A stretch of DNA of 64,000 nt from Bryopsis sp. KO-2023 (Eukaryota; Chlorophyta; Ulvophyceae; Bryopsidales; Bryopsidaceae): positions 1,240,001 through 1,304,000 of the forward strand of contig BSYQ01000012.1 of the NCBI GenBank assembly GCA_030272585.1. Direction: 5' to 3'. A model generated the notes under the pieces. It worked only from the letters and a program-made list of their open reading frames with translations. It was not told the origin of the DNA and ran no database searches. Below, piece after piece: positions 1-64,000 of the stretch. The translations under genes were made by a program, and so were the position numbers. Position 1 is the stretch's first letter; each line of letters opens with the position of its first letter.

Positions 1-1000
1 CAGGCAATTTCTATGCCCAATTTCCAGCTGAACTCTGGGACCAGGTGGCATCCTGTCTCCACTACTCCCCCACAACTGGAGATCCATTCGAAAGTGTCAC
101 CCTACGTCTGGATAAATTGGGCGAGTGGACTACTCAGCCGATGCTTGTCAAACCATCAGAGGGCTGCATCCCTTTTGTTCTCAAAGGGATCCAAGAGGAG
201 ATCAATGAGGAGGATTTTATCTTCCAGTTGGCGTCAAGTAATGCCACTTCGGTGGGATTGACGCCTGAGGTTTTTCGAACTAAAGTGAACACTGTGGAGG
301 CGCTGAACAGGAAAGTCATATTGGATAATGGGAAGCCAGCGTGGGTGAAATCGTCGGCCTACCGATTTTTTGTGACCCCGGATATCGCTGCTCACTGGAC
401 GACGACGACGACCCTCAGATTCCTCTATGAGCAACACACCCTGGTGAAGTTCGAGCGCCAGAGGAGGATCTGTTGGAATTGCCTTCAGATCGGCACCCAC
501 ACTGCCGCCCAATGCAGAAATCAGTCGGTCTGCCGCTACTGTGGTGGACCCCACAATTCACAAGCGTGTGGAGCATTTCCGCAGGCTGGAACTCAAACTC
601 AACCCCAAACGTTCTAGTCACCAACTGGAGAGAAGAGAACCCCGGATATCGATCTCACTGCTCCCCCCAAAGCTGTTCCCCAAGGGAGATTCACAAGACA
701 AGCGGCCAGGCTTGCCGAACAAGAAATCCTGGCAAACCAACAAACGGTGACCCAGAACCCCTCTGCAGATGTTATGGACATGATCGATCACACTCCAGAA
801 ATGAGCGCTCCTCCTGTGGATAGGGGGGGCGATATTGCATGAATCCCTCTGAACCAGGGCCTAGTGAGGGCTGTGGGACACCCTGCACTAGAGCTCGTGA
901 TTTTAACAATGGTTTGGATTTTGATTCGATCTCACAGAACGCCAAGGAATTGTCATGCATTCACTGGAATGTCAAAGGAAGTCTCTCCTGTCTTGAAAGA
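1..1000 (+). pseudogene. LINE (Tad-like non-LTR retrotransposon) ORF1 relic plus start of endonuclease
   Basis: A decayed non-LTR retrotransposon. The ORF from 45 has two closely spaced CCHC-like knuckles near residues 144-176: the first is CWNC..H....C with one extra residue before the His, the second is CRYCGGPH....C. This pair is typical of ORF1 proteins of Tad/I-type LINEs. A TAG at 615-617 interrupts the frame. The same frame then continues through a Pro/Ala-rich tail to a TGA at 840-842. Near 947-990 another frame reads KELSCIHWNVKG, which resembles the first strand of the APE-type endonuclease domain that opens LINE ORF2. Nothing of the rest of ORF2 (reverse transcriptase) is present. 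The 5' end lies outside the window. The Tad assignment is inference; the knuckles are seen directly. Confidence 0.6.
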
Positions 1001-1002
1001 CT

Positions 1003-1068
1003 TGGATGGTGGGACAGAACTGGATGTTGGGACAGACTTGGATGGTGGGACAGAACTGGACGATGGGG
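1003..1068. repeat. Short minisatellite, about 18-bp unit
   Basis: Three to four imperfect tandem copies of a unit like GGATGGTGGGACAGAAC follow the endonuclease fragment. In the + frame they read as a degenerate W-W-D-R-T repeat. They lie where the LINE ORF2 similarity stops. Confidence 0.6.
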
Positions 1069-1416
1069 TTTTCACTGGGCTGACTACCGGTAGGCTGGGA
1101 ACCCTTCAAGATTGCTACTAGTAAACGTTGGGGGAATTTTCGACTTGAGTGAATTTTTCTGAATCTGCCTATTGAGGCCAATCCTGGGACCGTTTTTCGA
1201 TTTTGAACTCCTGAACTGCCCTCCTGTGGGTATGTTCCCTGTACCTTGTCCTCTGTTTTTCGCTGTTGAACGAATGACTAACTGACACTGTTTGGGCATT
1301 GGATTATGTTGGACGGCCCTTTACGATTGCGAACTGCTAGTGCGATCGATTCTTTGCTGATGAAACCCTCAGGGATGATGTTTCAAAAAATCCCTTATGT
1401 AAGCAACAATTACAAA

Positions 1417-1453
<37 letters not shown>

Positions 1454-1529
1454 CGAAGCGTCGCGGGCAGATTTGGGTCTGTATGAACATTTCTGTAAAA
1501 CAAACACCAATTGGACCCAATTGGACACA
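1069..1529. other. Unassigned AT-rich spacer with CA microsatellite
   Basis: No gene was recognised. A (CA)n tract lies near 1420-1452, and a second CA/CAAA tract at 1524-1550 merges into the LTR of element A. The outer (U5) part of A's 3' LTR should lie here, but no similarity to the 5' LTR end is visible, so it was deleted or replaced. Confidence 0.4.
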
Positions 1530-1757
1530 CACACACACAAACACACACACAAGCGGGAACACACCAATCCCACGAATCCCCGGTTACAAGTAAACTAGAA
1601 TGTCAAATGGTCGAGTGGGTCTCTTTTATACCCCCAAGTGTAGTACACTGACGCATGCCCCAAACTCTGGGTCTAATTTGTCTAACATGTGAATCCCACA
1701 TGCGTCAGCTACCCTCGTCCCCTACCCAGACTACCTCGTAGCGCTAAAATACTAACA
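1530..1757 (-). repeat. Element A, 3' LTR (partial)
   Basis: Reading the minus strand from 1757, this follows the A/G/H LTR family: TGTTAGT, a TTTTAGCGC box, a GACGCATG box, a CACTTGGG(GG)TAT promoter-like segment, and the CA/GT-rich tract. It can be matched to the A 5' LTR at 30634-31057 only for its first half or slightly more. The expected ACTATCA end is not found. Many substitutions relative to the 5' LTR show that A is old. Confidence 0.7.
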
Positions 1758-1788
1758 TACGCCCCCCCCGCAAAAAGTGGGCGCCCAC
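1758..1788 (-). promoter_or_regulatory. Element A polypurine tract and upstream palindrome
   Basis: On the minus strand a G8 run (plus-strand C-run at 1762-1769) lies directly before the LTR start at 1757. This is the expected plus-strand priming site. The palindrome GTGGGCGCCCAC (1777-1788) precedes it by a few bases, exactly as in G and H. Confidence 0.7.
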
Positions 1789-2215
1789 GCACACCAAAAG
1801 AAACAAACAGAAAAAGAAAAACAAAACAAAAGAAAACACCCTAGAAAACATCACAAAATCCCGTATCCCACTGTCTCTGCCTTGGACTCTTGTGCTCTGA
1901 CGTCTCTGACGTCTCTGACGGCGGCTGCTGCTACACGCTCTCTTGGACTCGCGGGGGGGGGGGGGCGTATGGGCTCGAAGGTCCTGCGCGTGAGCTTCAG
2001 CATGTGGGCCGGCATGGCGAAGGGTGAGATGGTGGGGATGGGCTTGTTTTCCACTTCGGCGACTTTCTGAACAGCCGCGATGATCCTCCCGAGCATGTTA
2101 TAGGCCAACTAGTGAGTATCACATACAAGGTGATACTGTAACGAATTTGCCCCTGCAGATCGCTTTTTCCACTCAAGTCCACTGAAGACTGCAACCAGAC
2201 ATGGGCTGAGACCCC

Positions 2216-2572
2216 TGTGCACAGGACAGGACGGAACAGACTGTCTGTTCTGTGCACATGGTCAGACCTGTGCTGCACAGGCGCACAGACCTGTACAGCG
2301 AAGTACAGACAGGGTTTGTGCATTGTCTGTGCAGTTCTGTGCACAGTCTGTGCAGATTCTGTGCAGTTCTTGTGCAGACATGTGCAGTTCCTGTGCAGTT
2401 CCTGTGCAGTTCTGTGTTGTGCTGTGCAGTCTGTGCACCTGTGCAGCACAGGTCCGACCTGTGCACAGAACAGACAGTCGGTCCTGTTTTAGCCTGTGGA
2501 ATTTCGCAAAACAGGACAGCACAGCACAGGGTGCACAGAACCCGTACAGAACCCTGTCCTGTTCAGCCCATG
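2216..2572. repeat. TGTGCAG/CTGTGCA-rich degenerate tandem and inverted repeat
   Basis: Many short copies of TGTGCAGTTC, with inverted copies (GCACAGAAC), fill about 350 bp inside solo LTR S. This produces spurious Cys/Gln/His-rich reading frames on both strands. It could form extensive hairpins. No coding signal. Confidence 0.7.
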
Positions 2573-3210
2573 ACTGACTGCGACCCTGCCGGTCTGCCAG
2601 TCTGAAACTGCCGTTCTATTGAACGACCATGGGAGAAACACTTGAACCTAGCAAGGTTCAAGGAGAGATCAGGTTACAAACTAAGGTTACAAGAATGTCC
2701 AAGCCCCCACAACTTATACCGTTTCTGCCAACTGATCCAAATTGATCCTAAGCCATAACATCAGTCTGCATCAGTATTGCAGACCATCAAACTGCCAAGT
2801 CCCTTTCAGTCCCCTTTCATTCATGCAGCTCAGTCCACTTGCACGGTACTGCGCGGTCCTGAGTCTGCCACCCATACTGTGGATCCGATCACGATTTGAT
2901 CGATCGCCGATTAATCGGCCCGACCGATTAAATCGTGATCGGCTTTTTCCGATTAGATCGGTCGCCGATCAAATCCGTCCGGCCGATCATCGATCGAGAT
3001 CGGCCGATCACCGATCAAATCGACTGACCGATCAAATCGGTCGACTTTGATCGGCCGATCACGATCACACCGATCAGAGTCGGCCGATCAAGTGCCGACA
3101 GGTTGCGGCGCTTGATCGAGATCGTGATCGGGATCGGTGTCGCCGATCATGATCGGCTCGCGCCCGATCATGATCGGAAATGCCAACAAATCACCACCCG
3201 CAGGTGTTTC

Positions 3211-3286
3211 TGGGGTAGAGGGATTCGAACCGGGTACCTAACGGACTGGAAGCAGATACACTAACGCTTGGACCACTCGGAGCCAC
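3211..3286 (-). repeat. tRNA-derived module, copy 1
   Basis: On the minus strand GTGGCTCCGAGTGG resembles an A box and D-arm (complement of 3273-3286), and GGTTCGAATCC is a perfect B box (complement of 3221-3231), with CTGCTTCCAGTC where an anticodon arm would be. The 5' and 3' acceptor strands do not pair, so this is a tRNA-derived (SINE-like) sequence, not a working tRNA gene. Confidence 0.65.
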
Positions 3287-3292
3287 GATCAC

Positions 3293-3366
3293 TAGGTCAT
3301 CCGTGTCATTATATACCTCAGTTTGTCGGACTGACAGATCACGTATATAATGACACGGATGACCTA
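3293..3366. repeat. Central hairpin of MITE2
   Basis: Perfect 24-bp arms (3293-3316 and 3343-3366, starting TAGGTCATCCGTG) enclose a 26-nt loop. The arms contain ATTATATAC. The loop is the exact reverse complement of the loop in MITE1. Confidence 0.85.
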
Positions 3367-3371
3367 GTGAC

Positions 3372-3752
3372 CAGTGTATTTTTTTTCGATTTCACTGGCC
3401 CCAAAGTGGCCCTGAATTTGGCCATTTCATCTAGTTGTGGCCCTTTTGTGGCCCAATTTGTCCGAAAAAAAAAGAATGTGGCCCCAACTTAATAAACAGA
3501 AATTACAAGGCTTGGTGTTTATATAGCATTTACTTAATGTTGTTGGTTTTGATTTTTGTGGAAACTCGATTGATTTCTTGGATGTGGCCCAGGCCTTACA
3601 AACTTTGGGTAAATGTGGCCCTTTTGTGGCCCCAAAATCATCTTTTAATAAAACGTTTCGGCCCTTTTGTGGCCCCAAAATTTGGCATTCTGATTTTTTT
3701 GGGGGCCAAAATGGGCCAAAAGGGCCACAATGGGCCACAAAAATATACACTG
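3372..3752. mobile_element. MITE3: hAT-type MITE nested in MITE2
   Basis: A 381-bp element with termini CAGTGTATTTTT and AAAATATACACTG, flanked by a perfect 8-bp TSD CTAGTGAC (3364-3371 and 3753-3760). It separates the MITE2 hairpin from the second tRNA-like copy. Its interior repeats a GGCCCTTTTGTGGCCCC-like motif. CAGTG ends and an 8-bp TSD fit hAT. No ORF. Confidence 0.88.
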
Positions 3753-3761
3753 CTAGTGACC

Positions 3762-3838
3762 GTGGCTCCGAGTGGTCCAAGCGTTAGTACGTCTGCTTCT
3801 AGTCCGTTAGGTACCCGGTTCGAATCCCTTTACCCCAG
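3762..3838 (+). repeat. tRNA-derived module, copy 2
   Basis: GTGGCTCCGAGTGG box followed by GCTTCTAGTCC and a perfect B box GGTTCGAATCC (3817-3827). Same sequence as copy 1 in opposite orientation. Not a functional tRNA gene because the acceptor stem is lacking. Confidence 0.65.
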
Positions 3839-5168
3839 AAACACCTGCGGGTGGTGACTTGTAAACATTTTCGCTAGACCGATCAATTGATCGATCAAAT
3901 TATCAATACCGATCATGATCGGACCTGCATCCGATCACGATCACACCGATCAAGTGCCGACAGGTCGCGGCGCTTGATCGTGATCGGAGCAGCCGATCTG
4001 ATCGGTGATCGGTCGACCGATCCCGATCACGATCAACATTTGATCGGCCGATCACGAAAACGATCACCGATCAGCCAAAAAAAAAACAAAAAAAACCGAT
4101 CATTACTAATATCGGTTCTGGGACGTGGTTATCAGGTCGGATCACTAGTCCGACCTAATATTACCTTGGTTCTAGCAGATCGATCAGATCCATAGTATGC
4201 TGCCACCTAAGACCTTCTAGAACTTTGTGCCTGACAGCTCTGCAACCCTCGTTCTGCAGCGCTGCCAGCACCTGCCTGTCGTCAGCAAACCTGTCAACCT
4301 GACTACTTTGCCACTTCGTCAGTCAGCCAATCTGCTGACTACCAATCTATCAGTCTGCAGGTCTAAAGAACCTGAGCCATTTCTCCTTCTGCCGAATCAT
4401 AGCAGTCAACCTGCAGCCTAATCCGTCAGCCCAATCACTGCCAGTCTGCAAGCCTGCAGGTCTGCCTGAATCGCCTTTGATTCTGCCGAATCATTACAGA
4501 TACCCACAAGGAAGGACCGAGTACTTCTTCTGCGTCAGCCGCTGAGCACTTGCTTGCATTGGGCTTCTTCCGCACCAAACACACGATGGCAACTCGTGGA
4601 AGTGGCGGTTACCGCGATATGCTCGCAAAGCTCGTGTCTCCGGGTCTGTATATTGCACCCGTGGCGGTCTTCTACCCCTGGTTGACGCGGTTAAGGGCCT
4701 GCAAGCCTCCTCAATATCCGCCTGCGACAAAGTCACTGTCAGCCATACTATGGATCTGATCGATCTTCCAAAACTAAGGTAATATTAGGTCACAGCAGTA
4801 ATCCGACATCATAACTGCGTCCTAGAACCGATTTTAGCAATGATCGGTTTTTTTTTTTTTTTTTTTCATTTTTGGCTGATCGGTGATCGTGATCGTGATC
4901 GGCCGATCAAATGTTGATCGTGCTCTTGATCGTCCGATCACATGTTGATCGTGATCGTGATCGGTTCGCCGATCACCGATCTGATCGGTTGTTCCGATCA
5001 CGATCCCGATCACGATCAAGCGCCGCGACCTGTCGGCACTTCATCGGCTGACCTTGATCGGCCGATCGTGATCGGACCTGCATCCGATCATGATCGGTAT
5101 TGATCATTTGATCGATGAATTGATCGGTCTCGCGAAAATGCCGACAAGTCACCACCCGCAGGTGTTTC

Positions 5169-5244
5169 TGAGGTAGAAGGATTCGAACCGGGTACCTAAC
5201 GGATTAGAAGCATACTCACTAACGCTTGGACCACTCGGAGCCAC
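5169..5244 (-). repeat. tRNA-derived module, copy 3
   Basis: Minus strand: GTGGCTCCGAGTGG (complement of 5231-5244), then GCTTCTAATCC, which resembles a UCU-anticodon arm, and the B box GGTTCGAATCC (complement of 5179-5189). The acceptor arm is not paired. Confidence 0.65.
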
Positions 5245-5250
5245 GGTTTG

Positions 5251-5324
5251 TAGGTCATCCGTGTCATTATATACGTGATCTGTCAGTCCGACAAACTGAG
5301 GTATATAATGACACGGATGACCTA
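5251..5324. repeat. Central hairpin of MITE1
   Basis: 24-nt perfect arms (5251-5274 and 5301-5324) around a 26-nt loop. The loop orientation is opposite to that in MITE2. Confidence 0.85.
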
Positions 5325-5330
5325 GTGACC

Positions 5331-5406
5331 GTGGCTCCGAGTGGTCCAAGCGTTAATGCGTTTGTCTCTAATCTGTTAGGTCCCAGGTTCGAATCCCTGC
5401 ACCCCA
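5331..5406 (+). repeat. tRNA-derived module, copy 4
   Basis: GTGGCTCCGAGTGG, then TGTCTCTAATC, then the perfect B box GGTTCGAATCC (5386-5396). The most diverged of the four copies. Confidence 0.6.
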
Positions 5407-6454
5407 GAAACACCTGCGGGTGGTGATTTCTCGGCATTTGTGATGGACCGACCAATTGACCGATCATGATCCGATCTAATCGGCATCTCCGATCACGATC
5501 ACGATCAAGCGCCTCGCCCTGTCGGCGCTTGATCGGCCGATGTTGGACGGTGTGATCGTGATCGGCCGATCAAAGTTGGCCGATTAAATCGGTCAGCCGA
5601 TCAGATTGGTGATCGGCCGATCTCCATCGATGATCGGCCAAACCGATTTGATCGGCGATCGATCTGATCGGAAAAACCCGATCACGATTTAATCGGTCGG
5701 ACCGATCAATCCACGACCGATTAGATCGTGATCGGATCCATAGTATGCTGTCAGCGGCTCCCGTGCAGCATCCACTTCATCCTCAGCAGGCTGCAGCAGC
5801 CTCCGCAACCTCTGTTGTTGACGAAATGCTCTGAGGGCTGCTTCTGTGGGGCCTTGCTGCAATGGTGGATGGAGAGGTCTCGGTACCTCTGTCAGCTGCT
5901 GGCTTGGCCCTTCATCCCCTCTTCGGATTTCTCCTTCCTCCAGTTCCAGCTCAGTGTTTTGGATTTGATTGGGTGAAGTTGGACTACCGAAATCTGGCAT
6001 CGGGTCTTCGTAGTGTAAGTCCAAAAGCTCTTCATCCCCAATCTCCAACAAATCCTCGTCTTCGCCCGTAGGCGGCTGTGCCTCAGCATCAGCTCCCTGA
6101 CCAGGTGTATTCACTGGCTTTGGTGCTGGTTGGTTGCTCGGGGTCCTTAGCGCTGCAGCCTTGAACTTTAACAACAGTTTGCCTCACACACTTTCAGGAG
6201 TCTCAGGTCCTCCACCTTACTGGACTCCACCTGGATTCTCCTCATCATTGTCGTCGTCCTCTCGCCTCCTCTTACCGTGGGGATCGTCCTCCCTACACGA
6301 CGAACTTGGACGTTTGTTTTTCCCTTTTCCCTTGTGTAACGATGCAGAACAGATAGTCGTTTCACCTTGCCCTTTTCCGAGCCTCCCGCATCATCGTCCT
6401 TAGACGGTTCGAGATCCAGTGTTGCGTGAGAAGTAATCACTTGGACTTGGTTAT

Positions 6455-6752
6455 TGCAACGGCTGCGACTCTGCAAGTCTGCCAGCCAAGCTGAAGGTGA
6501 AACAAAAGGAAACCAAGGTGCAAAGCACTCCAAAACAAGGTTAAAAGCTAGGTTAAACCAAGTGTCCAAATACCCTAGAGGCGCTGCCCAAATACCCTGC
6601 TGCAGCACCTCTGACAAGACCTGATCCCCTGATCAGACAACTACTGAGCTGACACAGTGAACCCTTCACTGTATCAGGTCAGATCACAGAATGTTCTGAG
6701 CTGCCAGTTCAGCAGGGACACCAGCAGGCTCTGAATCAGGCGATTCACTACA
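6455..6752. mobile_element. Solo LTR T (298 bp)
   Basis: Ends TGCAACGG and TTCACTACA (TG..CA), flanked by a perfect 5-bp TSD GTTAT (6450-6454 and 6753-6757). It interrupts A ORF3 after the codons for EELD, whose continuation resumes on the other side. No ORF of note. Its minus-strand start (TGTAGTGAATCG) resembles that of solo LTR S, so the two may be related. Confidence 0.75.
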
Positions 6753-7391
6753 GTTATCCAGCTCTTCTCTAACTCGTGCAGCAGGTGCTGCAGGGTTCAA
6801 ACGCAACATCCTGTATGTGGTCTCGCTCTGGACGTTAAGTTTTTCTGAGCCATCACGAAGTGACTCTCCCTGCATGTCGATTTGCATCTCCTGGTCTGCC
6901 AGTTGCTTTTTCAGCTCCTCAGTTGCCTTCCACATTGTCTGAGTTACTGCGGCAACCACGGAGTTATGCATTTCCTCCTCGAAGTCCGTCAGCATGCTGG
7001 GCATCTGACTTAACGCCTGTTTGCGCAGGTCGTTCTCGCGGAAGTTAGCCAAGAGGTGTGATTGAAACCTCTGCTTTTTCAACTTCATCGCCTCCAACTT
7101 CTCATGCGCGATGCGGTGCTTTTCTTTTTCCTTTTCTAACTCCTCCTCCAAGGCCTTAGCCTTGTTCTCCGCTGTTTCCCTCGATGCCTCCGCTTCCGAC
7201 TTGGCTTTTTCCGCTGCCGCCCTCTTAGCCTCTTTTGCTGCCATCCGGTCACTCAACTCTGAGAGTTGCCGGGTCAACTCCTCGTTGTTCTGCAGCACTT
7301 CTCCTGCAGTAGCTGTAAAATGGTCGAGCTGTGCTTCCAGTCGCGCAACTTTTGCGGCAGGCGACTCGTTAGGTGTAGAGGCAGCAGCCAT

Positions 7392-7801
7392 TGCTTACGT
7401 GCGTCGTCAAAAGGGAAACTGGGTTTGAACAGGAGCACACTCCTTCAGAAAACACTAGGGCGAGAATGGAATGGGCTGCGCTTATATGGCTGGGTGGTCC
7501 GTACACTTCCTCGTTCAGCCGTCGCAGTGAGACGCTTTCAGAACGTCTCGTAAAGTCCACCTCTTTCCCGTCACTTGATAGGGGTTTTCTCGGAATAGCC
7601 TCTATCAATAGTGACATCTGTGCCCGGTTTTTATCTAAGGTAATACTAAAGCTACTTACTGCGCTAGCCAAATAACTGAGGCGCCTAACGCAATAAAGAT
7701 AAAGAGTTGGTTTGGAAGTTGACAGAGTTTTTCCAACGTATCCTTTTTCGCGCCCCCTTGCAATAAGGAGTTCCACCTTAGCCATCAAACACTCTGTTTT
7801 C
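7392..7801 (-). other. Element A pol-ORF3 spacer with TATA-like box
   Basis: Noncoding 410 bp between pol and ORF3 of A, homologous to 43336-43783 in G. The minus strand contains CCATATAAGCGCAGCCC near 7475-7491, conserved with G. It is a plausible internal promoter for ORF3. Confidence 0.5.
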
Positions 7802-10800
7802 CTATTCTCTTCCTTTCTGCAACTCTTTTCTTTCTTTCTCTTTAAATGAGCGAAGTATATCTGGTGCGTTAACCAGATTAGCTTCAGGTTCCCAGGTAGC
7901 GTCAAGTAGATCGTATCCTTTCCACAGCACTAGGTATTCACGATTGCGTTTACCTCTAGCCCTTAGGATATTTTCGACCTCATATTCTACTTCGCTACCA
8001 ATCAACTCTCCTTCTGGAGGTTGTATCTGCCTACTCGAGGCGTGATAACGCTTGAACTTAGAAACATGAAACACTGGGTGAATGAGCCATGTTTCTGGAA
8101 GTTGAACTCTGTAAGCCACCTTTGATATTTTCTCCACAATTTCAAAGGGACCCACAAATCGACGGCGCAGTTTTGGATTCACTTTGTTCAAAGCAGCTAA
8201 CGGAATAAAACGGCTTTTTATCAGGACTTTATCTCCTTTCTCAAAAGCAATATCTTTTCTCTTCTTGTTTGCACTTACACACATTCTGTGTTGTGCTCTT
8301 AAATAGTATGCTTTTGCGGTATCCAAGTCCTGTGCCATCCGTGCTACCATAGTCTTAACTGCTTCCACTTGAAATTGTGTTGCCGTCCCACCAATATTTG
8401 GTGTTTCTGGATGGTATCCATACATCAAGTATGCAGGTGCGTACCATGTGCTCGCATTCATTGCATTGTTTGCTGCAAACTCTGCTGTAGGTAAATACTC
8501 AACCCACTTATGGGGATACCTCTCAGCATATGGCCTTAGAAAATTTTCCAGAGTACGTATGGTAACCTCACTCTGTCCATCTGTCTGAGGGTGGCAAGCT
8601 GTACTCATACAAATCTCTGTACCCAGAGCTTTAAAAAGCGTCTGCCAGAACTTGCTGGTAAAGCGAGGGTCTCTATCAGACACAATCACTTTAGGTAGGC
8701 CATGGTTGCGGTAAACATGTTCGATGAAAAGCTGGGCGTAGCCTGCAGCGGTAATCACGTTAGTACATGGGGCGAAATGTACAAACTTGGTAAGTCTATC
8801 GACAAAGACAGCTATAGCACTAAACCCATTGGATGCTGGTAAGTCTGTCACCAAGTCAGTTGTAATTTGCTCCCACTTCCGCTCAGGTATTGGTAGGGGT
8901 TGAAGTAAGCCCATAGGCTTCTGTGTGTCAGCCTTTATTTGTTGGCACACAGGGCATTCACCCACAAATGCCTTCAACTCATTCATCCACCCCTTCCACC
9001 AATAACGCCGCGCTAGGATCTCTCCTGTTCGCGCTGGTCCTGTATGGCCCGCTGAAGGTGTTTCGTGATATTCCTTCATAATTTTATTGCGCTGGCCTTT
9101 AGGAACCACAACTTTCTCGACTAATCCTCTTTTTGGCACCGTCCAGAGTATTCCCTCTCTAAGGAAATATCCCTCAACTTCCTCACCACTCTCAAGCTTT
9201 CGCAATATCTTTACCAAGGAGTTATCATCTTGGAGGGCTTGTTTCCACTCGTCTTGGCTTGCTTGATGCACTTTCCAAGTGGAATTGTTCATCGCAGTTT
9301 CCACGGGCTTAGCAACACTGCGGGAGAGAGCATCTGCTAACACATTAGCCTTGCCTTTTATATAGGAGATCTTGGGGTTGATCGAAGTCAAGTACCCCGC
9401 CTCAAGCCACCTTGCTTGGGTTCTGGAAAGGTTCCTCTTCGACATAATATGCGTCAGAGGTTGGTGGTCAGTGAACACTGTTACTCCACCCGCACAACCT
9501 TCTAGATAATGTCTCCACTGCACCATCGCATGACATATTCCACACAACTCTTTATCATATGGTGCATAGTTAAGCTCGGCAGGCTTAAATCGACGTGAGA
9601 GGTAAGCTATGGGTTGCAAACCTTCTCCGTGATCTTGTGTTAACACGGCACTGATGGCCTCATTCGACGCATCAGTGATCACAGTGTAAGGCAGTGACGC
9701 ATCTGGGAAAAAAAGGACGGGAGCTTGACTTAAACGCTTTTTCAATTCATTGAATGCGCCACGCTCTACTTGTCCCCATCTCCAGGGATGGTCTTTTTTC
9801 ACTAAGTCATGGAGTGGTCCAGCAATATGTGCAAACTGGGGAATGAATTTCCTGTAGTATGAAACCATTCCAAGGAAACTACGTACATCGCTAACACTCT
9901 GTAGTTCCTTTCACTCCTTCACTGCCTTCACTTTTTGTTCCTGTGGTTTTAACCCACTTCCGCTAATGCGGTAGCCAAGATAGTCTACTGTTGCGACAGC
10001 CAGCTCACTTTTGCTTGCCTTAGCAAAAAGCTGATATTCTGCTAGTCGCGCCAGGACTTTATCCAAGTGTTCGGCATGCTGTTCCATGTTTTCAGAGAAG
10101 ATGAGTATGTCATCAATAAAGACAACAACAAAATCATCTAAAAACTCTGCGAGTAGGTCTTGCACTAGAGTTTGGAATTGCGCTGGGCAATTAGTTAGCC
10201 CGAAAGGCGCTACCAAAAACTCAAAGTGACCGTATCTCGTGCGGAACGCTGTTTTATCTGTATCAGATGGCCTTACTGGAAATTGCCAGTAGCCGGATCG
10301 CAGATCTAACTTGGAGAACACTTTGGCTTTATACACTCTATCCATTAACTTTTCTGGCAGGGGTAAAGGATATCGGTTTTTCATCGTCACCTTATTAATC
10401 CACCTGTAATCCACACACATCCTTAACTTAAGGACCTTAAGCCTCCATCCTTCTTCGGTACAAACAGGATTGGCGCGCCCCAAGGGGACTCGGATGGTTT
10501 GATTTTCTTCTGTTCCAGAAGGTAGTCCACTTGTGCTTTCACTTCATCCAGCTCTGCTGGTGAAAGCTTGTATATCGGACGATGGATAGGTGTTGGATCC
10601 TCCAGGTCTATCTTAAACTCATGACCTTTTCTCTTCAGAGGGATCCCTGGGGGTAAATCACGAGGAAACACCCACGGTGTTTTTCAACCACCTTTGTAAT
10701 TGCGGCAGGTGTATCTGAACGAATAAGTTTGCCAATCTCATCCTCAGTGTTGAATGGCTGTGTTCGCTCTATTGCGTCAGGCAATTCATGTTGGCCTAAA

Positions 10801-11085
10801 GTTTTCTCTTCAGACTCTTGAACTACAACCATGAATGCTGTCTCTGTTTTGAGATGACGCATCATTCTCTTGGCAGAACACTCAGTCACTGGCACTTTCT
10901 GCAGTATCGACTGTACTTTTCGTTCAGGTTCAATACTCTCTTGGGTTGGATGACGCAACGGGAGATGAAACACTTGGCTGTTTTTGCAAACTGAAATCTC
11001 GTTCTGCTGAAAGTCTATGCGGGGGTTCTCTTTCTGCAACCAAGGCATGCCCAATATTAAGTCATAGCCGAGGTCTGGAAACAAA
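7802..11085 (-). pseudogene. Element A Pol, C-terminal part (PR end, RT, RNase H, integrase, chromodomain)
   Basis: Continuation of A Pol beyond the B insertion, closely similar to G Pol. It covers the end of the protease domain, RT with FIDDIL, RNase H (VITDAS), integrase HHCC (H..H..C..C near HETPSAGH and CPVCQQ) and D,D,E regions, GPF/GPY motif and a C-terminal chromodomain (EYLVLWKGYDLLDATWEP). Lesions relative to G: a frame change near 10670; a short duplication that shifts frame near 10430-10445; TGG to TGA at 9908-9910. Some conserved residues are changed (for example Tyr to Cys in the HPQTDGQ region). It is not functional. Confidence 0.88.
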
Positions 11086-11090
11086 TCCGC

Positions 11091-11264
11091 TGTTAGGTCC
11101 CTGTAGGTTTTAGTGAGTCGTTGCTGGAGTTGAGACTGGGGTCACACACTTTCACAAACCAGAGAATTAATTTTACAAGTGTTCTCTCTGAACTTAACCC
11201 CCTAGAACCCGTACTAACCCGTACTACACACTCGTACTGCAAAATGAGTGCGATCAACGTATCA
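11091..11264 (-). repeat. Element B 3' LTR
   Basis: 174 bp. On the minus strand it runs TGATACG...CCTAACA. Matches 27147-27320 at 173 of 174 positions by eye. Confidence 0.92.
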
Positions 11265-11303
11265 ACTACTCCCCCCCCCCCCCCCCAAAGGGTGTCCACA
11301 CCC
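11265..11303 (-). promoter_or_regulatory. Element B polypurine tract and upstream palindrome
   Basis: A run of about 17 C on the plus strand (poly-G on the element strand) ends 6 bases from the LTR. The arms GGGTGT and ACACCC (11290-11303) lie just upstream in element sense. The same arrangement is found in D and F. Confidence 0.7.
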
Positions 11304-13200
11304 GTAGAAGAACCCAAAAAGAAAGAAAAAGAAAAGAAAAGAAAAGAAAAGAAAACCCCCAAGGAAAAACTGTCAGCCGGGATCCAAGCTCCTTGACACC
11401 GGTTGTCGAGGGGAAGGCTGCGGATTTGACCCGACACACCTGACATGGTAAGGTGAGCTGATCAGTGGTGTCCGGGGATGGAAGCGATGGGAGCGGAAGG
11501 AAATCCTCCGCACGTTTCCCGAGGCGAAGATGCTCCGCGGTCATATCGAGCGGCCGGATACTTTTATCCGCGAGCCACCGATTGATGACCCGATCCATTA
11601 CATGATGATGGGGCCAGTGTGTAGGGCAAACGTAGTGTGCCCCACAACTGGTTTTTACCCCGACACCATGTTGCGTTCCCGCGCAGTAATAGCACTTCGT
11701 TCCCGCGAGTGCTGGATCGTGCGTGCCTTTGATCTTTTTGAGCGCTGCACGCAACTCTTTCGCGTCCTTCGCGCGTGTGCGTTTCTTCCCCCGCTTGGTG
11801 CTTTTCTCCGCGCCCTTTTTCTCCGCGCCCTTTTTTTCCGCTTCCTTCACTTTTTCCGCATCCGCCTGAGTCGACGGCTCCCCTTTCTTGGTTTCGGCGG
11901 TTGTCTTTTTCTCTGCGTCCGCCTTCTTTTGTTTTTCCGCGTCCGCGTGTGTTTTTCCCGCGTCCGCCTTTTGTTTTTCCGCAGCCGCCTTTTTCTCCGC
12001 GTGTGTTTTCTCCGCGTCCGCCTTTTGTTTTTCCGCGGCCGCCTGTTTCTCCGCGGCTGCTTTCTTTTTCTCCGCAAGTGCTTTGAGCATTGCTGCTTTG
12101 ACGAGTGCTTTTGTTTGTGCGTCCTCCGCGCTCAGCGGTGGTTTTGAACCTGTCGGTTCTTCCGCTATGACGTCTTCGTTGTCGTCATCGTCAAGGGAAC
12201 TCTGGGGTGGTTTCGCCAACTGCTTTGAGATATTCTCCGCTGCTCCGTCTATCCGGCTCAACCAGTCGTTCACTTGGTCCAAATTGTGCGCTTTGGTAAG
12301 GTCCACGTTCGTGATGGTGATCTCCTTGACCTTATGCATGTCGACCTGATCTTTTATCCGGCCGTCTCGCACCAACTGCGCCTGCGCCTTCGCGGTGTCC
12401 AGCCGTACTCCCACGAGTCCGTGTGAGAAGCTCGCGAGTGACTGCGGGATGTCCATGAGGTTGGCCCGAAGCCGGTTGACCTCAACTTTGGACGCGACGA
12501 GTTCTGACATCAACACACGGGCGGTCGTGCTGCTGCAGAAATCGTCTCCCTTTTCCGCCTTGGCGAGAGCGGCTTTTGTGGCTGCCAACTCTTTTTGGAC
12601 CGTGACGAGGTGCCGATAGCGTTTCTCCGCCTCGCTGATGAGCTGCTTGTTTTCCTTGTGATACCATTCGGTATCCGCCTGAGCTTTGGTGGCTGTTTTC
12701 CGGGAGAGGGCCAGATCGGTGGTCAGCTGGGTGATTTCCTTTGCTTTCGCGGAAATTTCTTGATTCCGCGCGGAAATGGTTTGATCCTTTGCGGAATTTT
12801 CTTCCTCTTTCGCGGATAACTCTCTTTTGATGGTCTTGAGTTCCGCTTCCGCACCGCGGGCTTTCACTTGAGCATCACTCAACTGCTGTTGAAGAGCCCG
12901 GTATCGATTTGTCCAATCCGCCTCCAGCTTAGTTTTTTCCGCCGCCCTTTCCTCTTTTGTTTCCCGGAGTTCCGCCGCCAGCTCACAGATTTCCGCCTCC
13001 TGCTCATCTCTTTTTGTCACACCCTCCTGAAGCTTCTTGTGTAACCTTTCGTAATCCGCCGCCACATTTGCATGTGATTCCACCGCCTCAGTTCCAGATT
13101 CTAAGGCTTCCGCGAGCTCCGTTTCCAAGGCCTCTGCCTTTGCTTTCCACTCATCCCTCTGCTGACGGAGTCGCTCCAAATGCTCGGATGTTCCAGACAT
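11266..13200 (-). CDS. Element B ORF3: coiled-coil protein with RING-like C-terminal Cys/His module
   Basis: 644 aa, ATG at 13200, in a separate frame 321 bp after the Pol stop. Residues ~1-240 are a heptad-like Glu/Lys/Ala-rich coiled coil. A Ser/Asp linker and an extraordinary AAAEKQKADAEKK repeat tract (about residues 375-460) with basic KRGKKRTRAK follow. Then comes a Cys/His module: CYYC - x12 - C-x2-H-x2-C-x2-H-W - about 58 residues - CQVC (11432-11694). The last residues run hydrophobic through the T-rich 3' region and the poly-G tract, stopping two bases before the LTR, so the biological C-terminus may be noncanonical. Function unknown. Homologous in plan to ORF3 of D and G. A TATA-like TATAAA is at 13313-13318, about 113 bp upstream. 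The RING-like reading is inference from Cys/His spacing. Confidence 0.8.
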   Translation of the reverse strand: MSGTSEHLERLRQQRDEWKAKAEALETELAEALESGTEAVESHANVAADYERLHKKLQEGVTKRDEQEAEICELAAELRETKEERAAEKTKLEADWTNRYRALQQQLSDAQVKARGAEAELKTIKRELSAKEEENSAKDQTISARNQEISAKAKEITQLTTDLALSRKTATKAQADTEWYHKENKQLISEAEKRYRHLVTVQKELAATKAALAKAEKGDDFCSSTTARVLMSELVASKVEVNRLRANLMDIPQSLASFSHGLVGVRLDTAKAQAQLVRDGRIKDQVDMHKVKEITITNVDLTKAHNLDQVNDWLSRIDGAAENISKQLAKPPQSSLDDDDNEDVIAEEPTGSKPPLSAEDAQTKALVKAAMLKALAEKKKAAAEKQAAAEKQKADAEKTHAEKKAAAEKQKADAGKTHADAEKQKKADAEKKTTAETKKGEPSTQADAEKVKEAEKKGAEKKGAEKSTKRGKKRTRAKDAKELRAALKKIKGTHDPALAGTKCYYCAGTQHGVGVKTSCGAHYVCPTHWPHHHVMDRVINRWLADKSIRPLDMTAEHLRLGKRAEDFLPLPSLPSPDTTDQLTLPCQVCRVKSAAFPSTTGVKELGSRLTVFPWGFSFLFFSFLFLSFWVLLRVWTPFGGGGGE

Positions 13201-13521
13201 TTTTATGCAAATGCTTTTAATGTTTTGCTCTGGTGGCGGTTGCTTCTGAAGGTTCAGTGCGCTCGGCGTAAACTTTTGACGAAATAGGGCTGGAGGGTTG
13301 CAGCCTAGCTAGTTTATACAAGTGATAGAGTCACTCACTTGTCACTGATGGAAGACTTCCTCTATTGAGTGTCGTCTCATCCAAGGTTCTAGCCCGCTTT
13401 GATATTACCCTCGCTATCTTGACTCAGCTCTCTGTAGCTCGCTCTTAGATGTATTTGATTATGGGTGAACTGATACCAACACATCAACCATCGTTCCCTT
13501 CCCCATATCAACCTGTATCAT
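13201..13521 (-). promoter_or_regulatory. Element B pol-ORF3 spacer with TATA-like box
   Basis: 321-bp noncoding spacer. On the minus strand TTGTATAAACTAGC (13308-13321) sits about 113 bp before the ORF3 ATG. The similar position in G and A suggests an internal promoter. Not tested. Confidence 0.45.
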
Positions 13522-16500
13522 CTAAAGAGGTTGTTTCCGCCGCCTTGTCCGCCTTTCTTCCCGCTTAGAGCGGATTTCCTCTTTGGTCGGCAAGCGCGTG
13601 CGGTTTTTGAGATACTCTGCCAAGATATCGCTGGCATTGGCCAGGTGGGCTTCTGGCTCCCAGGTGGCTTCCATCAAATCATAGCCCTTCCACAGAATCA
13701 AGTACTCCCGACGGTTGGGTGTGCCTCGATCCCGCAGAATACGCTCGACCTCATATTCAATGGCGCCATCCACCAACTCCCCTTCGGGAGGTTCCACCTC
13801 CCGCTCATCATCTTCTGACAAGCGGTTGTATGCCTTCAGCTTGGAGACATGGAAGGTAGAATGAATAGTCCAATGGGGTGGTAGTTGCAGGCGATAAGCG
13901 ACTGTGGATATCGCTTTGTCCACTTTGAATGGCCCGACAAACCTCCGGCGGATTTTTGGTGGGATCTTTTGCAAGGATTGCAGCGGAATAAATGTACTCC
14001 GCACCAAAACTTCATCCCCTTCTTTGAAGATTACTTCCCGCCGCCGTTTGTTCGCTTGGACACACATCCGCTCTTGTGCGGTTGCATACTGCTGCTTTGC
14101 CTGCTGCAGTTGCTCGTCCATTCGTTTCACCATTTCGGTTGCCATTTCGGACTCTTCTTTCGCCGTTAACTTTTTCTGCACGGTAATTTGTCCCATATGC
14201 TGCCCATACAACAAGTGTGCTGGGGCATAGCCGGTTGACACATTGCGGGAGTTGTTGGCAGCAAATTCCGCTGTCGCCAAGAAATCAACCCAGCGGTCTG
14301 GATACCGCTCCACATAAGGCCGCAAAAAGTCTTCCAACACCCGAATAGTAACCTCTGACTGCCCATCTGTTTGTGGGTGGTAGGCTGTGCTCATTCGGAG
14401 TTGGGTTCCCAGAAGTGAAAATAAAGACCGCCAGAAGGAACTTGTGAATCTGGGGTCTCGATCGGAAATTATCACTTTGGGGAGGCCGTAGTGTTTGTAT
14501 ATTTTGTCCACAAACAACTTAGCATATTCCGGGGCGGTTATTTCCTTAGTGCAGGGTGCGAAGCGAACGTACTTGGTTAACCGATCAACAAATACCGCGA
14601 TGGCGGTGAAACCACGTGACTTTGGTAAATCAGTCACGAGGTCAGTGGTGATCTGTTCCCACTTTGTTGTCGGTATTGGGAGTGGATGCAGAAGCCCTTT
14701 CTGCTTCGTCGTATCAGCTTTTGTCCGCTGACAGACAGGGCATGTCCGCACGTATGCTTGGACATCCTTTCCAACTCCTTTCCACCAGTAGTATCGCTGT
14801 AGCACATCCAATGTCCGGGCGGCACCTGCGTGACCAGCGCTCGGAACATCATGGAACTCCCCCATAACCTTTTTCCGGTATCCATTTGGAACCACTAGTA
14901 CTTTGTCTGAGGTGGGAGTTGCTTGATAGTACAACCAGCCATCCTCGAACGAAAGTTTCGTGGGTTTACCCGCTTGAATTTTCGTGACTTCCGCCTGCAG
15001 TTTTTGATCTGCTGCAATAGCGGTTTTCCATGCATCCGCTTCATCCACCACCCAGGCGGACAAAGCATGAATTTGATCCTGTGAATCAGGAAGGCTTCGG
15101 GATAACGCATCCGCCAGTACATTGGCTTTACCAGGCACATAGACGATTTTTGGATCGATGGAATCAAAATACCCTGACGTATACCATCGGGATTGTGTCC
15201 GCGACATTTTAGCTTGGGTCATGAAGTGGGTTATCGGCTGATGGTCTGTCATAACCGTAACCTCCCCAGGCGCTCCTTCGAGGTAATGCCGCCATTGGCT
15301 GAGCGCATATGCTACAGCCCCCAGCTCCCGCTCATATGCGGAATATCGTGTCTCAGCTGGTTTTAATCGTCTTGAAAGGTAGGCTATTGGCTGTAGCCCC
15401 TTTCCATGGTCCTGACACAGAACTGCTCCATATGCAGTTCCTGATGCGTCCGTTATTACGGTGTACCTAAGAAGCGGATCGGGTAGGAGAAGTATGGGGG
15501 TGCGGGTGATCTTTTGCTTGAGTTTGCTGAAGGCTTCGCGCTGAATAGGCCCCCATGTCCACACATGATTCTTTTTGATCAGATCATGTAAGGGTCCTGC
15601 AATCCGCGCAAACTCTGGTATAAACTTACGATAGTAAGATACCATGCCCAGAAAACTTCGCACATCCCCAACTGAGCTCAACTCCTTCCATTCTTGAATA
15701 GCCCGCACTTTATCACTCATTGGTTGCAGGCCTTTCCCTGACAAATGATATCCCAGATAATCGGTCTCGCTGACCCCCACTTCACACTTGCTCGCTTTCG
15801 CGTAGAGCTTGTGTTTGTGTAACCGCTCGAATACCTGTTTCAAATGATCGACATGTTCTTCCACTGAATTGGAAAACACCAGAATGTCATCAATGAACAC
15901 AACCACAAAGTGGTCCAAAAACTCCCCCAACAAATCCTGCACCATAGTTTGAAACTGGGCCGGACAGTTGGACATTCCGAAGGGACAAACGAGGAACTCG
16001 AAATGCCCGTATCGTGTGCGGAATGCAGTTTTTGGGGTATCCTTTGGCCGGACTGGAAATTGCCAGTAGCCCGAGCGGAGGTCGATCTTGGTGTAGATCT
16101 TCGCTTTAGCGAGCCGGTCCATTAACTCTTCGGGGAGCGGAAGTGGATAGCGGTTTTTGATGGTGTAGTGGTTGATCCATCTGTAATCAACACACATCCG
16201 CAGTCCGCCGTCTTTCTTAGGGACAAAGAGTATGGGGGCTCCCCAGGGACTCTCTGACGGCCTAATCTTCCGTTGCTCGAGGAGATAATCCACTTGTGTC
16301 CGAACTTCATCCAATTCAGCCGGAGAAAGTTTGTACAGGGGACGGTGGATTGGGCTCATACTCTCATCCTCAAGGTCGATCTTAAATTCATGACCCTTGC
16401 GGACGGGAGGTATGCCAGGTGGGAGATCTTTTGGAAAAATGTGGCTATATTCCTCCACCACAGAGCGGATATCCGGATGCATCTGATCATGCAGCAACTT

Positions 16501-17631
16501 CGGTACCTCCGTCTCTTGTGGTGTGTTGGTGCCCGCTGAAGTTTGAAGGCTATCAACGGTTACCCCTTCATACGGATATTGCATCAAGTGATTGCTATCC
16601 GTGGGGTCAGATTCACGCACCACCACCAAGTAAGCCAAACTATCTGTGGCTTCAGTTTGCTTCTTGATGTAGCGGAATATCTTCTTGTGGGTGATGAGAG
16701 GTGTGGTTTCATTCGCAAGTTGAAGATAATCAGTCGGTCTTTCCTTTACCGGTACTGTTATCCAACCTTGACCTTGGCGAATGTTGATAGTTCCCTGTGC
16801 AAAGTCTATGGACGGGTTATTGGCGATGAGCCACGGTAACCCTAACACGATGTCATATGTGAGATGAGGAAAAACATCCGCAGAAAACTGGGTTTTGTAT
16901 CCGCCCAACTGCATGTTGATGTTTCCGCATCGTTTGTCCACATTGCAAACAGACCCGTTGGCTAACGAAACGGTCTTATTACACGAGGAGAACTCTAACC
17001 CCAAACGATCCACAAGTTTCTGCGCTACATAATTTTCCGTAGCTCCACAGTCCAAATAAGCGGAGATTGAAACTCCCCCTATCCGCCCCTTAAGCTCATA
17101 TCCCATGAACTTAAGGTGGTGATTATTTACCAGCGGGTTAAAACTGTCTTGAAGGTAATCCCCACCTTCAACCCCTGGTTGTTTCTTTCTGTCCGATGCC
17201 CCCCTTGCATCGGCGTCAGACGGAACCCTTGGGCTGGTCCGGTCTAAACTTTTTACACTTCCTTCCGAAGCCTGTTTCTCTCCACAAGGCGGAATAGATT
17301 CCAGGTTGCTATCTCCGGAGGAACTTCCAGAGTCTTCATGTACTGAACCAACACTTTCCGCCAACTCTCTGCCGGAAGTGCTTAGGATGACCGTACTTGA
17401 ATCATCCATCCGCTCTTTGTCACCAAGTTTTGTACTCATCAGCGGATTTTCAGCCCTCTGGGCGGGATTTCTTTTTGACTCTTTCTCGGTCTTTTTATTC
17501 CCCTCTCGTTCTCTTGCTCGTGACTCCCGGAGCTTCTGACGTCTGCGATGTCTATATCTTCGGCGTCTGGCTCTTTTTCTTCTGGCCGCATGGAGTGAAG
17601 TCTCCTCTATGCGGCGTGATCTTTTAGCCAT
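13522..17631 (-). CDS. Element B Pol: protease, RT, RNase H, integrase, chromodomain
   Basis: 1369 aa from the ATG at 17631, which overlaps the end of gag in the -1 frame. An Arg-rich N-terminus (residues ~1-45, RRKRARRRRYRHRRR) is followed by a Ser-rich linker and an aspartic protease with D-C-G (about residue 193, LDCGATENY) and the flap-like ILGLPW. RT spans about 440-620 with FIDDILVF, RNase H has VITDASGTAYGAVL, and integrase has its HHCC zinc site and the D,D,E core (DRDPRFTSSFW, STAYHPQTDGQ). GPF and a C-terminal chromodomain (REYLILWKGYDLMEATWEP) follow. It synthesises cDNA and integrates it; the chromodomain is expected to steer integration to modified histones. Intact. Confidence 0.93.
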   Translation of the reverse strand: MAKRSRRIEETSLHAARRKRARRRRYRHRRRQKLRESRAREREGNKKTEKESKRNPAQRAENPLMSTKLGDKERMDDSSTVILSTSGRELAESVGSVHEDSGSSSGDSNLESIPPCGEKQASEGSVKSLDRTSPRVPSDADARGASDRKKQPGVEGGDYLQDSFNPLVNNHHLKFMGYELKGRIGGVSISAYLDCGATENYVAQKLVDRLGLEFSSCNKTVSLANGSVCNVDKRCGNINMQLGGYKTQFSADVFPHLTYDIVLGLPWLIANNPSIDFAQGTINIRQGQGWITVPVKERPTDYLQLANETTPLITHKKIFRYIKKQTEATDSLAYLVVVRESDPTDSNHLMQYPYEGVTVDSLQTSAGTNTPQETEVPKLLHDQMHPDIRSVVEEYSHIFPKDLPPGIPPVRKGHEFKIDLEDESMSPIHRPLYKLSPAELDEVRTQVDYLLEQRKIRPSESPWGAPILFVPKKDGGLRMCVDYRWINHYTIKNRYPLPLPEELMDRLAKAKIYTKIDLRSGYWQFPVRPKDTPKTAFRTRYGHFEFLVCPFGMSNCPAQFQTMVQDLLGEFLDHFVVVFIDDILVFSNSVEEHVDHLKQVFERLHKHKLYAKASKCEVGVSETDYLGYHLSGKGLQPMSDKVRAIQEWKELSSVGDVRSFLGMVSYYRKFIPEFARIAGPLHDLIKKNHVWTWGPIQREAFSKLKQKITRTPILLLPDPLLRYTVITDASGTAYGAVLCQDHGKGLQPIAYLSRRLKPAETRYSAYERELGAVAYALSQWRHYLEGAPGEVTVMTDHQPITHFMTQAKMSRTQSRWYTSGYFDSIDPKIVYVPGKANVLADALSRSLPDSQDQIHALSAWVVDEADAWKTAIAADQKLQAEVTKIQAGKPTKLSFEDGWLYYQATPTSDKVLVVPNGYRKKVMGEFHDVPSAGHAGAARTLDVLQRYYWWKGVGKDVQAYVRTCPVCQRTKADTTKQKGLLHPLPIPTTKWEQITTDLVTDLPKSRGFTAIAVFVDRLTKYVRFAPCTKEITAPEYAKLFVDKIYKHYGLPKVIISDRDPRFTSSFWRSLFSLLGTQLRMSTAYHPQTDGQSEVTIRVLEDFLRPYVERYPDRWVDFLATAEFAANNSRNVSTGYAPAHLLYGQHMGQITVQKKLTAKEESEMATEMVKRMDEQLQQAKQQYATAQERMCVQANKRRREVIFKEGDEVLVRSTFIPLQSLQKIPPKIRRRFVGPFKVDKAISTVAYRLQLPPHWTIHSTFHVSKLKAYNRLSEDDEREVEPPEGELVDGAIEYEVERILRDRGTPNRREYLILWKGYDLMEATWEPEAHLANASDILAEYLKNRTRLPTKEEIRSKREERRTRRRKQPL

Positions 17632-17674
17632 TTTTGAAAAGTTGGGCCTTTAGGACATTTTCCAAAGCCATGAC

Positions 17675-17910
17675 TGTTACAAAAACCTCCCAGAACCCTC
17701 CCTCGAAGCCTCCTTAACCCATCAAACCCCCACTCATTGATGGGACCCTTGACTAATGTCATTAGGGCGAGGCACCAGGGTTCTTGAGCTATAGGATCTC
17801 CTATTGGGATCCTATGGACCTTAAGCTCTGACTAGGCTATCACTAGTGCCCATAGCTAGTCTGTAGCTCTAGCTAGTGCTTACTAGACATCTCGGTGATC
17901 ACTTGTAACA
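17675..17910 (-). repeat. Element C 3' LTR
   Basis: 236 bp with terminal inverted repeat TGTTAC...GTAACA. Identical by eye to 23504-23739. Confidence 0.95.
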
Positions 17911-17923
17911 GTGCCCCCTCCTT
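17911..17923 (-). promoter_or_regulatory. Element C polypurine tract
   Basis: Minus strand AAGGAGGGGGCAC directly upstream of the 3' LTR start: purine-rich plus-strand primer. Confidence 0.75.
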
Positions 17924-18056
17924 AGATGTGAAGCCGCCTCGGGTTCACTAGGAATCAAATGCATGATAGGCATCATACAAATGATAGTGTCTAGTAGTTA
18001 CACTATTTTAAGAGAGGAGATCATCATCATCCAGTGGCCAACTGTGATATGATGTC

Positions 18057-21000
18057 TCAAACCTTCGCTTGTGATCTCCTTCGGGTCGTGCGAGGTGGTA
18101 CAATCGATTGTGCTTGAGATTGGTGAAACTCGTCAACCAATTCTCGCGCGTGCACGACATTCTGTTCCGGTTCCCATGAGTTGTGCTCATGACCGTATCC
18201 AACCCATTTCACTAGGAATTCTGTGTAGCATTTCTTGCCCCTACGTCGCTCTCTGCGATCAAGAATGCGCTCAACCTCCCATTCCAAGTCACCTTCAATC
18301 TCGATAGGTGGCGGGGGTTGCACAGTTCCTTTAGCCCAATATGGCTTCAAGAGTGAAGCATGGAACACCGGATGTATGGGCAAAGTATCAGGAAGCTTTA
18401 TTTTGAAAGCAACCTCATTTATTTGACGCTCGATAGGGAAAGGTCCTACCCATTTCGGCGTTAATTTCCGCGATCCTGGATGCTTTAACCTTAAGTTCCT
18501 TGCATCAAGGAGAACAAGGTCTCCAACCTTGATCTCTACAGGAGCCCGGTGACGATCAGCTTGAGCTTTATAGCGTTGCTGAGCCGCCTGAAGGCGTTTC
18601 TTTGCCTCAACAATCCCTTCTCGGATTTCACTCGTCATTTTCTGAACTTCTGGTACAGCGACCTGCTTTGGTCCTTTTCTAGGGATCTGAGCAGTCAATG
18701 CTGTCCATGGATCTTTTCCATAGTTCAGGAAGAAGGGTGTTTCTCCAGTTGCTTCTGATCTTGAGTTATTTATTGCAAACTCAACAACCGGTAATAAATC
18801 AGCCCAATTTCTTTGGGAAGGCCCCACAAAGTGGCGAAGAGTATCTTGCATCACTTTGTTCATCGCTTCGGTTTGCCCATCTGTTTCTGGATGATAAGCC
18901 GAAGAAAGGGCTTGACTGATTTCCCATTTATCACACAACTCCCTAAAGAAGTGTGAGACAAATCTTGGATCTCTATCTGTGACCAATTTCTTTGGCATGC
19001 CATGAGCTTTGAAAACATGGTTCACAAAGAGATTTGCTGCCTCAGCTGCACCACAATCCGTTCGAGTTGCAGCGAGATGTACCATTTTGGTTAACATGTC
19101 CACAAAGACAAGGATTGCATCATAACCTGCTCCACTAGATGGTGGGAGGTGAGTGACAAAATCCATCGAAACATTTTCCCATTGTGCATTCGGAATAGAC
19201 AAGGGTTTTAGGGGACCTTGAGGCTTTCTTCGCCTACCCTTGTGCCTTTGGCATGAATCACATCCTTGCACATATGATCTGATATGGTCCTCCATCTGAG
19301 GCCACCAAAAATGTCTCTTGATTTGCCGTAAAGTCTTAGCCACACCAAAGTGTCCACTATAGACTGTACTATGGCAATCATGGATTATATCCTGTCTCAA
19401 TGTTCCAAAATTTGGTACAGCCAGCACATTACCATTCCACCAGTAACCATCTTGATATTGTAACACCTGGGCAGCTTCCAGTGTGTCATACCAAGGGTCC
19501 TTAGTGTACCCTTCAGTCAACCTATCTATCAACTGGGTATAATAACCCTGAGGCGGAGATGGGTCCACAGAGTCCCGCCGGCTAGAAACCAAGCCACGTG
19601 ATCTCCCGGTCTCGCATAATACTCCAATAGATGGTGAGCAAGACGGTATCCGCGACAAGGGATCAGCCACGTTTACCCGTCCCGGTCTATACTCCCATTC
19701 AAATTGGAATTCATGGAGTAATGCTAACCAGCGAACCTGCCGTCGATTCAAGGTCGATTGGGAATGGAAAAATGTGTTTGGACTATGGTCTGTGATTACT
19801 TTGAATTTGCTATCAGCCAAGTAGCATCTCCATAGTTGAAGTGCATAAACTGTAGCATACATTTCTTGATCACTTGTAGACCAATTCAATTGTGGGCCGG
19901 CAAGCTTTCTACTCTCATATGCAATGGGATGTCCCTCTTGAAGGAGAACTGCCCCTATTGCATTGTTAGAAGCATCCGTAATTACTTCAAAGGGTTTGGT
20001 AAAATCCGGCATAGCCAAGCAAGGTGCTTCTGTTAATGCCTTCTTCACCCCCTCAAAAGCGGCCTCACAAGCTGGAGTCCAATCCCATGTCTGTTGCTTT
20101 TTAAGCAAATCAGTGAGAGGTGATGCCAAAGAAGAATAACCCTGGACGAACTTACGAAAATAATTGGCAAGCCCGAGGAACGATCTCAAATCGTGTACCC
20201 CTTGTGGACGAGGCCATTCTCGTACTTTATGCGTTTTTCGAGGGTCTACAGAGATACCTTTGCGACCTACAATGAAGCCAAGGTAATGTAACTCTGTTTT
20301 GTTAAAGTCACATTTGGACTGCTTAAGGAACAATTTATGTTCTCTTAATCTTTGCATCACGGCTCGTACATGGGCCACATGTTCCTCTGGTGTTTTTGAG
20401 TAAATCAAAATGTCATCAAGGTAAATCAAGACATATTTGCCTATCATTCCTTGAAACACATGATTCATCAGTGTTTGAAACACTGCCGGAGCGTTCGTTA
20501 ATCCCATTGGGAGAACCCGGTACTCAAATAATCCAAAAGGCGTTTTAAAGGCGGTTTTGGGGATGTCTTCCTCTTTGACTCTCATTTGCCAATAACCGGC
20601 TCTGAGGTCAAGAGATGTGAAGCATCTCGCGCCTTGTAACTGATCAAGAAGGTCATCAATCCGCGGGATCGGGAACTGATTCTTGATAGTTACTTTATTT
20701 AAACCCCTATAGTCAATGCACATCCGGAAACCTCCATCCTTTTTAGGAACAAAGAGGACCGGAGCGCCCCATGGACTAGCACTCGGCTGAATTAATTTTT
20801 TGGATAAGAGTTCGGACAACTGGTCCTCTATCTCTTTCCTTTCAGCAGGGGTGTATCTAAATAAGGGTCTATTGACCGGACGCGTTCCCTCGACCAAAGG
20901 GATATCCGCTGCCACTGCCCTTTCAGGAGGATATTCCGCCAAACCAGAAATAAACAAATCATCAAAGTCCTTCAACAGAGCTTCCATTTGCTCCTCTGGA

Positions 21001-23153
21001 ACTTTGTCTGATTCACTCGTTTCATCCGCCAATTTCAGATGGGATGATATCTCTTCCATCTCACGAACTACCAACAAAATAGGTTTTATTGAAGTATCTT
21101 TCAACTTCCTTTTCACCTGTGGTATCGAGAGTAGAGATGCAACCTGTTTTTGGGGAATATCTTTACCCGTAGCTTTGGGTAATAATCCCTGACGAAGCAA
21201 TATTCGTTGATGGGATGAAGTCGTTAAAGCGCACTTCTTTTCAAAGAAGTCTAAAACCGCTTTACGCTTCTGCAACCACGTATCACCAAGTATAATATCA
21301 AACCGATCTAGAAGATCCAACACCAAACAATCAAGCTTCTCTCGATAGCCTTGAATTTTCAGTGTGATCTTTGTCTCTCCCATTATATCAATATTATCCC
21401 CATTTGCCAACTCAGCCTGTGATCCAACGGTAGCTCGATAAGCTATCCCATTTTGTTCACAAAACTGTTTGGACAGGAAGGCTAATCCTTTAGCTCCTGA
21501 ATCCAAAAGACAATGGGCTGGGATTCCACTCAAGAGGCCCTCAAAATGCATTGCAAGCTTATCTTGCATGAGAAGCTCTGTTGCTTCCTCTGGCATTTTG
21601 GGTACGGGTGGATCATAGAACACATTCACGGGCCAAGGAATGCCAGGAAGTCTTTTCCGACTTTTCCCCTTTTTGGCTGTGAATAAAACTGTTCCCTTCT
21701 TGTATTGTGCAATCAATCTCATTGAGGTCAAGGCTGGATGCAACTCTTTAGACCTTACTGGAACAAGAATGCAACAAGAAGTATCATGGGGAGATCTCTT
21801 CTTTGCGAGAAGATAGTGATCGAGATATTTGTTGATATCCTTGAAAGGAGGATTCAACCACACATGCTGTCCACCTAAATCTCTTTCCAGAAATTCAGAA
21901 GGTGTGCAAAATGTATTACATAAGGCACTGTTCACATCCGAACACCCATCCAACGTAAATACGCGGCCTGAAAGTGTCTCAAGACGTTGGAACTCCGCCC
22001 TTGTAATTCCTTGGTGAGAATCTTCTCTCTCATCCCTAAATTCCACAGAAGATTTCATTTCTTCACTTTTTTGACTTCTGGTCAAGATTGGTGCAAGAAA
22101 AGCATCACAATCAATGTCCATTGGGTCAATTGTGGAATGTGGATTCAGATTCTTCTGATCTCTCAATTGTGTCCACTCAAGTGGGACTTCACAAGAACTG
22201 AGGTTCACCTTTTTCGACTGACCACACTTATGGCCTCTTGCCCATGGTTCCCCACAAAACCAGCATAAGCCAGCTTTCTTGCGAGCCTCCCTCTCACTCT
22301 CGGTCAACCGTACCACCGGTCTTCGTGAGGGCTGAGTGCCACTTTGAGCTTTAAGCCTTGGTTGCTTAGGCTGATGCCTCTTCTTACTTCCTTTGGCTGG
22401 ATCTGAGAAGGTAGTTTCCATACCTCTCTTTTTAGCCTTCCGGTCCGTAGTTTTCAACGGAAAACGAGCATCGTGACCCGGGGCTTTAGCCAACACATAC
22501 GTTCGCAAGGCTGAGTAGCTTCTCCATTCCCGACCAAGTGTATCAGTCTCCACTTGTTTGCACAAGTGTGGATGGAGGCCCCTCAGAAGGATCCAACACT
22601 TGGTAGTGTCGTCCATTGGCTCTTTTCGCATTGCTAAGTGAGCATCCACAAAGCGTACGAAGCCAGGAGTATCGACCTTCTGGTCAATATGATCCTTGCA
22701 GGAAGTAAGGGCATTATTTATGGAGTAATCTGTGGCAAGATCTCCAAATGTGCCATCTTCCAGGACTTGGCAGAATTTTTCCCAAGATAAAGACCCGTCC
22801 TCGAGTTCTTCCTTGGGTACCCTGGCCAATAAATGTCGGCGGGGTTTTGATCCGAGGAAAGTAGGTGCAATCACTCCCCACTCCTCTCTTGGGACTTTTG
22901 CTGCCCTGAAGTACATGGCTAACTCCAAACGGAATTCTGGCCACGGGACTTTGCCCTGGTACTTTTCAGGTTTATCAGCAGTCACTCTTCTGGTTTTGCC
23001 CAGGCTAGCATCTTTCTCTTCTTTGGTCACTTCAGACCTGAGAGTGCTAGGGGACTGTGGTCCCTCTGTTCTTTCACTTGGAGAGTCCTCATTGACTTCC
23101 TCCAGAACAGACCCTTCTTCTAAGGCAAGTACCTCTTGTTCTTCTTGACTCAT
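18057..23153 (-). CDS. Element C Gag-Pol polyprotein with adenine-methyltransferase-like (Dam-like) domain
   Basis: 1698 aa from the ATG at 23153 (the open frame extends two codons upstream without another ATG). Approximate order: acidic N-terminus; Gag capsid-like 60-235; zinc knuckle CWFC-GEPWARGH-KC (~297-310); a domain at ~396-513 with FTLDGCSD, FCTPSEFLERDL, VWLNPPF and a CILVPV strand, matching the order of motifs in phage Dam N6-adenine methyltransferases; protease DSG (~551); RT with YLDDIL (~911); RNase H (VITDASNNAIGAVL, ~1057); integrase HHCC (HDCHSTVYSGH..C..C, ~1258-1305), D,D,E core; chromodomain (FLVKWVGYGHEHNSWEPE) near the C-terminus. Gag and Pol are fused without frameshift. 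Other elements here lack the Dam-like domain. Catalysis by it is unproven: NPPF replaces the usual DPPY-type motif. Confidence 0.93.
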   Translation of the reverse strand: MSQEEQEVLALEEGSVLEEVNEDSPSERTEGPQSPSTLRSEVTKEEKDASLGKTRRVTADKPEKYQGKVPWPEFRLELAMYFRAAKVPREEWGVIAPTFLGSKPRRHLLARVPKEELEDGSLSWEKFCQVLEDGTFGDLATDYSINNALTSCKDHIDQKVDTPGFVRFVDAHLAMRKEPMDDTTKCWILLRGLHPHLCKQVETDTLGREWRSYSALRTYVLAKAPGHDARFPLKTTDRKAKKRGMETTFSDPAKGSKKRHQPKQPRLKAQSGTQPSRRPVVRLTESEREARKKAGLCWFCGEPWARGHKCGQSKKVNLSSCEVPLEWTQLRDQKNLNPHSTIDPMDIDCDAFLAPILTRSQKSEEMKSSVEFRDEREDSHQGITRAEFQRLETLSGRVFTLDGCSDVNSALCNTFCTPSEFLERDLGGQHVWLNPPFKDINKYLDHYLLAKKRSPHDTSCCILVPVRSKELHPALTSMRLIAQYKKGTVLFTAKKGKSRKRLPGIPWPVNVFYDPPVPKMPEEATELLMQDKLAMHFEGLLSGIPAHCLLDSGAKGLAFLSKQFCEQNGIAYRATVGSQAELANGDNIDIMGETKITLKIQGYREKLDCLVLDLLDRFDIILGDTWLQKRKAVLDFFEKKCALTTSSHQRILLRQGLLPKATGKDIPQKQVASLLSIPQVKRKLKDTSIKPILLVVREMEEISSHLKLADETSESDKVPEEQMEALLKDFDDLFISGLAEYPPERAVAADIPLVEGTRPVNRPLFRYTPAERKEIEDQLSELLSKKLIQPSASPWGAPVLFVPKKDGGFRMCIDYRGLNKVTIKNQFPIPRIDDLLDQLQGARCFTSLDLRAGYWQMRVKEEDIPKTAFKTPFGLFEYRVLPMGLTNAPAVFQTLMNHVFQGMIGKYVLIYLDDILIYSKTPEEHVAHVRAVMQRLREHKLFLKQSKCDFNKTELHYLGFIVGRKGISVDPRKTHKVREWPRPQGVHDLRSFLGLANYFRKFVQGYSSLASPLTDLLKKQQTWDWTPACEAAFEGVKKALTEAPCLAMPDFTKPFEVITDASNNAIGAVLLQEGHPIAYESRKLAGPQLNWSTSDQEMYATVYALQLWRCYLADSKFKVITDHSPNTFFHSQSTLNRRQVRWLALLHEFQFEWEYRPGRVNVADPLSRIPSCSPSIGVLCETGRSRGLVSSRRDSVDPSPPQGYYTQLIDRLTEGYTKDPWYDTLEAAQVLQYQDGYWWNGNVLAVPNFGTLRQDIIHDCHSTVYSGHFGVAKTLRQIKRHFWWPQMEDHIRSYVQGCDSCQRHKGRRRKPQGPLKPLSIPNAQWENVSMDFVTHLPPSSGAGYDAILVFVDMLTKMVHLAATRTDCGAAEAANLFVNHVFKAHGMPKKLVTDRDPRFVSHFFRELCDKWEISQALSSAYHPETDGQTEAMNKVMQDTLRHFVGPSQRNWADLLPVVEFAINNSRSEATGETPFFLNYGKDPWTALTAQIPRKGPKQVAVPEVQKMTSEIREGIVEAKKRLQAAQQRYKAQADRHRAPVEIKVGDLVLLDARNLRLKHPGSRKLTPKWVGPFPIERQINEVAFKIKLPDTLPIHPVFHASLLKPYWAKGTVQPPPPIEIEGDLEWEVERILDRRERRRGKKCYTEFLVKWVGYGHEHNSWEPEQNVVHARELVDEFHQSQAQSIVPPRTTRRRSQAKV

Positions 23154-23159
23154 GGTCAC

Positions 23160-23489
23160 TTTTTATTTTGGTTTCCTTTGGACACAACCCCAACACAGCA
23201 ACAAGACTGGAAAATTTGCCCAAAACTCTGAAACCCAACTTTTTTTTCGTCTTACTAGCCCTTCGAGGACCTCTTGGGTCTCCTCGAACTCACAGAACTA
23301 GCTTTCCACCGATTCAGAAAACAAACCCTAACTTTGTCGGGCTGTAACTTTCCACTGACAACTCCGATTGACCTCAAACAAGCTTCAAACGAAGCGCCCT
23401 GTTTTCGGCTTACTTTTAGACTCCTGTTTTGTCCAATTCCGAGTTTTTATGGCGTACTTATGCGTCAAAACGTGACGCGCTCTCTTCCT
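23160..23489 (-). other. Element C 5' leader
   Basis: About 330 bp between the PBS and the Gag-Pol ATG. No conserved ORF in sense orientation. Probably untranslated leader and packaging region. Confidence 0.6.
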
Positions 23490-23501
23490 GCTCCGAAACC
23501 A
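23490..23501 (-). promoter_or_regulatory. Element C primer-binding site
   Basis: TGGTTTCGGAGC on the minus strand, two bases after the 5' LTR end. It ends in the complement of a tRNA CCA tail. Same 12-mer in A, B, D, E and G. Confidence 0.85.
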
Positions 23502-23503
23502 AC

Positions 23504-23739
23504 TGTTACAAAAACCTCCCAGAACCCTCCCTCGAAGCCTCCTTAACCCATCAAACCCCCACTCATTGATGGGACCCTTGACTAATGTCATTAGGGCGAG
23601 GCACCAGGGTTCTTGAGCTATAGGATCTCCTATTGGGATCCTATGGACCTTAAGCTCTGACTAGGCTATCACTAGTGCCCATAGCTAGTCTGTAGCTCTA
23701 GCTAGTGCTTACTAGACATCTCGGTGATCACTTGTAACA
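23504..23739 (-). repeat. Element C 5' LTR
   Basis: 236 bp, identical by eye to 17675-17910. Outer edge abuts TSD ATGAC. Confidence 0.95.
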
Positions 23740-26643
23740 ATGACCCACTTCACCGCAGATGTAACATGCGCCTCCGCCTCTAGCTCCGCCTTGTTGCTGC
23801 CTTCCGCCACCACCTCGATTTCGTCCGCCACCTCGTCTTCCGCCTCTTCCGCGGCCACGGCCGCCGCCACCTCTGTTGCCTCCTCCCATTTGCTGATTTT
23901 GATCTTGGGGTGGAGGTGGTGGTTGCGGTTGCTGACCTTGCATTTGCTGGTTCTGATCAGCTTTGGGCTTGTTTTTCCAATTCCAGTTCCATCGCCCTCG
24001 TCCGCGACCACGTCCGCGGTTGTTTTGAGATTGGCTACCCAACGAATCGATTCTTTCGGCAGTGACTATCGCCGCTTCCACTCCTTCTGTCACCATTGTA
24101 ACAACTTGATGTCGGATCTGGGGCCGTAGTCCGTCAACAAACGTCAAGTACTGCTCCTCCTCCGTCATATTCGGAATTCTGAGTATGAGATCCCGAAATG
24201 CGTTAATGTAGGAACGAACAGTCCCTGTTTGTTGAAGTTTCCGCAGCTTCCTACGCGAAACATCGGACATTCTTGTAGGTTCAAAAGCAATAGCTAACTC
24301 TTCCACAAGTTGTACCCAGTCCTGGAACATCGGACGAACTCCTTCCCGAATCCGCATCTCTTGCATATTCCGCCATGTGGCGGCTGAACCAGAGAGATTT
24401 GTGCGGAATACTTTAAGCCAAACAGACTCATCCAAATCATAAACTTTACAGAAGTTGGTGAGTTCTGCCTGCCAATCCCGAATCCAGCGATCTCCAGCGC
24501 CAGTATACGGTTTCGGCATCGGGAATTTGACCGCATTGGGAATGTGAAGCAAACGATTTTCTGGACGTGCATAGCCCATAAAATCTGGGACCCCACCTGG
24601 GGGACCAGGAGGTCCGCCTCCTCCGCCACCTCCACCACCACCATCTCCAGGACCGCCTCCTGGGTTCCTAGATGGTCCTTCTCTTCCTCCACCAATATGT
24701 GGTCCAGGTGCAGACCCACGGCCACTTCTGTCCGATGGGCCTCCGCCACTTCCATCACCGGAACCATCATCATCTCCACCTCCGCCTCCTCCGCCTCCTC
24801 CGCCTGCGCGTTGAGGAATACGCGGATAGGATCCCCATCCAACATAGGGGTTTCCGGATGATGGAGCTCCGTATACATTCACGGAGTGACCTAAGATAGA
24901 AGGCCGAATGTATGATGCTCCCATGGCATAATAGCCGGGTGGTGAAATCATTGATGGATGTGATAACACTGGCTGAGAAACTGGTGGTGGCATGGGTAAT
25001 GTTCTAGGTGGCTCGGGTGACGTGGTTGTTGGAGTTGTCAGCGGAACAGTTTGTACCACGGGAGAAGCCTGCGTACGCTGTGGCGGTTGTACTGGCTGTA
25101 ATACCGCTGGTGGTCTTGTATTTGGTGTTTGTCCAAACACAGCGCTAGGCCTCACGATCGGCCTAGGTACATTTCCCTGTCCGCTGATTGCACTGCCTCG
25201 CCCCACTCCATGAATAATGACTGGGGGTGATGCAGGTCGGGTAATCGGTCTATTTGCCCGCGGGAATACTGGTGGTATTGGCGGGAAACCTACCGAATCC
25301 GGGGCAAAGCCGGATGAGGTTTGGGGCGGTTGACTGAATGGAACTTGTACTTCGGCCAAGCTTGGTGGTTGTGCCACCGTTCTGGTTCCCGCTCCCGCCA
25401 TAGCAGCCACAAGAGGTGTTTGTTGAGCAGCGGATGCCATTTGTGTGGCAACTGCTGCAGCATCTTTCTTCCGCCAAAACTCAAAATTCGACGTGAACTT
25501 TGTGTCCGCTACATCCTCAAACACCTTCTTTAGCTCTTGCGCTGTTTCCGGATCTTGTAGCATTTCTTGTAGCATTTCCCGCGGCTCTCTGCTCCTTGTT
25601 GAGCTTCTCGATCTGCTTCTCCTTGAAGACCGACTTTGACTTCTTTTCAACTCCTCCATTTCCGCTTGTAATCTAGCCGCCGCTTCTTTCGCAGCCGCTG
25701 CCTCCTTTAACAAATAGGCTACTTCCGCATGATGCTGTATCTGAAAACTTTCCGCTTTTTCTTGCGTCTCTTTGAGATCATACTTAACACGAGCGATTTC
25801 CTTGAACTGTTTATCTTGACCCGCATCCATTTCTGCCTGGGTCTCTCTCAGTTCTTGTTGAACCGTATCCAACCCCCAAAGGGCGTCGTTATATTGCCGG
25901 TCATACTCTTCTTCGAGTTTCTTCCTTTTTTCGTCCGTGTCAGCCACTTGTTCAGCCAATATCCGCTGAGCCTCTTTGGCTTCGTCCACCTCTTTCTGGG
26001 CGACATCACGGATATTCGCCAAGCCAGCTTCCATTTGGCTGAGCCTCCCCTTGGCTGCAGCATCCAGATCTTGTATCCGCTCATCCAACCTCTCACTGAG
26101 CTGTCCTTCGATCTGGTGATGGCGGGACTGTAGAGTAGAGTCCAACACATCATGTACTTGGGAAGCCATGCTTGAACAAGCTCCCTCCATCCGACTATCA
26201 AGGTGCTCGGCGACCTGGGCTGTCCGCTGGGCAGCCTCCTCGGACAATTGGCTGTATAACCGCTCTTGCGATTCATGGAGGTCGCGCTCCTGCAGGCCAT
26301 CGTTGTGCACGTGCAGGGTCTGGTTATGCACGTTTACTTGGCTCTGTTGCAGGTGCTGCGTTTGTTGATTGATGAAGACTCCTGGCTCTTCTTCCATCTC
26401 CTCATCAAACTCCGGGCCAATGTCCGCTTCCTCATCGCCTGCCTCCTCCACCATGTCCGGGTGCGCGGGGACACCGTATGCCTGTAAAGGCTGGTCCATT
26501 TCTGCCTGTATCGGCAGTCCGACAGCAGGTAATTCCTGAGCGACGATCAGCGGATATAGCGGCGGGCCATCTGGGGCGTCGCGCTCTTGCTGATTGTCTT
26601 CGATACCGTATTCCAGGTATAGCTGCTCGTCGTTTCCGCTCAT
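23740..26643 (-). CDS. Element B Gag (3' end displaced by element C)
   Basis: ATG at 26643 (MSGNDEQLY). About 967 aa remain before the element C junction. Acidic N-terminus, then a long coiled coil (~residues 115-345) with a Ser/Arg patch, a Pro/Thr-rich region, a Gly/Asp tract (residues ~630-690), a Ty3-type capsid domain (RWIRDWQAELTNFCKVY ... YLTFVDGLRPQIRHQV), RGG boxes, and the first half of a CCHC knuckle (CYICGEVGH). The C insertion falls inside the knuckle; its last Cys is encoded on the far side (about 17655-17670), followed by the gag stop in the -1 overlap with Pol. The insertion therefore uncouples Gag from Pol. Role: virus-like particle coat and RNA binding. Confidence 0.88.
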
Positions 26644-27131
26644 GGTGGATGTCTTGATTCGTCGGCGGTAGAATCACGTGTCCGTTTGGTGGATTCCGTT
26701 GGCGGGTAATCCACGTGACTAATTGGTCACTCTTTGTCAGCGGTTTCTGGCAGCGGTTTCTGGCACGTAACTTCTGGCGGAAACGTATTCGTCCGCAGAA
26801 ACGTCCGCTGGCAGACTCGTTTTGTCCGCTCTGCGGTAACCGCGTTCAGTGTCGACAACTCTCCGACAAACGGAAGTACTACTACGCCGTGCTGTGGTCG
26901 TAGCGTCCAAGGATCTATAGATCCTGTGATCTTGAGAGGGATGATCGAGCGCAGCAACGTGCGTTCTCTTTCGTCCAGCGTTTGGTTGGTGCGCAGCAAC
27001 ACAAAGTAGGTTCCAGACACGAGGGGAAACCTTCTTCGACCTAGCCGACCCTGATCTTTTGCACCTCGACTGCAAAATCTCCTGTCGATCTCTTCCACTA
27101 AGTAGACTCGACTTGCAGGAAGGGTGCTTCG
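26644..27131 (-). other. Element B 5' leader
   Basis: About 490 bp between PBS and gag ATG. Rich in GTCCGCTG/GCGGAAAC words. No supported ORF; presumed untranslated and packaging region. Confidence 0.5.
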
Positions 27132-27143
27132 GCTCCGAAACCA
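27132..27143 (-). promoter_or_regulatory. Element B primer-binding site
   Basis: TGGTTTCGGAGC (minus strand), three bases from the LTR edge. Confidence 0.85.
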
Positions 27144-27146
27144 GTT

Positions 27147-27320
27147 TGTTAGGTCCCTGAAGGTTTTAGTGAGTCGTTGCTGGAGTTGAGACTGGGGTCA
27201 CACACTTTCACAAACCAGAGAATTAATTTTACAAGTGTTCTCTCTGAACTTAACCCCCTAGAACCCGTACTAACCCGTACTACACACTCGTACTGCAAAA
27301 TGAGTGCGATCAACGTATCA
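27147..27320 (-). repeat. Element B 5' LTR
   Basis: 174 bp. One mismatch to the 3' LTR. Flanked by TSD TCCGC at 27321-27325. Confidence 0.93.
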
Positions 27321-28050
27321 TCCGCTTTCATTCTGCATTTCAGCCCTCCTATTTTAACTCGGAGATTATTATAGCTGCCAGCTAGTTCTTTGATATCTCC
27401 GTTTGCCAACATTGCTCTCTTTGAGCTTGGTGTAACAGACAACCCGAGATCACGCGCTACCTTATCATTGATATAGTTTGCGGTACTTCCACAATCAATG
27501 AATGCATAAAGATCCGTGGTCTTGATCCGTGCTTTTACTTCGTACCCTCTCACAGGCACTTCTTGAATTTTTAACAGAGGGCATGTGTCACCCTTGGTTG
27601 ATGAAGTTGATCGAACTTCTGACACATTAACTCGCTCTGTGGTAGACCGCTGGGTTGTTTCTGACCCACTATCGTCTACGTCTGCAGGCAGGGACTCCTG
27701 TAGACTATTCTGCGACTCCAATGAGCCCACAGATTCACTAACAGAGGGAAGAGATGCAGATGACGCATGAGGCGCGTCCATCTCATCCGGTGTGCTTTCC
27801 TTCTGTTCATTTTTCCAATCGCAGTTGTCATGTGCCGATTGGGTAGATGTGGAGAGTGTCTCTGTTCTCTCTTCACTCGGTGTACTAGTCCGCTCCTCAG
27901 GTTTTCCGCTGTGAGTACTGTTAACCTTTTTCGAGGCATCTACTTTTGATCTATGCTTCCTACGCCGCCTACGAACTCTGTTTCTCTTACGACGTTTGCG
28001 TCGGCCAGGCTCAGACGAAGCAGTTTCCTGCCTGGCAGTCAGTTTAACAT
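27321..28050 (-). pseudogene. Element A Pol, N-terminal part
   Basis: Basic N-terminus in the -1 frame after gag, then the in-frame segment from the ATG at 27781 (MDAPHASS) with the protease active site IDCGSTANY. The frame runs to KMKAD, where element B is inserted; the protease resumes at 11085. Very similar to G Pol residues 1-154. The basic RRKRR(K)-type stretch lies near 27960-28010. Confidence 0.85.
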
Positions 28051-30490
28051 TTTTTTTACATCAGGGAGGTTTTTCACCTCCTCTAATCTAGGACATTGCC
28101 TCACAGGGTGACCTTTCTTTCCGCAAAGATAACAACAATATCCCCCTCCTCCTTGAGGGTTCTGTCTTCCCTGTCCAGCTTGTCCTCTTCCACGGTTACC
28201 ACCACCGCGTCCACGTCCACCACCACCACGTCCTCCTCCTCTTCCTTGTTGTTGCTGGTGCTGTTGTACTCCTGCGGCAGCTTGTGGTGGTGCTTGGGCT
28301 GGTGGTGCAGGGTTCTGCTGCTGCTGACCCTGATTCTGGCCTTTCTTTTTTCTTCCACCACGCCAGACTCCTTTCTTCTTTTGATTGGTCTGCCCTCCTT
28401 GGCCTTGTGTTCCAACTCCAAGGGCTTCCAATCTTTCGGCAGATATGATGGCAGCCTCGACATCTCGAGGTACCGTTGCAGCGACTAGCTTTTGGACTTC
28501 ACTCTTGAGTCCATCGACGAAAAGCAAATATTGGTGATCATCATCGATGTCTGGAATTCTCAAGATCAAGCGCTGAAACTCTTTGACGAACTGTTTCACC
28601 GTTCCAGTTTGCTTGAGTTTATGGAGGTCACGCCACGCTTCATCTCGATCACTAGAAAACTCGAAAGCTGTAGCTAAGCCATCCATGAACTCCATCCAGT
28701 CACGGAAGGGTGGTCTTTCACCTCGGTGAATTTTCAATTCTTGCATGGTTAACCAATCCGAGGCAGCCCCATAAAGGTTAGTGGCCATAACAGATTGCCA
28801 CTGTGCTTCATGCACTCCGCAGGTTCTCAAGTACCGCGTCATGAGCACTTGCCATTTACGGGCTTTGGGTTCTCCACTTCCGTTAAATGCGCGAGGCATT
28901 TGCAACTTGACGGTGCTAGGCAACCATTGTCCTTGCCTAGGAGGTCCTGGGCCTGCTAGTCCAGCTCCATCGCCACCTCCACCTCCACCAGGAGGTCCAC
29001 CTGGAGGTCCACCGCCTCCACCATTTCCACCACCGCCACCACCTCCTCCGCCATCAGGCGCACCTGGAATGCGGGAAGGTGGGCGGTTTCGTCTGTCGCG
29101 GTAATCATCACCGCCATCATTATCTGGGTCGTCATCACCAGGGTCTCCAAAGTTTTCTCGCATTCGGGGAACTCGACTAGGTCCACCAGTAGACTCATAC
29201 GAACCAAGTGCAGCAAAGGGATTATTTTCTACCCTTGCTCCTAACGCACTTAACCCAAGTCCCAATCTCCCAGTACGTGTGGGGGTCTGCATGGGTTCCT
29301 TTCCTTTCTCTTCTCTGGCTCGCTCTTTTTTGACTTGTTCTTTAGCACGCTCAAGGTCAAGCTGCTGAGCCACTTCTGAGCCGGTATCGTTGAGGTTCCT
29401 GCCCCAACCATTCCAACTGCGAAGCTCTGGTCCATGGGCGGCCATGATGCAGCCAACTGCCTTACTGATTTCTTCGGCAGCGGCATCCCAAAGGCTGAGT
29501 CCTCAGGCTCAGGGGAAGTTCCTTCTTCACACTCTGGTGATAGTGCACGCGCTTCACTTCCACTTTGGGCACTTTGGCTTCCGCCACTCATATTTTCAAC
29601 ACTTCGCTCCAGGCCGGATAATCTTAGGGCAACCACATCAGCTTCATCTTGCTGCCGATCCCAGGTTGTGGATGTCTTTTTCTCCAAAGCAATCAAGTCT
29701 TTTTGAATTGCTACTCTTGAGCTCTGCAAACGCTTCACCTCAGCACCTTGTTTATTCAAGGACTCCCGAAACAATTCTAGAGTCCGATCAACTTTTTCGT
29801 TGGAGTCAGCAACAGTTCCTAATAAACCTTCAATTCTCCTCCCTTGCACAAGGGATAGTTCAGAGAGTTGTTTTAACTGAAGCGCCGATGCTTCAGCCAT
29901 GGTTTTTAGGTCAGCAAAACGAGAGTCCGCTTGAATATCTGCGGCATCCATTCTCCTCGTCATCTCGTCCACAGAAGCTTTGATTTTGGCTCTTTCTCTT
30001 CTATGTTCGATATCTTGGCGTAATAGCCTACTCTCATATCGACCATGTTGAGCCACCACTGAATCCAGCTTCTCTTGTTGCGACAGCACCACATTCTGAG
30101 TGGCTTCCACCTGCTGCGCATGCTGCTGTTGCGTCTCCAACGCCTGCCCGATCACCTCTGATGCGCCAGCTAACTGGTTAGACACAGAGGCTTCTGTATG
30201 AGCTAGCCTCTGCCCAGTGTCTGGTCAACTTGCTGCAGGTGACCCCTCAACCCGTGGGTTAAATCGTCCACTCGGTCATGGACCGCATCCACATCCTCTC
30301 TTAAGGCTTCCGCATCAGCTCCCATGTCTATATCGACAGCTGCCTGTTGGACATTGTGGATGTTCTGGACGTTTATTTGTTGGTACACAACATTGGGTGC
30401 GTCAAGCAATTCCTCATCGAACTCAGGTTCAATCCCTGGTTCTTCTACTTGAGGCTCGCGCACTGCCAATGCGTGTTCACGGTCATCCAT
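28039..30490 (-). pseudogene. Element A Gag (frameshifted)
   Basis: Starts MDDREHALAV at 30490 and follows G Gag closely. A one-base deletion near 30213 (GGG for GGGG) shifts frame after DQTLG. A deletion of about 240 bp near 29365-29390 removes the segment that in G follows STIPA and shifts frame again. The C-terminal segment (from about 29370) retains the Gly tract, capsid domain (RKWQVLMTRYLRTCGVHEAQW), RGG region and CCHC knuckle (CYLCGKKGHPVRQC), and ends MLN-stop. The GTTAAAC frameshift heptamer at 28042-28048 survives. Confidence 0.88.
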
Positions 30491-30619
30491 TGTCTCTCAG
30501 CCACTATTTGGGAGTACTCAACAACCACGGTTGGAGTTTCTCTACCAAACAAACAAACAAAAACGTTTGTTGCGCCACGTTCACAAGTTTCGATCTCAAG
30601 AACTTAAAGTTCTTGCCTT

Positions 30620-30631
30620 GCTCCGAAACCA
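30620..30631 (-). promoter_or_regulatory. Element A primer-binding site
   Basis: TGGTTTCGGAGC, two bases after the 5' LTR. Confidence 0.85.
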
Positions 30632-30633
30632 AT

Positions 30634-31057
30634 TGATAGTGAAGCTTGTGGGTGACGCAATAGTGGTCGGCTGTGTTGGTTGGATTCGTGATAACTTGCT
30701 GGCTAACGCAAGTATACTTGTGGGGTTTGTTGGTTTTAGACAACTCTCTAGTTAACGCGGTTGTGAACGCTACTAGAGCACTTGGTTGGAAAGTGATTGC
30801 GTCAGGCAAACACTTAGACACACACACACACAAACACACACACAAGCGGGAACACACCAATCCCACGAATCCCGAATTCTTACAAAGTATAGAATGAATG
30901 TCAAAAGAACGAGTGGGCCTCTTAAGTACCCCTAAGTGTAGTACACTGACGCATGCCCCAACCTCTGGGTCTAATCTGTCTTACTCGTGAACCCACATGC
31001 GTCAGCCACCCTCGGCTCTATCCCAAACTACCTCGTGAGCGCTAAAATACACTAACA
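30634..31057 (-). repeat. Element A 5' LTR
   Basis: 424 bp, minus strand TGTTAGTG...CACTATCA. Same family as the G and H LTRs, with about 7 more bases than G. Contains the GT-rich tract and duplicated GACGCATG-type boxes. Confidence 0.9.
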
Positions 31058-31387
31058 ATAATCCCTTGGAAAAGTTTGACAACAAGGAGATGCTGAACGC
31101 TCAGATTGCCCGAGTGCAAGAAAAAGCAGCTGACAAAGCTGAGGAAGAGGAGCAGCGGGACAAGTTAAGAGCTAAGCAAATTCTGGCGCTTCAAACGACT
31201 ATTACTGAGGTCACACTTGGTCGACGTCGACCAAGTGTGTGCGTGCAGCAGCTGTCAGAGACGTAAGAGCAAGAGACACGTCCAAGACAGTTGGGTGTGG
31301 GTATGGGAGTGGGTGTGTTTTTGTGTTTTTGTTTTTGTGTTTGTGTTTTGGTGTGCGTGGGCGCCCACTTTTTGCGGGGGGGGCGTA
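31058..31387 (+). pseudogene. Element H: gag fragment fused to 3' end of an A/G-type element
   Basis: 31066-31206 encodes EKFDNKEMLNAQIARVQ...QILALQTTITEV, a coiled-coil segment similar to D Gag (KYDNEAILQERLDRLQ...QILSLQASLTKV). From about 31226 the sequence switches to the 3' end of the A/G ORF3 region (GTCGACCAAGTGTGTGCG), then the GTGGGCGCCCAC palindrome, the poly-G tract (31375-31383) and the LTR. The fusion point lies inside a 28-bp perfect palindrome (31212-31239). A large internal deletion or recombinant element is the simplest reading. Confidence 0.65.
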
Positions 31388-31562
31388 TGTTAGTGTATTT
31401 TAGCGCTCACGAGGTAGTTTAGGATAGAGCCGAGGGTGGCTGACGCATGTGGGTTCACGAGTAAGACAGATTAGACCCAGAGGTTGGGGCATGCGTCAGC
31501 GTACTACACTTAGGGGTATTTAAGAGGCCCACTCGTTCACTTGACATTCATACTTTGTAAGA
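31388..31562 (+). repeat. Element H 3' LTR, left part
   Basis: Starts TGTTAGTG after the poly-G tract and matches the first 175 bp of A/G LTRs. It is cut by element E; the TSD TAAGA is its last five bases. The rest is at 48930-49176. Confidence 0.88.
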
Positions 31563-31932
31563 TGTAAGAGACGCGGGGGTATAAGACAACACGGAGAATT
31601 TACAATACAAGAACAACACGGTCTAAGGCGAGAAGCCTTAAGACTCGTCAACCGTTGACCCGGGTTCGAACCCCGTCAACGGTCACAACCGTAACTGTCC
31701 CTGACTCTCTCACTCGTGACCCCGGACTACACCGTCCGGATACAGTCACACATACAGTCACCGTATCATCACACTATCACATCAAGTCACGTCACTGGTC
31801 GGACGGCTACATAACCGACCCAACCTCCGTAACCACCGTCGCCCACTGGTTCGCTAGTGCGACCGTTACTATTCTCTGGACTGAGAGGTCCCGGGATCAA
31901 GTCCCACCTCTCGCACTTTAGAAACTGTCACA
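31563..31932 (-). repeat. Element E 3' LTR with tRNA-like modules
   Basis: 370 bp. Plus strand TGTAAGAG...GTCACA. Identical by eye to 48560-48929. Contains two tRNA-like segments on the plus strand (about 31625-31690 and 31853-31918). Confidence 0.93.
31625..31918 (+). repeat. tRNA-like modules inside the E LTR (3' copy)
   Basis: Module 1 contains GGTCTAAGGCG (A-box-like) and CGGGTTCGAACCCCG (T-arm with a B box), inside a 9-bp inverted repeat ACCGTTGAC/GTCAACGGT. Module 2 contains CTCT..AGAG and CGGGATCAAGTCCC (T-arm-like), closed by AGTGCGA/TCGCACT. Duplicated at 48622-48915. Antisense to E. Not confident tRNA genes. Confidence 0.5.
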
Positions 31933-32248
31933 AGACTCCCCCTGACCTTAGAAATCTGGCCCCCAGACCTAAGGTCACCAACTAGCACATACAGACTCCA
32001 GCAAAAAGAATAGAGCACTCCCCCATAAGCAAAAGGAAAATCCCAAAGACCTCCCAAAAAGCAAAAAGGAAAAGCCCCATCTGAAAGACCATCCCAAAGA
32101 CAGTAGAAAAGAAAACAGCTGACCTGGTCTCAGCACTAACACCAACTCCCCTGAACCCCCAACAGTCATAGACTGAAATTCCTTTCTCATTCCCATATCT
32201 CTGCAGGGATATCTTTCATTTACTCACTCTTCAACTCTTGAAGTCCTC
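31933..32248 (-). other. Element E 3' untranslated region and polypurine tract
   Basis: Noncoding between the E Pol stop and the 3' LTR. The minus strand next to the LTR is purine rich (AGGGGGAGTCT). No ORF3 homologue is present, unlike A, B, D and G. Confidence 0.65.
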
Positions 32249-35200
32249 TTATCTCCACTTCCAAACCTTCTTCTCCTGCTCTGTTGCTTCCAAGTGATTC
32301 TGCTGGAAGTATGATGCTGCTACATCTGGACAGTTCTCCAGGTTTCTGATAGGCTCCCAGCTATCATGACCCCTATCATATCCTTGCCATCTGATGAGGA
32401 ACTCTCTTGATGTCCTCCCCCTGCCTCTGCCTCTCTTGACCTCTCTGTGATCCAATATCCTTTCCACATGGAACTCTGTGTTTCCATCAATGATTTCAGG
32501 TGGAACTGGGTTGGGTTCCCTCTCCCCATACTGTCCATCCTGATGGAATCTCCTCAACTTTGAAATGTGGAACACTGGATGCAGACTCCACTGCTGTGGG
32601 ACTTCCAGTTCATAGGCCACCTGACCCACTCTCTTTTTCACTCTGAATGGTCCCACATATTTGGGCCCAAGCTTCTTGCATCTGTCCCCAGCCAACTTCA
32701 AATCTTTAGTACTGAGGAGGACCTTGTCATCCACACTGAACTCATCCACTCTCCTGTGCTTGTCTGCACTCTGCTTCTGTCTGTTTTGAGCTCTAGCAAT
32801 ACATGTCTTGGCCACCTCCACATCCATCTTCAGGTCATTCAAAATCTCATCCACACCTCTGATGGGTGTCTCAATCTTCTTCCTTCCAATCAAGGCTGCA
32901 GGGACCAAGGGTTCTTCTCCAGAATTCAAGTAAAAGGGGCTATACCCAGTACTTGATTGTTTCCCTTGATTATACACAAATTCAGCTGCACTTAACTTCA
33001 AATCCCAGTCTGTTTGGGAATGGCTCACATAGGCTCTTAAGCTCTCTTCCAGTATCCTGTTAAGCCTCTCTGTCTGGCCATCTGATTGGGGATGCCTGGC
33101 AGATGACATCTTCAATGTAGTACCCACCAGCTTCATTAACTCCTTCCACAATTCAGATGTAAACCTGGCATCTCTGTCAGATACCAGGTCTTCAGGCATT
33201 CCATGATGCCTCCAGACTTCATCAAATAGCATCCTAGCCATCCCAACAGCTCCAATGGTTCCTTCAGTTGCACAGAAATGGGACATCTTTGACATCCTGT
33301 CCACAAACACCACTATTGCATCCTTCCCCCTTGATGTCCTTGGTAATCCTGTGATGAGGTCCAAACTCACAGAGCTCCATCTTCTTGTGGGGATTTGCAG
33401 TGGTTGTAAATCTCCAGCAATCTTCTGAGTAGATGATTTAGTCTTCTGGCACACAGGACAGCTCCTACAATACTGAGCCACCTCTTGAGACATCTTCTTC
33501 CACCAGAAGTTCTGCTGTAGTGTAGACAATGTTCTTTCCTTCCCTTTGTGTCCTCCAAGCAAACTGTCATGCCCTTCCTTCATCACCATTGCTTTCAGAC
33601 TTTGTGGCACTACAATCTTCCCTTCCACAGTCTGTAGAACTCCATCAGCAGACATCTTGAACACCCTTTGGCTCTGGATGTCAGAATCCAATCTCTTCAG
33701 GATTTCCTTGCAATGTACATCATTCTTCTGGGCATCAGCAACCTCTTGTGGGCTCCCTTGAGCCACAGGTTCCATGGATGTTTTCTCCAGTGCATTGATT
33801 TGTTCATCAGATCTTGGCAATCCATTTACAGTACCCCATTTGGTACCTCCTCTTGCATCACTTGGCATCACATCTGTTTTCAGTCTCTCAGGCAGCTTTC
33901 CAGTTTGGCATCCAGTAACCTTCACCAATCTGGAACCCAATGGCTCTCCTGGTTGTTCATCAAACACAAGATCCTGTGGATGATTCTCTCCCCAGGCCCC
34001 CAAGCCTTGGTACCTCTGAACTTTGCCATCATGCTTCACAAGAGTGTTGGTTGTGCCATTTGGTGCAGATGCCTTCAATTCTCCCCCTCCACTTCCAGAA
34101 TCCCTTGGATCCACTGGATGTGGACATCTGGAGAGGGCATCAGCCACCACATTATCTTTCCCAGGGATATGAACAGTTTGGAACCTGAATGGAGCTAGAA
34201 ACTCCACCCATCTAGCTTGCCTCCTGCTCAAGTGTTGTTGAGAATCCAGCCAAATTAATGACTGATTGTCTGTTCTGAGGACAAACTCTCTTCCTTCCAA
34301 ATATGCTCTCCACTTCTTTAGGCAGTGGACAATCCCCAACAGCTCAATCTCATGGATGGGGTACCTTGTTTCAGCATCAGTCAGCTTATGGGATTCAAAA
34401 GCTACTGGATGCAAGCCATCTGGCCCCTCTTGCATCAATACTCCCCCCACTCCTGATTGACTGCCATCAGTGGCCACAATCCAGGGCCAATCTTCCCTGG
34501 GATGTATCAAAACAGGTGCTGAGCATAATGCATCCTTGAGATCTTCAAATGCCTGTTGTTCTTCTTTTCCCCATATGAACTGCTGATTCCCTTTGGTCAG
34601 GTTGGTCAATGCTGCAGCTTTCCCACTGAAATTGGCCACAAATCTTCTGTAGAAGCAGCACAATCCCAGGAAGCTCCTGACATCATGGACATTAGAGGGT
34701 GTAGGCCACTTCTTGATTGCATCCAGCTTATCAGCCATAGGCTGAACTCCTTGGTGAGTGACCCATGTTCCCAGAAAGTCCACTTCCTTTTTCCCTACTG
34801 CAGACTTGACCAGCTTTGCATACAGTTGATGTTTCCTGAGGGCCTCCAGCACCATCTTCATGTGTTTTGCATGCTCTTCAGGGGTGGATGAATAGATTAA
34901 GATGTCATCCAGGAAGACTTGAACAAACTTATCAATGTAGGGAGCCAGGATCTCATTCATCATGGACATGAAATGCCCAGGTGATCCACTCAGTCCCATT
35001 GGCATGACCAGAAATTCATACTGGCCATACTTTGTCCTGAAAGCTGTTTTTCCTTCCTCCCCTGGTGCCATCCTCAGTTGCCAAAATCCTGCCCTTAAGT
35101 CCACTTTGCTGAAGTACCTTGCATGGCTCAGCCTGTCCAGCATCTCATCCATTCTAGGAATGGGAAACTGAGTGACCTTTGTGGCTCTGTTCAGAGCTCT

Positions 35201-36122
35201 GTAGTCCACACAAAATCTCAATGCCCCTCCAGGTTTGGGGACAAAGAGTACAGGTGCTCCAAAATTGCTGTGGCTGGGTCTGATCATTCCTTTCTGTAGC
35301 AAATAGTCCAATTGCTCCTTCAGAGCATCTAATTCCTTTGGGGACTGCTTATATAGTGGTCCAAAAACTGGTTTAGCATCATCTTTCAATGGGATCTTCA
35401 TGTCCCATGGTCTGTGAGGTGGTAGATGATCAGGTAGGTCCATTGGGAAGACATCCTTGTATTCATTAAGGACATCCTTCAGCTCATGTAGTTCATCATC
35501 CAATCCATCGACCATGCCTTTGAAATTTGCATCTGTACCATCCTCTGTACCCTTGACTGCCTTTGCTTCACCAGGATTCCTGATTTGCTTGGCTGCATTG
35601 ATTTCCCCTGATTCCTGGGGATCCTGAACTTTCCTGACCAGCACCAAGTAAGCCTCTCCATCTCTGTTCTTCAAACATTTCTTAGCCTCACTGGCTGAGA
35701 GGAGGTTGATCTCTTGGGGATCCTGAACTGCTGCCACCTTTGGATGGAAACCTTGTAGCTTGATTGGGACTTTATTAGGCCTGCAGATGGTGATCACATG
35801 ACTCCTCCAGTCAATGTGTGGGTTGTGGTCAACCAGCCAAGCCTTTCCCAGTATGATCTTGTGCTTCAAGTTTGGTACCATCCAGAAGGTCCTCTTAATC
35901 ACCCATGGACCCAATCTGAGTCTGATCAATGCTTTCTCCTTGAGCAGGATTCTGGATCCATCAGCTAACTCCACTGATAGATGTTCATTTTTAAGGATTT
36001 TCAATGCATTCTCTTGGGCAGTGATGACATCCATAAAATCACCAGTAGCTCCACTGTCAATGAGACATTTGACTGTCTGTGTTTTCAATTTTCCAGGCAC
36101 ATATAGCAGGGTGGATCCCAGG
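32249..36122 (-). CDS. Element E Pol, main part: protease, RT, RNase H, integrase, chromodomain
   Basis: Continuation of the ORF that starts at 46941; the frame matches across the G insertion (CCAGG duplication). Protease with the classical D-S-G (CLIDSGATGDF), ILGKAW, RT with VFLDDILIYS (about 395 residues into this segment), RNase H with ATDGSQSGVGGVL, integrase HHCC (H..H, CPVCQK) and core (DRDARFTSELW, SARHPQSDGQ), GPF and a terminal chromodomain (FLIRWQGYDRGHDSWEP). No internal stops, so E was intact before G landed. Lineage differs from A/B/D/G: no Arg-rich Pol N-terminus and no ORF3. Confidence 0.92.
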
Positions 36123-36540
36123 TGTTAGTCTTTTAGCGCTATACGAGGTAGTTTGGGATAGAGCCGAGGGTGGCTGACGCATGTGGGTTCGCGAGTAAGA
36201 CAGATTAGACCCAGAGTTTGGGGCATGCGTCAGCGTACTACACTTAGGGGTACTTAAGAGGCCCACTCGTTGTTTTGACATTCACTTTATTTTGTAAGAA
36301 CTCGGGATTCGTGGGATTGGTGTGTTCCCGCTTGTGTGTGTGTTTGTGTGTGTGTGTTAAGTGTTTGCCTGACGCAATCACTTCCCAACCCAAGTGCTCT
36401 AGTAGCGTTCACAACCGCGCTAGCTAGAGAGTTGTCTAAACCAACAAACCCCACAAGTATACTTGCGTTAGCCAGCAAGTTATCACGAATCCAACCAACA
36501 CAGCCGACCACTATTGCGTCACCCACAAGCTTCACTATCA
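36123..36540 (+). repeat. Element G 5' LTR
   Basis: 418 bp, TGTTAGTC...CACTATCA. Identical by eye to 45794-46211. A GT-rich tract at about 36335-36358. Confidence 0.95.
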
Positions 36541-36542
36541 AT

Positions 36543-36554
36543 TGGTTTCGGAGC
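36543..36554 (+). promoter_or_regulatory. Element G primer-binding site
   Basis: TGGTTTCGGAGC, two bases (AT) after the LTR. Confidence 0.85.
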
Positions 36555-36685
36555 TTGGCAAGAACTTTAAGTTCTTGAGATCGAAACTTGTGAACGTGGC
36601 GCAACAAACGTTTTTGTTTGTTTGTTTGGTAGAGAGAAACTCCAACCGTGGTTGTTGAGTACTCCCAAATAGTGGCTGAGAGACC

Positions 36686-39337
36686 ATGGCTGACCGTGAA
36701 CACGCATTGGCAGTGCGCGAGCCTCAAGTTGAAGAGCCAGGGATTGAACCTGAGTTCGATGAGGAATTACCTGACGCACCCAATGTTGTGTATCAACAAA
36801 TAAACGTCCAGAACATCCACAATGTCCAGCAAGCAGCTGTCGACATAGACATGGGAGCTGATGCGGAAGCCTTAAGAGAGGATGTGGATGCGGTCCATGA
36901 CCGTGTGGACGATTTAGCCCACGGGCTAAGGGGTCACCTGCAGCAAGTTGACCAGACACTGGGGCAGAGGCTAGCCCATGCTGAGGCCTCTGTGTCGAAC
37001 CAACTGGCTGGCGCATCAGAGGTGATCGGACAGGCGCTGGAAACACAGCACCAGCATGCGCAACAGGTTGAGGCCACACAGCATGCGGTGGTGTCGCAAC
37101 AGCAGAAGCTGGATTCAGTAGCGGCTCAACATAGTCGATACGAGCAGAGGCTATTACGCCAAGATATCGACCATAGAAAAGAAAGAGCCGAGATCAAAGC
37201 TTCTGTGGATGCAATAACGAGGAGAATGGATGCCGCAGACATTCTAGCGGACTCTCGTTTTGCTGACCTAAAAGAAGCAACTGAAGCATCAGCACTTCAG
37301 TTAAAACAACTCTCCGAGTTATCCCTTGTTCAAGGGCGGAGAATTGAAGGCTTATTAGGAACTGTTGCGGATTCCAACGAAAAAGTCGAACGGACTCTAG
37401 AATTGTTTCGGGAGTCCTTGCACAAACAAGGTGCTGAGGTGAAGCGTTTGCAGAGCTCCAGAGTAGCAATTCAAAAAGATTTGATTGCCTTGGAGAAAAA
37501 GGCATCCAAGACCTGGGATCAGCAGCAAGATGCAGCTGATGTGGTTGCCTTAAGATTATCTGGCCTGGAACGAAGCATGGAGGATGTGAGTGGCGGAAGT
37601 CAGAGTGCCCAAAGTGGAAGTGATGCTCGTGCAGTATCACCAGAGCGTGAAGAATCAACTTCTCCTGAGCCTGAGGACTCAGCCTTTGGGATGCCGCTGC
37701 CGAAGAAATCAGTAAAGCAGTTGGCTGCATCATGGCCGCCACTAGACCAGAGCTTCGCGGTAGGAATGGTTGGAGCAGGAACCTCAACAATACCGGCTCC
37801 TCCAGCAGTACAGGTCGAGGAGGGTGAAATTGTTGCTGCAGAAGCACCACCATGCACTGCAGTGGACAGCGCACCAGACGCTGATTTCACATTCCCTCAA
37901 TTGATACCTCCAAGTACAAGAGCTCAGCCTGGAGTACGCATCTCAGAACCCGACTCTGCCGATGGATCACGTAGACCCACACGAACTAACCCAAGAGTTC
38001 TCTCCTCAGCAGAAGTGTTATATCAAATTGACCTTGAGCGTGCTAAGGCACAGGTCAGAGAAGAGAAAGGAAAAGAACCCATGCAGATCCCCACACGTAC
38101 TGGAAGATTGGGACTTGGGTTAAGTGCATTGGGAGCAAGGGTAGAAAATAATCCCTTTGCTGCACTTGGTTCATATGAGTCTACTGGTGGACCCAGTCGA
38201 GTTCCTCGCATGCGAGGTAACTTTGGAGACCCTGGTGATGACGACCCAGATGATGATGGCGGTGATGATTACCGCGACAGACGAAACCGCCCACCTTCCC
38301 GCATTCCAGGTGCGCCTGATGGCGGTGGAGGTGGTGGCGGCGGTGGGGATGGTGGAGGCGGTGGACCTCCCGGTGGACCTCCTGGTGGAGGTGGAGGTGG
38401 AGGTGGCGCTGGACCAGCAGGCCCAGGACCTCCTAGGCAAGGACAGTGGTTGCCTAGCACCGTCAAGTTGCAAATGCCTCGCGCATTTAACGGAAGTGGA
38501 GAACCAAAAGCCCGTAAATGGCAAGTGCTCATGACGCGGTACTTGAGAACCTGCGGAGTGCATGAAGCACAGTGGCAATCGATTATGGCCACTAACCTTT
38601 ATGGAGCTGCCTCGGATTGGTTAACGATGCAAGAGTTGAAAATTCACCGAGGTGAAAGACCACCCTTCCGTGACTGGATGGACTTCATGGATGGCTTAGC
38701 TACAGCTTTCGAATTCTCTAGTGATCGAGATGAAGCGTGGCGTGACCTCCACAAACTCAAGCAGACTGGAACCGTGAAACAGTTCGTTAAAGAGTTTCAG
38801 CGGTTAGTCTTGAGGATTCCAGACCTCGAAGAGGATCACCAGTATTTGCTCTTCGTGGATGGACTTAAAAGTGAAGTTCAGAAGTTAGTCGCAGCAACGG
38901 TACCTCGAGATGTCGAGGCCGCCATCATATCCGCCGAACGATTGGAAGCCCTTGGAGTTGGAACACAAGGCCAAGGAGGGCAAACCAATCAGAAAAAGAA
39001 AGGAGTCTGGCGTGGTGGAAGAAAGAAGAAAGGCCAGAATCAGGGTCAGCAGCAGCAGAACCCTACACCACCAGCCCAAGCACCACCACAAGCTGCCGCA
39101 GGAGTGCAACAGCAGCAGCAACAGCAACAAGGACGAGGAGGAGGACGTGGTGGTGGTGGACGTGGACGCGGTGGTGGTAACCGTGGAAGAGGACAAGCCA
39201 ATCAGGGAAGACAAAACCCCCAGGGGGGAGGGGGATATCATTGTTATCTTTGTGGAAAGAAGGGTCATCCTGTGAGGCAATGTCCTAGATTGGAGGAGGT
39301 GAAAAACCTCCCCGATGTAAAAAAAATGTTAAACTGA
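36686..39337 (+). CDS. Element G Gag
   Basis: 883 aa (MADREHALAV). Acidic start, a short VQNIHNVQ motif, long coiled coil (~60-310), Ser/Pro linker, a Gly-rich tract with runs of Gly and Pro (~545-590), Ty3-type capsid domain (~600-760), Gln-rich and RGG region (GRGGGRGGGGRGRGGG), and a single CCHC knuckle CYLCGKKGHPVRQC near 853. It forms particles and binds genomic RNA. Ends MLN-TGA; the heptamer GTTAAAC overlaps the last two sense codons and allows -1 entry into Pol. Confidence 0.93.
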   Translation: MADREHALAVREPQVEEPGIEPEFDEELPDAPNVVYQQINVQNIHNVQQAAVDIDMGADAEALREDVDAVHDRVDDLAHGLRGHLQQVDQTLGQRLAHAEASVSNQLAGASEVIGQALETQHQHAQQVEATQHAVVSQQQKLDSVAAQHSRYEQRLLRQDIDHRKERAEIKASVDAITRRMDAADILADSRFADLKEATEASALQLKQLSELSLVQGRRIEGLLGTVADSNEKVERTLELFRESLHKQGAEVKRLQSSRVAIQKDLIALEKKASKTWDQQQDAADVVALRLSGLERSMEDVSGGSQSAQSGSDARAVSPEREESTSPEPEDSAFGMPLPKKSVKQLAASWPPLDQSFAVGMVGAGTSTIPAPPAVQVEEGEIVAAEAPPCTAVDSAPDADFTFPQLIPPSTRAQPGVRISEPDSADGSRRPTRTNPRVLSSAEVLYQIDLERAKAQVREEKGKEPMQIPTRTGRLGLGLSALGARVENNPFAALGSYESTGGPSRVPRMRGNFGDPGDDDPDDDGGDDYRDRRNRPPSRIPGAPDGGGGGGGGGDGGGGGPPGGPPGGGGGGGGAGPAGPGPPRQGQWLPSTVKLQMPRAFNGSGEPKARKWQVLMTRYLRTCGVHEAQWQSIMATNLYGAASDWLTMQELKIHRGERPPFRDWMDFMDGLATAFEFSSDRDEAWRDLHKLKQTGTVKQFVKEFQRLVLRIPDLEEDHQYLLFVDGLKSEVQKLVAATVPRDVEAAIISAERLEALGVGTQGQGGQTNQKKKGVWRGGRKKKGQNQGQQQQNPTPPAQAPPQAAAGVQQQQQQQQGRGGGRGGGGRGRGGGNRGRGQANQGRQNPQGGGGYHCYLCGKKGHPVRQCPRLEEVKNLPDVKKMLN

Positions 39338-39372
39338 CCGCCAGGCAGGAAACTGCTTCGTCTGAGCCTGGC
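39328..39372 (+). promoter_or_regulatory. Candidate -1 programmed frameshift site (element G)
   Basis: GTTAAAC (39328-39334) is read G_TTA_AAC in the gag frame, directly before the gag TGA. After a 5-nt spacer, GCCAGGC (39340-39346) pairs perfectly with GCCTGGC (39366-39372). An A8 run (39319-39326) just upstream could also slip. The Pol frame is open from here. Confidence 0.65.
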
Positions 39373-42300
39373 CGACGCAAACGTCGTAAGCGAAACAGAG
39401 TTCGTAGGCGGCGTAGGAAGCATAGATCAAAAGTAGGTGCCTCGAAAAAGGTTAAAAGTACTCACAGCGGAAAACCTGGGGCGCGGACTAGTACACCGCG
39501 TGAAGAGAGAACAGAGACACTCTCCACATCTACCCAATCGGCACATGACAACTGCGATTGGAAAAATGAACAGAAGGAAAGCACACCGGATGAGATGGAC
39601 GCGCCTCATGCGTCATCTGCATCTCTTCCCTCTGTTAGTGAATCTGTGGGCTCATTGGAGTCGCAGAGTAGTCTACAGGAGTCCCTGCCTGCAGACGTAG
39701 ACGATAGTGGGTCAGAAACAACCCAGCGGTCTACCACAGAGCGAGTTAATGTGTCAGAAGTTCGATCAACTTCGTCAACCAAGGGTGACACATGCCCTCT
39801 GTTAAAAATTCAAGAAGTGCCTGTGAGAGGGTACGAAGTAAAAGCACGGATCAAGACCACGGACCTTTATGCATTCATTGATTGTGGAAGTACCGCAAAC
39901 TATATCAATGATAAGGTAGCGCGTGATCTCGGGTTGTCGATTACACCAAGCTCCAAGAGAGCAATGTTGGCAAACGGAGATATTAAAGAACTGGCTGGCA
40001 GCTGTAACAACCTCCGAGTAAAGATAGGAGGGCTGAAGTGCAAAATGAAAGCGGATCTGTTCCCAGACCTTGGTTATGACCTAATATTGGGCATGCCTTG
40101 GTTGCAGAAAGAAAACCCCCGCATAGACTTTCAGCAAAATGAGATTTCAGTTTGCAAAAACAGCCAAGTGTTTCATCTCCCGTTGCGTCATCCAACTCAA
40201 GAGAGTATTGAACCTGAACGAAAAGTACAGTCGATACTGCAAGAAGTGCCAGTGACTGAGTGTTCAGCTAAACGAATGATGCGTCATCTCAAAACAGAGA
40301 CAGCATTCATGGTTGTAGTGCAAGAATCTGAAGAGAAAGCTTTAGGCCAACATGAATTGCCTGACGCAATAGAGCGAACACAGCCATTCAACACTGAGGA
40401 TGAGATTGGCAAACTTATTCGTTCAGACACCCCTGCCGAAATTAAAAAGGTGGTAGAAACACACCGTGGTGTGTTCCCTCGTGATTTACCCCCAGGGATC
40501 CCTCCGAAGAGAAAAGGTCATGAGTTTAAGATAGACCTGGAGGATCCAACACCTATCCATCGTCCAATATACAAGCTTTCACCAGCAGAGCTGGATGAAG
40601 TGAAAGCACAAGTGGACTATCTTCTGGAACAGAAGAAAATCAAACCATCCGAGTCCCCTTGGGGCGCGCCAATCCTATTTGTACCGAAAAAGGATGGAGG
40701 CTTACGGATGTGTGTGGATTACAGGTGGATCAATAAGGTGACGGTGAAAAACCGATATCCTTTACCCCTGCCAGAAGAATTGATGGATAGAGTGTTCAAA
40801 GCCAAAGTGTTCTCGAAGTTAGATCTGCGATCAGGCTATTGGCAATTTCCCGTAAGGCCATCTGATACAGATAAGACAGCGTTCCGCACGAGATACGGTC
40901 ACTTTGAGTTTTTGGTAGCGCCTTTTGGGCTAACCAATTGCCCAGCGCAATTCCAAACTCTAGTGCAAGACCTACTCGCAGAGTTTTTAGATGATTTTGT
41001 TGTTGTCTTTATTGATGACATACTCATCTTCTCTGAAAACATGGAACAGCATGCCGAACACTTAGAGAAAGTCCTGTCGCGACTAGCAGAATATCAGCTT
41101 TTTGCTAAGGCAAGTAAAAGTGAGCTGGCTGTCGCAACAGTAGACTATCTTGGCTACCGCATTAGCGGAAGTGGGTTAGAACCACAGGAACAAAAAGTGA
41201 AGGCAGTGAAGGAGTGGAAGGAACTACAGAGTGTTAGCGATGTACGTAGTTTCCTTGGAATGGTTTCATACTACAGGAAATTCATTCCCCAGTTTGCACA
41301 TGTTGCTGGACCACTCCATGACTTAGTGAAAAAAGACCATCCCTGGAGATGGGGACAAGTGGAGCGTGGCGCATTCAATGAACTGAAAAAGCGTCTAAGT
41401 CAAGCTCCCGTCCTTATTTTTCCAGATGCGTCACTGCCTTACACTGTGATCACTGATGCGTCGAATGAGGCCATCGGTGCCGTGTTAACACAGGATCACG
41501 GAGAGGGGCTACAGCCAATAGCTTACCTCTCACGTAGATTCAAGCCTGCCGAGCTTAACTATGCACCATACGACAAAGAGTTGTGTGCAATATGTTATGC
41601 GATGGTGCAGTGGAGACATTATCTAGAAGGTTGTGCGGGTGGAGTAACAGTGTTCACTGACCACCAACCTCTGACGCATATTCTGTCGCAGAGGAACCTT
41701 TCTAGAACCCAAGCAAGATGGCTTGAGGCGGGGTACCTGACTTCGATCAACCCCAAGATCTCCTATATCAAAGGCAAGGCTAATGTGTTAGCAGATGCTC
41801 TCTCCCGCAGTGTTCCTAAGCCCGTGGAAACTGCGATGAACATTTCCACTTGGCAAGTGCATCAAGCAAGCCAAGACGAGTGGAAACAAGCCCTCCAAGC
41901 TGATAACTCCTTGGTGAAGATATTGCGGAAGCTTGAGAGTGGCGAGGAAGTTGAGGGATATTTCCTCAGAGAGGGAATACTCTGGACGGTCCCAAAGAGA
42001 GGATTAGTCGAGAAAGTGGTGGTTCCTAAAGGCCAGCGCAATAAGATTATGAAGGAGTGCCATGAGACACCTTCAGCAGGCCATACAGGACCAGCGCGAA
42101 CAGGAGAAATCCTAGCGCGGCGATATTGGTGGAAGGGGTGGATGAATGAGTTGAAGGCATTTGTGCGCGAATGCCCTGTGTGCCAACAAATAAAGGCTGA
42201 CACACAGAAGCCTATGGGCTTACTTCAACCCCTGCCAATACCTGAGCGGAAGTGGGAGCAGATTACCACTGACTTGGTGACAGATCTACCAGCATCCAAT

Positions 42301-43335
42301 GGGTTTAGTGCTGTAGCTGTCTTTGTCGATAGACTTACCAAGTTTGTGCATTTCGCCCCATGTACTAAAGAGATTACCGCTGCAGGATACGCCCAACTTT
42401 TTATCGAACATGTTTACCGCAACCATGGCCTACCTAAAGTGATTGTGTCTGATAGAGACCCTCGCTTTACCAGCAAGTTCTGGCAGACGCTTTTTAAAGC
42501 TCTGGGTACAGAGATTCGTATGAGTACAGCTTACCACCCTCAGACGGATGGGCAGAGTGAGGTTACCATACGTACTCTGGAAAATTTTCTAAGGCCATAT
42601 GCTGAGAGGTATCCCCATAAGTGGGTTGAGTATTTACCTACAGCAGAGTTTGCAGCAAACAATGCGGTGAATGCGAGTACAGGGTTCGCACCTGCATATT
42701 TGATGTATGGGTACCATCCAGAAACACCAAACATTGGTGGGACGGCAACGCAATTTCAAGTGGAAGCAGTTAAGACTATGGTAGCACGGATGGCACAGGA
42801 CTTAGATACCGCAAAAGCATATTACTCTAGAGCACAACACAGAATGTGTGTGAGTGCAAACAAGAAGAGGAAAGATATTGCTTTTGAGAAAGGGGATAAA
42901 GTCCTGATAAAAAGCCGTTTTATTCCGTTGGCTGCTTTGAACAAAGTGAGTCCCAAACTGCGCCGTCGATTTGTGGGTCCCTTTGAAATTGTGGAGAAAA
43001 TATCAAAGGTGGCTTACAGAGTTCAACTTCCGGAAACATGGCTCATTCACCCAGTGTTTCATGTTTCTAAGTTCAAGCGTTATCACGCCTCGAGTGATAA
43101 CAGCAGGCAGATACAACCTCCAGAAGGAGAGTTGATTGGTAGCGAAGTAGAGTATGAGGTCGAAAATATCCTAAGGGCTAGAGGTAAACGCAATCGCGAA
43201 TACCTAGTGCTGTGGAAAGGATACGATCTACTTGACGCTACTTGGGAACCTGAAGCTAATCTGGTTAACGCACCAGATATACTTCGCGCATTTAAAGAGA
43301 AAGAAAGAAAAGAGTTGCAGAAAGGAAGAGAATAG
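39334..43335 (+). CDS. Element G Pol: protease, RT, RNase H, integrase, chromodomain
   Basis: Open in the -1 frame from the gag stop; the first ATG is at 39595 (1246 aa from there). The upstream part encodes an Arg/Lys-rich stretch (RRKRRKRNRVRRRRRKH). Counting from the ATG: protease D-C-G at 96-98, LILGMPW, RT with FIDDILIF (472-477), RNase H (VITDASNEAIGAVL, ~615), HHCC (~825-875), integrase core (DRDPRFTSKFW, STAYHPQTDGQSE), GPF, chromodomain (EYLVLWKGYDLLDATWEP, ~1195-1235). Intact catalytic motifs. Expression probably needs frameshifting, although internal initiation at 39595 would lose the basic N-terminus only. Confidence 0.93.
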   Translation: MTARQETASSEPGRRKRRKRNRVRRRRRKHRSKVGASKKVKSTHSGKPGARTSTPREERTETLSTSTQSAHDNCDWKNEQKESTPDEMDAPHASSASLPSVSESVGSLESQSSLQESLPADVDDSGSETTQRSTTERVNVSEVRSTSSTKGDTCPLLKIQEVPVRGYEVKARIKTTDLYAFIDCGSTANYINDKVARDLGLSITPSSKRAMLANGDIKELAGSCNNLRVKIGGLKCKMKADLFPDLGYDLILGMPWLQKENPRIDFQQNEISVCKNSQVFHLPLRHPTQESIEPERKVQSILQEVPVTECSAKRMMRHLKTETAFMVVVQESEEKALGQHELPDAIERTQPFNTEDEIGKLIRSDTPAEIKKVVETHRGVFPRDLPPGIPPKRKGHEFKIDLEDPTPIHRPIYKLSPAELDEVKAQVDYLLEQKKIKPSESPWGAPILFVPKKDGGLRMCVDYRWINKVTVKNRYPLPLPEELMDRVFKAKVFSKLDLRSGYWQFPVRPSDTDKTAFRTRYGHFEFLVAPFGLTNCPAQFQTLVQDLLAEFLDDFVVVFIDDILIFSENMEQHAEHLEKVLSRLAEYQLFAKASKSELAVATVDYLGYRISGSGLEPQEQKVKAVKEWKELQSVSDVRSFLGMVSYYRKFIPQFAHVAGPLHDLVKKDHPWRWGQVERGAFNELKKRLSQAPVLIFPDASLPYTVITDASNEAIGAVLTQDHGEGLQPIAYLSRRFKPAELNYAPYDKELCAICYAMVQWRHYLEGCAGGVTVFTDHQPLTHILSQRNLSRTQARWLEAGYLTSINPKISYIKGKANVLADALSRSVPKPVETAMNISTWQVHQASQDEWKQALQADNSLVKILRKLESGEEVEGYFLREGILWTVPKRGLVEKVVVPKGQRNKIMKECHETPSAGHTGPARTGEILARRYWWKGWMNELKAFVRECPVCQQIKADTQKPMGLLQPLPIPERKWEQITTDLVTDLPASNGFSAVAVFVDRLTKFVHFAPCTKEITAAGYAQLFIEHVYRNHGLPKVIVSDRDPRFTSKFWQTLFKALGTEIRMSTAYHPQTDGQSEVTIRTLENFLRPYAERYPHKWVEYLPTAEFAANNAVNASTGFAPAYLMYGYHPETPNIGGTATQFQVEAVKTMVARMAQDLDTAKAYYSRAQHRMCVSANKKRKDIAFEKGDKVLIKSRFIPLAALNKVSPKLRRRFVGPFEIVEKISKVAYRVQLPETWLIHPVFHVSKFKRYHASSDNSRQIQPPEGELIGSEVEYEVENILRARGKRNREYLVLWKGYDLLDATWEPEANLVNAPDILRAFKEKERKELQKGRE

Positions 43336-43783
43336 GGAAACAGAGTGTTTGATGGCTAAGGTGGAACTCCTTATAGCAAGGGGGCGCGAAAAAGGATACC
43401 TTAGAAAAACTCTGTCGACTTCCAAACCAACTCTTTATCTTTAATGCGTTAGGTGCCTAAGTTATTTGGCTGGCGCAGTAAGTGTAGCTTCAGTAGTACT
43501 TTAGAAACCGGGCAAACGATGTCACATTCGAGATAGTGTGGTTATTCCGAGAAAACCCCTATCAAGTGACGTGTTGAGGTGGTCTTGACGAGACTCCAAC
43601 CGAGCGAAACGTTGGTGTCTCACCCCAATAACCCAACGAGGAAAGTGTACGAGTCACCCAGCCTTATAAGCGCAGCCCTCGAACCATTTTGCCCTAGTGT
43701 TTGTGTAAACGGAGCGAGCTCCTGAGTGAAAAGAGTCTAAAGACGCACAAACCGTTGTTATTTCTTTCTTTCCGACAAACATA
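43336..43783 (+). promoter_or_regulatory. Element G pol-ORF3 spacer with TATA box
   Basis: 448 bp without a supported ORF. CCAGCCTTATAAGCGCAGCCC-like box (TATAAG at 43665-43670) is about 115 bp before the ORF3 ATG and conserved in element A despite decay around it. Suggests a separate ORF3 transcript. Confidence 0.5.
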
Positions 43784-45598
43784 ATGGCTGCCGACACACC
43801 CGCCGCAATTATTGCGAGGTTGGAAGCGGAGGTAGCTCAAAAAGAAGAGGAGCTGCAGCACTTTGTTACGACCGCAGAGGAGGTGCTGCAGAACAATGAG
43901 GCCTTAACCCGGCAGCTCGCAGAGTTGAGTGACCGGACGAAAGCAGCTGAGGCTGCGAAGGAGGCAGCGGAAAAAGCCAAGGATAAGGCGGAGGCGGAAA
44001 AGAAAGAAGCGGAGGACAAGACTAAGGTCTTGGAAGAAAAATTGGAAGCCATGAAGCTGAAGAAGCAGCGGTTCCAATCTCACATGATGGCTAACCATCG
44101 TGAGAATGACCTCCGCAAGCAAGCTCTCGGGGGAATGGTGGATCGATTTACCGCGGTAGAGGAAACGCTGCAGCGAGCTGTAGCAACCGCGTGGAGTGCA
44201 GCAGCCAACAACCTTAAGAAGGAATTGGCAGAACAAGAGCTGCAGATCGATTTGCTGGGAGAGTCCCTCAGAGACGGCTCTGAAAAACTTCAAGTGCAGA
44301 GCGAAACAACGGACAAGATGCTGCGTTTGAACCCGGCGGTACCAGCACCACGGGTACGCGAAGAACTGGATCGCCAAGTCCAAGTTCTGTTGTCAAACGC
44401 AACACTTGATCTGGAACCGTCCAAGGACGATGATGCGGGAGGCTCAAGCAAGGGCAAGGGGAAAGGGAAAAACAAACGCCCAAGCTCGCCGTGTAGGGAT
44501 GAAGATCCACACGGAAAGAGAAGGCGAGAGGACGGTGACGATGAAGGTGGTGAGCCACCGAGGGATCGTATGCCTGGAGATGCAGCAAGAGCCAACTTGT
44601 TACTCAAGTTAAAGGCTGCCGCATTAAAGACTCCAGCACCCTCACAACCAGCGCCAACAGTTCAGACTCCCGGAGATGAGGCTACCGCAATAGCACCGGG
44701 GGAGGACTTATTCGACATGAGAGAGGAGGAGCTTTTGGACTTGGATTTTAACGAAGAAATTGACTTCGGCAGTCCACCTCCTAGGCTCGAAGGTCCTAGT
44801 TCTGAACTGGAGGACGGGGAAATAAGGAATGATGAAGGGCCAAGCCAGGTGACAGAGGTTCAGCGTGCGGTCCATCCACCGTTGGAGTTAGCTCCAACAG
44901 AAGCAGCACTTCGGGCTTTCCGAGAAAAGGTTAAGCTCAGAAGACTAAGGGCGGCTGCTCAGGACAAAGTGGATGCTGCACCCAGCGAAGTGAACCTGTC
45001 ACGGGAGGATATCGAGGAGGCTTGCAACCCCATCACTGCGTCAGAGAAATGGCCGAAGGTCCAATATACTAACCCCAGGGACCGAGCCTTGCAAAATTAC
45101 CGCGGCAACCGGCACTTTCACGAGTTGCCCATGTGCATTTGGTGCGGGAGAAGCCCAATGCAAGCAAGTGCTCAGCGGCTGACGCAGAAGAAGTATTCCG
45201 TCCTTCCTTGTGGGTATCACCTCGTGTGTGATGCTCACTGGTTGGCATACTCGATGCTGGGGCGCATCGTCACAGCGGTCCAAAAAGTCGCGGAAGTGGA
45301 CAACAAGTCCATCGCCACCGTCTCCCCATTCTCTCTACCTGCCCATATGTTGAAGCTGACACGCTCGACGTTCGAAGAAATCCCTCCGTTCCCGGCTGAG
45401 CACGAGAAGTTGCCACACTGCAACATGTGTGTGAAGCGGCAGCTCAAGGTGTCCGGCATCACAAGGGATCTGCCATTCCTAAAGTCCAAGAGGGTGGCTG
45501 CCGCATTTGATCCCTGTGTCCGGTATCGTGCAGTGCAGCAAGCGCATGCGCAGGAGCAGCGTGCTATTCAGCAAGCGCAAGCGCCGGAACAGCGTTAA
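43784..45598 (+). CDS. Element G ORF3: coiled-coil protein with RING-like Cys/His module
   Basis: 604 aa. Residues ~5-150 form an Ala/Glu/Lys-rich coiled coil; ~205-260 is an acidic/Lys-rich part with a likely nuclear signal (GKRRRED). The middle is acidic and Pro rich (EEELLDLDF, LEDGEIR). A C-terminal module (45133-45430) reads CIWC - x21 - C-x2-H-x2-C-x2-H-W - about 60 residues - CNMC. The tail is Gln/Ala rich. There is no signal peptide or convincing membrane span, so it is not an envelope protein. Sequence-level relatives are A ORF3 and, by motif, ORF3 of B and D. A RING-type zinc fold (position 6 His instead of Cys) is inferred from spacing; ubiquitin-ligase, chromatin or nucleic-acid roles are all possible. 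Confidence 0.85.
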   Translation: MAADTPAAIIARLEAEVAQKEEELQHFVTTAEEVLQNNEALTRQLAELSDRTKAAEAAKEAAEKAKDKAEAEKKEAEDKTKVLEEKLEAMKLKKQRFQSHMMANHRENDLRKQALGGMVDRFTAVEETLQRAVATAWSAAANNLKKELAEQELQIDLLGESLRDGSEKLQVQSETTDKMLRLNPAVPAPRVREELDRQVQVLLSNATLDLEPSKDDDAGGSSKGKGKGKNKRPSSPCRDEDPHGKRRREDGDDEGGEPPRDRMPGDAARANLLLKLKAAALKTPAPSQPAPTVQTPGDEATAIAPGEDLFDMREEELLDLDFNEEIDFGSPPPRLEGPSSELEDGEIRNDEGPSQVTEVQRAVHPPLELAPTEAALRAFREKVKLRRLRAAAQDKVDAAPSEVNLSREDIEEACNPITASEKWPKVQYTNPRDRALQNYRGNRHFHELPMCIWCGRSPMQASAQRLTQKKYSVLPCGYHLVCDAHWLAYSMLGRIVTAVQKVAEVDNKSIATVSPFSLPAHMLKLTRSTFEEIPPFPAEHEKLPHCNMCVKRQLKVSGITRDLPFLKSKRVAAAFDPCVRYRAVQQAHAQEQRAIQQAQAPEQR

Positions 45599-45793
45599 GG
45601 AGGAGGGAAAAGGAGTTATCGTCGACCAAGTGTGTGCGTGCAGCAGCTGTCAGAGACGTCAGAGCAAGAGACAGGTCCAAGACAGTTGGGTGTGGGTATG
45701 GGAGTGGGTGAGTTTTGTGTTTGTGTTTTTGTGTTTTTGTTTTTCTTTGTGTTTTGGTGTGCGTGGGCGCCCACTTTTTGCGGGGGGGGCGTA
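45599..45793 (+). promoter_or_regulatory. Element G 3' region: palindrome and polypurine tract
   Basis: GT/T-rich stretch, then GTGGGCGCCCAC (about 45764-45775), T5 and GCGGGGGGGGCGTA (45780-45793), immediately followed by the 3' LTR. Confidence 0.7.
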
Positions 45794-46211
45794 TGTTAGT
45801 CTTTTAGCGCTATACGAGGTAGTTTGGGATAGAGCCGAGGGTGGCTGACGCATGTGGGTTCGCGAGTAAGACAGATTAGACCCAGAGTTTGGGGCATGCG
45901 TCAGCGTACTACACTTAGGGGTACTTAAGAGGCCCACTCGTTGTTTTGACATTCACTTTATTTTGTAAGAACTCGGGATTCGTGGGATTGGTGTGTTCCC
46001 GCTTGTGTGTGTGTTTGTGTGTGTGTGTTAAGTGTTTGCCTGACGCAATCACTTCCCAACCCAAGTGCTCTAGTAGCGTTCACAACCGCGCTAGCTAGAG
46101 AGTTGTCTAAACCAACAAACCCCACAAGTATACTTGCGTTAGCCAGCAAGTTATCACGAATCCAACCAACACAGCCGACCACTATTGCGTCACCCACAAG
46201 CTTCACTATCA
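45794..46211 (+). repeat. Element G 3' LTR
   Basis: 418 bp, identical by eye to the 5' LTR. Ends at TSD CCAGG. Confidence 0.95.
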
Positions 46212-46941
46212 CCAGGTCTCCTTGACCCACTGATCCCAATTTCCCTGTCACCATTTTCTCCTCTGTATCCTGGTTTGGTGTTGGACAATGTGTCTCAGTT
46301 GATGATGAGAATCTGACTTGCTTGTGAATCCCATGATTCCCTTTTGATTCCTCTTTTTCATGTATGGATTTCCATACTCCTGAGGCTGTGAGAACCTCTC
46401 TGGGCTTAGAGATGGATTCCTTGATTGTCTGTAGCTGTTTCTGCATCACCACTGATCCTTTTGGAGGGGAGGACTGTAGACTGTCCTTTGTTATCCCTTC
46501 CATCTCAGGGGTTTTCTGTATGGATTGTCCCAACACTGTGGGGATGGATCCCTTAGCTTTGTTGCTGACCGGATCCCCTTTGCCAGCCCTCGAATCTGAG
46601 GTACTGGATCTGGCAAGCTTCCCTCCCCCAAACCTTCCCAAATAAGATGAAGATGTCTTACATCTGGATCCTGCCTTTGCCTGAGCACCATTCTCAGGAG
46701 ATCCTTTAGATGTTCCCCCTTCAACCTTATCAACCACTAGCACCTTCCCATCACTGACATTCCTCTGATTTCCTTGTAATCCTTCCTTGTCTTGAGAACC
46801 ATTCTGACGACTTTCCGACGACATTTCCGACATCACATTTGCATGTCCAGGTTTCTTTGACGCCCCTCCTGGCCTGGTCCAGGGAGGCCTTACTCGTTTC
46901 CCGACGACTTGTTCTGGCCACCCTTGTTCTTCGATCGACAT
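46212..46941 (-). CDS. Element E Pol, N-terminal part
   Basis: ATG at 46941 (MSIEEQGWPE) in the -1 frame relative to Gag, overlapping its last 52 bases. About 240 residues, Ser/Lys/Gly rich and low complexity, without recognised motifs; this is the linker before the protease. The ORF is cut by G and resumes at 36122 with the protease. Confidence 0.85.
46862..46902 (-). promoter_or_regulatory. Candidate -1 programmed frameshift site (element E)
   Basis: Minus strand GGGAAAC (46896-46902), read G_GGA_AAC in gag two codons before its TAA. A 7-nt spacer is followed by a GC-rich stem of about 10 bp with one bulged A and one U-G pair (46862-46888, loop ACCAGG). Classical layout for gag-pol frameshifting. 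Confidence 0.75.
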
Positions 46942-48467
46942 TCTCTCGCAAAATGCCCGAACTTTCCGCAGTTATGACATTTCCCTTTCTTGGGCGCCGA
47001 CTTGTTCCACTTTTCTCCAGACACTGCGCCAATCTCCATTTTATCGTCATACTGTCGGTTTTGCTTTGGGTACCAGGGAGTCTGGTCGTTTCCTGCTCGG
47101 CCTGCAGCCCGATCTGCTTGCAGTGCCAACTGGACGGCTTCATCAAATGTGTGGGGACGGTTTAGGAAAACATGGGATTTTATCTTCGCCTGTAGAGAGT
47201 GCGTGAATAGATGCACCTTGTCTTCGGTGCTCATGGTGGGAGTCTTCAGCAAGAGTTTGGCAAACAAAGCGATATGCTCCCTTAGCGTTCCTTTCTTGTG
47301 TGATAACCGGAACAGTTGGTCTCTGGCTGTTTCTGCTTTGTCAAAGGGGTCGAAATATTCGATAATCTCCTGCCCCAGAGTCTCCCAGCTCGCCAACACG
47401 TCCGGGTTGGACGCTTTCTTAACAGTAAACCATTCCTGCGCTGCTCCTCTCAACACCGTCGACGCCAGTAACGCCCTCTTGTTCAGGGGACATCCAGACG
47501 CCACAAAATAAGTTTCCATACTCTCCACCCAGTCGGATGCTCCTTCTCCCGTTTTCCCAAAGAACTGGGGAGGATTCCCCAGCCGGATAGGCGCAAAGTT
47601 CCACACATCAGGTATAGATGGCCCTGCAGAGCCTCCACTCGTCGCACCACTCGTCGCACCACTCGTCGCTCTCGCTTGACGGAGCTTTTGCTCCAGTTCT
47701 TGTTTTGCTGCCAACAACGATGCTTGGAAGTCGCTCCTTTGGTTCGCCATTTGTTCTTGCAGGTCCAATAGCTTTTTGTGCATACTTGACCCGGCTTCCA
47801 AGTTGATGCCCACAGCCGACTGCGCCGTCGACTGCTGTTCGGTTAATTCCGTCATAGTAGCCACCATGGTGGAGATCTTTGCATCCGTATCCGTCCGAAA
47901 CTCCATCGCTTGTGTTTCCCGTAGGGTCTGGCTCAACGTTAGTTCGTCCAGCTTCTGCATTAGTTTCTGGTGGTTCGCTTGGCCGTCGAGGGTCACTTTC
48001 GACAATTTCTGTTCCAGTTTCGTGCCCGCCTGTCGAACTTTCAGCATGTCTGCTCGGACGTCACCCACCGATTTCTCCAGCAGTTCCAGTTTCCCAGTCG
48101 TCTCGACATGTCTGGTTTCGCTCGTGGTTCCAAGCTCAGCAACTTTCTCCTTTACAGCTTTGACTTTGTCCTGTAGCCCGGCTCCCGCTTCATCGAGCTT
48201 GCCGACCGCTTTCGACAGTTTCTGTAAGGACTCTCCATGCTTATTCGCCAGTTTTTCGACTGCCAAGCCTGCTTTGTGAACCTTTGCGAACTCGTCGCCA
48301 TGCTTATTCACCAGTTTCTCCACGTTCTGTCCTGCTTTGTGGATATTCGCGATTTCTGTCTTTATCTCCAACCCTTCGAGTTCCCCGATTCGGTCTTCCA
48401 GTGCTTTGCACCCCGTCTTTAGTGCCGCCACCGACTCCACCAGGTTGTTAAAGTCTTCCGCCGACAT
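46890..48467 (-). CDS. Element E Gag
   Basis: 525 aa, ATG at 48467 (MSAEDFNNL). The N-terminal half is a long coiled coil with repeats of NKHG-type segments (residues ~1-280). The capsid domain is ~295-450 (PPQFFGKTGEGASDWVESMETYF ... DKVHLFTHSLQ). A CCHC knuckle CHNCGKFGHFARECRS is near 500, followed by a basic tail. Lacks the Gly tracts and RGG boxes of A/B/D/G Gag. Confidence 0.92.
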   Translation of the reverse strand: MSAEDFNNLVESVAALKTGCKALEDRIGELEGLEIKTEIANIHKAGQNVEKLVNKHGDEFAKVHKAGLAVEKLANKHGESLQKLSKAVGKLDEAGAGLQDKVKAVKEKVAELGTTSETRHVETTGKLELLEKSVGDVRADMLKVRQAGTKLEQKLSKVTLDGQANHQKLMQKLDELTLSQTLRETQAMEFRTDTDAKISTMVATMTELTEQQSTAQSAVGINLEAGSSMHKKLLDLQEQMANQRSDFQASLLAAKQELEQKLRQARATSGATSGATSGGSAGPSIPDVWNFAPIRLGNPPQFFGKTGEGASDWVESMETYFVASGCPLNKRALLASTVLRGAAQEWFTVKKASNPDVLASWETLGQEIIEYFDPFDKAETARDQLFRLSHKKGTLREHIALFAKLLLKTPTMSTEDKVHLFTHSLQAKIKSHVFLNRPHTFDEAVQLALQADRAAGRAGNDQTPWYPKQNRQYDDKMEIGAVSGEKWNKSAPKKGKCHNCGKFGHFARECRSKNKGGQNKSSGNE

Positions 48468-48545
48468 TCTGGTTCTTTCCCGGTCTTTACGATGAACCCA
48501 ATATCACAGGCTGCCCGATCGTTTGGGTGTAGCCCTGTACACTTC

Positions 48546-48557
48546 GCTCCGAAACCA
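48546..48557 (-). promoter_or_regulatory. Element E primer-binding site
   Basis: TGGTTTCGGAGC on the minus strand, two bases from the LTR. Confidence 0.85.
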
Positions 48558-48559
48558 CT

Positions 48560-48929
48560 TGTAAGAGACGCGGGGGTATAAGACAACACGGAGAATTTAC
48601 AATACAAGAACAACACGGTCTAAGGCGAGAAGCCTTAAGACTCGTCAACCGTTGACCCGGGTTCGAACCCCGTCAACGGTCACAACCGTAACTGTCCCTG
48701 ACTCTCTCACTCGTGACCCCGGACTACACCGTCCGGATACAGTCACACATACAGTCACCGTATCATCACACTATCACATCAAGTCACGTCACTGGTCGGA
48801 CGGCTACATAACCGACCCAACCTCCGTAACCACCGTCGCCCACTGGTTCGCTAGTGCGACCGTTACTATTCTCTGGACTGAGAGGTCCCGGGATCAAGTC
48901 CCACCTCTCGCACTTTAGAAACTGTCACA
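48560..48929 (-). repeat. Element E 5' LTR
   Basis: 370 bp, identical by eye to 31563-31932, including the tRNA-like modules. Flanked by TSD TAAGA. Confidence 0.93.
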
Positions 48930-49176
48930 TAAGAACTCGGGATTCGTGGGATTGGTGTGTTCCCGCTTGTGTGTGTGTTTGTGTGTGTGTGTCTAAGTGT
49001 TTGCCTGACGCAATCACTTTCCAACCAAGTGCTCTAGTAGCGTTCACAACCGCGTTAACTAGAGAGTTGTCTAAAACCAACAAACCCCACAAGTATACTT
49101 GCGTTAGCCAGCAAGTTATCACGAATCCAACCAACACAGCCGACCACTATTGCGTCACCCACAAGCTTCACTATCA
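48930..49176 (+). repeat. Element H 3' LTR, right part
   Basis: Starts with the TAAGA duplication and continues ACTCGGGATTCG...CACTATCA like the G LTR. Joined to 31388-31562 it makes a 417-bp LTR. Confidence 0.88.
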
Positions 49177-50463
49177 AGGGCCGCTAGCTATACGCCTAGC
49201 GCGCCTTAGGCGGAACCATTATCAATTCTGTCTCGCATTTTCGATTACCCTCAAGAAACAGGGTTGCTGACGCGCAAGTTCAGTAGAACGCACAAGTTCA
49301 ATCATAATGCCAAAACACAACCCAATCCTGTGAAGAGGAAACGGAGGTGAGGGAGCAAACGGAGAAAGTGGAAAAGGCGGAGGTAGAAAGCAAGAAAGGC
49401 GGCGGAAAAATAGGCAACCCAGTCGGTGGACAGGGTGGTAGCCTAGCCGATTTCTGCCCTTCACCTAACTCTTCCGCACCACTCGTTATTCCACCAAGTT
49501 CCAAGGATCGCAGAAACCCACAAAAGAGCGGATGCGCAGTTTGAGCAAGACTTGTTGCAAGCGGTGAACAAACCACCGACTATTCCGCGGACAAGGCCTC
49601 TCTGGACTTTCAAGAGGTCGCGGATAGACTCCTTCGACGAGAGCTCGTCTTGAATCGATCATGGAGATTGGAAAGGAGGCAATAGTCAAACTTTGGAATG
49701 TGCAGAAGCCGATCTAGTACGAAGAAACGGCGACTGTCCCTATAAATCAGAGGCTGGCAAGCTTGATTATAGTGGGGTGAACCATGCTCTCGGGAAAATA
49801 GCGAAGCAAGCTCAGAAGCACTTTGAGGTACCTGACTTTCCCAACGAGTTACAGGATATACCTCAGCCTAGGCAAATGAATGAGATCACAGACAGGCTGG
49901 AGGTTAAGCACAAAAGGAAGGCACAAGCGGAGAACGCCAAGAAACGGAAAGCATGAAAGAAGGTGCCCCGGGGATCAATGCCGGGCGCAGATCCGGGTAC
50001 CTAGAAAGGATGCGAAACGGGTGGGGAATCAGATCAGCCGCCAGGAGGGACACCGATCCCAACGGACTCTTCGTCGAGCAAGAGTTCGGCCGACCTTGAT
50101 TCGGCAGATGACTTGATCGACTTGGCGGAGGAAAACATCGTCCGAGCAGCACATTGAGCAGCGGACTCAGTTCGCAGCCAAGCAGCATTCTGAGCAGCGG
50201 ACTTAGTGAGTAGCCAAGCCAGCGACCAAGCCAGAGCTCAAGCTCAAGCCTCAGAGACCGACGAAGCCGGAGGTCAGCGACAGAACCGGGGGTTTTGTTT
50301 GGGAACGGGTTTGTTCGGGGGTTTTTCGTGGGGTTTTGTTTCGGGATTAGGTTCTTTCTTAGTTACCTTGTGGGGTTCGTTCTTAGTTTCTTTCTTTTCC
50401 TGTTTTCTGTTTTGTGTTTTGTTACGGGTGTGGACACCCTCTCGTGGGGGGGGGGGGACAAAT
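49177..50463 (+). pseudogene. Element F: ORF3 relic and 3' end of a D-like element
   Basis: Degenerate homologue of D 59880-62069. The ATG at 49309 (MPKHNPI then stop) corresponds to the D ORF3 start (MPKHSPI). The piece 49693-49956 encodes DYSGVNHALGKIAKQAQKHF...VPDF, matching D ORF3 near residues 305-350. The Cys module is not recognisable. The 3' part has GT-rich sequence, GGGTGTGGACACCC, and a G12 tract (50447-50458). Left part lost where H begins. Confidence 0.7.
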
Positions 50464-50615
50464 TGTTAGTGTCACTCGGGTTTGTAGTACGACATAGGAT
50501 GTACGACAGGGTTTATAGGGCAGGGGGCCCTCCTGTAAAATTATCTTCCTAGTGAACCTGTGCTTCCCCCAAGGGGAAGCGTCTGTGTTTCGACGACCTA
50601 AGGGCCTATAACACA
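50464..50615 (+). repeat. Element F 3' LTR
   Basis: TGTTAGTGTCAC...CTATAACACA, about 152 bp after the poly-G tract. Shares the GTACGACAGGGTTTATAGGG and GGGCCCTCCTGTAAA blocks with the D LTR. The exact 3' edge is uncertain by a few bases. Confidence 0.65.
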
Positions 50616-51288
50616 CAGAGTTGACGACCTCTTGGATAAGGAACTATAGCAGGCCATCACAGAGAGATGAATGTTTCAAAAAAAGAAAGGGTGCAACAGG
50701 CTTGTGTTTTCTCTGTGAACCAAAAGAATTGGGGATGAAAAGAAGACAGGATATTCTATTGTTTCAATAGAGAAAAGAGGAACACAGTTTCTGTTTATTC
50801 TTGGTTGGGTCGGATTCTGGCCTCCTATTCTGTTGTGAGAATGGAGAGATTATGATCAACTGAAAAAAGGCGATTCTGAGGGAAGAGAAAGTTTTAGGGA
50901 CAAGATTTAGACTGAAGCGAACTTCGCTTCTTCTCTTCTTTCTTTTCTTTTTTTTCCCTTTTTTCGTGGCGTTTAGTTAAATTGGAACGGGCTCCTGCGT
51001 CCCGTTTCCCGGGTAAAATACAGTGAATGAAGTGAAAAGAAAAGAGAGTGTGATATTAAAAAAGGGAAAATAAAGTGTGTGCTCCAGTAACCCGACAGGA
51101 GTTGAGGGAGCTCAGGGGCTGGTGGTAGTTATTCTTGGCTAAGATCAGGTATACCAGAGAAAAGTGTTAAACAAACTTTTCTCTTTTCTCTTTGAGTTTG
51201 TTAATCGATTTGTTTGTTTATGTGTTTTTTCTTCATAGATTTGCCAAACGTGGATAAGTGTGCCTGAAACTACTCGAAGAGAGACACC
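50616..51288 (+). other. Upstream region of the tyrosine recombinase pseudogene
   Basis: About 670 bp, AT-rich with C/T-rich stretches (50925-50965) typical of fungal promoters. No ORF or repeat family recognised. Presumed promoter and 5' UTR. Confidence 0.4.
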
Positions 51289-51570
51289 ATGGATGATTAT
51301 TTTTTGGACAACGACGATGTGGAGGGGGAAATAGATTTCGACTTCCAGAAACTAGAAGGGTAATCAACTTGTCACTTTGGATCAACTCCCATCATTATTT
51401 TGGTCTTTTCTCGGTCATTCATTCCGCTTTGTTATTAATATTTTGTCCATCTCTTGTCTTGAAATCGAATATGTAGGGGTGACAAGGAGATGTGCAAGGT
51501 GTTGGTCGAGAAACATCGTAGGTCGATGAACGCAAACACAAAGAGCGCATATGCGACGGGTTGGAGACCC

Positions 51571-51679
51571 TGATAGTAGTAACTCGGGTTTAGGGTTATT
51601 GTGTAGTGTAGTACAATGGGATGTACGACAGGGTTTATAGGGCAGGGGGCCCTCCTGTAAAAATTAATCTTCCCAGTGA

Positions 51680-51712
<33 letters not shown>

Positions 51713-51746
51713 TGCTTGTGTCTCGGGGTCCTAGACCCCCTTATCA
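51571..51746 (+). repeat. Element D 5' LTR
   Basis: 176 bp, TGATAGTAG...CTTATCA, with (CT)n and (GT)n tracts. Identical by eye to 62070-62245. Confidence 0.95.
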
Positions 51747-51748
51747 TT

Positions 51749-51760
51749 TGGTTTCGGAGC
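51749..51760 (+). promoter_or_regulatory. Element D primer-binding site
   Basis: TGGTTTCGGAGC two bases after the LTR. Confidence 0.85.
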
Positions 51761-52490
51761 TGGCGAGGCCAGGCGCACCCCACAGGAGAACTCGCGAACC
51801 CCCCCCCAAAGATCTGACCTTAGGGATTACTAAATCCCACAGATCTGGAACTCTGTGTTCCAGGGGTCGCGAGGAGAGCTATCCTTCGAACGACGTGCTC
51901 GCGTCGTCGTTCGAAAACGTCAGGCGAAGTCGCAAAAGAATCGGAGTCCAGTGAACGAATTTCTGGAAACCTACAGATCTGTAGATCTAAAGGAAAACAA
52001 GGCGAAAGCACTACAACAGTGCAAGGAGAGCAACGATCGGCGTAAACCCGAAACGCGCAGGCGAACAACCGAAAGTGCGAACCGGCGTAGGAAAGAACGT
52101 CGTCCGGAACGACCAACTTCCGTCGACTGACGCTTCTGCCAGTAACACGAAAAACAGTCGTTCTGGCAGGTGACTCATTGTCACTCTTTCCAGCGCGCAA
52201 TCGGTTACCGCACCGCCTGAGTCACGACTGGTTCTACAGTTAGTCGTAGACTGAATCACCGGCCAAGGTACTAACCTAGTCGGCTGACAGAACGCGAACG
52301 GGAAAGTAACACCCGACGTTGTCAAGTGTAAAACTCCTATCTATTTCTGACCTAGTAAGGTTCAAGAAAAGATAGCGACTAGGATTGCAACCAGAACTGA
52401 AACAAGTTCGCATCCAAGTCACCAGAAAGTTTGGAAACTTTCCGGACACACTCCTATTACGTCAAAATTCCAGGAAATTCAAACAAAAAC
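51761..52490 (+). other. Element D 5' leader
   Basis: 730 bp between PBS and the gag ATG. It has an Arg-rich small frame at 51855-52130 with no known similarity, most likely untranslated. An upstream extension of the gag frame to 52431 lacks an ATG. Confidence 0.5.
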
Positions 52491-55151
52491 ATGTCCGGCC
52501 AGGCGCCGCCACAGCTACCACCTATTCCACCTCCTGAGGAGGAAGAGGTGGTGGATAACCAACTAATTCCCGTGGTTTATCCAGATGTGGTGCACCCACC
52601 AGCGCAGCAAATACATGATTTGCAGTGGGACAGACATGTACCCGACCAGGTTGAGGAACCGGACGCAGACTTAGACTCTGAACAAGAGTCGGAAGAGTCC
52701 GGGGACGAGGAGTATGATGAGGATATGGAGGACGTCCCGACAATAGAAGTCACCAACATCCTTCACCATGAACATCAGCACATAAACGTCCACCAGCAGG
52801 AGGTGCACGTTCATGGTGTGGACGAGGGACAACTTAGGGACACAGCTGAGCATGTGTATGCCGCTGTCTCCTCGAATGTGCAAGAGGTCGCACAAAACCT
52901 GGAAGGACAAGTTCACGAGCAGGTTCAGCGTGCAGAGTCGACCTTAAAAGGCGACCTGAAAGAGGAATATGAGCAGTTCGTGCTCTATGTCAGGAAGGAG
53001 GCCCAGAAGCTGGTCAATCAAAATACTGAGTCTATAGAAAGACAACAGAAATTGTTAGACCACCAGCACAAATTGCTGGAACAGAATATAAAGTCCACAG
53101 AGCGGATCGACAGAAATCTGTTGGGTAAATACGATAACGAGGCTATTCTGCAAGAGCGACTCGATCGACTGCAGGAATCAGCCCGTACCCAAGCTGAAGC
53201 TGTTGATCAGACCAATGCGCTCAGGGAGAAACAAATTCTGTCTCTGCAAGCCTCTCTGACAAAAGTTGCTGAAGGTATGCGCCTACAGCAGACAACGCTG
53301 GATAACCTAGCTCGGACTACTGATGAGTCTCGGTGCGAGCAAGTCGACCACCAAGGCCAGCTAGACACACTCTCAGGCTTGGTAAGCCAGAGCCTAAAAG
53401 TGTTGCGGGACTTACACCAAGCCGAAGAACAACGCAAACAAAGAAGAGCGGAACGAGGCAGTGTGAGTTCTGATGACACTGCAGGAGGACACAGGTCGAT
53501 GCAACTGATGGAGAAATTTCTATCAGACGCGACAGAGAAACAGCAGACTTTGGAAAGTAACCTATCCAAGTATGTTGATTCTAAGTTCAAAGAAACACTG
53601 AGTGCGTGGAAAAAACGGGAGAAAGTTCGAGTCCCGGCTCAGGACCCAGTTGTAGTGGGTATGATGGGAGCAGGAACTGGCACGGTCACTTTGCCGGCCA
53701 CGACAGCTGCAGCCACAAGCGTTCCTTTTGTGTCATCCACTCCTCTTACCAGTATCCCATTTCCGGTACCACCTGTTCCGGATCTGAGTACTTTTACTGG
53801 TCTAACCACGTTAGGAGGATTGGGTGGTCGCAGCCCATCGACAACTGTCGCAGACTCCGTGGGTGGAGGTTCTCCATCTTCCTGGGGTTTATTTACATCC
53901 CCAAGAACACGGACGGCATGGAGTCTTGCGCCGCCACAAACTATGGCAATGGGCGCACCATTCGGCCAAGCGGGTCAACTTGGCACAGCCAGACCCATAC
54001 TTAGTGTCCCTGTAACGAGTGTGTTACCACCAACGACATCCATGTTAACACAACCACTGACGACAGTTCCGCTGTCTGTCTTCTATCCAATCCCGGCTCT
54101 TAACACCCAACCTGGTATCCAACCAGGAAACCAACCAGGCACCCAACCAAGTTTGGGACAATCCGTAAACCAATACGGAGCACCTTCCGCGAGTAACCCG
54201 TATTACGGGTGGGGTTCTTATCCCTCAACTCCATCAAGCCAGCCACAGGGTGGAAATCGATCTGGTGGTGGAGGGGGACCCGGAGGTGGGCCTGGGGGTG
54301 GAGGCGGAGGCGGAGGAGGACCACCTGGAAGTGGAGGGGGATCTTTCCTTTCCGGACCAGGTGGAGGTGGGGGTGGTGGATGGCCGTACCACCCAGGTGG
54401 AGGTGGAGGTGGCGGAGGTGGAGGTGGGGGTCCTCCAGACCCTAACCAAGGCTTTGCTGCTCCGCAAGATCGCCACGGACGGATTCCGTCATCCGTTCGT
54501 ATTCCTTTCCCAAAGGCCTTCTCAGGTGATGGTCAGCGATGGATCAGAGATTGGCAACTAGAAATGACGGTCTATTGCCAGACTTTGGACATCGATGAGA
54601 GCGTATGGTTCAGGCTCTTCCGCAGTAACCTGACCGGAGCTGCTGCTCAGTGGCGAAACGTCCAGGATCTGCGTACAAGGGAAGGAAAAAGACATCCAAT
54701 CACAAATTGGATTGAGTTTGTTGAGGAACTAGTCCAAGCATTTGAACCCACCAGAATGTCTGATGTAGCCAGGCGCTCCTTACGGAACCTGAAACAGACT
54801 GGGTCAGTGCATCAGTACATTGTTGCTTTCCGAGAACAAGTGCTGAGGATTCCCAACATGACAGATGAAGAACAATACTTCTTCTTCGTGGACGGGTTAA
54901 AGTTCCATATCAAACAACAAACTGTGGCTCAAGTGCCGCACGGCATTGAGTTGGCGATCCAGACGGCGGCTCGTCTTGATGCTATTGCCTCATCCGGAGG
55001 AGGAAACTTTCGTGGCCGCGGACGGTGGCGCGGAGGTAAAGGCCGAGGCCAAAATAAAAAGCAAAACCAACCCCAGACTGATAAGGCAAACCAGATGGGT
55101 GGCCAACAGCAACCTCAGCCAGACCAGGCACAAAACATTGGCCAAGGTTGA
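52491..55151 (+). CDS. Element D Gag, ending at an in-frame TGA upstream of the zinc knuckle
   Basis: 886 aa from MSGQAPPQLP to TGA at 55149-55151. Acidic N-terminus, an INVHQQEVHVHG motif, coiled coil (~110-370), Thr/Pro linker, Gly/Pro tract (~590-660), capsid domain (~670-830, RWIRDWQLEMTVYCQTL, EQYFFFVDGL), then the start of the RGG region. The same frame stays open after the TGA to 55325 and encodes more RGG boxes and the CCHC knuckle CYMCGKTGHIQSKC (about 55232-55275). So the TGA removes the RNA-binding tail and blocks the route to Pol unless it is read through. A CGA to TGA change is the simplest explanation. Confidence 0.88.
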   Translation: MSGQAPPQLPPIPPPEEEEVVDNQLIPVVYPDVVHPPAQQIHDLQWDRHVPDQVEEPDADLDSEQESEESGDEEYDEDMEDVPTIEVTNILHHEHQHINVHQQEVHVHGVDEGQLRDTAEHVYAAVSSNVQEVAQNLEGQVHEQVQRAESTLKGDLKEEYEQFVLYVRKEAQKLVNQNTESIERQQKLLDHQHKLLEQNIKSTERIDRNLLGKYDNEAILQERLDRLQESARTQAEAVDQTNALREKQILSLQASLTKVAEGMRLQQTTLDNLARTTDESRCEQVDHQGQLDTLSGLVSQSLKVLRDLHQAEEQRKQRRAERGSVSSDDTAGGHRSMQLMEKFLSDATEKQQTLESNLSKYVDSKFKETLSAWKKREKVRVPAQDPVVVGMMGAGTGTVTLPATTAAATSVPFVSSTPLTSIPFPVPPVPDLSTFTGLTTLGGLGGRSPSTTVADSVGGGSPSSWGLFTSPRTRTAWSLAPPQTMAMGAPFGQAGQLGTARPILSVPVTSVLPPTTSMLTQPLTTVPLSVFYPIPALNTQPGIQPGNQPGTQPSLGQSVNQYGAPSASNPYYGWGSYPSTPSSQPQGGNRSGGGGGPGGGPGGGGGGGGGPPGSGGGSFLSGPGGGGGGGWPYHPGGGGGGGGGGGGPPDPNQGFAAPQDRHGRIPSSVRIPFPKAFSGDGQRWIRDWQLEMTVYCQTLDIDESVWFRLFRSNLTGAAAQWRNVQDLRTREGKRHPITNWIEFVEELVQAFEPTRMSDVARRSLRNLKQTGSVHQYIVAFREQVLRIPNMTDEEQYFFFVDGLKFHIKQQTVAQVPHGIELAIQTAARLDAIASSGGGNFRGRGRWRGGKGRGQNKKQNQPQTDKANQMGGQQQPQPDQAQNIGQG

Positions 55152-55273
55152 GGTCGGGGAAGGGGTGGTGGCCGAGGTCGCGGACGAGGTGGTGGCAGGA
55201 ATCAAGGACGTGGAGGTGGAGGCGTAAATCCTAAATGCTATATGTGTGGAAAAACTGGACATATTCAAAGTAA

Positions 55274-58200
55274 GTGTCCAGAGGGCGAAAAGTTCAAGAA
55301 ATGGTTAAACGAAAAAGCCGGATGAACAGAGCCCAGACTCGTTCGGCGAAACGCAGAAGGGCACGCCGTCACAGATATAAGCAGTGCCAGAAACTTCTTA
55401 GAAAAGAAAGGTTAGCTCGAAATGCAGAAGTGAATAAAAGAGCACAAGGGGAAATAGAAAAGAATGCTACCCAAGGTGCAGAGGGATCGATTATGAGTGC
55501 TAAGTTGGAAACTCGATCCAGTAAGTGCAGCACGCTTACTAGGACAAGTTCAGAATCAAGTTCGGAACCTGTCGACTCTGTTCATGGAGACCTTGGTAGT
55601 CCTGAAGGAACTGAGAATTCGGTATCGTTCCCGCCTCAAGGAACGAAACGAAGTCCGGAAGGAAGGGAACCCGCAAGGGAATCAAATAAGCCTGCCACTC
55701 GTTCACCACCAACTGACGAGTCAGCAGCCCCTGTTCAGGGAACAGGTAGAGGACAAAAAGTGGATGAAGGTCAGTATTCACCTTCTGAGCGTATGTTACC
55801 ACTAGGAGGTCCTAACCATTTGAAATTTATGGGATATGAGATCCGAGCCAGATTAGGAGGAGTACCGATCTCCGCCTATGTTGATTGTGGTGCAACGGAG
55901 AACTACATTACCAAGAAACTAGTCACGAGACTGAAACTCGAAACAACCGAGTGCAAAAAGGGAGTCACTTTGGCGGACGGAACCCTATGTTCACTTGATC
56001 GGCGATGCGAAGACTTGCAGCTCAGGATGGGTACTTATACCACAACCCTTTCCGCAGACGTCTTCCCAAGCCTTTCATATGACATGATACTAGGGCTTCC
56101 TTGGTTGATGCAGACCAATCCCAAACTGGACTTTGCAACAGGCACGCTCAAAGTTCCAGTGGGTGCTGGATGGACAACTGTTCCTATGAAGGAACGACCA
56201 TCAGATTACTTACAGCACCTAGCACCGGCTATTGATACAGTCTCAGCAAAAAAGTTATTCTCGCTCGTGAAGAACAGTCCAGAAGTTGATCAGGCATACC
56301 TTGTGGTTGTGCGACCAACCACCCCGGAAGATATGGCACATCTCATGCAGTATCCATATCCGGGAATTCCAGAAGAGCGTTTGAACGCTACTGGAACCAC
56401 ACCAGCTTATCTCCAGCCGGATGTGGAAAAGGTAATGCATTCGGGTCTCGACCCAAGGATCAAGGCTGTCCTCACAAGTTTCAAGGATGTGTTCCCGAAA
56501 GACTTACCACCCGGCGTTCCTCCAGTCAGAAAAGGCCACGAATTTAAGGTGGACCTGGAGGACGAACAAATGACCCCAATCCACCGTCCCTTGTACAAAC
56601 TCTCTCCAGCCGAGCTGGACGAAGTTAGGACACAGGTGGATTACCTCCTCGAACAAAGGAAGATCCGACCCTCCGAGAGTCCCTGGGGCGCACCCATACT
56701 CTTTGTTCCCAAGAAAGACGGAGGGTTGAGAATGTGTGTGGATTACCGTTGGATAAACAAATTCACGGTAAAGAATAGGTATCCACTCCCTCTTCCTGAG
56801 GAGTTAATGGACCGTCTCGCCAGAGCGAAGATCTATACGAAGATCGACCTCCGCTCAGGCTACTGGCAGTTTCCCGTTCGACCCAAGGATACTCCCAAGA
56901 CGGCATTCCGGACGAGATACGGACATTTCGAATTTCTCGTGTGTCCGTTCGGAATGACCAACTGCCCAGCCCAGTTCCAGACCATGGTTCAGGATTTGCT
57001 GGGGGAGTTCCTTGATGAGTTTGTAGTGGTGTTTATCGACGACATCCTGGTCTTTTCCAACTCGGTGGAAGAGCACGTCGAGCACCTAAAACTGGTCTTT
57101 GAACGGTTGCGGAAACATAAGTTGTACGCAAAAGCCAGTAAGTGCGAAGTAGGGGTAGCAGAGACGGACTACCTGGGGTATCATTTGTCGGAAAAAGGCC
57201 TTCAACCGATGCAGGATAAGGTTAAGGCTATTCAACAATGGAAGGAGTTAACTTCGGTCACTGATGTGCGAAGTTTCCTGGGAATGGTGTCTTACTATCG
57301 TAAGTTCATTCCTGAGTTCGCTAGGATTGCGAGTCCCTTGACAGATCTAACCAAGAAGGATACTGTCTGGGAATGGGGGCTGAACCAACGCAATGCCTAC
57401 AACGAACTTAAGGATCGGATTAGCCGCGCACCGATCTTACTCCTTCCTGATCCGGTTAAGGAGTACACCGTAATAACGGATGCATCTGGAACTGCATATG
57501 GAGCGGTTCTTACCCAGGATCATGGGAAAGGTTTGCAACCAATTGCATACCTTTCCAGACGATTAAAACCAGCTGAAACGCGATACTCCGCATATGAGCG
57601 GGAGCTGGGGGCAATAGCATATGCTTTAGCCCAGTGGCGACACTACCTTGAGGAATGCGATGGGGGTGTGAAGGTGTTGACGGACCACAAACCGATCACC
57701 CACTTCATGAACCAGAGCACGTTGTCGCGGACCCAAACCCGGTGGTTAAACTCAGGGTTTTTCCAATCCATAGGTCCAAAAATCGTCTATATCCAGGGGA
57801 AAGCCAATGTCTTGGCTGATGCGTTATCCCGGAGCCTTCCTGGTCCGCCAGACCAGCTCAATAACCTCTCCACTTGGGAAGTGGCAGAGAAGGAGGCATG
57901 GAAAGAGGCTTTGAGAAGTGATGAACAACTCAAGCCTATCTTTGAAAGGATGGAACGAGGGGTTTCTCCGCAATACAAGCTGGACGACGGGTTCTTGTAT
58001 TATACCAAGACAGACCCAGGTCCTAGTTTGCTTGTGGTCCCTGCTTCTTTCCAGAAACGGATTCTGGAAGAGCATCACGACGTTCCCAGTGCCGGTCATG
58101 TTGGAGCAGACCGCATGACCGAAGTACTTACCCGCAGTTACTGGTGGAAAGGCGTTGGGTTAGCCGTCAAGGCATACGTGAAAACGTGCCCAACTTGTCA

Positions 58201-59392
58201 ACTAAACAAATCGGACTTGCAAAGACAGAAAGGTCTTTTGCAGCCGTTGCCTATCCCAGACCAGAAATGGGAACAGATCACGACGGACTTGGTTACCGAC
58301 CTACCGTCTTCCCATGGCTTCACAGCAATCGCTGTCTTTGTAGACCGATTGACGAAGTATGCGAGGTTCGTACCCTGTAACAAAACTATCACGGCGCCAG
58401 AATACGCAAAGCTGTTCGTGGAGAACATATACAAACACTACGGGCTGCCTAAAATCATAGTTTCGGATCGGGATCCAAGGTTCACAAGTTTGTTCTGGAC
58501 CTCCCTTTTCAAACTTTTAGGTACTCAGCTCCGGATGAGCACTGCATACCATCCTCAAACGGATGGGCAGTCGGAAGTCACCATCCGGGTGCTGGAGGAT
58601 TTCCTGCGTCCGTATGTGGAACGGTATCCAGACCGTTGGGTGGATTATTTGCCGACCGCGGAATTTGCCGCAAATAATTCACGGAATGTCTCCACAGGCT
58701 ACGCGCCAGCCCATCTTCTGTATGGCCAGAACATGGGGCAGATAGTTGTTGCCAGGAAGGGAGTTCGGACGGGCGATGAATCGGAAATGGCGGCTGAGAT
58801 GGTACGTCGAATGGACGACCAAATGCGAAACGCTAAGGCGAAATACGCAGAGGCACAGAACCGCATGTGCACCTCAGCAAACAAACGTCGAAGGAAAGCG
58901 GATTTTCAGGTTGGCGATGAAGTGCTGGTACAAAGCAAGTATATTCCCCTTGCTTCACTTCAGAAAATCCCACCGAAAATCCGCCGACGATTTGTTGGAC
59001 CTTTCCGGGTGGCTAGCCGAATTGGGGCTGTCGCCTACCGTCTTGACCTTCCCGACCACTGGAAAATCCACCCAACTTTCCATGTGTCGAAACTGAAGGC
59101 TTACTCTCGGCTTGATGACGATCAGCGAGAGATAGACGCTCCAGAGGGGGAGCTAGTGGATGGAACCATCGAATTCGAGGTCGAGCGCATCCTCAGAGAT
59201 CGGGGCACTACTCGCAAGGAGTACCTGATCCTTTGGAAGGGCTACGATTTGATGGAATCCACCTGGGAGCCAGAAAGCCACCTGGCCAATTCCCAGGACT
59301 TGCTTAAGGAGTACTTAGCCAACAAACCGGAGAATAAACAAGTGACCCAGTCTAAGAAAAAGACTAGGGCCCAACGCAGAACTCGAACCTAA
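55274..59392 (+). CDS. Element D Pol: protease, RT, RNase H, integrase, chromodomain
   Basis: Open from 55274 in the -1 frame; first ATG at 55301 (MVKRKSRMNR). Arg-rich N-terminus (SAKRRRARRHRYKQCQK), Ser/Pro linker, protease D-C-G (~204, VDCGATENY), MILGLPW, RT with FIDDILVF (~587), RNase H (VITDASGTAYGAVL), integrase HHCC and core (DRDPRFTSLFW, STAYHPQTDGQSE), GPF, chromodomain (EYLILWKGYDLMESTWEP). About 70% or more identical by eye to B Pol in RT and integrase. Gag-Pol heptamer GTTAAAC at 55304-55310 in the overlap. Intact. Confidence 0.93.
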   Translation: MSRGRKVQEMVKRKSRMNRAQTRSAKRRRARRHRYKQCQKLLRKERLARNAEVNKRAQGEIEKNATQGAEGSIMSAKLETRSSKCSTLTRTSSESSSEPVDSVHGDLGSPEGTENSVSFPPQGTKRSPEGREPARESNKPATRSPPTDESAAPVQGTGRGQKVDEGQYSPSERMLPLGGPNHLKFMGYEIRARLGGVPISAYVDCGATENYITKKLVTRLKLETTECKKGVTLADGTLCSLDRRCEDLQLRMGTYTTTLSADVFPSLSYDMILGLPWLMQTNPKLDFATGTLKVPVGAGWTTVPMKERPSDYLQHLAPAIDTVSAKKLFSLVKNSPEVDQAYLVVVRPTTPEDMAHLMQYPYPGIPEERLNATGTTPAYLQPDVEKVMHSGLDPRIKAVLTSFKDVFPKDLPPGVPPVRKGHEFKVDLEDEQMTPIHRPLYKLSPAELDEVRTQVDYLLEQRKIRPSESPWGAPILFVPKKDGGLRMCVDYRWINKFTVKNRYPLPLPEELMDRLARAKIYTKIDLRSGYWQFPVRPKDTPKTAFRTRYGHFEFLVCPFGMTNCPAQFQTMVQDLLGEFLDEFVVVFIDDILVFSNSVEEHVEHLKLVFERLRKHKLYAKASKCEVGVAETDYLGYHLSEKGLQPMQDKVKAIQQWKELTSVTDVRSFLGMVSYYRKFIPEFARIASPLTDLTKKDTVWEWGLNQRNAYNELKDRISRAPILLLPDPVKEYTVITDASGTAYGAVLTQDHGKGLQPIAYLSRRLKPAETRYSAYERELGAIAYALAQWRHYLEECDGGVKVLTDHKPITHFMNQSTLSRTQTRWLNSGFFQSIGPKIVYIQGKANVLADALSRSLPGPPDQLNNLSTWEVAEKEAWKEALRSDEQLKPIFERMERGVSPQYKLDDGFLYYTKTDPGPSLLVVPASFQKRILEEHHDVPSAGHVGADRMTEVLTRSYWWKGVGLAVKAYVKTCPTCQLNKSDLQRQKGLLQPLPIPDQKWEQITTDLVTDLPSSHGFTAIAVFVDRLTKYARFVPCNKTITAPEYAKLFVENIYKHYGLPKIIVSDRDPRFTSLFWTSLFKLLGTQLRMSTAYHPQTDGQSEVTIRVLEDFLRPYVERYPDRWVDYLPTAEFAANNSRNVSTGYAPAHLLYGQNMGQIVVARKGVRTGDESEMAAEMVRRMDDQMRNAKAKYAEAQNRMCTSANKRRRKADFQVGDEVLVQSKYIPLASLQKIPPKIRRRFVGPFRVASRIGAVAYRLDLPDHWKIHPTFHVSKLKAYSRLDDDQREIDAPEGELVDGTIEFEVERILRDRGTTRKEYLILWKGYDLMESTWEPESHLANSQDLLKEYLANKPENKQVTQSKKKTRAQRRTRT
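55304..55347 (+). promoter_or_regulatory. Candidate -1 frameshift site (element D)
   Basis: G_TTA_AAC in the gag frame (55304-55310), inside the gag-pol overlap. Downstream GCCGGA (55317-55322) can pair with TTCGGC (55342-55347), including one G-U; weaker than in G and E. Confidence 0.5.
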
Positions 59393-60015
59393 ACAGGGAT
59401 CATTACCACTCTGTTCACGCTCGACTTAATACTATCCTTCCAGCTGGGGGAAAAATATTAAGCCGAGAAAGTCAATTTGGAACGCTATCCAGATGGGATA
59501 CCAAAAAGACTTAGGAAAAGAGCACCAAGTAGAACTCCCGGAAAAGCCTAGGGAAAGTTTCCATCTTTTCCTAGGGAAAGTTTCCATCTTTTCCGGCGAA
59601 CGGGTTGCTATCTTTTCCCGTGACAGAACTGTGAACGGTTCGCAGGACGGGCTAGGGGTCAGTTTTCTTTCCGGGGAGGTTTACCTAACGCACAACTCAC
59701 ACGCTCATAGCGACTGACAACAGGTGATGGGGACATTGGATCAAGTGATGGGTTAATGTCCGACCTGGAGGTCACGTGATTGCGCCGCAGGTGGAACTGA
59801 GTTGACATAAGCAAGTTAGGGTAAAATCAAATAGGCACAAACCCGTGTGGTGACGGCGACCTCCATAGAGTGTCACGTTACCGAGGTACGTTAGCTAATA
59901 CGCCTAGCGTATCTTAAAGCGGACTTGCGATCATTTTGGCCTGGTTATTCTCGGCGCGCATACAGAAAAGTCGGAGACTAGTCGGAGAACAAAGCGCAGC
60001 CAACACAAAAAGAGA
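59393..60015 (+). other. Element D pol-ORF3 spacer
   Basis: 623 bp without a supported ORF. Contains a perfect 23-bp tandem duplication at 59547-59592 (unit begins CCTAGGGAAAG). A TCTTAAAG box near 59912 is the only TATA-like candidate at the spacing used by B and G. Confidence 0.5.
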
Positions 60016-61785
60016 ATGCCAAAGCACAGCCCGATCATGTGGCGCAGTGGTGATAAGGCGGTTGAGGGAAAGGAGTCGAGTGGAAAACAACTGGGTGGCA
60101 GCGGGAAAACGAAAGACAGTGGCGGCGAGAAAGGCGGAAAAGGGAAAAGTGGAACTCTCGCCGACGCTTGCCCACCCAGAGGGGAACCCAAACCACTTAT
60201 CACACCACCTAAGGCGAAAATCATGAAAACTCTCCCAGCTCCTTCGGTGCTTTCGAAACTTCGGAACTTCGAAACATCGTTGCTCAAAGGAACCTCCAAG
60301 ATCGTAATTCGCCCACCGACAGAGTTGCCGGAAAAACTGCCGGAAAAACCTAGTTCCAGAACAGGAAAAACACTCGACCGGGACGCCGACCCAGCTACTC
60401 TCCAAGCTAGGTGTCAACGGTTACAGGACGATGTGTTGGAACTCCGTGCAGAACGCGACGCACAACGCGCGCGGGCGGATCAGGCAGAGAAGCACCTGAA
60501 AAAGTTTGAGGGTGTAGCTCAAAGACTCTGCAATCAAGTAACCCAACTTGAACACGATCTGGAAATCGCCCGGCAGGCGAGAGGAACCGCTGAACAGGAG
60601 CTGAAACAGCTTCACAAGGAACTCGATTCTGCGAACCAGACGCAGAAGAAGCTGAAAGCGCAGCTAACGAAACAGCAGCCGCACCTGACGTCCACAGACG
60701 AAAGGTCGGCCTGGCAAACGGCTGTGTACTCGTCTGAGGCACAGTCCGGGTTGATGAGCCGGTTGCTCCACAGCGTTCCCGCACGCCTTGGGGACTATGT
60801 GGAAAACCTTTGTCGGGCGACGATGGACGACATCATCGAGCAGGGTGCTGGAGCTGCTGCTGCGATCAGAGACGGAGAGGAGCCTGTCTACTACGGCAAA
60901 GGGAACGTTCCGGTTAACCACCGGCTAGCCGGGTATGACTATACGCAGGTGGACAAAACGCTCGAGAGAATCAGAAATCGTGCACCGGGGCACTTTGACG
61001 TTCCCGACGTTGCAGACGATATGATCTCAGAGCCACAACCCAGGAGAATCCGCGACCTGACCGGGGGACAGACCGGGGGAAAGACCGACGAAAAGTCGGC
61101 GCCCAAGAAAAGGAAGGAGAGAGAGGAAGAGGAGGCGCTCGCCGACATGTCCAAGAGGTTCAAGGACAGGCGTGGGGAAAAGCCACCGATCTGCTTGTGG
61201 TGCTATTCGCCGCCGGCGCTGGCGGATAGCTACGTGATCACCACATGCACGAGCCACACGGTGTGCCGAACCCACTGGAACCTCATGATTATCCTCGTGC
61301 GCTTATACGGGGTGTGGCAGGAACAGCGAATCGACCCGCCACAGGTTCAGCTGAAGGACCTACATTTGGACATGCGGGAGCCAGACTTCCAGCCACTCCT
61401 TCAGGCTCCACCCACGACCCAGACTCTCACCGAGTGCTATCAGTGCTTGAGAAGGGACATGGGCTTTCCGAAAGGCCTTGCCCTGAAGCGCTTGGGTCCG
61501 TTGGTGAAAAAGTGGGCGGAGGAGTATGAGAAGCAGGAAAAAGAGAGAACACCCGAACCAGAAACAAAAGGAGAACAGGACCCAGAACAGGACGAAGGAA
61601 AAAGTCCTTCCGTGTCCAGCAGGAGTCCATCCTCGGAGCCCTCGTCTTTGGGACCTCTTCCTCCACCTTTGGATGAGGATTTCCCTCCTTTGGATGTGGA
61701 TGAGGACGAGCCTCCGATCGACTTGGTGGCAGAGCCAGTCGATGAACCAGCTGACGAACCAGCTGAACAACCAGCTGGCGGCTGA
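60016..61785 (+). CDS. Element D ORF3: coiled-coil protein with RING-like Cys/His module
   Basis: 589 aa (MPKHSPIMWR). Basic, Gly/Lys-rich N-terminus; coiled coil about residues 125-225 (QARCQRLQDDVLELRAERD...); a globular middle region (SGLMSRLLHSVPARLGDYV); a nuclear-signal-like APKKRKERE near 356. The Cys/His module (61192-61446) is CLWC - x14 - C-x2-H-x2-C-x2-H-W - about 54 residues - CYQC. The tail is highly acidic with PADEPAEQ repeats. Same plan as G and B ORF3, with low overall identity but an identical Cys/His pattern. No signal peptide. Function unknown. Confidence 0.85.
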   Translation: MPKHSPIMWRSGDKAVEGKESSGKQLGGSGKTKDSGGEKGGKGKSGTLADACPPRGEPKPLITPPKAKIMKTLPAPSVLSKLRNFETSLLKGTSKIVIRPPTELPEKLPEKPSSRTGKTLDRDADPATLQARCQRLQDDVLELRAERDAQRARADQAEKHLKKFEGVAQRLCNQVTQLEHDLEIARQARGTAEQELKQLHKELDSANQTQKKLKAQLTKQQPHLTSTDERSAWQTAVYSSEAQSGLMSRLLHSVPARLGDYVENLCRATMDDIIEQGAGAAAAIRDGEEPVYYGKGNVPVNHRLAGYDYTQVDKTLERIRNRAPGHFDVPDVADDMISEPQPRRIRDLTGGQTGGKTDEKSAPKKRKEREEEEALADMSKRFKDRRGEKPPICLWCYSPPALADSYVITTCTSHTVCRTHWNLMIILVRLYGVWQEQRIDPPQVQLKDLHLDMREPDFQPLLQAPPTTQTLTECYQCLRRDMGFPKGLALKRLGPLVKKWAEEYEKQEKERTPEPETKGEQDPEQDEGKSPSVSSRSPSSEPSSLGPLPPPLDEDFPPLDVDEDEPPIDLVAEPVDEPADEPAEQPAGG

Positions 61786-62069
61786 GATGGGTTCTGAAGT
61801 GACAACGAAAAGCAGACCAAGCCGGAGACCAAGCTACCGTCCAAGCCAGAGACCAAGCCTCAAGACAGAACGGGGTTTTTCTGTGGGGTTGAGCATGGGT
61901 TTGGTTTGGGATTTTTCATCGGTTTGTTTGGGGTTTAGTTTGACGTTTAGTTGGGGTTTTTGTTGTGGGTTTGTTTGGGGTTTCTTTTTCTTCTAGTTCG
62001 ACCTTTTTCTTTCTTTCTTTCCAGGGTTGTGACGGGTGTGGACACCCTCTCGTGGGGGGGGGGACAACT
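61786..62069 (+). promoter_or_regulatory. Element D 3' region: GT-rich tract, palindrome, polypurine tract
   Basis: GGGTTT-rich sequence, then GGGTGTGGACACCC (about 62034-62047) and a G10 run (62054-62063) followed by ACAACT and the 3' LTR. Layout shared with B and F. Confidence 0.7.
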
Positions 62070-62178
62070 TGATAGTAGTAACTCGGGTTTAGGGTTATTG
62101 TGTAGTGTAGTACAATGGGATGTACGACAGGGTTTATAGGGCAGGGGGCCCTCCTGTAAAAATTAATCTTCCCAGTGA

Positions 62179-62211
<33 letters not shown>

Positions 62212-62245
62212 TGCTTGTGTCTCGGGGTCCTAGACCCCCTTATCA
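62070..62245 (+). repeat. Element D 3' LTR
   Basis: 176 bp, identical by eye to the 5' LTR. Followed by TSD GACCC. Confidence 0.95.
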
Positions 62246-64000
62246 GACCCTACCAAGTTATCTTTGTTCCTTTTTCTTTTCTAATGTATTCTTTTTATCA
62301 AAAAGATCTTTTATCGATTTTTTTATTTTCTTTTTCGACAGGAATGGTGCATAACGCAGGGGTTGGACAGTGTCCATAGTGTCCAATGGACACTATGGTG
62401 ACAGAAACCAGAGTCGCAGATTTTTTGAATTATTTGCTAGAGAAAAATTCGAGTAGGTCAGTGATCCCGAAGAGAATCAAAGCTTTAGCTCTCGAGTGCA
62501 AAATTCAGTATGCATTGGAAGGGAACTTCGATATTCCCTTTACCCCTCTCAAGAAACGACCGCTGGTGAGATTAGCATTAGACTTGGCTATAAGGAATAG
62601 CGAAACGCAGCGCAGGCTGGCCTATAGAGACCGCCAAGAGGGAAATCTGACTGATGGCTATAGCTTAGAGGACCTCCGAAACATCAGTTCTTACATGTTT
62701 AGCAAGGAAAAAACGGGCATCAGAGACCGGTGCGCCCTGTTATTTAGCCACTCAGGTCTCGGGCGCGGAGACGATGTCAGGTCGATGGAGTTATGTGATC
62801 TCATGATTCATAACCTGCCATTGGTCGGCCCAGACGTTTGTACTACTGTCGTCGTTGTGATGACGCAAGGAAAGTGTAACAAGGTGAGAAATAAGAAACG
62901 AATAGATTAGAAGAAACTTGATATGTATTCCAAGCTATTTCTTTTTTAATATCTTGACGTAATCGACCCTCAAAATTGAAATTGTCCTCAAAGGTGGGTC
63001 GGAGAGACTATTGTGGAGTGGTTCGTCACCGAGACCCCCTATTGTGCCCCGTCATTGCCATGGCGTTTTGGTTCCTCCTGGTATTGGACGTGGATAGGAC
63101 AATGGATTTCCCCAACTTCGATAGTCGTCAATCATGGTGATTATTTTCCCGAACTAAGAAATCCTCGACTACGATTGATGAAATGCACTTGTTACAGGAT
63201 TTCTATTGTGGTGAATGTGTCGTACATGCTACAACCATTATGTAGGGCTACAAGCCAAGACGAAGAAAGAGCAACAAAGAGATCACATTTGATCCAATGA
63301 CATAATTCATATATTCTTCAATTGTTGGACAATTGCTATCCCTTGAACCTTTTTGACTCTGTTGCCTTGCTTTGTAGGTACGACCAACAACTCATTTTTG
63401 GAAGGAGCCAAGCTGAGGCCCTCTCATATGAGGCGATGGAAGGCTATCCGGGCAGCATATGCAGCAAATGGAGTGGCAGCAAGCAAGGTGACGCATGCGT
63501 CGCGCGGTAGTGAGGCACGAGTGTTGGATATGCAAGGGTATGTATGGAAGACACAAACGTCTCGGCATGAATTTATGTATGTATAATCAGAAATTTGCTC
63601 TCTAAGTTTGCTCTTCTTGTGCTTATCTTGAAAGCATTTATTCACATCTTGATCTTTGTAAGAGAATTCGCAATCTCGTAATGAAATATGAGCAATAATT
63701 ACAATCTTGTAAAGGTATCTAATTGTGTATGGGCTCACTTTTGCATTTGTGGTGCAATTCGAAGGATCAGATCAGACGTCTTGGTAGGTGGGCCGCTGAT
63801 CATTTGTTCAAGTCGTACTTGACAAATTTGCCGCAAAACGCGTTGATGGCTTTGGGCGGCCACGAAACGAGCAATGTGCAATTTTCCCTTCCCGGAGGTC
63901 GGATCGATCCTCCGGATTCCTTGCGGCGACTCATTTTCCCCGACTTGACCCCGGCGATGTGAGCCGTTAACAAATTGAATTCAATCATTTTTTACGACGT

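Follow-up and report, generated by a model that had tools for sequence, protein, structure and literature searches.

A third gene under purifying selection downstream of pol in chromovirus-type Ty3/Gypsy elements of the green alga Bryopsis sp. KO-2023

Several Ty3/Gypsy elements in the DNA analysed here carry a separate open reading frame, ORF3, between pol and the 3' LTR, which raises the question of whether this frame is a gene and what its product may do. The window, i.e., the whole stretch of DNA that was analysed, comprises 64,000 nucleotides of contig BSYQ01000012.1 (positions 1,240,001 to 1,304,000), and the genome searched comprises 91.1 Mb in 28 contigs. A preliminary description of the window assumed a fungal, basidiomycete setting, which has to be abandoned, since the DNA comes from the siphonous green alga Bryopsis sp. 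KO-2023.

ORF3 as a gene of one chromovirus clade

In this work, ORF3 was observed intact and in sense orientation in the elements G, B and D, where it lies between pol and the 3' LTR and its frame is open over the interval first proposed (Table 1). It was also observed downstream of pol in a fourth family, B2, located elsewhere in the genome; the B2 protein has 587 aa and shares 41% identity with that of B over an alignment of 561 residues. A sense ORF between pol and the 3' LTR that is retained in copies is termed aORF-3S, and ORF3 is such a frame. Element G is of the chromovirus type according to Pfam, with protease, RT, RNase H, integrase and chromodomain in pol and gag in the first ORF, and its LTRs of 418 bp each (36123-36540, 45794-46211) are 100% identical. 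LTRs also bound B and D, the pol of which is assigned to chromoviruses by 54-68% identity only. The pol proteins of G, B and D share this identity among themselves and 34-38% with those of C and E, and by this measure they form one chromovirus clade. The other families of the window, C and E, are without ORF3, their gaps between pol and the LTR being ~140 and ~320 nt, and therefore ORF3 marks one clade within the window.

Table 1. Coordinates of the elements, ORF3 genes, Cys/His modules and spacers in the window
Feature	Position	Strand	Basis or details
Element G, chromovirus-type Ty3/Gypsy	36123..46211	+	LTRs and Pfam domains
G gag	36680..39337	+	Retrotrans_gag E 1.2e-10, Ty3_capsid E 1.3e-8 (Pfam)
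G pol, chromodomain at C terminus	39289..43335	+	Pfam
G pol-ORF3 spacer, putative internal promoter	43565..43783	+	sequence match; TATAAG 43665-43670 (-119)
G ORF3, 604 aa	43784..45598	+	open frame
G Cys/His module, C451 to C549	45134..45430	+	motif search
Element D between LTRs	51563..62245	+	LTRs 51563-51746, 62062-62245, 98.4%
D spacer before ORF3	59908..60015	+	TATA-like TATCTTAAA at 59910 (-106), and ATCATTTTGG
D ORF3, 589 aa	60016..61785	+	open frame
D Cys/His module, C393 to C477	61192..61446	+	motif search
Element B between LTRs	11091..27320	-	LTRs 99.4%; element C (17661-23746) interrupts B
B spacer before ORF3	13201..13420	-	TATAAA at 13318-13313 (-118); 100 nt up to TATAAA conserved with B2
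B ORF3, 644 aa	11266..13200	-	open frame
B Cys/His module, C503 to C589	11434..11694	-	motif search
ORF3 relic of interrupted G-type copy A/F	1974..7394	-	pieces within 7394-6684, 6467-5764, 4736-4500, 2135-1974
D-related ORF3 relic, middle part	49654..49956	+	sequence matches

The insertions between positions 1500 and 48929 are nested, with G within E, C within B and B within the A/F copy. A 5-bp repeat, CCAGG, flanks G. The ORF of element C (18057-23162, minus strand) contains before its protease, at residues 392-451, a segment like Dam N6-adenine methyltransferase (PF05869, E 3e-5, 24.2 bits, under the curated cutoff of 28.1). A and F, both initially listed as carrying ORF3 relics, are two pieces of one G-type copy that was split by B, and the pieces abut at G 40050-40056. 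The claim holds for A, in the form of scattered pieces only (matches from 7367 to 1974), and not for F, where no tblastn match for ORF3 was found.

The copy numbers of ORF3 in the genome are lower bounds, as only the best candidates were scored, and the copies of the window are counted in. All 73 scored matches of G ORF3 were full length and stop-free (299 first-look candidates), which gives at least 73 intact G copies. With a second G probe, a frame of at least 600 aa was present in 137 of the 149 matches outside the probe's own place (window G counted in). For D, 48 of 76 match rows spanned at least 576 residues, four of these with a stop; for B, 38 of 98 began at residue 1 or 8 and reached at least residue 608 (two with a stop); and B2 gave 14 rows of 586-587 residues, one with a stop. 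Diverged ORF3 copies were also searched for in the genome, and B-family variants and broken D-like pieces were obtained but no new intact family. The idea that B2 is a deletion derivative arose from one copy and was dropped, as L048 and L050, two of three further copies, carry long pol frames; that of L049 is shorter. At one D locus, L030 in the region of C1:5010366, ORF3 stands immediately behind an inserted E-family element and is still open after the foreign LTR; the odd pol tail of this locus is the inserted element. Many other B copies diverge from the window copy past residue 611 (window 11266-11360, minus strand), and the last 35 residues of window B ORF3 match other B copies again ~90 nt further on.

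The selection assumed at the outset was confirmed within families, where dN/dS was 0.14 for D (27 copies), 0.06 for G (8 copies) and 0.10 for B2 (4 copies); the D and G loci were taken from the top of the ranking by protein score (30 of 76 rows for D, three of them dropped for stops, and 8 of 73 for G), so dN is biased somewhat down. By blocks of 100 residues, dN/dS in D was 0.09-0.16, with 0.35 in the last block, and the D pol tail had a value of 0.10 (23 copies). Between A and G, it was 0.22 for ORF3 and 0.12 for pol. In a neutral simulation of 26 D copies, 886 amino-acid changes were expected and 382 were seen.

A frame of this kind could in principle be left open by composition, or be an artefact of gene models. 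In this respect, whole G ORF3 had two matches among the best 8000 candidates scored in the protein database, both of them gene models of Bryopsis sp. KO-2023 that splice pol pieces to ORF3 pieces and are not evidence of a real message. However, purifying selection acts in three families and the C-terminal module is homologous across families at 23-34% identity. Moreover, all 26 compared D copies are stop-free, although under the neutral model the average probability of this is 22% per copy; of the 30 loci, three had been set aside for their stops. Chance or artefact is thus scarcely credible: ORF3 is a real gene under purifying selection, and the clade of G, B and D, otherwise ordinary retrotransposons, is unusual in this accessory gene kept by selection. 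The remaining protein-database searches returned no match, either for residues 340-540 of D ORF3 (0 of 1290 candidates at E <= 1) or for residues 490-612 of B ORF3 (0 of 92 candidates). This does not prove that homologues are absent elsewhere, since even the D ORF3 of Bryopsis itself had no record among the matches, and annotation probably skips such genes.

The Cys/His module and the rest of the protein

On comparison of the sequences, the C-terminal zinc-type module is homologous among the ORF3 proteins of G, B, D and B2. The Cys/His pattern by which it was recognised in the preliminary description was searched for as C..C.{8,25}C..H..C..HW, which is found exactly three times in the six frames of the window, once per ORF3. 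When the 598 ORFs with at least 50 aa were shuffled 200 times with their composition kept, the motif never appeared, although it had been chosen after the three ORF3s were seen. The module comprises ~100 aa, and 95-105 columns align between families, including the stretch between ligands 6 and 7. The hhalign probability was 96.4 for D-B (105 columns) and 90.8 for G-D (95 columns) but only 12.3 for G-B, and BLASTP within the four-protein set gave 3e-7 (G-D), 9e-8 (B-D) and 7e-5 (G-B). In D, all eight ligands and W421, the Trp after ligand 6, are invariant in 27 of 27 copies. Outside the module, hhalign revealed no convincing homology between G, D and B, and the sequences are indeed very different overall, as had been said of them.

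Heptad-rich segments are present in all four families, and in G, D and B they lie in the first half of the protein, best at residue 10 (G), 168 (D) and 103 (B) by a simple score used without a control, in agreement with the coiled coil described earlier. A coiled coil with a C-terminal RING is a common plan of ubiquitin ligases. ORF3 has this arrangement if the module is a RING, and it could then be a ligase that dimerises by the coiled coil, recruits E2 by the module and targets a histone or a restriction factor of the host for degradation. The ligand order C-x2-C-x(12-21)-C-x2-H-x-V-C-x2-H resembles the RING core, and in both AlphaFold models (pTM 0.54 and 0.71) a short strand runs into a helix beginning at ligands 5 and 6. 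On the other hand, ligand 6 is His in every family instead of Cys, and ligands 6 and 7 are spaced by 53-60 residues, whereas the usual RING spacing is 4-48. The best RING match in a Pfam profile search, zf-RING_5, was touched by one of five members at E 0.041, which is not significant. No RING was found in the PDB by sequence, where only chance-level matches occurred (e.g., DNA primase small subunit, E 0.95), no PDB fold matched the two models, and PHROGs gave nothing below E 0.05; small zinc folds are easily missed in such searches. The RING identity offered in the preliminary description was therefore a fair guess that is unproven, and a ligase function seems unlikely to us. No homologue of known function was found in the protein-database, PDB, Pfam and PHROGs searches. 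Five stretches in a scan of viral contigs fit the Cys/His pattern, none of them a relative, and the full-text literature contained, among the matches listed, no paper on this protein or the Bryopsis nuclear genome.

Short K/R motifs of the NLS type are present in all four proteins, and a stricter basic-cluster rule was passed by B only; NLS motifs are commonplace in lysine-rich proteins. The absence of membrane spans noted at first holds for G, D and B2, which are without a hydrophobic N terminus or membrane span (maximum Kyte-Doolittle 1.01 or less), but not for window B, which has a hydrophobic run in its tail at residue 616 (Kyte-Doolittle 2.06). These data bear on the envelope-like function often proposed for sense ORFs at this position. 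ORF3 lies between pol and the 3' LTR as the plant env-like ORFs do in the available part of PMC7264820, and window B ORF3 ends in a hydrophobic stretch. However, this run stands after the module and apparently derives from the T-rich tract before the polypurine tract. Neither the signal peptide nor the membrane span of an envelope was found in the other three families, and a zinc-type module with basic motifs is unsuited to an envelope, so we consider an envelope-like gene very improbable.

The pol-ORF3 spacer and the likely role of ORF3

A new feature reported here is a predicted promoter in the pol-ORF3 spacer, with a TATA box that precedes the start codon by 95-126 nt and stands below spacer sequence conserved between B and B2. 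The motif TATA[AT][AG] was located at -119 (G), -95 (A), -118 (B) and -126 (B2), i.e., in four of five variants, and is expected 0.011 times per 41-nt window; the four boxes are not independent cases because G/A and B/B2 are related pairs. The TATA-like TATCTTAAA of D is imperfect and was put into the pattern after being seen. A [CT]CATTTT block follows the TATA box in G, D and B2, with variants in A and B; in G, it is an initiator-like CCATTTT ~20 nt beyond TATAAG. By comparing B with B2, 13 of 99 sites were found to differ in the 100 nt up to the TATA box, against a synonymous divergence of 0.40 in pol (P = 4e-9), and 44 of 90 positions downstream of the box. The rest of the spacer (23 of 109 differ) is also under the synonymous rate, so the conservation is not confined to the promoter block. 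Conservation of the B/B2 spacer beyond synonymous sites points to a function, as far as sequence comparison can indicate one. The footprint in the G/A spacer is weak: 12 of 58 sites differ, fewer than at the rate of ORF3 (P = 1e-4) but not fewer than at that of pol. When the sequence before ORF3 was read by eye, no splice acceptor was conspicuous. Transcription of ORF3 from a promoter of its own in the pol-ORF3 spacer is thus supported as a prediction. In B, B2 and G, the TATA box is closely preceded by a bZIP-like hexamer, TGACTC/GAGTCA, which was seen by eye (13318-13345, minus strand; 43640-43670, plus strand). The pol-ORF3 spacer of D (59390-60015, plus strand) contains a direct repeat of ~23 bp, CCTAGGGAAAGTTTCCATCTTTTC, and a partial third copy, also seen by eye and possibly regulatory.

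We hypothesize, with somewhat better than even confidence, that ORF3 is an old accessory gene of one Bryopsis chromovirus clade, coding for a nuclear accessory protein and read from an internal promoter in a TAV-like layout. The ORF3 mRNA would start at its own promoter in the spacer, and the protein would enter the nucleus and assemble via its coiled coil. The Cys/His module may then hold a host partner, chromatin or nucleic acid, by which expression of the element would be promoted or silencing by the host blunted. The role would most likely be nuclear regulation from its own promoter.

A different possibility is that ORF3 acts on the element's own RNA, as a Rev/CERV-like factor for the export, packaging or protection of genomic RNA. 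The basic motifs and heptad-rich segments would be compatible with this, and CERV of Cer1 is a precedent: in the accessible portion of its description, it is an additional, nuclear protein encoded by an LTR element, which can form rods and is required for the genomic RNA to leave the nucleus (PMC10309623). However, CERV belongs to an animal host and is made from a spliced mRNA, whereas ORF3 is preceded by a promoter-like block instead of a splice acceptor recognisable by eye. Furthermore, the full-length ORF3 proteins had no significant match in Pfam, and no RNA-binding domain was recognised in them. Such an RNA-directed role is rather improbable in our estimate.

For the favoured reading, a nuclear regulator with its own promoter, the layout resembles that of the caulimovirus TAV/P6 with its 19S promoter, where a gene directly downstream of the RT gene has a TATA spacer and a separate regulator mRNA; the part of PMC5902531 at hand attributes a second promoter to TAV of CaMV and to foamy virus accessory functions. 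ORF3 differs in that it sits in an LTR retrotransposon and its promoter is predicted only; the likeness is one of layout. The antisense ORF of Grande (gene23) is likewise an accessory gene towards the 3' end. The available text of PMC7264820 ascribes to it a promoter of its own and cites a title that calls the product nuclear; unlike ORF3, it is antisense to gag-pol. The plant aORF-3S are similar in position, strand and presence across copies, but the same text describes them as env-like, with transcripts that start in the 5' LTR and are reported to be spliced in some cases. ORF3 is not of the env kind, has the Cys/His module at its C terminus and is preceded by a separate promoter-like block, and that text, as far as available, does not mention zinc, RING, coiled or alga (PMC7264820). 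The ORF3s of bdelloid rotifers are likewise family-specific besides gag and pol and several are not envelope-like, but they are of env, GDSL, DEDDy, TM or coiled-coil types, reportedly expressed from spliced messages, and the available part of their description mentions neither zinc nor RING (PMC5408684). The sunflower Tekay aORF encodes a chromovirus accessory protein with an NLS, helices and disorder that is conserved in hundreds of copies; it differs by its position 5' of gag-pol, and in the portion of the source at hand no Cys/His module is mentioned; the whole text has 'zinc finger' once (PMC11728184).

Extra genes of LTR retrotransposons are known in plants, rotifers and worms, few of them with a known function and many filed as env-like. 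In this siphonous alga, ORF3 has been retained in four families, with many near-identical young copies, a conserved module and a predicted promoter, and for these reasons it is tractable: one protein, one spacer and one cultured alga. A real internal promoter would mean that an LTR retrotransposon, too, can have the two promoters known from caulimoviruses and foamy viruses, a point of relevance to the origin of accessory genes; should the module prove to be a new zinc fold, it would be a structural target.

A step in divergence between pol and ORF3

The pol proteins of B and B2 are 90% identical and their ORF3 proteins 41%; between A and G, the pol pieces are 91-99% identical and the ORF3 pieces 52-78%. 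Synonymous divergence (pS) also rises from pol to ORF3, from 0.40 to 0.77 in B/B2 and from 0.14 to 0.58 in A/G, and the jump falls near the predicted start site. A bolder hypothesis would connect these observations in a two-promoter LTR retrotransposon. In such an element, a nuclear regulator with a new zinc fold would be expressed from an internal TATA promoter, and everything from the start site on would be swapped between lineages as a cassette. Breakpoints at the start site would then result if reverse transcription switched templates from the 5' end of a co-packaged ORF3 mRNA. We regard this hypothesis as doubtful, and the jump could also be due to recombination with unsampled lineages, to pol homogenisation or, in relic A, to a composite origin. 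Among the D copies, synonymous diversity is 0.097 in ORF3 versus 0.028 in the pol tail, with no sharp step, which tells against a cassette. Compared with the G LTR, the 3' LTR of A is ~15% different and the F LTR ~5%, which favours a composite origin for A.
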